A stretch of DNA of 38,571 nucleotides from Candidatus Daviesbacteria bacterium RIFCSPHIGHO2_02_FULL_43_12 (lineage in GTDB: Bacteria; Patescibacteriota; Microgenomatia; Daviesbacterales; UBA10151): the NCBI GenBank assembly GCA_001776775.1, contig MFDD01000002.1:270773-309343 (forward strand), in the 5' to 3' direction. Below are positions 1 to 38,571 of the stretch, in pieces. Position 1 is the first letter of the stretch. Each line of letters opens with the position of its first letter. The translations under genes and the position numbers were made by a program. A model generated the notes under the pieces. That model did not search any database, had not been told where the DNA came from, and was given only the letters and a program-made list of their open reading frames with translations.

Positions 1-413
1 TTTCTCTGCCAAGGATATATCACTTTAGATGCCGGATGTCTTTTTGAACCAACTACAATATCGGCATTATACCATTCAAAATGCTCAAGCATCATGGATA
101 TTCCATTGGGATTAATATCTGCTCCGGCATCTATGAAGGCGATAATTTTACCCTTGCTCGAAGCCATTCCAAAACGGACAGCATAACCTTTTCCTTTATT
201 ATGCTCATAGCCGACTACTTTAATATTACTTTTGTGGTTAGCAAGATTAGTCGCTTTCTCAAAGGTTTTATCAATTTTACCATCCACCACGCAAATTATC
301 TCTGTCGGGTAACGTAATTTATCGGCTACTTGCTTTATACGGTTTAAGTCTTCCGCAATTGTGCCCTCCTGCTTAAATGACGGCACGATAATCGACACTA
401 AGGGTAATTCCAT
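1..413 (-). CDS. GT2 family glycosyltransferase, C-terminus truncated by window edge
   Basis: Manual translation of minus strand from ATG at 413: MELPLVSIIVPSFKQEGTIAEDLNRIKQVADKLRYPTEIICVVDGKIDKTFEKATNL...GKGYAVRFGMASSKGKIIAFIDAGADINPNGI. GT2 N-terminal fold with a DAGAD element in the DxD position. Missing from the ORF track because it is open at the edge. Confidence 0.85.
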   Translation of the reverse strand, partial: MELPLVSIIVPSFKQEGTIAEDLNRIKQVADKLRYPTEIICVVDGKIDKTFEKATNLANHKSNIKVVGYEHNKGKGYAVRFGMASSKGKIIAFIDAGADINPNGISMMLEHFEWYNADIVVGSKRHPASKVIYPWQR

Positions 414-459
414 ACTCCAAGTATACAAATCCTTATCTCTTTAGTGAAGCCCCAAGATT

Positions 460-1722
460 TTACGGGACTACGGGCTTAATCTTAAAAAGATCTTTGAAAG
501 TTAGTGTTACTGGACCAAGCAAGCAAACCAAAAGCAGCGCGTTTATACTTAAGTTTATATTTAATACCATATCCAGGGAGCTATGAAAAACCCAGATCCC
601 AATAATCTGCATCAGAGAAGCTATTAAAGGTAAGGTTATAATCTTTAGCCGATGTATCGCTAGGTAAAAATTAAGTAGTAGCGCAGAGATCGTATAAATT
701 CCTATAGTTAAGGAGAATTTAGTCAAAAGCAGAGAAGCCCCGGCAAACGAGCTGCCATAAAGAAGATTCGTAAAAAGAAGTGGTCTGGCTGTAAACATCC
801 CGATAGCCACACTGCACATCAATATTGTAAGCCCTAAACTGGACAAAAATATTTTAGCCACAGGTTCCCTATTTGCAAAACGTTTAGAGATTAAAGGAAA
901 CATCACTCCGACTATAGGAGCCGTCCCAAAGAGGATAATTTTGCTCAAAGTGGATGCTGCAGAGTATATCCCAGCTTCAGTTCCACTAAAAAAATGTTTC
1001 ACTAGAATTAAATCAATGGTATACAAAGAGGTCAGCGCCAAAGATTGAAAAAGGACTGGAACGGTAAAAATTCCAATTTGCCTGGCCTCAGGGGGGCTCT
1101 GAGGAGAGTTATTCAAGTATTTTTTTAAATAATATTTTGATACAAAAAATCCTGCAGCTGTGGCCAAAGCAAATGCAAACAAAGCTCCATTTAAATGAAA
1201 ACCCAGTAACACCAAAGCTATGCCCAGACCTAGTTTAACCGGAATTTCTACAAAGTTCGTAATCATTAGTTCTTTAAATTTTAACAACCCCTGCAAAGAA
1301 GACCTTAGCAGAATATTCGGGAGTGCAAAGAAAAAAGCAACAGCTATAAAACCTACCGACAGAATAGATGTGATGTTTAAAAACTTGGAAATAAAAGGGG
1401 TAGACAAAAGTAAGATTAAAAATGCTAGACTCGAAAGAAGCAGGGTTTTTTTGAAAAACCAAGCTATCAGATGTGCCACTCGACTCTCCGGGGAACCGGA
1501 GATAAATTTTATAATCACTAGCCCTAATGCGCCTGGTAGGATGCTTAGTATCCCAATAAATGAAAACAGGGCAACTAATTCTCCGTAACTTTCCGGCTGA
1601 AGCAGTTTACCCATCAAAAAATGATAGATATAGTTAAATACGTTAATCCCATTACTACCAACAATCATAATGATAGATCCTGCCAAAAATGGATTTTTTA
1701 TTGATCGGTTTAAGTAGTTCAT
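460..1722 (-). CDS. Oligosaccharide flippase / polysaccharide biosynthesis membrane protein (MOP/Wzx-like)
   Basis: About 420 aa polytopic protein; N-terminus MNYLNRSIKNPFLAGSIIMIVGSNGINVFNYIYHFLMGKLLQPESYGELVALFS is typical of Wzx-type flippases. Start moved to internal ATG at 1722, which gives an ATGA overlap with the upstream gene. Confidence 0.8.
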   Translation of the reverse strand: MNYLNRSIKNPFLAGSIIMIVGSNGINVFNYIYHFLMGKLLQPESYGELVALFSFIGILSILPGALGLVIIKFISGSPESRVAHLIAWFFKKTLLLSSLAFLILLLSTPFISKFLNITSILSVGFIAVAFFFALPNILLRSSLQGLLKFKELMITNFVEIPVKLGLGIALVLLGFHLNGALFAFALATAAGFFVSKYYLKKYLNNSPQSPPEARQIGIFTVPVLFQSLALTSLYTIDLILVKHFFSGTEAGIYSAASTLSKIILFGTAPIVGVMFPLISKRFANREPVAKIFLSSLGLTILMCSVAIGMFTARPLLFTNLLYGSSFAGASLLLTKFSLTIGIYTISALLLNFYLAIHRLKIITLPLIASLMQIIGIWVFHSSLDMVLNINLSINALLLVCLLGPVTLTFKDLFKIKPVVP

Positions 1723-2816
1723 GATATCCAATATGCGTTTACAAATAATGCTACATTTATAATCTGGAGTATTGCGAAAACAAAAATTAATATGGCGAAT
1801 AGATATTTTGATCTAAAAAAGTGGCTAAAAACAAAAAATATCGGAAAAGCACCCAGAATATAACGAGGCATGGAGGAAAGGGTGCCTGTCAAAGTAGGCG
1901 TTAACAGTACTCCCAGGCAAAAAATCAACAAAGCTTTATCTATTTTCTTCCAATAAGCAATTATAGTTCCTAGAGCAAAGACTGTGGTTAAAAACTCTTG
2001 GACAGAGATAAAAAATACATAGCTTAAAGGGTTAACTGTGGCAAAGATTTTAAAATACCTGAAAAATACCTGGGGCAGGAGAATAAAACTCTCCCCGGTC
2101 CGATGAGCTCCAAATTGAGGTTGAACATGAATAAAGTATAAAAAATCACCAGTCTGATAAAAGTTTAAGGCCAGTACTGCCACCAGCCCTATCGGAACTA
2201 GCACAATTGCCAGTAACGAGGTTTTTTGTCTCTTTTGTTTCCACCACATCCAGAGAAGTGCTGGTATTAAAAATATCCCTACAAGTCTGGTAAAACAGGC
2301 TAGCGCTCCACAAACAGAAGATAACAGAAATTTATTTCTTTTGGCAAAATAAAGGCTGAGGACTGAGAGGAGCAGGAAAAGTGACTCTGTGTAAACAGCT
2401 CCTAAATAGAATGCACTAGGAAAAGCTAACAACAAAGCTAATCCTTTATAAACAGAAGCTTTGGGATAATAAAGGGAAAAAAACTTTACACCCACATATG
2501 CAAAAAGGGCTGCACAAACATTACTGATGATAAAACCGCTCAAAAGCACATCTTTCGTTAAAAACGATACAGCATGTATTAGCATCGGGTATCCGGGAAA
2601 AAAGGCCTGTTCAAATTGGTGATACCCAAATTTACTTATCGAAAGATAATGCTGACCATCGAAATTAGCCCAATACCATAGGTTCGGGGCGCTTCTCCAA
2701 GTTACAAACTCTACTCCGGTAAAGTGGTGGTTGGAACGAAGGATCAAGGAGCTTAGCTCGGCGACTATAAAGAGTACGGCTCGCCAAAGTAGAAATATCG
2801 AGGATACAATTATCAT
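1719..2816 (-). CDS. PIG-V/Gpi18-like mannosyltransferase-type GT-C membrane protein
   Basis: Motifs NFDGQHYLSISKFGY...FFPGYPMLIH, GAVYTESLFLLLS and TRLVGIFLIP are typical of PIG-V-like proteins; polytopic. Confidence 0.7.
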   Translation of the reverse strand: MIIVSSIFLLWRAVLFIVAELSSLILRSNHHFTGVEFVTWRSAPNLWYWANFDGQHYLSISKFGYHQFEQAFFPGYPMLIHAVSFLTKDVLLSGFIISNVCAALFAYVGVKFFSLYYPKASVYKGLALLLAFPSAFYLGAVYTESLFLLLSVLSLYFAKRNKFLLSSVCGALACFTRLVGIFLIPALLWMWWKQKRQKTSLLAIVLVPIGLVAVLALNFYQTGDFLYFIHVQPQFGAHRTGESFILLPQVFFRYFKIFATVNPLSYVFFISVQEFLTTVFALGTIIAYWKKIDKALLIFCLGVLLTPTLTGTLSSMPRYILGAFPIFFVFSHFFRSKYLFAILIFVFAILQIINVALFVNAYWIS

Positions 2817-4498
2817 TTTGCCTTTCTAAATTTAAAAAATACACCTAAGCTTAACACAAGAGCAGCGAGCGAAAACATATTCGAAGCGAAGCGAAGTGGA
2901 GTCTCTCCAAATCTTACTCCTATAGTATGAGCTCCGCTGGGGACTTCGAAAGTTATTAGCCCCTCTGTGACCGGATCCCAGGGATCTAGGGTCTTGGTTT
3001 TAACTCCGTCAATATAAACCTCCCAGCCAGGATAATAGACCGTTCGATCCGTTAAAAGCAGGCTGCGACTAGACGAGCTGGAAAATTCATGATAGCTAGT
3101 TTTCCAAACAGTATTTTGCACCAATCCGCTGCCGTCTTTAATTTGAAACCTCAAGCTTGATTGCCAAACATTAGTGTTTTGCCATTTTGGAGCATGTTCA
3201 TGAGCCAGAGTCGTAGTTGTATCAATTGCCCGGTCGTCAAAGAAATAGGCAGGGGGAGAATAATATTCATTGACTTTCCAGTGATTACGATTTAAAAATA
3301 ACAACACCCCCAAAGCAGCTATTGCAATAAAAATCTGCTTTCCTCTAATTAATCTTTGGATAAATTTAATTTCCAACAAGCATGCGGACAGGAGGGAACT
3401 AGCAAATACGATAACCATTAGTAGTCTCCAGGGAAATTGAATAAATTTTAAGGGGGTAAGAGTATTTACGACAGATGAAGAAATCGGTTGCATCATAAAT
3501 AATGCTCCCATGGTTAGCAAAACCCCAAGCGCAAAGAGTAAACCTACCCCCCTTTTTTTCCTTCTTCCAAATGGCACTAACCAGACTAAGCAAGCAATTA
3601 CTACGCTAATATGCGCCAGTCCAATCTGAAAGGACATCTCGCCATGAATAATTCCAACTTTAGATCCGCCAAACCCCCAGGGAGAGTACAATAGGCTTTG
3701 AAGCGAGGGGTAATGTTTTAAAAAATAAGGATAAATTACCTCTCCAACCTTAGTTAAACTCTCCTCAGTTATAGCCGGAACCCAAAAAAAGGCTGTTATA
3801 CTCGCAGCATAGCAAAAGGACAGACTCAAAAATTTGACTTCTATTAAATGCTTTTGTTTATAGAGCTGACATAAACCATAGATAAATAACAGGGGCATAA
3901 AAATCATTGCCGAAATATTATGCGAGGTAACAATAGCCCCAATACTTAGTCCAAGCAGTACTATCCTTAAAGCTGTTACTTTCTCCAGTAATCTTTCCAG
4001 AGAATAAAAGGCTAGCGGTAAAAGAGTCATCGCCACCACTTCACCAATGGCTCCTCTGACATAGACATTTAAAAAATGATATGGTACATAGGTATAGAAA
4101 GCTCCTGCGATAAAGCTACTCATTAAGCTAAAATGTTTACGCAGCCAAATGAACATAAAAAACCAACCCAAAGGGAAGCTTAAAATAAAGATCAGCTTAA
4201 AACTTGTTAAATAGTCCAGGCCAACTAGTACAAAAACTTCCTCAATATAATAGGGCAGGGGATAAGCAAAATTAAAATAAGGGTATCCCAAACCCCAGTT
4301 TAGGCGTTTGCTCCAACGAACCGGAAAATGGCCGTCCTTGATTGCTCTATCAAATTCCACTAAGCGGATAAAATGTCCCTGCGTATCATGCCCGGTTATA
4401 AGCCCCGGTTTGGTCAGCGCTTTAAATGCAGGGAAAGATAGAGCAGTTATTAGAAGTAGTATACCTATGTTAAGATAAAACTTTTTTATAAACTTCAT
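2813..4498 (-). CDS. PTPS-related (PF10131-like) polytopic membrane protein, GT-C-like
   Basis: N-terminus GHDTQGHFIRLVEFDRAIKDGHFPVRWSKRLNWGLGYPYFNFAYPLPYYIEE; C-terminal YYPGWEVYIDG...VPSGAHTIGVRFGETPLR. Paralogous to 26642..28351 and 28338..30050. Confidence 0.75.
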   Translation of the reverse strand: MKFIKKFYLNIGILLLITALSFPAFKALTKPGLITGHDTQGHFIRLVEFDRAIKDGHFPVRWSKRLNWGLGYPYFNFAYPLPYYIEEVFVLVGLDYLTSFKLIFILSFPLGWFFMFIWLRKHFSLMSSFIAGAFYTYVPYHFLNVYVRGAIGEVVAMTLLPLAFYSLERLLEKVTALRIVLLGLSIGAIVTSHNISAMIFMPLLFIYGLCQLYKQKHLIEVKFLSLSFCYAASITAFFWVPAITEESLTKVGEVIYPYFLKHYPSLQSLLYSPWGFGGSKVGIIHGEMSFQIGLAHISVVIACLVWLVPFGRRKKRGVGLLFALGVLLTMGALFMMQPISSSVVNTLTPLKFIQFPWRLLMVIVFASSLLSACLLEIKFIQRLIRGKQIFIAIAALGVLLFLNRNHWKVNEYYSPPAYFFDDRAIDTTTTLAHEHAPKWQNTNVWQSSLRFQIKDGSGLVQNTVWKTSYHEFSSSSSRSLLLTDRTVYYPGWEVYIDGVKTKTLDPWDPVTEGLITFEVPSGAHTIGVRFGETPLRFASNMFSLAALVLSLGVFFKFRKAK

Positions 4499-5489
4499 AA
4501 GTTAATCTGGCAGTTTCCGGCCAGCTAAAACGCTTAATATTTTGCCTTCCTTTGTTGATTAGTTCCTGTCTAAGTGTCGGGTCTAACATTAACTTAGAAA
4601 TAGCACTTCTAATTTCAGACACCGAGTAAGGATCAACTAATATCGCTCCCTCGCCAGCGATTTCAGGTAAAGACGAAGTATTTGAGGTCACGACTGGCAC
4701 CCCTAATTGTTGAGAATCTAAAACAGGAATTCCAAATCCTTCATAAAAAGATACAAATAATGACCCCAGCGAACTGTGATAGAGACCTACCAAATCCTCG
4801 TCACTCACATAGCCTACCCTCTTAATGTACGGACTACCGGCATACTTCTCCAAAAATTCCTTATGACTCCTTAGTTCAGGATGATTCTGGTCAGTTTGTA
4901 AAAAACTTTTTCCGACTAGTACCAGGGTTATTTTTTCCTGGATACAAGCTTCGCACATCGCCAGTATGTTTTTATTCCAAGAGATATTTCCCACATTAAT
5001 AAGATATTTTTCTGGTAGGTTATATTTAAGACGGATATCCTCCTTAACTGGCTTATCTTCAAGAGATTGAGCTAAATAAACCACCTGAACTTTTTTATTT
5101 GGAATTTTTAGTATGTTGACTATATCTTTTTCTGATGCAGTTGAATCAGTAATTATCATTTTTACACCGCGCAGAGCTATCTTTTGTCGTAAAAAAACCA
5201 ACTTTCCTCTAATCCCCGGAGGATACTGCCCTGGAAACTTCAAAGGGGTGACATCGTGAATGGTAACTACTGTGGGGGCCAATTTTTTAATCGGAAGGGT
5301 AGGATAAAACAAATCAAAGAAAGGTATGTGTATTAAATCAACCTTGGGTAGATTTTTTCCCCCATCCCACTCAATGATCTCTAGATTCTTAATTTTTTTT
5401 AGCTCAGGTAACAGACCTTTTAAATAATAGCCCACTCCCCGAGATTGATGGCCCGATGTTAGAGGTGATATATCAATGGCAACTTTCAT
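4470..5489 (-). CDS. GT4 (group 1) glycosyltransferase
   Basis: MKVAIDISPLTSGHQSRGVGYYLKGLLPEL... and C-terminal SFYEGFGIPVLDSQQLGVPVVTSNTSSLPEIAGEGAILVDP, a classic GT4 EX7E-type region. ORF start at 5564 trimmed to ATG at 5489 (ATGA overlap). Confidence 0.9.
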   Translation of the reverse strand: MKVAIDISPLTSGHQSRGVGYYLKGLLPELKKIKNLEIIEWDGGKNLPKVDLIHIPFFDLFYPTLPIKKLAPTVVTIHDVTPLKFPGQYPPGIRGKLVFLRQKIALRGVKMIITDSTASEKDIVNILKIPNKKVQVVYLAQSLEDKPVKEDIRLKYNLPEKYLINVGNISWNKNILAMCEACIQEKITLVLVGKSFLQTDQNHPELRSHKEFLEKYAGSPYIKRVGYVSDEDLVGLYHSSLGSLFVSFYEGFGIPVLDSQQLGVPVVTSNTSSLPEIAGEGAILVDPYSVSEIRSAISKLMLDPTLRQELINKGRQNIKRFSWPETARLTYEVYKKVLS

Positions 5490-6349
5490 CTTAGTTTTAA
5501 ATATCTTAGATAAGCTCGAGGGAAACGTAGAGCGGAAAAAAATGAAAAAAGCAGACCCCTCCATCCATCAAGAATACCTTTATTTCTAATGGTGGTGATT
5601 AAAAACCAACTTATTGGTTTGATAATCAAATACGAAGTTGCAAAACTTAAAGACAGGGCTTTAGGATTTTTGAGAAGCTCATCTCTGATAAGATTCACAT
5701 AGCGGCTGTTCCTTTTTAGGTACCGAGCAAAGTTTGGTGAGTCATTATGTAATAAGTTACTCCCAAGCCACCCCACCCTTCCCTCAACCACCATTTGCTC
5801 ATGTACGCTTTTGCAAGGCAAATAAGCCTTATTTCTTTTAAACAGCCTTATTACACCATCGGGATAAGTTCCTCCAAACCTCAAGTACTTACCTAAAAAT
5901 AAATTTAGCCTTGGAAAGAAAAAGGCTACGTAATCTCCCTCTTTCGTACCAATCGGTCCATCCCTTTTTTCTAGTAATTCAGTATGCTTGATAAATAATT
6001 TGCTTAGAACTTTTTTCTCGTATTCTACTAGCTCCCCAGGCTTGGCAGCTAAAACATATTGTATTTCCTTAGCCAGTTCCCGGCTCACGCTCTCGTCTGC
6101 ATCAAGATATAATATCCAGTCTCCTGTACATAGGTCAAACGATCTTTGTTTGTTTATATGAAAAATAGGGTGATTTTTGGTTATTTCGACCTTTGCCCCA
6201 AATTGTCGGGCAATTTCCACTGTTTTATCCGTCGAGCTGCCATCGACAATGATTATCTCAGAAGCAATATCTTTGACACTGCTCAGGCACTCTCCGATAT
6301 TTTCTTCTTCATTAAAAGTAGCTATTGCTACAGATAAATTTGTGTTCAT
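5486..6349 (-). CDS. GT2 glycosyltransferase (WaaE/KdtX-like)
   Basis: LSVAIATFNEEENIGECLSSVKDIASEIIIVDGSSTDKTVEIARQFGAKV ... WILYLDADESVSRELAKEI. Confidence 0.88.
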   Translation of the reverse strand: MNTNLSVAIATFNEEENIGECLSSVKDIASEIIIVDGSSTDKTVEIARQFGAKVEITKNHPIFHINKQRSFDLCTGDWILYLDADESVSRELAKEIQYVLAAKPGELVEYEKKVLSKLFIKHTELLEKRDGPIGTKEGDYVAFFFPRLNLFLGKYLRFGGTYPDGVIRLFKRNKAYLPCKSVHEQMVVEGRVGWLGSNLLHNDSPNFARYLKRNSRYVNLIRDELLKNPKALSLSFATSYLIIKPISWFLITTIRNKGILDGWRGLLFSFFSALRFPRAYLRYLKLR

Positions 6350-7980
6350 TTTGCGCTAACTAAATAAAAAGCATCGAGTTCATTTGGGTAGTCGATTTTT
6401 TTCAATACTTCAAAGGCTAACCTGTCACGTAATCCATTATACTGGCTTGGCGTAAGTATATACAGCACATCCGGGTTTGCTGAGCTCATGAGGGGATCCC
6501 AACCTCCAAAGAAGTATTTATCAAAATATGCAACCAAATTATAAGAGTGATTCAGAGCAGAGGTATTGATATCTCGACCACGAATAAAGGTAGGGGTGGG
6601 AGTCTTGAGATAATAAACGAAAAAGATATAGGGCTGAGATCTGGCATCAGTCATATATACTAGTCTAAATCTAGGATTATCCGAAACAAAGTTCACGATC
6701 TGCTTCATGCCATATTGCCAATCTATGGCATATTGCTTGGGATATGTATTGTAGTATCCTTTGATATAGATGCCAAAGAGAATTATCAAAGCTCCCAAGA
6801 ATACAAGGCCTAAGCTGATTTTCTGCAACATTCGTTTAGGGAGATTGATAATGGTAAAAGCACCCAGCCCGGAGATTAAAGACCAACTCCCCAGCATAAA
6901 TAGGGCTCTTGCCGCATGAGGTGCTTCCATCACCATACTCGATGGCAGTGGTGCAATTAAAGCCCAGCAAAGAAGCAAAATTTGATATTTAGAACGTTCG
7001 ATCATTATTCTAAGTAGTCCTACAAAAAGAAAGAGGGCTTCAATTACATAAAATTCTCCTATCAGATGGGTTGAATGCCTCGCATTTTTATCTCCCTGCA
7101 AAAAAAGGTACTCGGGAGATAAGTGTAAAATATACTGAGAAGCCGTAATTTCTAAACGGCCAAGAAGTTCATTTTTGGTCGCCTGATAGGTAAAAGTTTT
7201 AGAAACTAATTCTTTAGGGAAAGACGTTTGATTAATCCGTGCCAGCCCTAAAAGAGCCGGATTCTTAATCATTAAGAAAATAAAAAATGAAAAGATCAAA
7301 AAACCAATTCCTATAAATGTTTTTACTTTTTTTAATTCATTAAAATAAATAATAAAAAGACATATCAAAACAAGCGGTAAAACTACTTTGGCAGAATGAT
7401 AAGTAAATAGATCTATCCCAAAAAATAGAAAAGATAATGATAATAATATATTTTTTTGCCTAAGACCGACCAGAAAAAAATATAGTCCGCACACAAAGAA
7501 GAAGAGTGCAAACTGCAGTTCGTGATTGAATCTGGAGAATTGTAAACTATACGGAGAGATTGCCAATAGAAAGGCGGTAAAAATTCCTATTATCTGGCCG
7601 GCTAGTCCTGGTAATTTTGCAAAAAGCTCTTTAGCCAGGAAATAAATCATCAGCACATTTAGCACCCCGAATATTGCCGCGGGAAGGCGGGTGCTGAATT
7701 CATTTAGTCCAAGCAGCTTTACTGACAGGGCTGTAAAGTAAATATGCACAGGATGTTTATCGTCTTCAAATGATTTAAAGTACAAAGGAAAAGTCTTGCC
7801 CCATTCATCTTTACCGAAATTGGCAATGCTATAGGCGTTATACCCTACGGCTGCCTCATCCCAGGACAAAGACGGTGGGTTTGTATCAAGCTTATACAGC
7901 CTCAAAAACGTGGCGAGTATTAAGATAACCAAGATTACAAAGGGGAAAACTAGCTTATTTTTTAGTAAAGTCGTAAACAT
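6346..7980 (-). CDS. GT39/ArnT-PMT-like GT-C glycosyltransferase (NPPSLSWDEAAVGYNAYSI subfamily)
   Basis: Polytopic, LDTNPPSLSWDEAAVGYNAYSIANFGKDEWGKTFPLYFKSFEDDKHPVHIYFTAL and downstream MEAPHAARALFM; paralogous to the next two genes. Confidence 0.8.
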   Translation of the reverse strand: MFTTLLKNKLVFPFVILVILILATFLRLYKLDTNPPSLSWDEAAVGYNAYSIANFGKDEWGKTFPLYFKSFEDDKHPVHIYFTALSVKLLGLNEFSTRLPAAIFGVLNVLMIYFLAKELFAKLPGLAGQIIGIFTAFLLAISPYSLQFSRFNHELQFALFFFVCGLYFFLVGLRQKNILLSLSFLFFGIDLFTYHSAKVVLPLVLICLFIIYFNELKKVKTFIGIGFLIFSFFIFLMIKNPALLGLARINQTSFPKELVSKTFTYQATKNELLGRLEITASQYILHLSPEYLFLQGDKNARHSTHLIGEFYVIEALFLFVGLLRIMIERSKYQILLLCWALIAPLPSSMVMEAPHAARALFMLGSWSLISGLGAFTIINLPKRMLQKISLGLVFLGALIILFGIYIKGYYNTYPKQYAIDWQYGMKQIVNFVSDNPRFRLVYMTDARSQPYIFFVYYLKTPTPTFIRGRDINTSALNHSYNLVAYFDKYFFGGWDPLMSSANPDVLYILTPSQYNGLRDRLAFEVLKKIDYPNELDAFYLVSAK

Positions 7981-9517
7981 AAAATGCTACCGAGCCATCA
8001 GGGTTGCTGAGGACATCGGTACTGTCAACATTATCTAATCTTTGTTGTTGTGACGCAAATACCAGACTACTCATCAAGTTTAAGCCCTCTAGGCCTTTAA
8101 TAAACTCTACGTTCCCAATTGATCTGACGGTGGAAAACCCCCAATCGGAAGGCGGGCTATACTGAATATTCTTTCTAAATGAAGCATAATCCAAATCTCC
8201 GTAAAAAAGATAGAAGATATACGGTTGAGCCATATAATCGCTAATATAAACATGTTTATAGTTAGCAAAGGACTGACCATAGTTTTTAAAAACTTGGGAA
8301 TACCCATACTGCCAATCTGGAGCAAATTTAGAGTAATTATTTTCAAAGTCCAAATAATACAGACTAAATTGAAAAAAACTACCTAGCAGGACTGCTCCTA
8401 TCAAAGGTTTCTGAGAATGGACTAGACTTATTAAGCCCTTCATGCCTAAAAGCGCCAGGACGACAAGGAAGGGAATCATCGTTAATCCTCGCAGTGCATG
8501 CGGAGACTCTTTGGTAATCGCGACCGGAAGAGGGCTGATTAGTAACAGCCCAAGGAAAAGCCAATTTTTCTTAAAAGATCCCCTGGCGATATAGATTAAT
8601 CCAGATAACCCTAAGAAAATTTCCACCCAGAGCAGCTCTCCTCCAAACTGAGTATGGCTGCGGCTATTACTATCGCCACTCAACCCTAAGAATTGAGGAG
8701 AGAAGTTTTTAAAATAATTTCTACTCAAATTATAAATAGTCTCCCTCTTATGGTTTAAGTCTACTGCCCCCACTGCCTGATAGCGATTTAATCCCTCGGG
8801 GCTAAATAACAACCTCAGTACAGGGATCATCATTAGGCTTATTAAAAATAGGCTTAAAAAAATGGCCTTGAGCTTTGTTTTGGTTAGTCCGACTGACCTC
8901 CAAAGGTAGATGTAAAAAAGTGGTAGCGCGACCGGCAAAATGACTCGATACGAATTATAGCTATATAAAGCTAGTCCAAAAAAAAGATGCGCAAGTAAAA
9001 AGTGCCCAAAGTCTACCTTGCTCGTTTGCTCCAAAGACTTTAAGAAGAAAAATAATCCCGCCATGAAAAATGCCAAGCCAGCTGTAACTTCGTATCCTGT
9101 TCGACTAAATAAAAATAGCCAAGGGGTCATAGTCAAGAAAAAAACGCCCAGGGTCGCCAGCTGAGACCCCAAGACTTTTCTGTAAATTAAAAAGCTAAAG
9201 AGTATCGCAATAGCTGTAAACAAGACTGCCGGTAATCTGACAGCTATTTCTTTCTTTCCTAAAACACTCATAAACCCAGCAACGGTATAGATATAAACCG
9301 GTAGCTTAAATTCCCCGAAAGCTCTAAAGTGTAGTGGAAATGACGTACCCCACTCGTCTTTTCCGGTTATAAGAATAGAATAGGCGTTTACTCCAATTGA
9401 GGCTTCGTCCCAATAAAGTGCTGGTGGATTGGTATTTATTTGATAAAGTCTAGTAAAAAGAAACAGTAGTCCAATAGAGCCCCAGACAAACCACTTGTTT
9501 AAGATTTTCAATTTCAC
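7955..9517 (-). CDS. GT39/ArnT-PMT-like GT-C glycosyltransferase (same subfamily)
   Basis: INTNPPALYWDEASIGVNAYSILITGKDEWGTSFPLHFRAFGEFKLPVYIY; KESPHALRGLTMIP. GTG start in a GTGA overlap with the upstream gene. Confidence 0.8.
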   Translation of the reverse strand: MKLKILNKWFVWGSIGLLFLFTRLYQINTNPPALYWDEASIGVNAYSILITGKDEWGTSFPLHFRAFGEFKLPVYIYTVAGFMSVLGKKEIAVRLPAVLFTAIAILFSFLIYRKVLGSQLATLGVFFLTMTPWLFLFSRTGYEVTAGLAFFMAGLFFFLKSLEQTSKVDFGHFLLAHLFFGLALYSYNSYRVILPVALPLFYIYLWRSVGLTKTKLKAIFLSLFLISLMMIPVLRLLFSPEGLNRYQAVGAVDLNHKRETIYNLSRNYFKNFSPQFLGLSGDSNSRSHTQFGGELLWVEIFLGLSGLIYIARGSFKKNWLFLGLLLISPLPVAITKESPHALRGLTMIPFLVVLALLGMKGLISLVHSQKPLIGAVLLGSFFQFSLYYLDFENNYSKFAPDWQYGYSQVFKNYGQSFANYKHVYISDYMAQPYIFYLFYGDLDYASFRKNIQYSPPSDWGFSTVRSIGNVEFIKGLEGLNLMSSLVFASQQQRLDNVDSTDVLSNPDGSVAFYVYDFTKK

Positions 9518-11199
9518 TTTCTTTCGGTAATTACAAAAGCCGGGTTTCCATTCAGAAAATTGACTGTTTCCAGAACAGGAGCGCTAGTTGGAAAATCCCC
9601 CGGCTTTCCAACAAAAAGAATTTTTTTATCTTTCGGAATATCTAACCCAACTCCTCCACTGGCCAAAATATCGGCATAGGTCGTGCCTGGATCCCCAAGG
9701 TCCGGAAAGTAATACTTAGCAAAGTGCCAGACCCTTACCCAATCATGGGTTTCAAAGCGAATTAAACTTGGATCATGCTGGAACATAGCTGGATCATACT
9801 GACCAAACAGAAGAGTAAATATATGTGGTTCACCGTAGTGACGCGTAAAGACCACCGCGTCATATTCATTTTGATGTCTGTTTATATATCCCACTACTTG
9901 CTTGTATCCATACTGCCAATCCCGGGAATAAGCAACTGGGTAAAGTATATAGTAGTTATGAATATAGAGAGACATACTGATTACTACTACCAGGGCTAGC
10001 ATCACACTTCCGGTAATCAAGGCTTGTTTTCCCATTTTCTGAATCCATTTGAAAATCTCCACAAACCCTAAACCGGAAATTATTTGGTAGGTTGGCAATA
10101 CAATGACAGTTCTTAAAGCATGGGGGATACTGTCGTTTGTAATCGCGACCGGAATATAGGCCAGCAGGATCCAAGAAACAAGTAAAAAGCGATATTTTAG
10201 CTTTTGTCGAAATAGTGCATATAGACCAAAGAGCAAAAACGGAGCTTCAAATAAATAAAGTTCCCCCATTCCCTGAACATGGTGTTGTTTATGCGGTGCT
10301 CCGCTTATAAATAAAAACTGAGGAGTAAAATGAGCTAGATAATGTTCGGTAAAATACAAAGCTACATAGGTAACTCGGTTATGAATCAGTCTGGGCAAAG
10401 GTTGGGGGAAGTGGGAGTTACCTCTATTTTCATTGATTCGTGGGATTAACCCGGCGTCGTCGGTGATACTGACTAATTTATATCTATCTCTGACATCCCC
10501 ACTAAGTATAAAGGGGATCAGTGGGCTAAGGAGGACTACAAAAAGTATCAGTGCGATAATTACCGCCTTCTTTTGTTTCCAAAAGCTACGGAAATAGATC
10601 ATAAATATCGCCAGTAAAAAAACCGGTGTAAAAACTCGGGCACTATTATAGGTAAATACTGAGACTGCAAAAAAGACTGCAGACAAACTAAAGAATTTGG
10701 AGGTTTTAAAACCTTTCAGTAAAAAAAGCACTCCCAAACTTATCCAAAAACAGGCAAATGATGCTTCAAATGAAGCGCGGGTCAGCTGTAGGTGCCAAGG
10801 CGAAATGGCCAGAAGCAGGGCTGCAAACAGACTAGCTTTTTTATTTTGTAGTATCTCCAGACTTAAAAAGAAACAGACTAAAACAGTTAGCGTTCCGTAA
10901 ACTACCGGCGTAATCCGAATCCCAAATTCATTTAATCCAAAGATCCAGATACCGGGAATTGAAGCATAAATTTGAGCCGGAAGTTTGTATTCTCCGTATG
11001 ATTTAAAATGTACTGGGAATGGAATATTCCATTCATCTTTGCCGGTTTTTAAAATCGAGTAGGCATTATATCCGATAGAGGCTTCGTCCCAATTCAGAGA
11101 GGGCGGATTGCCCTCGACCTTATATAAACGCATAAAAAAAGCCAGTAAGATAATTGCTACCAGAAGTATTGTTACGATATGTTTACTCAAAAAGTTCAT
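9514..11199 (-). CDS. GT39/ArnT-PMT-like GT-C glycosyltransferase (same subfamily)
   Basis: VEGNPPSLNWDEASIGYNAYSILKTGKDEWNIPFPVHFKSYGEYKLPAQIY; NDSIPHALRTVIVLP. Start moved to ATG at 11199 (ATGA overlap). Confidence 0.8.
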   Translation of the reverse strand: MNFLSKHIVTILLVAIILLAFFMRLYKVEGNPPSLNWDEASIGYNAYSILKTGKDEWNIPFPVHFKSYGEYKLPAQIYASIPGIWIFGLNEFGIRITPVVYGTLTVLVCFFLSLEILQNKKASLFAALLLAISPWHLQLTRASFEASFACFWISLGVLFLLKGFKTSKFFSLSAVFFAVSVFTYNSARVFTPVFLLAIFMIYFRSFWKQKKAVIIALILFVVLLSPLIPFILSGDVRDRYKLVSITDDAGLIPRINENRGNSHFPQPLPRLIHNRVTYVALYFTEHYLAHFTPQFLFISGAPHKQHHVQGMGELYLFEAPFLLFGLYALFRQKLKYRFLLVSWILLAYIPVAITNDSIPHALRTVIVLPTYQIISGLGFVEIFKWIQKMGKQALITGSVMLALVVVISMSLYIHNYYILYPVAYSRDWQYGYKQVVGYINRHQNEYDAVVFTRHYGEPHIFTLLFGQYDPAMFQHDPSLIRFETHDWVRVWHFAKYYFPDLGDPGTTYADILASGGVGLDIPKDKKILFVGKPGDFPTSAPVLETVNFLNGNPAFVITERK

Positions 11200-11978
11200 T
11201 TTACCCACCAGGCAATTTTACGCAATCTTAAAAGTAGTGAGATCAAAGCAAAACTCAAGGCCCCATGATACATGGTAGCAGATTCACGAAGCCACTGAAG
11301 TTTTTGTTCCGAAAAGCTTCCCCCCACTTCATGCTCTATCTTTACCTCAGGTAGGTAATAAACTTTAAGTCCGAGTTTTCTGACCCGTAAACAAAGCTCC
11401 AGGTCCTCATAGTACATAAAAAACTTAGAGCTAAAACCCCCTAGCTTGGCAAAAGTCTCTCTTCTCATCATCATCCCCGCTCCGACTACACTCTCTACTT
11501 CTTGTGGTCTATTGTTTTCCGGAACATAGGCTTCGTAGGATCTTTTGATCCCCAAGTAATACTCCTGAATAGCTCCCCAAAGTGTTGGTAGCCGACGTAC
11601 CGAAGGTTGAATATTTCCATCCTTTTGAATCAAGGCCGGGGCTACAATCCCTACCTCGGGATGATTTTCAATGAATAACAGCAAGTCCGCGAGTGCAGTT
11701 TTTGATACTTTAGTATCAGGATTTAAAAACATCACAAACTCTCCAGTGGATCTTTGAAAGCCCAAATTACTCCCCTTCCCAAAACCAATATTTTCAGAAC
11801 TTAAAATAAGAACTATTTTTTGTCCAAATTTTTTAAGCATATCGACTGTCTCATCCGTTGAGCTACTATCTACTATCACCAGCTCACTGTCCAAGGGAGC
11901 ATTAGTGAGCACTGACTCGATAAACCCTACCAGAGACTGCGCATTATTATAAGTAACTGTGATGATTGAAAGTTTCAT
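11196..11978 (-). CDS. GT2 glycosyltransferase (rhamnosyltransferase/WbbL-like)
   Basis: MKLSIITVTYNNAQSLVGFIESVL...ELVIVDSSSTDETVDML...FVMFLNPDTKVSKTALADLL...VVGAGMMMRRETFAKLGGFSSKFFMYYEDLELCLRVRKLGLKVYYLPEVKIEHEVGGS. Confidence 0.9.
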   Translation of the reverse strand: MKLSIITVTYNNAQSLVGFIESVLTNAPLDSELVIVDSSSTDETVDMLKKFGQKIVLILSSENIGFGKGSNLGFQRSTGEFVMFLNPDTKVSKTALADLLLFIENHPEVGIVAPALIQKDGNIQPSVRRLPTLWGAIQEYYLGIKRSYEAYVPENNRPQEVESVVGAGMMMRRETFAKLGGFSSKFFMYYEDLELCLRVRKLGLKVYYLPEVKIEHEVGGSFSEQKLQWLRESATMYHGALSFALISLLLRLRKIAWWVK

Positions 11979-11983
11979 TACTT

Positions 11984-13060
11984 TTAGGTTAAAAACACTA
12001 ACTTTTTTATTGACCGGACAAAAGCTTCCTTGCTAAAAAGTTGTGAGTGTTTGATCGCTCCTGATGCTAACTTTTTAAGCATTTTTTCATCCTGGATTAA
12101 TGATAGCGTCTTCTCTACTAGTTCATCTTCTGTGTCCCATAGCAAGCCCGATACTCCGTCCTCCACTATCTCCTTTTGCCCGCCTTTATTCACCACCACT
12201 GGTACACACCCAGACATCATTGATTCAACAGTTGTAATACCAAAATGTTCAAAGTCAGCGGGATTAGACTCACCATATCCAGCTGCATGCCAATAGATAC
12301 TCGACTCACCATAAAGAATAGATCTTTTTTCGAGACTTATATTCGGATAAAAAAAGATCGGGTATCCTAAAGAATCCTTTTTAAGACTTTCAACATAAGA
12401 CATATCTCCTACCCCCGCTCCTCCGGCTAAATGCAGCGACCATCCGGAGATCTTTTGGGTATCGATGAGCTTTTTAAAAGCACTTATCATTACTTCATGT
12501 TTTTTAGATTTAGTAAATCCAAAGAATCTACCGACAGAGACTATCTGTTTTTTCTTTTTTAAAATTTGGGTATGTTCTTTTGTAACTGGAGGATATATAA
12601 CTTGACCGGAAAGCTTCCATCTCTTTTGGATATATTCTCCAGTGAACTTTGAATTAAAAATTGCCCCCCTCCAGGTTTTCAGTTTCGCATCCAGCCATCC
12701 AGCATGCCCTGATGGATCAAAGGGCCTTTGAAAATGAATGATTCCATTTTTGGCTGAATTCCAAAAAACACTTCCATCTGTTAAGAAGAATAAGTAGTCA
12801 TATTTTCTGAGAAAGAAAAACCTAGCCAAAGAAGAGCTACCAGCTCCGAGGGGAGCATTAATAAAATTTACTTTCGATAAGTCTAAGCCATGCAGAGACT
12901 CTATCTTTTTTATGATATGCTCAAGGGGAAGGGTTTTTAAATGAGTATCTAACAATACATCAACAGCGTTTTCCCCAGACAAACATTCGGCGATGGTCAG
13001 CATGTATTTTTCGCCACCACCAGCGGTATCAAGATAAGGAGAGTAAATCGCAATATTCAT
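11984..13060 (-). CDS. GT4 (group 1) glycosyltransferase
   Basis: MNIAIYSPYLDTAGGGEKYMLTIAECLSG...SVGRFFGFTKSKKHEVMISAFKKL...EHFGITTVESMMSGCVPVVVNKGGQKEIVEDGVSGLLW. Confidence 0.9.
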   Translation of the reverse strand: MNIAIYSPYLDTAGGGEKYMLTIAECLSGENAVDVLLDTHLKTLPLEHIIKKIESLHGLDLSKVNFINAPLGAGSSSLARFFFLRKYDYLFFLTDGSVFWNSAKNGIIHFQRPFDPSGHAGWLDAKLKTWRGAIFNSKFTGEYIQKRWKLSGQVIYPPVTKEHTQILKKKKQIVSVGRFFGFTKSKKHEVMISAFKKLIDTQKISGWSLHLAGGAGVGDMSYVESLKKDSLGYPIFFYPNISLEKRSILYGESSIYWHAAGYGESNPADFEHFGITTVESMMSGCVPVVVNKGGQKEIVEDGVSGLLWDTEDELVEKTLSLIQDEKMLKKLASGAIKHSQLFSKEAFVRSIKKLVFLT

Positions 13061-13866
13061 TAGTACTCAAAATCCTGACGAGATAAAGCCTCATCGATTT
13101 GTCGATAGGTGTCATCTAAAGACTGTTTTCTCTGCAGCTGCCAGAGCTTAACAAAACTCAAATACAGACTAAAAACTTGTAGCAAAGCATCAATCGTTCC
13201 CACTGTGCCGTTAAAAAACCCTCGTCGAGCAACTCCCTGTTTCCAAGTTTCAGTGAGCATAATTCGCATAAATCTCCAGCCGGACATCGGTGGATGTTGA
13301 GCCTGTAAGCGCAACCTGGCATCAATATTCGACCACTCTAAACTCTTCAGCACCATCGAGTCGATATCTCGGTGGGTTAAATGTAGCAGGGGATTTTGCA
13401 AAGTACCCAAGCTACCTTCAAAAACCGGCTGTTCATGAACTTCTCCTTGCCAGTTTTTTAAAGACTTGACCTTAAATAAACGAATTACTCTGTCAGGCCA
13501 GAAAGCGCTATATTTAACTTCCTCACCTAAAATAATATTTCGCCTGGAAACTTGCCAAGCCGTATCTTCCGTTGGATTATTAATTAAATTAACTATTTCC
13601 TTTTTAAGCGGTGCCAGCACTCTCTCATCGGCGTCAATACAAAGTAAAAAATCTCCAGCCACTTTACTTAATCCAAAGTTTCGTTTTTCAGAGAAACCAT
13701 TAAAGGCCTGCGTGTACACCTTTGTGGTATATTTAAGCGCAATCTGTTTGGTTTGATCTGTCGACTCATCGTCAATAACAATAATCTCATCAGCCCACTG
13801 GACTGACTCCAGACATTTTGCTAGTAATTTTTCTTCATTTTTGGCAATAACTAATACAGAAATCAT
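13060..13866 (-). CDS. GT2 glycosyltransferase (WaaE/KdtX-like)
   Basis: MISVLVIAKNEEKLLAKCLESVQWADEIIVIDDESTDQTKQIAL...FLLCIDADERVLAPLKKEIVNL...YSAFWPDRVIRLFKV. Start moved to ATG at 13866 (ATGA overlap). Confidence 0.9.
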   Translation of the reverse strand: MISVLVIAKNEEKLLAKCLESVQWADEIIVIDDESTDQTKQIALKYTTKVYTQAFNGFSEKRNFGLSKVAGDFLLCIDADERVLAPLKKEIVNLINNPTEDTAWQVSRRNIILGEEVKYSAFWPDRVIRLFKVKSLKNWQGEVHEQPVFEGSLGTLQNPLLHLTHRDIDSMVLKSLEWSNIDARLRLQAQHPPMSGWRFMRIMLTETWKQGVARRGFFNGTVGTIDALLQVFSLYLSFVKLWQLQRKQSLDDTYRQIDEALSRQDFEY

Positions 13867-14711
13867 TTTACGAATGTTCCTCCAAATCGACCGAAAACAA
13901 AGTCCAGCCAAGCTCTTCTGCGAATGGGAGAACCCAAGTTTCGCAGAGCTTCCCGAAATAGGGCAAACTGGGTACGGATTGATAAAAACTTTGCCGCATA
14001 AAGAAGCCTATTTCTAGTTATATAGTAATCCTGCAAAGTGGAGCCCAGCCCCGTTGAGCTGGCATTGGCATGATAGAGACTGGCTGTTGGAATATAAAAA
14101 ATCTTGAATCCTTTCATTCTAGCCCGCTTACAAAAATCACTATCTTCATAATACAGGAAAAATCTCTCGTCAAATAGTCCAATCTCGGTAAAAACCTCCC
14201 TTTTCACAAATAAAGCCGCTCCGGTGGCATAATCTATTTCCTGAGGGGTATCATATTGACCTCGGTCTTGCTCGTTGACCCCCCGATGGGAGCCGAGTAC
14301 GTTAGCTTCATCCATCATCCCCCCTGCAAACCAGATTTTCTGGGAATTGGCAAAATATATCTTTGGCCCCACAATCCCTGCCTGATTTTCTTTTAATCCT
14401 GACAGGAGCAAAGTTATGGTATCTGGGTTAATCAAGGTATCCGGATTTAATACCAAGATATAAGCAGCTCCAGCCGCCAACGCTGCTTTAATCCCGATAT
14501 TATTGCCTCCGGTATATCCCAGATTTGCTCCTGATTGGTAAAAGTGTAGAACAGATGACTCCTTAATCTCTTGTTCTAACTCATCTCCTGAATTATTATC
14601 CACCACAAAAATTTCCAGATCCTTATAGTTTGAATCTTGAACAGAGTGCAGACAACTTAACAAACGATCTTTGACCTTATAATTTAAAATCACAACAGCT
14701 ACTTTTTCCAT
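13863..14711 (-). CDS. GT2 glycosyltransferase (rhamnosyltransferase/WbbL-like)
   Basis: MEKVAVVILNYKVKDRLLSCLHSVQDSNYKDLEIFVVDNNSGDELE...ILVLNPDTLINPDTI...TGAALFVKREVFTEIGLFDERFFLYYEDSDFCKRARMKGFKIFYIPTASLYHANASS. Confidence 0.92.
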   Translation of the reverse strand: MEKVAVVILNYKVKDRLLSCLHSVQDSNYKDLEIFVVDNNSGDELEQEIKESSVLHFYQSGANLGYTGGNNIGIKAALAAGAAYILVLNPDTLINPDTITLLLSGLKENQAGIVGPKIYFANSQKIWFAGGMMDEANVLGSHRGVNEQDRGQYDTPQEIDYATGAALFVKREVFTEIGLFDERFFLYYEDSDFCKRARMKGFKIFYIPTASLYHANASSTGLGSTLQDYYITRNRLLYAAKFLSIRTQFALFREALRNLGSPIRRRAWLDFVFGRFGGTFVK

Positions 14712-14718
14712 CTCTATA

Positions 14719-17082
14719 TTATACCGTTTTCCTGCCTATAAACTTTCGAACAAAGTAGATTAACCAACCAAAGGCAGATAAACTAAAGATTAAAACCCCT
14801 GCTTTCAAGCTCCCTGGATCATAGCGCAAACTGACCAGATGCTCCCCCGGCGGTACCAGAACGGACATCAGCGCAGTATTTGCAATATATAAATTACTGC
14901 TTTTTCCATCCACCTGGGCGACCCAACCCGGATAAAAAGCCTGGGAGATAATCAGATAATTTTCATCTGGAGAGTTTGTCGCAAACTCTAAGCTATTAGG
15001 AGACCTTTTAGTTACCTCCACCTGACCGACAGCCGAGGTTTTCGCTTCGTTACAGTTCACGTAAACTAACTGATGTGGGTTAAAGTCGGCAGATAGCAGG
15101 GCGGAGAAGACCTCCTGGTTATTGTGACTGCAGGTTACTTGAGGAGTAAACCAGGCAAATCCTAAATTTGTCGAGTTCTCATATACCCGTGTGGTTAAAA
15201 AGTTTCTAACCTCTTTGAATTTCAACATATTAGTGAAAAAGGTTCGGGGAACTCCCGTTGGGTCGGGTGCAGAGATAGGACTGCGATTTATTAATACTCG
15301 ATACTTTATATCCAGAGTGTCATAAAGAGGTAGTCCGGGATTTTCAAAATCGACAAAGCGATTTTGAGGTTCACTTCGTCCCCCGACTAATCCAAGATAC
15401 TGATTAGCCGAAAGCAGACTGAGGGCGTTTTGTCCGGCAGCGGAGGATAGACCGTAAGGTACCCAGGAATTAGAAGGAATTAACTCTCCCTTTTCCCGGT
15501 CAAAGCGGTGACCATCTAAATTATTTTTCAAAAAGCTCAGCTCTTCACTGGGTGGATACATCAGTTCCGGTTTTATAAACGAGAGGTATTTATCAGTTGA
15601 ATATAAAACATTGACCAGAACAATTAATAAAGAAATACAGACGACTATTTTTCTATTTTTGATTGTTATAAAAAGAGCTGAGGTAACCAAAGCGATCATT
15701 AGTGGCAGTAGACTATTCCGTAGCGCTACTCTCAAGTGTCCATCGCTTGGACTGATAATCTGTTTTAGAGAAAAATTATTATCGCCAATCACAATACATA
15801 AAACTAACCCCACTACCACCCCTATAAATATCGCCGGAGTGATTAATTTAAATTTTAAAGTTAGAGAGGTCTTATCAGTCAGGAATTTTTCTACTCCATA
15901 TGCAGACATGACACAAAGAGCAAAATCGAAGAAAACTAAAATTCGGGCAGCCACTGCCGCCTTAAGTCCGAGTATATTTAAATTTACTAAAAAAGATGAT
16001 AGCGGCGACCTGACGGCAACGACTAAAGATATTAAACTGATAATTCCAAAGATTAAAGAAGCTTGCTTGTACTTCTTACTTGTTAGTACTAGTGACGCAA
16101 AAAATATTGTCACTACTGGAAGATAAAAAGCAAAGTTATCAAAACTACCTATCCCCCAATAATTCCCCGCTGCAGGATTGCCAAAAAAATCAGGGACAAA
16201 AAACCCCAATAAATGCTGCAGGGGCAGAAACTGAATTCCCCCACTCATGGCCACATTATCAATACCCCGAATAGACAAGGCTGCTAATTCTGCACTGGGC
16301 AGTAGTTGAATAGACGAAAAAGCCAGCCCACTAACAAGAGCCATCGCGAAATGATATATGTAGATCTTTTCTCTTGTGGAATAAAAAAACCGATATAAAA
16401 AATATATCAGGGCAAAACCAAAAGTATAAATACTGATTTGTGGGTATCCTGAAAAAATCTGCAAAGCCAAACAGATACTAAGTAAAAAAGTAAAGCTTGC
16501 GCGTCTTGTCTCGAATATTTTATCTATATATAAAAATGTCAGGGGGATAAAGATCAAGGTGAAGCCTAGCGTGTTATATTGCATCCAGACTATCGAAAAC
16601 CCACTAAAAGCAAACGATAAACCCCCGACACTTGATGAAAGTTTGCCTAACTTAAGATTTCGTAAGTAAACATACATGGCCAGGGCCATCAGGAATGGTT
16701 GCAATAAAACTTCTATGCTCCAGGCCCAGGCATTCGGGAGAATTAAGAATAATGCGTTAAGGGGGTTGAGTAAAGCGCTTTGAAAATTAGCCAGCAGCGG
16801 ACCTCCGAGCATAATGGTTGAATCCCACAGCGGAAGCACTCCAAGCTTTAAACTTTCCATTCCCAGAATGCGCCACGGATAAAGCATCGAGAATATATCC
16901 GAAGCCATCGGATTTTTAATAGGTATGCCTGCCCCATATCCTCCTTTATGGTCTAGCCATGGAAAGTAAGCTCCGACTAAAATATCAGCTGGGATAGGTA
17001 GCAATCCCTCAAATATAAATTTTCGAAAAACCAAAACTACGCAAAGAAATAAAAAAATAAGGGGAAGGAGTCGTCTAATCAT
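14719..17082 (-). CDS. YfhO-like polytopic membrane protein (GT-C-like)
   Basis: 787 aa: PIPADILVGAYFPWLDHKGGYGAGIPIKNPMASDIFSMLYPWRILGMESLKLGVLPLWDSTIMLGGPLLANFQSALLNPLNALF and C-terminal QAFYPGWVAQVDGKSSNLYIANTALMSVLVPPGEHLVSLRYDP. Confidence 0.8.
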   Translation of the reverse strand: MIRRLLPLIFLFLCVVLVFRKFIFEGLLPIPADILVGAYFPWLDHKGGYGAGIPIKNPMASDIFSMLYPWRILGMESLKLGVLPLWDSTIMLGGPLLANFQSALLNPLNALFLILPNAWAWSIEVLLQPFLMALAMYVYLRNLKLGKLSSSVGGLSFAFSGFSIVWMQYNTLGFTLIFIPLTFLYIDKIFETRRASFTFLLSICLALQIFSGYPQISIYTFGFALIYFLYRFFYSTREKIYIYHFAMALVSGLAFSSIQLLPSAELAALSIRGIDNVAMSGGIQFLPLQHLLGFFVPDFFGNPAAGNYWGIGSFDNFAFYLPVVTIFFASLVLTSKKYKQASLIFGIISLISLVVAVRSPLSSFLVNLNILGLKAAVAARILVFFDFALCVMSAYGVEKFLTDKTSLTLKFKLITPAIFIGVVVGLVLCIVIGDNNFSLKQIISPSDGHLRVALRNSLLPLMIALVTSALFITIKNRKIVVCISLLIVLVNVLYSTDKYLSFIKPELMYPPSEELSFLKNNLDGHRFDREKGELIPSNSWVPYGLSSAAGQNALSLLSANQYLGLVGGRSEPQNRFVDFENPGLPLYDTLDIKYRVLINRSPISAPDPTGVPRTFFTNMLKFKEVRNFLTTRVYENSTNLGFAWFTPQVTCSHNNQEVFSALLSADFNPHQLVYVNCNEAKTSAVGQVEVTKRSPNSLEFATNSPDENYLIISQAFYPGWVAQVDGKSSNLYIANTALMSVLVPPGEHLVSLRYDPGSLKAGVLIFSLSAFGWLIYFVRKFIGRKTV

Positions 17083-17982
17083 TTAAAAGGTAAGTAGATC
17101 TTTCATCTTTTGAGCATATCTTTTAAGTCCGCTCTTAGGTAATTGAACCAATTTGATCCAGTACTGAGTATCCCGGAAAGCCTTTTTAGTTTCTTTATTC
17201 AAATCACCAAGCGAGACATCTTGTGCCGAAAAACCCTGATTTTCCCAAACTTTAAGATACACCACCAAAAACGAAAAAGCCTGCAGAAGACTAAGGACAA
17301 ATCCATGTAGTCCATCCCTATAACCTTCCCTTCCAAAGAAGCGTCCCAAAAATTCGTCCAGTGGCTGCTTGATCAAATCCCGGGAGTTAAAGACATACCC
17401 AGAGTCTTTAAGCTCCTTCGCTTGGATGCCAGTATACCTATTCATTCGTTCTAAGAATTGGGCTATCGACTCATAGTGATGGTGCGTTAAGGCCATCTCC
17501 TGATCCTCTCCCAATCTCAACTCCTTGCCCTGGGTTTGCGGTTTACTATGAATAGCCTCTTTCCAGGTTACCTGACCTCTTTTAAAGAGGCGGATATTAA
17601 AGTCGGGCCACCAGCCTGAATACTCCATCCATTTACCAAAGATTATATTTTTTCGAGGGACTAAGACAAAATCAAACCCGTCTTCACTAACTATTTCTTT
17701 AATCTTTTCGGCAAGCCTGGAGGGAACCTCTTCATCTGCATCTAGCAACAGGATCCACTGAGACTGCGCTTGAGATATCGCGAAGTTTCGGGCCGGTTCA
17801 ACATAACCTGTTTTTTTATGAAACACAACTTTAGCGCCCATCTCTTTGGCGATCTCGACAGTTTTGTCATCGGAATACATATCACAAACAACTACCTCAT
17901 CAGCCCACTGCACAGACGACAGCACCCGTTTAATATTTTGCTCTTCGTTTAGGGTATTAATCACTACTGAGATTTTATTCAT
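17083..17982 (-). CDS. GT2 glycosyltransferase (WaaE/KdtX-like)
   Basis: MNKISVVINTLNEEQNIKRVLSSVQWADEVVVCDMYSDDKTVEIAKEMGAKV...WILLLDADEEVPSRLAEKI...YSGWWPDFNIRLFKRGQVTW. Confidence 0.9.
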   Translation of the reverse strand: MNKISVVINTLNEEQNIKRVLSSVQWADEVVVCDMYSDDKTVEIAKEMGAKVVFHKKTGYVEPARNFAISQAQSQWILLLDADEEVPSRLAEKIKEIVSEDGFDFVLVPRKNIIFGKWMEYSGWWPDFNIRLFKRGQVTWKEAIHSKPQTQGKELRLGEDQEMALTHHHYESIAQFLERMNRYTGIQAKELKDSGYVFNSRDLIKQPLDEFLGRFFGREGYRDGLHGFVLSLLQAFSFLVVYLKVWENQGFSAQDVSLGDLNKETKKAFRDTQYWIKLVQLPKSGLKRYAQKMKDLLTF

Positions 17983-18015
17983 CTATTTATCTTAAACTAT
18001 TTATAACTTGCTTGG

Positions 18016-19734
18016 CTAATCTGTCTTGCTAGACGAAAAAAGATAAAAAATTGGCATCCCTGAGGGCTGAGTAAAAACCTTAATTAATTTAAGATCAGCA
18101 GGCACTCGCGAGGGCTCATTTTTTAGATCCTGCACTATCTCCTTTTGCGTGGCTAAATACAGAGTCCGGACCGGGAGCTTAGTACCTAGTTCATACAACC
18201 CAATCCCATCTCCTTCTGAGGTGAAATAGAACTTATCTAATTTACGCACTTTTCCAAATGGAGCAAGGTCTTCTTTCTGGGGAAAACGTTCTTGAAGCTC
18301 TTGGGGTGGGAACTTAGCGTAACTTAAGAAAAACTTAAATAAAGGTTCATCGGCCTGACTAATAATCACCCTATCATATGCATCAGCTAGGCTTTCGGTT
18401 TCTATAATAGCCTCTTTAATCCCAGCATGCCACCATCTTTCTGATTCAATTGGATAATGAGCCAAATATTGATGTACAAAAAATATAAAACTGATTAAAT
18501 AAGTACCTATGGTACCAACTCTCGCTAAATACATCAGACTTCGAGATTTTTGCCCGGATAAAAGCTTGCTTAGACCAAAGCTTACCAGTATCAAAAGCGG
18601 CGGGAGCATTAAAATCAAGCGAGTCGCATGATCCCCACCTTGATCAGTCAGGGCAGCCGGAATAGGAGCCAGCAGTAGCCAGCCAATAATAAATAATTTA
18701 ATTTTTGTAGGGATGGCAGAGATAAAAAAGACGATCAGTCCAAGCAGCAAAAATACGAAATCAATTTTATACATCACCCCCATTCCCTGGATCGAGTGAC
18801 GAGGGTTATGATCGCCTTTGGTAAATAAAAACTGACTAGAAAAAGAGGTTAAATAGTTATTGAGGAAAACATTTCCCAGGTAGGTCACCTTATTATGTAG
18901 TAGCTTTTCTGGAAGAGTAGCCGCTACTCCATTGGCCGCATTTGGATCTCTTCGCTTCGCATCGGCCAAACGCTCAAAGCCAATCGAGGGCTCGATTGTT
19001 TTATCGGCAAGAATAGAAATACTCCCAAACCTCTCTGCTCCCCCAGCAAAAAGAGTACTCCAGGTAATCGGAATTATTACCAGCATAAAAGCCATGATAC
19101 AAGCCACCAATGCTTTTCGAGGAAGTTTTTGTAATTCTCTCCACCATAAAGCTAATATCAAAATAAGTATTAATGGTAAAAAAAGCTTTGCGGTGGAATA
19201 GACCCAAGGTAATAGTCCCAGAGATACAGAGGCGAGTATTAAGTAGTTTGGTTTCCTGAGTCCTTTCAAAAAGCTCCAAATTCCGAGTAACAATAGCAGG
19301 ATCATCTCACTTACTTCAAAGCCAGTTCGAGAATAATGAATATGCCAGGGAGAAAGACTTATTGCCACAGCAGAGAGCAGGGCCACTCGTTCGTCACCGG
19401 AAAGCTCCTTGACCAATAGATACAATAGATAGATGCTTAATACCCCCAAGATCACCGAGGGGAGCCTTACTCCAAGTGGCGTAATACCAAAAAGTGCCAC
19501 AGTTGGTACAGTCGTATAGAGGTATAGCGGTGTTCTGTATTCTGCCAAAGACTCAAAATGTATCGGCATGAAGTTTCCCATATAGTCTTTACCTGTCGTT
19601 AATATCGAATATGCCTGATACCCCACATCAAGTTCGTCACCAAATAAAGACACCGGAACTTTATCCAAATAAATAAAGCGTAGAAAAAATCCAATGATCA
19701 TAGCGGCTGCTAATATTATTTTTTTATACTTCAT
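18016..19734 (-). CDS. GT39/ArnT-PMT-like GT-C glycosyltransferase (divergent member of the GYNAYSI subfamily)
   Basis: VPVSLFGDELDVGYQAYSILTTGKDYMGNFMPIHFESLAEYRTPLYLY; DQGGDHATRLILMLPP; PRHSIQGMGVMYKIDFVFLLLGLI aligns with KQHHVQGMGELYLFEAPFLLFGLY of the gene ending at 9514. Confidence 0.78.
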   Translation of the reverse strand: MKYKKIILAAAMIIGFFLRFIYLDKVPVSLFGDELDVGYQAYSILTTGKDYMGNFMPIHFESLAEYRTPLYLYTTVPTVALFGITPLGVRLPSVILGVLSIYLLYLLVKELSGDERVALLSAVAISLSPWHIHYSRTGFEVSEMILLLLLGIWSFLKGLRKPNYLILASVSLGLLPWVYSTAKLFLPLILILILALWWRELQKLPRKALVACIMAFMLVIIPITWSTLFAGGAERFGSISILADKTIEPSIGFERLADAKRRDPNAANGVAATLPEKLLHNKVTYLGNVFLNNYLTSFSSQFLFTKGDHNPRHSIQGMGVMYKIDFVFLLLGLIVFFISAIPTKIKLFIIGWLLLAPIPAALTDQGGDHATRLILMLPPLLILVSFGLSKLLSGQKSRSLMYLARVGTIGTYLISFIFFVHQYLAHYPIESERWWHAGIKEAIIETESLADAYDRVIISQADEPLFKFFLSYAKFPPQELQERFPQKEDLAPFGKVRKLDKFYFTSEGDGIGLYELGTKLPVRTLYLATQKEIVQDLKNEPSRVPADLKLIKVFTQPSGMPIFYLFSSSKTD

Positions 19735-21761
19735 ATTTTCGGTATCTCGATGTAGCTATCCAACACCTTGTGGTCAACTTTTAAGACTCTAGCATGGTCA
19801 TTTTCAAAGATAGTACTTACTCCTAGAGGAGTCAAATCTACTTTAAACTGCTGGTTCCAGACTAGATAGATGTAGTTAATATTATTTTCCTGTAAATATT
19901 TTTGGATAAATTTTAAATCCTTACTTTGAAACAATAGTTCTCGCTGTTTTAATTTATCCTCTATCTTGTACCCCATGATCGTCAGCTGTTCTGAGTCAGA
20001 CAGGAAGGTTCTTCTTCCAGAAAAGGCTGGCACATACCCGGTGTCATACCAGGCGTAAATAGGAATCGGTGGCTTAGTGAACCCAGCGGCCGAGTATCCG
20101 TCAAAGGGAGCTGTAAAGACAATATCTCTCGAGGTTAAATTTTTATTGATAAAGCTTAAAGCTGCTAGCTCTTGGTTGGAGACCATCGACAAAGGGTGAT
20201 TAGTATAAAACTGTAGGAGTAAACCAACTTGGGTCGGTACGGCTAATATAATCACTATGCTAGCAAATGCTATCTTTAACGCTTTAGATTTTAGTTTAGT
20301 CAGCAACCAAAAGGTGGCGATGGCAGCTAAAAATCCAAAGAGCAGCAAAAAGTATTGATTAAACTGAATAACATTCCAGGCCACTCCCTTTTGCACAAAA
20401 AGCACTGGGATAAAAAAGGAGGCTGTGGTGATACTTAAAAAGAAAACTTCAAAGTAGTGGGAAAATATTCTCTGGCGCAGCATTTGCCAAAAAGCGATAA
20501 ATCCCAAAATCCTCATTCCTAAGTTTCCAGTTAAAAAAATTAAAAAGGCTTCTGTCTCGAGCTGAATCACCCGTTTTAAATTGTGTTCATAGATATAAGT
20601 CTGCCGGCGGAGCTCCATGTCCATCCAATTCAAGCGGTCACTGGCTACCACCATTGTCCGAATAAACCACCATGGCTGCCAAATTACAAAATCCTGAGAG
20701 TTTTGACTATTGGGCAGATATATCCCTAAACTCACTAAAAACACCCCTGCAGTTAAAGGAATCAAACCCAAGCTCCTTTTTCTTAAAAGATCCACAATTA
20801 ATACGATAACTAACCCCCCGAGTACCAGTAACCCTCCGTAAACTTTAAATTCAATAATACTTCCACCCAGCAGAATCAAAACCGGTAATAGATTTTTAGG
20901 CTTAGTTTCAAAATAGCGATAGAGTACAAACAAAAAGGTGGTGAGGATTATAAAAGCTGAGGCGTGTGGAGGATTTCCCAATACTGACTGAGTTTGGGAG
21001 ACCCAAAAGATTGACTCACCCGATAAGTTGTGACTACGCGGGATGGTGAGCAAGTAACCAAAACTTCCACAGAAGTATGTTAGTATCATCGCCCAGATAC
21101 CGGCTCCCTCCTTTTTAGTCCATCTTCTCACTAGACAAAAAGCTGATAGTCCCAGCAGCAAAGAAAAGAGGATTGGCATAAATCTAAAATAGACATCCAA
21201 ATTGGAGAAGGGAAAGAGTCTAGTGATCTCAGACATCAGCAGATCGACAAAGAAATGATAGTTCTGGAGAGTATATCCGGCGTACTCTGGATTCTGCAGC
21301 GGTACCACTCCTTTATGGAACTCCTCCATTAAACTAAGATGCCAGATTCCGTCATGGCCATGCGAACTCCAAAAGTAGATGCCCTCTGGGTATTTAAAGC
21401 CGGAAGGGGCATTAACCGCCACCTGTCCGATCATCCCGACTATCAAGACTATCCAAAACCACTTGGATACTTTAAGTATTGCACTCTTCCAAATATTTAC
21501 TTTTTCTATCCAGGCAAAGATCAAACCAACCATCACCCAAGCCCAAATCAAATCCCTTAGGTGAATTAAAGTTAAGAAATAAGCCAGCAGAGTAAAAATT
21601 ACCAGACCCAAGACAGTGGAGAGCAAAAACTTCTCTAATAAATCGTCGCTTTCAATTTTTAACTTCTTCAAAATTAAGGCTCCGGGGGAGGTAAAAATAA
21701 TTAAACCAACGGCCAAAAAAACCGGGATGAGTAATATTTGAATGACTATTTGTTGTAACAT
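19731..21761 (-). CDS. Uncharacterised polytopic membrane protein, GT-C-like; stand-alone paralog of the C-terminal module of 21764..25192
   Basis: SHGHDGIWHLSLMEEFHKGVVPLQNPEYAGYTLQNYHFFVDLLMSEITRLF; SGESIFWVSQTQSVLGNPPHASAFI; WQPWWFIRTMVVASDRLNW; LTGNLGMRILGF; FVQKGVAWNVIQFNQYF. Confidence 0.65.
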   Translation of the reverse strand: MLQQIVIQILLIPVFLAVGLIIFTSPGALILKKLKIESDDLLEKFLLSTVLGLVIFTLLAYFLTLIHLRDLIWAWVMVGLIFAWIEKVNIWKSAILKVSKWFWIVLIVGMIGQVAVNAPSGFKYPEGIYFWSSHGHDGIWHLSLMEEFHKGVVPLQNPEYAGYTLQNYHFFVDLLMSEITRLFPFSNLDVYFRFMPILFSLLLGLSAFCLVRRWTKKEGAGIWAMILTYFCGSFGYLLTIPRSHNLSGESIFWVSQTQSVLGNPPHASAFIILTTFLFVLYRYFETKPKNLLPVLILLGGSIIEFKVYGGLLVLGGLVIVLIVDLLRKRSLGLIPLTAGVFLVSLGIYLPNSQNSQDFVIWQPWWFIRTMVVASDRLNWMDMELRRQTYIYEHNLKRVIQLETEAFLIFLTGNLGMRILGFIAFWQMLRQRIFSHYFEVFFLSITTASFFIPVLFVQKGVAWNVIQFNQYFLLLFGFLAAIATFWLLTKLKSKALKIAFASIVIILAVPTQVGLLLQFYTNHPLSMVSNQELAALSFINKNLTSRDIVFTAPFDGYSAAGFTKPPIPIYAWYDTGYVPAFSGRRTFLSDSEQLTIMGYKIEDKLKQRELLFQSKDLKFIQKYLQENNINYIYLVWNQQFKVDLTPLGVSTIFENDHARVLKVDHKVLDSYIEIPKI

Positions 21762-21763
21762 TT

Positions 21764-24700
21764 CTAGTTGACTTGGTAGATTACTACTTCTCCATTTTCA
21801 AAAATATTTTTTACCGACGAGGACTCTTCAATAGATAAATTATAGTGTTTTTGGAGATAAATGTACCTAATCGAATTAGCCCGCAACATGTCCGCGCCTC
21901 TTAAACCCTTGCTCTGTAAAAATTCGTTAGCTTCTACTCGACGTTTCATATAATCTGTTCCGAGTATCTCTTGCTGAATCTCATCCTCCAGAAAAGTAGG
22001 GTGCTTGGAATAGGCGCTGACGTAGGCCGTTGTTTCGTAAGCATATAGCGGACGCGGTTCTAAGAAATCGTTTTTAGTATTTTTACTATATGGCACAGTT
22101 AATACTACTCCAGACGGTTGATCTTGTAAAAACTGTAGGGCCGCGAGCTCATCGATACTAATAAAAGTATGCGGACGAGACACTAGATAGCTTGTGGCGG
22201 TAACCAGGGAATTTATCGGAGCCATCAAGATAAGAGCTACTATTACTAAAGAAGCTAAGGCTTTAAATTTAAATCTAACCAAACTACCTAAAAGTATTCC
22301 GGTTAATACGGCCGCTATATACATTCCATAATAGAAAAACTGGATCACATTCCAAGAATTTCCTTGCTGTACAAAAAGTAGTGGTAAAACAAAGGAAACC
22401 AGGGTAAATACTAGTAAAATAACCATATTTGTATTTCTCCAGGTTCTTTTTTGAAAAAGCACAAGTAATCCTATTACTCTAACTCCCAAGTTCCCCGCTA
22501 AGAATATCATTAGAGAGACCGCCTCAGCTAGAAGATACTTAAACCAATTACTCGTTTGAAAATAAGTTTCTCTGGCAGAAGCTAGTTTGGCCCATCCTAC
22601 CCGATCAGGAAAATCAATCATACCGTGGACTAACCAAAATGGCTGGAACATAAACACTCCAGCGGCTTTAAAATTAGGTAGATATAGACCAAGGGCTAAT
22701 CCTCCACTAGTTAAGAGTCCAGCCAGTAATGCTGGTTTTTTATTCTTCAATAATTCCCAAAGACTAAAAACTAGTAGCGCAGTTGATGTTAGCAAAAAAG
22801 CGTAGGCTTTAAACCCGAGTAAGCTAGCGTTGACTAGCGCAAGTATCAGCATAGATTTCCAACTTCGCCTTTCCGAAAAGAGTAGGTGGAAAAAAAGTAT
22901 GCATACCAAAAGCGAGATGGCAAATGGGGGATTAAGATTAAGAGAGACTGGTTGATTAGCCCAAAAGGTTGACTCTCCTCCAAAGTGTCCTTCTCTTAAA
23001 AATTCCACTATCCAGCCAAAGCTTCCGGAAAAGTAAACAAAAAACAGCACAAAGACATTGGTCTGAAAATTTCTCCTCTCTAGTTTGTCCGGTGAGATTA
23101 GTTGCACCAAAGAAAGACTGCCAATCCCCAGAAGGAGAGAAAAGATAACTGGATAAAATCTAAACAGTAAATCAGAGGTGGCTACTCCCGTTAAAAGATG
23201 GGTTGTCGCGAGTAGAAGATCGTAAAGATAATGATAGTTAATCAGCTGCACCCCGGAAAGGGTGGGATTATTTGGAGGTAACCCCAAAAGAAGAGAGTTA
23301 ACCAAACTTAAGTGCCAAATCCCATCATGAGCATTCGGCCCCCAAAACCCATCTCCATAGTTAAAATGACTTCCACTCATTACTACTGGTAGTACTTGAA
23401 AAACTATTCCCAAACCCACTATCGCACTTAAAATAAGTGCTCTGGGAGTAAACTTCGGTCGGGGAATGTTTTTGTAGGCTTTTTTGAGAATATATAAAAA
23501 CGTAGCTACCCCACATACTACTGGTGCAAAGAGGTAGACTCCAAAGAAACCGGAGATATAACTTAAAACCACAAATTGGATTAACCCATAAACTGTGGAT
23601 AAAAATATCCAGCCTATAAATGTATCGGGCTTTTGAATTTGAGTGATGACCAAAGCTCCGGGAATAATGATCAGGGCGACCAAAAAGAGCATAAAGATAG
23701 TCAAGTCTCTAGCAATTATCAAGGGCCTAGCTTGCCAGCTGATTGATGAGGGAAATAAGGGTGCTAGATTTCTAGTAACTCCTTGTCTTTGAGCCGTTAA
23801 GATAGCCGAGTCGATAGTATAAGTATTATTATCAAACTTTATATCTCTTGGTAAAAGGGTTAGGTTGTGTGACTGATTAGCCTGATTTGTCAGAGTAATT
23901 AAGACATTTAGTCCATTTTTGCTTACTTTAAAATTATTGATTTTTCCTTCGCTTAATTGCCACTGTTTCCCAAAAGTAACTTGATCCAAGACTCGTGTTG
24001 TAGAAGTTGCAAAATAAACATGCTCACAACTCTCCTGCAAGCAAACCTCCTGGTCTCCATCTCGGTATTGGCGGATATCCCGAATCGAGAGTCCTGCTGA
24101 ATCTTTAAAGATACCTATTCTATAGTAAGGGTTTTGAAACCAAATAGTCTGATCTTCTCCTCCCAATGGGTTATCGGCAATTATCAACTGGCTCGGTGAG
24201 ACGCCTGGAAACTGCCGACTATACCAATTGACGAACTGGGACATGGTAGTTACTTGCAGCCCACTTGACTGTTTAGTTTTTAAAGCAGCTAGTTGACGCT
24301 CATATTCAGCTCCATATTTGCTCCAGGAATAGGAATTTTCCAGCCCGACCGTCAGTTGATTAAATTGATTATTTTTTTGGGAAAGGTAAGTATCGACCAA
24401 TCTATTAAAATAGTTAATATCTAATTGATGATAGTCAATATAATCATTTGGTTGGACGCTATAGGTACTCTCTTCAACTGCTTTACCATATCCATTCACG
24501 GGATCTCTGCTCGCCCACTGCATCAAGACTACCGGAATTTTGCCCGCCTCATCACGAGCCGGAATAAGGGCGTTTGTTTTATATGGATAATAAGGCGTTG
24601 CCCAGTACTGTCCCCAAATTTGATAATCATCAGTTGAGTATTGGTCTGCGACAATCAACCCGGCATTCACATGATACTCTTCTGTCATCAATTTCAGGGA

Positions 24701-25192
24701 AAAACTATCTATCCACCAGGCACCTACAGAGGTAGGATAATATCCAAAGATGTCTTTAAATTTTTCAAAAAGAGTTTGCACCAGGAGTTTTCTTTCAGCA
24801 GTTGAATAGCCCGTTAATAGAGCGGAGCCAGCTTGGTGCCATGAGCTACTTTTATGATAAGTCACATTAGCCGCCTCAGCCAAGGAGGGTGTAACTTCTA
24901 AAAAAAGCCCTTTTTCCTGATTACTGGGTGCTCTCTTCAAAAGAGCGACTATCTCTTTATTTGCCAAGGCATCGAATCTTAGCAGCCAAGTAGCCGGGAG
25001 CTGATAGTTTTTTAGTATTTCGAATTGCCGATTGACGCTATCGGCTGGAGTTTGATCTGACAAATCCCAGAATTCGTCACCTCGTATCGGATTAACGACC
25101 GTCACGAAGGCTGGCGAGGAGTATGCTAAAGCCTTAACCGGAAAGAAGACCTCAAATAAAAAGACTGCACAAATAATTAATAGTTTATACAT
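21764..25192 (-). CDS. Two-domain protein: signal peptide plus deacetylase/glycosidase-like extracellular domain, then GT-C-like polytopic module
   Basis: ORF 1156 aa from 25234; ATG at 25192 (MYKLLIICAVFLFEVFFPVKALAYSSP) gives a clean signal peptide. The region to about residue 505 of the listed ORF is soluble-looking (VNPIRGDEFW...LKNYQLPATWLLRFDAL...FGYYPTSVGAWWIDSFSLKLMTEEYHVNAGLI...). From about residue 508 (ARDLTIFMLFLVALIIIPGALVI) it is polytopic and matches the 676-aa neighbour. Confidence 0.75.
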   Translation of the reverse strand: MYKLLIICAVFLFEVFFPVKALAYSSPAFVTVVNPIRGDEFWDLSDQTPADSVNRQFEILKNYQLPATWLLRFDALANKEIVALLKRAPSNQEKGLFLEVTPSLAEAANVTYHKSSSWHQAGSALLTGYSTAERKLLVQTLFEKFKDIFGYYPTSVGAWWIDSFSLKLMTEEYHVNAGLIVADQYSTDDYQIWGQYWATPYYPYKTNALIPARDEAGKIPVVLMQWASRDPVNGYGKAVEESTYSVQPNDYIDYHQLDINYFNRLVDTYLSQKNNQFNQLTVGLENSYSWSKYGAEYERQLAALKTKQSSGLQVTTMSQFVNWYSRQFPGVSPSQLIIADNPLGGEDQTIWFQNPYYRIGIFKDSAGLSIRDIRQYRDGDQEVCLQESCEHVYFATSTTRVLDQVTFGKQWQLSEGKINNFKVSKNGLNVLITLTNQANQSHNLTLLPRDIKFDNNTYTIDSAILTAQRQGVTRNLAPLFPSSISWQARPLIIARDLTIFMLFLVALIIIPGALVITQIQKPDTFIGWIFLSTVYGLIQFVVLSYISGFFGVYLFAPVVCGVATFLYILKKAYKNIPRPKFTPRALILSAIVGLGIVFQVLPVVMSGSHFNYGDGFWGPNAHDGIWHLSLVNSLLLGLPPNNPTLSGVQLINYHYLYDLLLATTHLLTGVATSDLLFRFYPVIFSLLLGIGSLSLVQLISPDKLERRNFQTNVFVLFFVYFSGSFGWIVEFLREGHFGGESTFWANQPVSLNLNPPFAISLLVCILFFHLLFSERRSWKSMLILALVNASLLGFKAYAFLLTSTALLVFSLWELLKNKKPALLAGLLTSGGLALGLYLPNFKAAGVFMFQPFWLVHGMIDFPDRVGWAKLASARETYFQTSNWFKYLLAEAVSLMIFLAGNLGVRVIGLLVLFQKRTWRNTNMVILLVFTLVSFVLPLLFVQQGNSWNVIQFFYYGMYIAAVLTGILLGSLVRFKFKALASLVIVALILMAPINSLVTATSYLVSRPHTFISIDELAALQFLQDQPSGVVLTVPYSKNTKNDFLEPRPLYAYETTAYVSAYSKHPTFLEDEIQQEILGTDYMKRRVEANEFLQSKGLRGADMLRANSIRYIYLQKHYNLSIEESSSVKNIFENGEVVIYQVN

Positions 25193-26642
25193 TGCGAAAA
25201 TTTTGGATCTCGCGTAATATTTTATTTTTACCAAGTATAAAAATTAGTCCACCATAAACAACTCCGCCCAAAGCCACTGCAACTGCCAAGCTTAGTTTAT
25301 CCTTAACATAAAATCTGGAAAACACACCCACTACTATACTCATTAATAAAGAAACTGCAGTTGGCAGTAGTATAGATTCCAAAACTTTAATCCTTAAAAC
25401 CCTTTTAACTAAGATTATGGTTATTATGGAAGTAAATGAAATAATAAACGAAGAAATTGCTACCCCAGTAAACCCATAATTAATGGTCAGTAACGGTGTT
25501 AGCAGCCAAGTCAGGACCGTCCAAAAAATCATTAGTTTCAAGGTCATTTTAATATGTCCGATGGCATTTAAAACATTTGTAAAGGTTGTCGAAATCACCG
25601 CCCAAAATGTAGATGAAGCAAAAAGATAGAAGCTCGGAATTGCTGCTTCAACCTTTGAAGAGAGTATATGTGTCACCACAGATGGCAGAACTGCCCCGAG
25701 TCCAAAGAGAAGCGGGTAGACAATTAGCGCTGTTAAAAACAGTGTTTTTTCAATGACTTTTTCTAAAGAAGCTTTGTCACTTTGTAAGCGGGAAAAAAGA
25801 GGAAAGCTGATGCGTATAATAATATTCATTCCTTCCAGTGGAAGAAAGGCCATCGACTGCGCCCAGGTCACATAGCCTACCCCAATGGGCCCAATAATAT
25901 GTGCAATAATTAAAGGAACTAAACGGTCTTTAAGCAAAGCTAGTAGACTGTTTAATTGAAAGGGTACCCCAAAAGATAGCAGCTTTCGGATAACTTGTGT
26001 ATCTAACTGAAAACCAACTCGAACGGGGGCAATGACATAAATTAAAATAACTCCGACTATTCTCTGTGTTAAAGCAGCCAAAGAAAAACTCCAGATTCCA
26101 AAATTTGCATAGGCTAAGATAATTAAAAGGGACACATAGATAACCGTTTCCACAATATCCACAATTACCAAAGATCTAAACTTAAGCTCTCGCTCCAACA
26201 TTACCGCCGGAATTACTTTTAATGAAGACAAGAAAAAACACACTCCCAAAATACGAATCAGCCAGACCCCGTCATCGTTTAAATGATAAAAATTGGCTAG
26301 CATCGGGGCTGAGAGAATAATCAACAAACTCAAAATTGTGACCAAAGTTTGTTGAATGGTAAATGTGCTCTTGATATCAGACGAAGTTACCGCTTCCTTT
26401 TTTTGGATCAAGGAGGCTGCCAGTCCAATGTCCGAAAAGAAACTAAAAAAACTGATTATCCCATTGGAAATGTTAAAAATTCCAATAGTCTCAACCGATA
26501 AAATTCTAATAAGAATGAAATTATTCGTGAGCAGGCCAAAGAAACTAGTCGCTAAAGAGCCAAAGGTCAAACTCATAAACGAAGACACTACTCTTTTTTT
26601 TATGTTCTTAATATCTATACTCAGGGACTGCGCTTCTTCCAT
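25185..26642 (-). CDS. Lipopolysaccharide/oligosaccharide flippase (MOP family, Wzx/WzxC-like)
   Basis: VVSSFMSLTFGSLATSFFGLLTNNFILIRILSVETIGIFNISNGIISFFSFFSDIGLAASLIQKKEAVTSSDIKSTFTIQ...FRSLVIVDIVETVIYVSL. Confidence 0.9.
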   Translation of the reverse strand: MEEAQSLSIDIKNIKKRVVSSFMSLTFGSLATSFFGLLTNNFILIRILSVETIGIFNISNGIISFFSFFSDIGLAASLIQKKEAVTSSDIKSTFTIQQTLVTILSLLIILSAPMLANFYHLNDDGVWLIRILGVCFFLSSLKVIPAVMLERELKFRSLVIVDIVETVIYVSLLIILAYANFGIWSFSLAALTQRIVGVILIYVIAPVRVGFQLDTQVIRKLLSFGVPFQLNSLLALLKDRLVPLIIAHIIGPIGVGYVTWAQSMAFLPLEGMNIIIRISFPLFSRLQSDKASLEKVIEKTLFLTALIVYPLLFGLGAVLPSVVTHILSSKVEAAIPSFYLFASSTFWAVISTTFTNVLNAIGHIKMTLKLMIFWTVLTWLLTPLLTINYGFTGVAISSFIISFTSIITIILVKRVLRIKVLESILLPTAVSLLMSIVVGVFSRFYVKDKLSLAVAVALGGVVYGGLIFILGKNKILREIQNFRNV

Positions 26643-28351
26643 TATCTATATAACCCCTTTAAATAATAAATAAGCCTAACTCTGACAACTTTAAGTTGAA
26701 ATAAAAATAATAGACAAAAAATTCCAAAAGAAACTAGCGTTACTAGATTACCAATTGTTCTGATTGGTGTATCGTATAAACGGGCGTCAACTTTGTGGTT
26801 TCCGACACCTACGATAATAGTCATTAGGCCAAGGGGATTAGTATAATCAATTTTTGTCTCCTTGCCATCTATAAAAATTCGCCAATTTGGAAAATAGTAC
26901 TGAGAAATTCTGAGAATTGAGTGAGTTAGAGTTTGCGTCTTAAAGGAGATCCAGTTACTCCCCTCCTTAAAATCTTCTATTTTAGTATCTCCGGTTATCA
27001 CTTCAAAGCGGGTTGCAGCAAGTTTAGCCGGCGGAGCAACTGCATAAATTGGCAGATAATCAAAGATGGATCTGTTTATTAGATTGGTCCAGTTTGGCTC
27101 GCTAAGCAGAACCTGGTCACTTACAAAGAGAAGTTTTTGCGGACGAAAGTAGGAAAAGTTTATTATTAAACAAATCAGGACTAATCCGGCAATAACAAAT
27201 TTCTGAAATTTACCCTTTAAGACTACGCTTATACTGCCGCTCACTAAAGATATAAAAAAGATAATTAAACTCAAAAAACGCCAGGGAAATTGTAAGTATT
27301 TTAGGACCGGATCAAATAGTTTCCAAACCCAAACAGATTGAGGATTAACCATGAAGACTGCCCCTAATATTAAAAAAGTACAGGTGAAAATAAATGTCGA
27401 TAAAAACCGATTTTTTCTACGGAGTACAAAAGCTGTATACAAAGATAATGCCCATCCCAGCAGATGTATGTAACCAATTTGAAAAGATAGGCCGTCTTTT
27501 TCGCCGCCGGGAACTTCTCTAACAGAAGCCCCCCAACCCCACGAATGGTCAAGAAAGAGTTTGCGTAAGCCCTTAAAATGTTCGGTATAGGAAAAGTAGC
27601 CCATGGTTGTGGTGTCAACATGCACTAAATTCTTCTCAACAACCATTGGCAGTAGATAAAAAGCACTTAATCCTAACCCCAAAACACAGGCTAGGACAAA
27701 GTATTTTAAAAAACGCAATTTTTCTTTAAACAACCCCACGAGTATTAGTAAACTAGGCAGAAACATGAGCACAGAAATATTATGTGAAACTAGTAGCAGC
27801 CCAATAAAAAAAGCCGATGTTAACAGATTTCCTAGAGACTGCTTTTCCTTTAAGCGCAGCAGCGCCCACAAAATGGCGGGAAAACACATCACCCCCCATA
27901 GCTCTCCCATCGCTCCCCGTACAAAAAGTAACACACTATGATACGGCGCTAAACTATAAAAAACACCAGACACAAATCCCCCTGCATTACCCCATAACTT
28001 TCTGCCCGCCAGATACATAAAAACATAAGACATCACAAAAGCTACTCCAAACATCACTTTAGCGCTAATGGTCAGGGTCTGAGTGATCCAGTAGACCAAG
28101 AGACCAAAATAATAGGGAAGAGGTGCATAATAATTAAACATTGGATATCCATATAAACCACCCAAATCTGGTACCCAGCGACAAGGAATTTGGGAATCCT
28201 GAATACATTTATTCATTTCAAAGAGGCGAATGACCTGAACATCGTCATGATGGGTAAAATAAGGGGCTGCCAAAAGTGGCCACAGCAGAGCGCAGGTAAT
28301 GATTAATCCCAGGACAAACAGGGTGCTTTTTTTAAGGTTAGGAAAGCGCAT
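26642..28351 (-). CDS. PTPS-related (PF10131-like) polytopic membrane protein, GT-C-like
   Basis: THHDDVQVIRLFEMNKCIQDSQIPCRWVPDLGGLYGYPMFNYYAPLPYYFG; C-terminal YYFPNWRIFIDGKETKI...VGNHKVDARLYDTPIRTIGNLVTLVSF. Confidence 0.78.
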   Translation of the reverse strand: MRFPNLKKSTLFVLGLIITCALLWPLLAAPYFTHHDDVQVIRLFEMNKCIQDSQIPCRWVPDLGGLYGYPMFNYYAPLPYYFGLLVYWITQTLTISAKVMFGVAFVMSYVFMYLAGRKLWGNAGGFVSGVFYSLAPYHSVLLFVRGAMGELWGVMCFPAILWALLRLKEKQSLGNLLTSAFFIGLLLVSHNISVLMFLPSLLILVGLFKEKLRFLKYFVLACVLGLGLSAFYLLPMVVEKNLVHVDTTTMGYFSYTEHFKGLRKLFLDHSWGWGASVREVPGGEKDGLSFQIGYIHLLGWALSLYTAFVLRRKNRFLSTFIFTCTFLILGAVFMVNPQSVWVWKLFDPVLKYLQFPWRFLSLIIFFISLVSGSISVVLKGKFQKFVIAGLVLICLIINFSYFRPQKLLFVSDQVLLSEPNWTNLINRSIFDYLPIYAVAPPAKLAATRFEVITGDTKIEDFKEGSNWISFKTQTLTHSILRISQYYFPNWRIFIDGKETKIDYTNPLGLMTIIVGVGNHKVDARLYDTPIRTIGNLVTLVSFGIFCLLFLFQLKVVRVRLIYYLKGLYR

Positions 28352-30050
28352 TTTTTCTTCTCCTTAAAAAGATCGCCACAGCGACTAGGGACACAAGTGA
28401 GGTGATATTGGCGATAGTTCGAATCGGAGTATCTCTAAATTGCAGTTGAATTTTATGTTGCCCTGAGGGGACATTAAACTTAATCAATCCGACATCGTCT
28501 GGCTCCAATAGATCTGATCTTTGGCCATCAATCTTGAGCTGCCAGCCGGGAAAATAAGTAATCGGTACCTGGAGTGTGGCGCTTTGAGTACTCGTCGTTT
28601 GAAAAGAAGTCTCGGCGGTTTTTTTGATAAAAGCCGAGATACTACCCTCTCCCATGCTGAATGTCGGTTCAGAGAATCTTTCTAACTTAATTCGCTTAAC
28701 CCAGATCGGCAAATAATCTCGAGGCAGCTTATCGTCTTGGGAAAGGATTTTTATGGAGATATAGTGCTCGTCAATACTATCGTAGTAGTAGCTATCCGGC
28801 CTAAAGAAGCCGATATTAAAGGTATAGGTGGCCACGATGATCGCGATTACAAAAACTACCGTTAGGCGAGGTTTAAAAACTAGTACTAATAGAGAACACG
28901 CTGCAGAAACAAAAAAGATCGATAGCCCTAGAAATCGCCAGGGAAATTGGGTAAAGGACAACAGGTCAAACCTCTCCCAGACAAAGGCCGACTTATTATG
29001 TTGCATAAATAAAGACAGTCCAAAAGTGGCCACAAAAAATCCATAAGTTAAAAGAGCGGAATCAAATTTAGATGTTTCAAAGATTATTTTAAACAGACCT
29101 TTAAGCTTCCTCCGGGCAATTAATAGGAAGCCGGTCAATAAAGATAATCCAAACAGCACCCAGTGAGCCGGACCAATTTGAAAAGACATACCGTCTTCAT
29201 TCCCCCACACCGAAGCTCCGTATCCCCAGAAGGTAGAGAAAAATTGTGGAACAGTCACAAAATGACCCCGAAAATCAAAGTATCCTTGAGTTAGATATTT
29301 TGACTGCACAAAAGCTTTTTCTATAAAAGCGGGTAGCAAAAAGGAGGCAGCTACGGCGATTCCCCAGACAAAGGAGAGGGCCAGGTTTATTCCTAACTTA
29401 CGGCCGGGATTTTTGAGAAAACAGTACCCCATCCAGGCTAGCAGAAACGGCGAAAAAAGCATGGTCATCACGTTATGGGTATAAAATAGTCCACCTAAAG
29501 ATAGGGCGACCAAAGCGGTATTTCTAATGGTCGGCTGAAGAGACAACCTGTAAATAGTCCAAAAGATTAAGGGAAAAAAGACTAAGGCCCAAGCTTCTGA
29601 CAATGCTCCCCGAACATAGATATCCACCGAGTGGTAAGGCGCATACATATATAGTATGGCCGCTATAAATCCGGGGTATCTACCGAAGATAGATTTTACA
29701 AACAGATACATCGCCAGCCCCGAGAGGAGAAAGGTCATCCCAAAGATAATCTTGGTAGTCTGGATATAAGACAAAAAGAGCGAGTGTTTGATAGCTACTC
29801 CGATATAGTAAGAAAGGGGGGCATAAAAGTTATATAACGGTTCGCCGTAGCGAAAATCCTTGACCCATCTGACCGGAAAATGCCCTTCAGAAACCGCTTT
29901 ATCCATCTGATATAGTCGGGCAATATAGATAAAATCCTGGGTGGGAAAGAAACCAGGCCTAGTCATTGGTAAGATCAAGGGTATAGAGAGCAGGGCTATG
30001 CAGATAGGTAAAAAGAGTCCGCTTTTAAATAATCTGGTAAATCTTTTTAT
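28338..30050 (-). CDS. PTPS-related (PF10131-like) polytopic membrane protein; probable AUA start
   Basis: PTQDFIYIARLYQMDKAVSEGHFPVRWVKDFRYGEPLYNFYAPLSYYIG; C-terminal TYFPGWQLKIDGQRSDL...VPSGQHKIQLQFRDTPIRTIANITSLVSL. The ORF track starts at TTG 29978, but the frame stays open upstream to ATA at 30050 and encodes the missing first TM segment (IKRFTRLFKSGLFLPICIALLSIPL). 570 aa versus 569 and 561 aa for the paralogs. Confidence 0.75.
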   Translation of the reverse strand: MKRFTRLFKSGLFLPICIALLSIPLILPMTRPGFFPTQDFIYIARLYQMDKAVSEGHFPVRWVKDFRYGEPLYNFYAPLSYYIGVAIKHSLFLSYIQTTKIIFGMTFLLSGLAMYLFVKSIFGRYPGFIAAILYMYAPYHSVDIYVRGALSEAWALVFFPLIFWTIYRLSLQPTIRNTALVALSLGGLFYTHNVMTMLFSPFLLAWMGYCFLKNPGRKLGINLALSFVWGIAVAASFLLPAFIEKAFVQSKYLTQGYFDFRGHFVTVPQFFSTFWGYGASVWGNEDGMSFQIGPAHWVLFGLSLLTGFLLIARRKLKGLFKIIFETSKFDSALLTYGFFVATFGLSLFMQHNKSAFVWERFDLLSFTQFPWRFLGLSIFFVSAACSLLVLVFKPRLTVVFVIAIIVATYTFNIGFFRPDSYYYDSIDEHYISIKILSQDDKLPRDYLPIWVKRIKLERFSEPTFSMGEGSISAFIKKTAETSFQTTSTQSATLQVPITYFPGWQLKIDGQRSDLLEPDDVGLIKFNVPSGQHKIQLQFRDTPIRTIANITSLVSLVAVAIFLRRRKNALS

Positions 30051-31561
30051 TGCTCCACCTCCACTTTAAAAAGCAACATCGCATCCCTCTTTCCAGCCCA
30101 CTCAGCCTTTGGAAACTCCAGAAGAAGCTCGGTACCCGCCGGATCTTTCTGGATTCGGGAACGATTGGCAACAAAGAAAGTCGGATGTTCCTTGGCTGTA
30201 GCCCGAAGCTCCGCCGAAATAGTCGAACCTCCCGGCTTCATGAATATATTGGGAGTTTTATCTAAATAGATCCATAGACCATCCGGGAGAGTGCCAAAAG
30301 TGCCTTCTGTTCCAACAACAATGGGTGTTTTAATCGCCTCGGATTTTAAGTAATCAGCAATCTCCCGCAAGCCATACCCCGCTGTCCAGTCTTCAAGATA
30401 TCCCTGACGCTCCTCACGAGGCAAAGCAGCTTTTTCGGGATCAGTTAAAATGGCTTGGATAAATATCAGTGCAGAAAACAGGATGACTATGGGAACACCA
30501 ATCGATATTACTCTTTTGATCCTTCCCGATAATTTTCGAGTTATTTCATCAAAACCCCAGGCAGCCATCATCAGGGCAGGGGGGATGCTAAACAGAATAT
30601 ACCGAGCGGTAAAGGTTTTAAGTAAAAACATCTGCGCTAAAAGCGGCAGCAATCCCCATAAAAAAATAGCAGTGATAATACTATTTCTTCTCCACACCCA
30701 CACCCACACCCCCAAGCTCAAAGCCAATAATCCTAGGATAGGCCAGGTTAGCAACTTGGGAAACCAATCAACCAAATCATTTAAATGGGGCTTAAACGGA
30801 TCGAACGGGTACTGAAGTAACCTAGACGGAGAGTGCAGATAGTCTCCATTTCGAGACGATAGGTTTTCAAATCCTGGACCAAGCCGCAGTAAAAAATTAT
30901 AGATCCCTAAGGCTATAATTATGGCGATTAAAAAAAGACCAGCTGTTTTAACCCATTGTTGTCTTTTTACGCCCAGCCTTTTGAGGGTTAAAAAGGTCAC
31001 TGGGACGGTGAGAATACTAAATAGTCCGGAAGTTTTAGTCAGCATTCCTCCGCCCAAGACAAATCCTAGAATCATCGCCACATCCAAACGAGCCTTTTCT
31101 ATCAGCAATAGACCAAGAAACAAAGACCAGACAGAGAAACTAACCAACATCGAATCAACCAAAGCCATCCTGTCAAAGAAAACTATCATCGGGGTAAAAG
31201 TTATTAAAAAGGCAGCCATTAAGCTGGTTGTCTTGCTTAAATATCGCCAGCCAATGGCACTGACTCCCAAAAAAGTTGTAAATCCGGCTATCACCGACAA
31301 AAACCTGCTCGCAAACAAAGGATCGGAGAAGACTTTGAACAGGGGCATCAGCAGCCACATAAAAAGCGGCGTTTTTCCATCCTGTAATGAAACAAAGCGT
31401 AAAGTCGGCTCTGCTCTCATGATCTGGGCCCAGCGAACATAGATCGCTTCATCAGCAAAGATAGGTTGGATGGTCAAAGAGGGGATCCGAATTACAAAAA
31501 AGCAGATGGCCAAAACTAAGAAAGCCAAAATATATAACTTATTTTTTTTGAAGAATTTCAT
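30047..31561 (-). CDS. GT39/ArnT-PMT-like GT-C glycosyltransferase
   Basis: IPSLTIQPIFADEAIYVRWAQIMRAEPTLRFVSLQDGKTPLFMWLLMPLFKVFSDPLFASRFLSVIAG; ArnT/PMT-2 pattern with ADEAIY. Confidence 0.85.
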   Translation of the reverse strand: MKFFKKNKLYILAFLVLAICFFVIRIPSLTIQPIFADEAIYVRWAQIMRAEPTLRFVSLQDGKTPLFMWLLMPLFKVFSDPLFASRFLSVIAGFTTFLGVSAIGWRYLSKTTSLMAAFLITFTPMIVFFDRMALVDSMLVSFSVWSLFLGLLLIEKARLDVAMILGFVLGGGMLTKTSGLFSILTVPVTFLTLKRLGVKRQQWVKTAGLFLIAIIIALGIYNFLLRLGPGFENLSSRNGDYLHSPSRLLQYPFDPFKPHLNDLVDWFPKLLTWPILGLLALSLGVWVWVWRRNSIITAIFLWGLLPLLAQMFLLKTFTARYILFSIPPALMMAAWGFDEITRKLSGRIKRVISIGVPIVILFSALIFIQAILTDPEKAALPREERQGYLEDWTAGYGLREIADYLKSEAIKTPIVVGTEGTFGTLPDGLWIYLDKTPNIFMKPGGSTISAELRATAKEHPTFFVANRSRIQKDPAGTELLLEFPKAEWAGKRDAMLLFKVEVEQ

Positions 31562-31575
31562 AAATATGTAAATTT

Positions 31576-32322
31576 TTACCGATAAAAGCCGGTTAGGTCA
31601 CGTAGCCTGATCCTCAGCATATCCAAAACCGCATCAATGGCGTTTTTCCATAGCTGATAGCTTTTACTTTCAACATGATGCCACTCTACCGGTACATCAA
31701 TAATTTTGAGACCAGCTTTTTTAGCCAGAAACAAAAATTCAGAATCAAAACCGGCATTAACTATATATCCACCCTGAGCGCTTTTTTTGTATTGTTCTAA
31801 AAGCTTTGGAAAAATACTCTGACGGGATTTTTGGTTAAAGGCTTTGAACCCACACTGGGTATCCGAAAAAGGTAACCCCAGGATAATATTTCGCAAAATT
31901 GCAAAAACTACCGAGGCAAGTTGGCGGATAAAGGGAGATCCTGTTCGACCATCTCGGGAACCGATGACAATATCAAAACCTTCACTAAATTGAGGCAGCA
32001 GCTTTTCTACTTCCGTAATTGGTGTCGCCTGATCCATGTCCGTAAACAAGGCGATTTCTCCTTTTGCCGCCAGCAGTCCGGTCATCACTGTCACGGCTTT
32101 TCCGGCATGAGGGTTTTCTATCAGCCGGAAGTTTTCTCTCTTTTTGATCTGCTCTTTGATAATAGCCACACTACGATCAGTTGATCCATCATCGACAACT
32201 AAAACTTCGTATTTATAATCAACTTGATGTAAATATGCATCAACCTCGGCCAAGACGCCTTTGGAGAGACTTCTCTCCTCATTGTATCCAGGAATAATAA
32301 CGGAAAGTTTAAGATTACTCAT
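31576..32322 (-). CDS. GT2, dolichyl/polyprenyl-phosphate glucosyltransferase-like (ALG5-like)
   Basis: MSNLKLSVIIPGYNEERSLSKGVLAEVDAYLHQ...VLVVDDGSTDRSVAII...NPHAGKAVTVMTGLLAAKGEIALFTDMDQATPITEVEKLLP...SDTQCGFKAFNQKSRQSIF. Confidence 0.88.
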   Translation of the reverse strand: MSNLKLSVIIPGYNEERSLSKGVLAEVDAYLHQVDYKYEVLVVDDGSTDRSVAIIKEQIKKRENFRLIENPHAGKAVTVMTGLLAAKGEIALFTDMDQATPITEVEKLLPQFSEGFDIVIGSRDGRTGSPFIRQLASVVFAILRNIILGLPFSDTQCGFKAFNQKSRQSIFPKLLEQYKKSAQGGYIVNAGFDSEFLFLAKKAGLKIIDVPVEWHHVESKSYQLWKNAIDAVLDMLRIRLRDLTGFYR

Positions 32323-32363
32323 AGCTTTTAGTGTACTGTAGTTTGCCTCAAATTTATATCCCC

Positions 32364-33863
32364 TTAAGTCTCCTTTTCATTGTGAACCAGCTTGAATATC
32401 TTAACACCATCTAAGACGAATTGACTCTCTATTTTTGTCCAACCAAAACCAGCTATCTCGAACTTAGGATGTCCGACCGGGTTACAAACTGCATCCTCAC
32501 AGACTACAAAAAGTTGTCCGGTTTTATGGAAAGGAAGCTCCTGGGGAGGGTGTTTATAAATCCAGAGGTAATATTGGTAGGCAGCGTCATAGTTACGCTC
32601 GGCAATAAGCGCGAAATTATACGGCTTATTAGCCGAGAGAGTAATGATAAACTTGGAGATCTCTTGGGTATGGGCCAGCTGATTACCCGGCGGATAGCGT
32701 AACGGGCTTTTTTGAAAGTTAAACCAGATTACAGCCAGCAGTAACACCCAAAAGACTAGGGAGAATAAACGGCCCGCAGCCTTTAAATTTTGAAGATAAA
32801 ACCAGATCGCTCCAATTAGAATATAGGGGATAAAATTTATAAATCCTAAATAGTGATCATAGATCTCTTGATTAAAAAAAGTCAGCATCATAAGTCCGAC
32901 AGCCAAGGTTAGATATAAAGCCCCAATATTCCAGGAAAATTTGCGAGTGGTTATCCAGATATAGACCTCCCAGACTCCTGGGATAAAGACCACCAGACTA
33001 ATCAGCCAAGAGGTCCATCTGATATCCCCGGCCATATAGGGCAATATCAGCTTTTGAGTATAGATAGGTACAATCTTAGAGATAGTTGAAAATACGCTCG
33101 GACGAACTGCCGAATCAGCGGAAAAAAAGATCTCTGCAAAGGCTCTTAGATTCATAAAATTATGTCGAAGGTCGAAAACGATAAGCGGAGACATCACCAG
33201 CAAAAAGGCCACAATCCCTCCCCAGGTTCCTCTTTGAAATGAGCCCAAAGAACCCTTTTTGCGTTGATCTAATAGTTCGTGCAGCCAGAGCAACCCTATT
33301 GATGGTAGTAAAATCAGTCCTAGATAATGCATCTGGACGGTACAAGCAAAGAAAAATCCCGTCATTATCCACCACAGCTCATTTTTAGTTTTTCTAACTA
33401 AATAAATAGATATCAGAGTTAAGAGGGCAAAAAAAGGCGCCGGATTAGGATTCCAGGATGATCTGGAATGAATAATCGTAATTGGAGAGATCGCATATAG
33501 CAGGCTCGCTACGATTGCCGGAACTCGGCCAAACCATTCTCTGGTCAGCCAGTAGATTACTGCGATAGTAGCTATTCCGATCAAAGCGACCATTCCCGCC
33601 GCTGCAACCGGATTCAGCCAAAATATAGTCATGGCCACGGTCATCATGTAGTAATAAAGCGGCCCAAGATATATATTACCCACCGACATTGGTGGTCCGA
33701 TTAGGGGAAGGTCAAAAGTGGTGAGAATGCGCTTGACCATTAGGGCATCTCGGCCTTCGTCCCCTAAAAAGGTCATATATCCGGGAAGATTATAAAAGCG
33801 CAAGAAAGCTGCCAGCAGTAGGATAATTACGAAGACCAGCATCTCCAGTTTGCGTTGCTTCAT
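32364..33863 (-). CDS. GT39/ArnT-PMT-like GT-C glycosyltransferase
   Basis: LPGYMTFLGDEGRDALMVKRILTTFDLPLIGPPMSVGNIYLGPLYYYMMTVAMTIF; polytopic. Start moved to ATG at 33863 (ATGA overlap). Confidence 0.83.
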   Translation of the reverse strand: MKQRKLEMLVFVIILLLAAFLRFYNLPGYMTFLGDEGRDALMVKRILTTFDLPLIGPPMSVGNIYLGPLYYYMMTVAMTIFWLNPVAAAGMVALIGIATIAVIYWLTREWFGRVPAIVASLLYAISPITIIHSRSSWNPNPAPFFALLTLISIYLVRKTKNELWWIMTGFFFACTVQMHYLGLILLPSIGLLWLHELLDQRKKGSLGSFQRGTWGGIVAFLLVMSPLIVFDLRHNFMNLRAFAEIFFSADSAVRPSVFSTISKIVPIYTQKLILPYMAGDIRWTSWLISLVVFIPGVWEVYIWITTRKFSWNIGALYLTLAVGLMMLTFFNQEIYDHYLGFINFIPYILIGAIWFYLQNLKAAGRLFSLVFWVLLLAVIWFNFQKSPLRYPPGNQLAHTQEISKFIITLSANKPYNFALIAERNYDAAYQYYLWIYKHPPQELPFHKTGQLFVVCEDAVCNPVGHPKFEIAGFGWTKIESQFVLDGVKIFKLVHNEKET

Positions 33864-34564
33864 CTTAACTTCCACCACAAAATAAATAAATCGACAAAGC
33901 TTTTGAAAAAAACCTTCGAAAAAATACTTCCTCCAGTTGGACTGCCGAAACGTCTGGGGTAATGATTTACCCCTACCTCCGCAAATTGAAAGCCTCTTTT
34001 TTTCGCCTTCACTAAAAACTCAATCTGGGTGACTTTTTCTTCAGTTTCCAAGGGTAAAACGGCGTTGTAGACTGATTTTTTTATCAGTTTAAAACCACAA
34101 GAATAATCTTTAACAGATAAACCAAGCAGCAGCAGGGCTATCGTTTTCCAGCCATAGGTCAAGACTTTTCGTCTAAAGGGATCCGCCCGAGCTATCCGGT
34201 AGCCAACGATCAAGTCTGCACTATCTGTTTTCTCGATAAATTTGGTAATCTCTTTAAAATCAAATTGTCCATCAGAATCGGTAAAAGCGACCCATTCGTA
34301 CTTTGATTCTTGAAAACCGGTCTTAAGCGCTCCGCCATAACCCAAATTAGTCGGGTGGGTGACTAGTCGAAGTTTGGGGTATTTAGCTTGCAACGACTCT
34401 ACTACTTTGGCGGTTTGGTCGGTGGAGGCGTCATTGACAACGATGATCTCGTAATTTTTTAGCTTACACAGGTCAAGGCCCTGTTGGACATTACTAATCG
34501 TCGATGCTATGTTTTCCTCTTCGTTAAAAGCAGGTAAAAAGACTGACAAGCTATTAATTTCCAC
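33860..34564 (-). CDS. GT2, polyprenyl-phosphate mannosyltransferase (DPM)-like
   Basis: LSVFLPAFNEEENIASTISNVQQGL...EIIVVNDASTDQTAKVVESL...TNLGYGGALKTGFQESKYEWVAFTDSDGQFDFKEITKFI...DYSCGFKLIKKSVY. Listed start is GTG at 34564; see finding on start choice. Confidence 0.9.
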   Translation of the reverse strand: MEINSLSVFLPAFNEEENIASTISNVQQGLDLCKLKNYEIIVVNDASTDQTAKVVESLQAKYPKLRLVTHPTNLGYGGALKTGFQESKYEWVAFTDSDGQFDFKEITKFIEKTDSADLIVGYRIARADPFRRKVLTYGWKTIALLLLGLSVKDYSCGFKLIKKSVYNAVLPLETEEKVTQIEFLVKAKKRGFQFAEVGVNHYPRRFGSPTGGSIFSKVFFKSFVDLFILWWKLR

Positions 34565-34599
34565 TCCTAATATGCTACCATCAAAGATGGTTGCTGCAT

Positions 34600-35772
34600 A
34601 TGGGTAAATCTGAATTTAGAGCTTGTTTAATTCTCGGTCTGGTCACCTTATTTATTACCGCATTAATGTGGTTGCCTCACTACCTTGCTCTCCCCAATTT
34701 TTATGGCCTGAATTTTTCCGAGGGTTTTAATACTATTTACCGAAACTTTGACGGCATTGAATATATTATTATTGCTAAAAGCTTTTATCGGCCAGAGCTG
34801 ATCGCCCACTTACCTCAGTCTCTTTCTGCCAGCTATTACGCTGCTCACTTTCCGGGATTTGCATTAGTAATTTTGGCCTTTTCGCCGCTGCTTGGTTTTC
34901 TAAAATCAATGCTCTTTTCTTCACTTCTTTTTACCTATCTCTCCACAGTGGCTTTCTTCTTTCTAATCAGACGGTTTAAGTTAAGTAGCCAGCCGCTTTG
35001 GTTAGCAGTGCTTTTTCTCGTACTCCCGGCTAGGTGGTTGATAGTCCATTCGGTTGGCTCAGCTGAACCAATGTTTATTTTCTTTGTGCTGCTCTCTGTA
35101 TATTTTTTTAAGGAATTTCAGGAAACAAAAAAGTCTTCTTTTATTTGGTTCTCAGCCCTGGCTGGACTGGTAGCTCAATTGACCCGTCCTCCCGGAATTT
35201 TGCTATTTATAGCCATTGGGATATATGCTCTATATGAGCTGTTTTGGGAACAAAAGGGAGCATTTTTACAGAGATTTATTAAAATTGTTCAGACCTACCT
35301 ACCCTTTATCCTGATTCCCCTTGGTCTTTTGGGTGTTTTTATTCTTTATAGCTTCACCTATCATGATTTTTGGGCTTATTTTCATAGCGGAGATAATATT
35401 CACCTCACCTTGCCTCCGTTCCAGATCTTTAATAAACATCAATTTTGGGTTGGAGAAATTTGGCTGGAAGATGTGATCTATATTTTAATTCTCGGGTTTT
35501 TTGGAGGATTATACCTTTGGAAAAAAAACTTACGGGGAATGGGGACTTTTGTCCTCACTTATATTACAGCCACGGCCTTGGTTACTCATCGAGATATCAG
35601 TCGCTACGCTCTGCCGATCTTCCCCTTTTTAATCATCGCTTTCGAGAAGGTGCTCATCAGCAAAGAGTTTAAAATCGTGATGGCTATTTTGGCAGTAGCT
35701 TTTTATCTTTATGCCCAAAACTTTTTAATTGCAAATGTGGCCCCTATTGCTGAGCTGACTCCTTTTAATTAG
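34600..35772 (+). CDS. PIG-V-like GT-C membrane protein; the only plus-strand gene in the window
   Basis: YRNFDGIEYIIIAKSFYRPELI...YYAAHFPGFALVILAFSPLLG; HSVGSAEPMFIFFVLLSVYFFKEF; LTRPPGILLF. ORF begins with TTG at 34591, ATG at 34600 preferred. Confidence 0.75.
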   Translation: MGKSEFRACLILGLVTLFITALMWLPHYLALPNFYGLNFSEGFNTIYRNFDGIEYIIIAKSFYRPELIAHLPQSLSASYYAAHFPGFALVILAFSPLLGFLKSMLFSSLLFTYLSTVAFFFLIRRFKLSSQPLWLAVLFLVLPARWLIVHSVGSAEPMFIFFVLLSVYFFKEFQETKKSSFIWFSALAGLVAQLTRPPGILLFIAIGIYALYELFWEQKGAFLQRFIKIVQTYLPFILIPLGLLGVFILYSFTYHDFWAYFHSGDNIHLTLPPFQIFNKHQFWVGEIWLEDVIYILILGFFGGLYLWKKNLRGMGTFVLTYITATALVTHRDISRYALPIFPFLIIAFEKVLISKEFKIVMAILAVAFYLYAQNFLIANVAPIAELTPFN

Positions 35773-36951
35773 TTACTTTCGCCGCCAGGTGACGAAATGG
35801 TTAATAGTAAAGTTCCAAGCCATTACCGGGGGGATGGTGGTTAAGAAGATAATGTTATGATAGGCAATCTTTAACCCGAATATAGACAGTATGCCTTCTC
35901 CGTAAATGTAATCTAAAACAGCGGTTATAGAGATACTGATAAAAATTGCCCCAGTACTGACCAAACAATACATCAAAAATCTCTGCCAAACCTTGGTCGT
36001 AGTCTGCCTACCTTTAAAGGTCCACAGTGAGTTCCAGGTAAAGTTATTCACTATCCCCAAAGAAGCAGAGAAAAGCCTAGCTACAGCCGGAACAAAACCA
36101 AACCACCTGATAAATAGATTATAGAAAAACAGGTCCACAATCGTGCCGGTAAATCCCACCACCGAGAACTTAATAATTACCTTGGCTTTATGGCTCCACT
36201 TAAAAAAAGGCACTTTAATCCCCCATTTATGCAACCTGGCCTCGATAACATAAGTCAACACATCGTAGCTGTAATTGATGATCTTGTTTTTGGAATATCC
36301 TTCGGCTCTGTCTTTAAAAATCAAGGGAATCTCTTTGTATTTTGCTCCGGCGATCATGGCTTCGTGGACAAAGGCCGGTTGAATAATAAATGTTTGCTGT
36401 TTCCAAGGCAGCCTATTTAAATTTATCTTCGAAAAAAGCTGAGGCGTAAAAGCTCGAGCAGAATTAGCAAACTCCTGAAAATCCCATGGTCCCATTATGA
36501 TGCGGACCACCAAAGACATTGTCGCACTAAAAAAACGACGAGATATCGACAGGTTGTTTTTGCCACCCTTTACAAACCTTGAACCCTGAACATATGTATA
36601 TCCTTCTTCGATAGTTTTAACCATTCTTGGCAAAATATCTATCTCCACTTGTCCATCAGCGTCCATTTGGGCCATGATATCTGGTTGTAAATTTTTGAGA
36701 GCATAGAGATGAGCTGTAATCAACCCAACCCCTAATCCCGGTTCAACTTGTAAATAGTGGATTTGAGAATTTTTGGAGGCTAATTTTTTGACGATCAGAT
36801 CTGTCCCATCGGATGTCCGGACATCGTCGGCAACTATGATCTCTATCTTCCAGCCAGGAAGCTCTTTTTCCTGATCCAAAACTCCATCGATAAATTTCTC
36901 GATATTGTCTTTTTCGTTATAGGTCGGTAGAACAACTGAGACTATTTTCAT
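35773..36951 (-). CDS. GT2 glycosyltransferase with C-terminal GtrA-like domain
   Basis: MKIVSVVLPTYNEKDNIEKFIDGVLDQ...IIVADDVRTSDGTDLIV...IMAQMDADGQVEIDILPRMV...YVQGSRFVKGGKNN, then KVIIKFSVVGFTGTIVDLFFYNLFIRWFGFVPAVARLFSASLGIVNNFTWNSLWTFKGR (GtrA signature). Confidence 0.92.
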   Translation of the reverse strand: MKIVSVVLPTYNEKDNIEKFIDGVLDQEKELPGWKIEIIVADDVRTSDGTDLIVKKLASKNSQIHYLQVEPGLGVGLITAHLYALKNLQPDIMAQMDADGQVEIDILPRMVKTIEEGYTYVQGSRFVKGGKNNLSISRRFFSATMSLVVRIIMGPWDFQEFANSARAFTPQLFSKINLNRLPWKQQTFIIQPAFVHEAMIAGAKYKEIPLIFKDRAEGYSKNKIINYSYDVLTYVIEARLHKWGIKVPFFKWSHKAKVIIKFSVVGFTGTIVDLFFYNLFIRWFGFVPAVARLFSASLGIVNNFTWNSLWTFKGRQTTTKVWQRFLMYCLVSTGAIFISISITAVLDYIYGEGILSIFGLKIAYHNIIFLTTIPPVMAWNFTINHFVTWRRK

Positions 36952-36965
36952 TTTACGATGTAAAG

Positions 36966-36995
36966 ATTGTACGTTACCTTAGGCTTGATTGGCAA
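36966..36995 (-). promoter_or_regulatory. Candidate promoter upstream of the GT2-GtrA gene
   Basis: Minus strand TTGCCA (36995-36990), 18 nt, TACAAT (36971-36966), then ATG at 36951. Motif match by eye only. Confidence 0.35.
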
Positions 36996-37050
36996 TCATT
37001 GGATATATCACGGTCTTAATCTAGCTTAAGATTATCTAAAAGACGAGGTA

Positions 37051-37437
37051 CTATTTCGAATTATCCTGCATCCATTCCGCTATAGCTTTAATATCCCACT
37101 CTTTGGTAGCAATTTTTAAAGCCACCATTACTAATTCTTTTTGTGAAACTTCAAGAGATAAACTATTTTTTTCTAAAAAAACTATCCCGCCGACCATACC
37201 AGTTCTTTTATTTCCCTCCAAAAAAGGATGGTTTAAGATTATTGAATGCATTAGAGAGGCTGCTTTATTGAAAAGACTGGGATATAACTCTTCATTTCCA
37301 AATGTTGTCTGTGGCCTATAAGCCGCAGACTCAAGTAACGTTAGATCTCGAAGACCATGAGAACCACCATATCTATCTATTTGATCCTGGTGAATAACAA
37401 GAATTTCCTCGAGTGTAAGGTAAATAGCTATGGTCAT
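37051..37437 (-). CDS. doc: Doc/Fic-family toxin (death-on-curing)
   Basis: 128 aa with HPFLEGNKRTG (Doc-type HxFx[DEN][AG]NKR motif) and N-terminal YLTLEEILVIHQDQIDRYGGSHGLRDLTLLESAAYRPQTTFG. Confidence 0.92.
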   Translation of the reverse strand: MTIAIYLTLEEILVIHQDQIDRYGGSHGLRDLTLLESAAYRPQTTFGNEELYPSLFNKAASLMHSIILNHPFLEGNKRTGMVGGIVFLEKNSLSLEVSQKELVMVALKIATKEWDIKAIAEWMQDNSK

Positions 37438-37682
37438 TTTTGAGCAAGCTCTTTAAGAGCAGGGCCATAGTTTTTATTTACTCTGGCAAGCATATCTAAG
37501 AATTCCGGAGAGATTGTAGTTTTCTTTTTAGCCTTACCCTTTTCTCGAATTATTAAAGATCCATCTTCAGGATCAGTTTCTATAACAACTTGGCTACCGG
37601 GTTTTAGCCCAACACCATCTAAGAGAGGCTTTGGAATAATAACACCTGTAGAATTACCAATTTGAATTACTTTTTGTTCCAT
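37434..37682 (-). CDS. AbrB/MazE/SpoVT-type antitoxin
   Basis: 82 aa, MEQKVIQIGNSTGVIIPKPLLDGVGLKPGSQVVIETDPEDGSLIIRE (swapped-hairpin AbrB fold). ATGA overlap with the Doc gene. Confidence 0.9.
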   Translation of the reverse strand: MEQKVIQIGNSTGVIIPKPLLDGVGLKPGSQVVIETDPEDGSLIIREKGKAKKKTTISPEFLDMLARVNKNYGPALKELAQK

Positions 37683-37683
37683 A

Positions 37684-37701
37684 GTTATAACATGTTATAA
37701 C
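37684..37701. promoter_or_regulatory. Perfect 18-bp palindrome GTTATAACATGTTATAAC, candidate TA operator
   Basis: The reverse complement is identical over 18 bp. It ends one nucleotide upstream of the antitoxin ATG (37682-37680). Confidence 0.65.
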
Positions 37702-37720
37702 ATATAGGAAAGATTGTCAA
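37694..37720 (-). promoter_or_regulatory. Candidate TA promoter with -10 inside the palindrome
   Basis: Minus strand TTGACA (37720-37715), 15 nt, TATAAC (37699-37694). The -35 is perfect but spacing is shorter than the 17-nt optimum. Confidence 0.4.
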
Positions 37721-37781
37721 GCAAGCTATAAATCAAGAGCAGGGGAAGTCCGTCTTTCGTACTTTGTCTTAAATTTGGGAT

Positions 37782-37809
37782 ATTATAAGACTTTAAGCAA
37801 AATATTCAA
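37782..37809 (-). promoter_or_regulatory. Candidate second promoter in the gmd-TA intergenic region
   Basis: Minus strand TTGAAT (37809-37804), 16 nt, TATAAT (37787-37782). Confidence 0.4.
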
Positions 37810-37892
37810 ACTAAAGTAAATTAAGAAATAGTGAGAAGTCTTTTTTGGGATCTATAACTAGTCTTCTCGAGGAATTACAATCTGTAGGACCA

Positions 37893-38571
37893 TTAGGAGA
37901 ATTTGGCCAGGTCGGAGGTAACCATCATCTTGATTAACTCAGGAAAGCTGGTCTTGGGTTCCCAGCCTAATTTGGTCTTAGCTTTAGTGTAATCTCCCAT
38001 TAAAGGACCTGTCTCAACCGGTGGGACAAACCTATCGTCTGTTTCGATATAATCTTGCCAATTATCTATCCCCACCGTCGCAAAAGCCTCGCGACAAAGA
38101 TCTTCTCCTGTCCAGGTTTTATTGGTGGATAAAATATAGTCATCCGCTTGGTCGGCTTGCAACATCAACCACATCCCCTCAACATAGTCTTTAGAATATC
38201 CCCAGTCTCTCTTGAAACCCAGCCATCCAAGTTTGATCTTACCGTTTTGCACAATTGGTTCACCCGCTTCGTTTAGGGGTATCTTGTCTTTCTTACCGTT
38301 TTTAATACAAGCCACCCCAACACTAACTTTTCTGGTAATAAAATTAATTCCTCTCCTAGGGCTTTCATGATTGAAAAGTATTCCGCAACAGATAAACTGA
38401 GGCTTTTTCTTATCTCTCCTGGCGATCGAAGCCATTTGGTGAGCATAGAGCTTCGCGGCAGCATACGGATTAGCCGCAATCATCCGGGTCTGCTCAGTTT
38501 GGGGAACTTCCTTAGTCTCTCCAAACATCTCTGAGGTAGAAGCTTGGTAAATCTTTGCCTCGGGAACAATA
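37893..38571 (-). CDS. gmd: GDP-mannose 4,6-dehydratase, N-terminus truncated by window edge
   Basis: Reading through the window edge: IVPEAKIYQASTSEMFGETKEVPQTEQTRMIAANPYAAAKLYAHQMA...ILFNHESPRRGINFITRKVS...KRDWGYSKDYVEGMWLMLQ...DRFVPPVETGPLMGDYTKAKTKLGWEPKTSF. Ser and YxxxK-like region and length match the C-terminal part of Gmd. The ORF track start at 38528 is internal. Confidence 0.93.
   Translation of the reverse strand, partial: IVPEAKIYQASTSEMFGETKEVPQTEQTRMIAANPYAAAKLYAHQMASIARRDKKKPQFICCGILFNHESPRRGINFITRKVSVGVACIKNGKKDKIPLNEAGEPIVQNGKIKLGWLGFKRDWGYSKDYVEGMWLMLQADQADDYILSTNKTWTGEDLCREAFATVGIDNWQDYIETDDRFVPPVETGPLMGDYTKAKTKLGWEPKTSFPELIKMMVTSDLAKFS

Follow-up and report, generated by a model that had tools for sequence, protein, structure and literature searches.

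What does a protein do that joins a secreted, enzyme-like domain to a membrane module resembling a sugar transferase, in a member of the Patescibacteria, whose genomes are reduced and whose surfaces are little studied? This question is raised by a single gene in the window, the 38,571-nucleotide stretch of DNA analyzed here. A preliminary description made from the sequence alone had read the gene product as a deacetylase/glycosidase-like domain fused to a GT-C-like membrane module.

Gene model and layout of the fusion protein

The open reading frame was found on the minus strand as described; its originally assigned length of 1156 aa fits an in-frame TTG start at 25234, whereas the interval 21764-25192 encodes 1142 aa. 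The ATG at 25192 is the better start, because a signal-peptide-like segment (MYKLLIICAVFLFEVFFPVKALA) begins there, because it gives an 8-base overlap with the stop of the flippase gene, and because homologues begin at a roughly equal position. Residue numbers below follow the 1156-aa frame (subtract 14 for numbering from the ATG). The features of the gene are as follows.

21764-25192, minus strand: complete barrel-GT-C fusion gene, preferred ATG start, 1142 aa
25234, minus strand: alternative in-frame TTG start, 1156 aa
25124-25192, minus strand: signal-peptide-like segment (by eye and hydropathy)
24209-25111, minus strand: NodB/GH57-superfamily barrel, residues 42-342 (AF2 model, Foldseek, conservation)
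23780-24193, minus strand: beta-rich C-terminal subdomain of the soluble half, residues ~348-485 (AF2 model, conservation, 3LM3 alignment)
22181-23719, minus strand: GT-C membrane domain, residues 506-1018, ~13-14 transmembrane (TM) helices (AF2, Foldseek, positive-inside pattern)
23312-23329, minus strand: H636-D637-x-x-W640-H641, candidate catalytic motif of the GT-C half, lying in the first large loop on the outer side (conservation)
21767-22180, minus strand: predicted soluble extracytoplasmic C-terminal domain of the GT-C half, residues 1019-1156 (AF2, topology)

Hydropathy and AF2 helices agree that the protein is soluble at residues 38-505 and polytopic from ~506 onward, the same layout as had been proposed, and all motifs quoted in the preliminary description were located in the frame. 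Whole-protein searches of Pfam, NCBIfam and PDB sequences returned zero matches for the fusion protein. Full-length homologues with 40-49% identity over >1100 aa were present in many genomes, so the frame is not a product of chance.

The soluble half is modeled as a NodB/GH57-superfamily barrel

AF2 models were generated for the N-terminal and C-terminal halves separately. The N-terminal model, built with 38 homologues, presented a pLDDT of 89.6 and a pTM of 0.90, and its best Foldseek match in the PDB was 3LM3 (E 4e-15, prob 1.00), followed by CE4 deacetylases and GH57 enzymes and, more weakly, GH38. 3LM3 is Parabacteroides distasonis BDI_3119, a putative glycoside hydrolase/deacetylase of DUF3863 (PF12979). 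Independently of Foldseek, a profile search reached 3LM3/DUF3863 at E 5e-5, and a more diverse alignment did so at E 4e-7 in two colinear stretches spanning both the barrel and the beta subdomain; the latter (residues ~348-485) is colinear with 3LM3 residues 316-405 and conserves W365, R372, D386 and R388. On these models, the N-terminal half is a NodB/GH57-superfamily barrel at the level of fold superfamily. This part of the earlier reading stood, whereas the word deacetylase, in its enzymatic CE4 sense, is not supported, as the metal motif is absent. The DUF3863 family (PF12979) itself gave no match to the window protein and only weak ones to its relatives (best E 4.4e-6, none above the gathering cut-off, 19 genomes), and the GH57 family of Pfam (PF03065) matched neither the window barrel nor its aligned relatives.

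Conserved residues of the barrel

Conservation was assessed in an alignment of 80 barrel homologues of all architectures. The CE4 motif 1, TFDDG, occurred in 0/80 and the HxxxH pattern in 1/80, against 12/12 for both in control CE4 proteins of the same lineages, and the highest His column reached 53%. The lack of TFDDG and of a metal-type HxxxH, already noted for the fusion protein, was confirmed. Assignment of the barrel as a CE4 deacetylase was rejected on these absent motifs and on an hhalign comparison with the CE4 profile that was not significant.

The residues that are conserved are R51, D88, E113, W173, D176, Q198, D202, D264 and E299, seven of which (R51, E113, D176, Q198, D202, D264 and E299) reach 93-100%; the pocket-side residues E113 (97%), D176 (97%), D202 (98%) and E299 (100%) are retained in every architecture. 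Strongly conserved charged or amide residues lie near strand C-termini in 7 of 11 cases (odds ratio 4.4, p 0.019), a modest enrichment in strand-end windows picked by the analyst from the AF2 model. In that model, D176 and E299 follow directly after strands 4 and 7, plausible positions for the two catalytic carboxylates of a retaining glycosidase of the GH57 type, which are carried by those two strands. D176 aligns with a Ser in 3LM3 and is therefore not common to DUF3863.

Taken as a set, E113, Q198, D202 and E299 suggest either a glycosidase-like site that uses carboxylates and no metal or a pocket specific for a sugar, and the pattern of conservation speaks for a pocket that has been retained rather than for a CE4 deacetylase. 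We see an even chance that the barrel is catalytic as a metal-free glycan-processing site, with E113, D176 and E299 as candidate carboxylates. In two very divergent fusions (L036:7533-10595 and L037:7128-10205), the barrels have lost the stretches around the D202 and D264 motifs; these two are possibly degenerate, in keeping with a barrel that, in these proteins at least, has lost its role or is not catalytic.

The membrane half is modeled as a GT-C glycosyltransferase

The model of the C-terminal half (pLDDT 92, pTM 0.93) identifies it as a GT-C glycosyltransferase fold: all 17 PDB matches obtained by Foldseek at E<=1e-3 were GT-C enzymes, comprising oligosaccharyltransferase (OST) STT3 subunits, AglB, PglB, DPY19, AftA and ArnT. 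The GT-C-like membrane module of the preliminary description is thereby borne out. D637 and H641, both in outer loop 1 (EL1), are invariant in 35/35 sequences. Lys and Arg are concentrated in alternate loops (loop 3, with 16 residues, has 4.1 of them and EL1, with 54 residues, has 2.5), a charge pattern that places the barrel, EL1 and the C-terminal domain together on the outer face.

The OST hallmark WWDxG was found in 0/35 C-terminal half sequences, and membership of this half in the OST (STT3/PglB) group was rejected on that count. Comparison with the neighboring PTPS_related GT-Cs gave an hhalign E of 0.0013 at a probability of only 19%, which is no more than suggestive of kinship.

Recurrence of the fusion and other barrel architectures

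Within the Daviesbacteria-type family, for which 45 genomes were available, no fewer than 25 carry the full fusion, and it recurs across the class. Of 281 class genomes, 94 were matched by the barrel profile, and a phylum-wide sample produced only one weak match outside the class. Among 80 rows, 40 have the barrel-GT-C architecture; other rows have the barrel joined to other TM modules or secreted alone. How often the fusion recurs had been put forward as a check on the preliminary description, and it is present across family and class, reversed order included: in L009/L032, L033 and L118 the GT-C comes first and the barrel second. On the tree these reversed proteins are placed away from the main clade of fusions and need two changes, so the association of barrel and GT-C appears to have arisen more than once, on a quick tree in which several deep branches are weak.

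Further variants were observed. Two proteins (L030:7375-9432 and L031:7459-9450) have a barrel with only two TM helices and end in a tail similar to the soluble C-terminal domain of the GT-C module, as would be expected had the catalytic membrane core been lost by deletion. In L034:7349-9208, L116, L137, L117 and L121 the barrel is joined to a different module of 4-7 TM helices (no Pfam match on scanning L034). A divergent clade (L124-L134) consists of secreted barrels without TM helices that lie mostly outside recognizable glycan loci within the few kilobases read.

A conserved cassette within a glycan-assembly island

The fusion gene is embedded among the following genes.

25185-26642, minus strand: MOP-family (Wzx-type) polysaccharide flippase, directly upstream and overlapping the fusion start (Pfam Polysacc_synt_3, 2.6e-53)
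26642-29978, minus strand: two GT-C-like membrane genes of the PTPS_related type, located upstream of the flippase and kept in the cassette
19731-21761, minus strand: 676-aa GT-C paralogue of the C-terminal half (32-33% identity) without a barrel, directly downstream
18016-19734, minus strand: PMT_2-type GT-C enzyme, the next gene of the conserved cassette
17083-17982, minus strand: GT2 glycosyltransferase of the conserved cassette, 51-55% identity in relatives
31576-36951, strand unspecified: likely donor-making genes with PMT-type GT-Cs between them
31576-32322 and 33860-34564: DPMS-like GT2, likely donor-making
35773-36951: GT2-GtrA fusion, likely donor-making

A MOP flippase directly precedes 38 of the 41 genes scored as fused, mostly with overlap; the three exceptions are two short two-TM proteins and L108, for which the flippase is adjacent in another listing. 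In Daviesbacteria-type loci a repeated order is seen: PTPS-type GT-Cs, flippase, fusion, GT-C paralogue and/or PMT-type GT-C, and GT2 genes, with the 676-aa paralogue found near the fusion in most relatives. Barrels without a GT-C in L103, L119 and L120 fill the same slot, between flippase and GT2. Together, the DPMS-like synthases, GT2-GtrA fusion, MOP flippase and GT-C genes encoded in the window make up a multi-component glycosylation gene set.

The window is taken up nearly completely by one glycan-assembly island (positions 460-36951). Its GT-C-type membrane genes number about twelve, and it also holds numerous GT2/GT4 genes, a pair of MOP flippases and a YfhO-like protein; mutual paralogues are frequent among these genes. 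The GT2-GtrA fusion combines a polyprenyl-sugar synthase and a putative flippase in one gene, and a small Fic/DOC-domain protein (37051-37437) lies at the edge of the island. The genome, whose closest named relatives are mostly Candidatus Daviesbacteria, measures only 1.12 Mb and nevertheless gives a 38-kb island to glycan assembly.

Proposed role and alternative explanations

We are fairly confident of the architecture of the fusion, its location and the type of pathway to which it belongs, and the barrel-GT-C pair probably provides surface-sugar assembly with an integral step of processing or recognition. In the mechanism that we propose, the flippase would carry a sugar or oligosaccharide, linked to polyprenyl, across to the outer face, where the GT-C half would transfer a sugar from a polyprenyl-linked donor using D637 of outer loop 1, and the barrel, tethered on the same face, would act on the donor or acceptor glycan through a metal-free carboxylate site. 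The barrel step would most likely be trimming or editing of the glycosidase or transglycosidase type, before or after transfer. The statement as a whole, that the fusion is a bifunctional extracytoplasmic enzyme of flippase-dependent, multi-component glycan assembly which couples metal-free barrel processing to transfer, is advanced tentatively, at a little under an even chance. Coupling of glycan modification to transfer, which the preliminary description had suggested, we likewise infer; its structural, topological and gene-neighborhood preconditions are present. A bolder version, in which the barrel founds a new metal-free glycoside hydrolase/transglycosidase family and one protein both trims or remodels and extends a flipped lipid-linked glycan, is possible but rather doubtful. 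No description of trimming coupled to transfer was found for GT-C enzymes in the literature, and searches on DUF3863, 3LM3 and a NodB-GT-C fusion found nothing relevant. We know of no activity or substrate for the barrel or for 3LM3, its closest solved relative.

An active metal-free glycan-processing barrel is favored, closely followed by a non-catalytic glycan-binding or acceptor-recognition module derived from a former enzyme fold, which might play a role like that of the carbohydrate-binding module (CBM) of GT136 ORF12 and which we consider possible but less likely than not. Such a module would agree with the loss of the canonical metal motif in 80/80 barrel sequences and with the existence of CE4 pseudoenzymes (7bkf); a GT-C enzyme bearing an additional CBM on its extracytoplasmic side has a precedent (PMC11127046), and a second protein for acceptor binding has been proposed in multi-component systems (PMC8035078). 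However, the Glu/Asp set is near-invariant across very divergent and standalone proteins, a stronger constraint than binding alone usually needs, and secreted barrels occur without a GT-C in the same protein. By analogy with PgaB, a deacetylase acting on a glycan during export, the barrel might instead be an esterase, for example a de-N-acetylase, whose metal site is unusual. CE4 deacetylases do dominate the fold matches after 3LM3, but neither TFDDG (0/80) nor a conserved His is present where true CE4 proteins of these lineages keep both motifs, and the CE4 profile comparison likewise speaks against it, making this reading improbable.

For the membrane half, the alternative to a monosaccharide transferase is an en bloc oligosaccharyltransferase- or polymerase/ligase-like enzyme acting on the flippase-delivered lipid-linked glycan, which is compatible with either view of the barrel. 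OST catalytic subunits are the best fold matches of this half and the Wzx-type flippase is constantly adjacent, but WWDxG is absent from 35/35 sequences, and ArnT and AftA are also among the matches, so that the donor type is not readable from the fold; we regard the en bloc alternative as somewhat unlikely. An assembly or gene-calling artefact has a negligible probability, as dozens of assemblies, independent of one another, encode the fusion in one uninterrupted frame of 1000-1190 aa; no support for an artefact was found beyond some relatives split by stops or gaps (L024, L112), of which L112 was excluded as a natural split of the two halves on account of its runs of unknown bases.

The conserved flippase-barrel-GT-C module offers a concrete candidate enzyme for how Patescibacteria build or edit surface glycans, and it defines an unnamed protein family that is present in roughly one in three of the class genomes sampled.

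Comparison with known systems

The window barrel shares with 3LM3/DUF3863 the barrel and beta-subdomain fold (TM-score 0.59/0.64), a profile alignment that runs colinearly (E 4e-7), and the residues Q198 and D202 together with Pro motifs, but identity is 14%, the barrel falls below the Pfam gathering cut-off, D176 is absent from 3LM3, and the solved protein has no GT-C fusion. Its barrel fold family is also that of CE4/NodB polysaccharide deacetylases (PF01522), from which it differs by the missing TFDDG, HxxxH, conserved His and significant profile match. With GH57/GH38 glycosidases it has in common the fold superfamily, and the candidate carboxylates D176 and E299, modeled close to where strands 4 and 7 end, may correspond to the GH57 layout; there is no sequence match and the Foldseek similarity is weaker. 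Like known GT-C enzymes (STT3/AglB/PglB, DPY19, AftA, ArnT, PTPS_related), the membrane half is polytopic with a GT-C fold, an outer-loop Asp and a soluble outer C-terminal domain; unlike them, it has no Pfam/NCBIfam match, no WWDxG, an HDxxWH loop motif, and apparently three additional TM helices before EL1.

Three- and multi-component transmembrane glycosylation systems combine a polyprenyl-sugar synthase, a MATE/Wzx/GtrA flippase and a GT-C enzyme (PMC11127046, PMC8035078), and ORF12, the founder of GT136, is a GT-C enzyme carrying an extra outer carbohydrate-binding module (PMC11127046). The window resembles these systems in its synthase, flippase and GT-C genes and in a GT-C that may bear an extra outer domain, and differs from them in the many GT-Cs gathered in one island. 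What sets the present case apart is that the extra outer domain of a GT-C enzyme is an enzyme-type barrel of the NodB/GH57 kind, from an unnamed family, rather than a carbohydrate-binding module; the few additional modules described on GT-C enzymes may thereby be joined by a processing domain.
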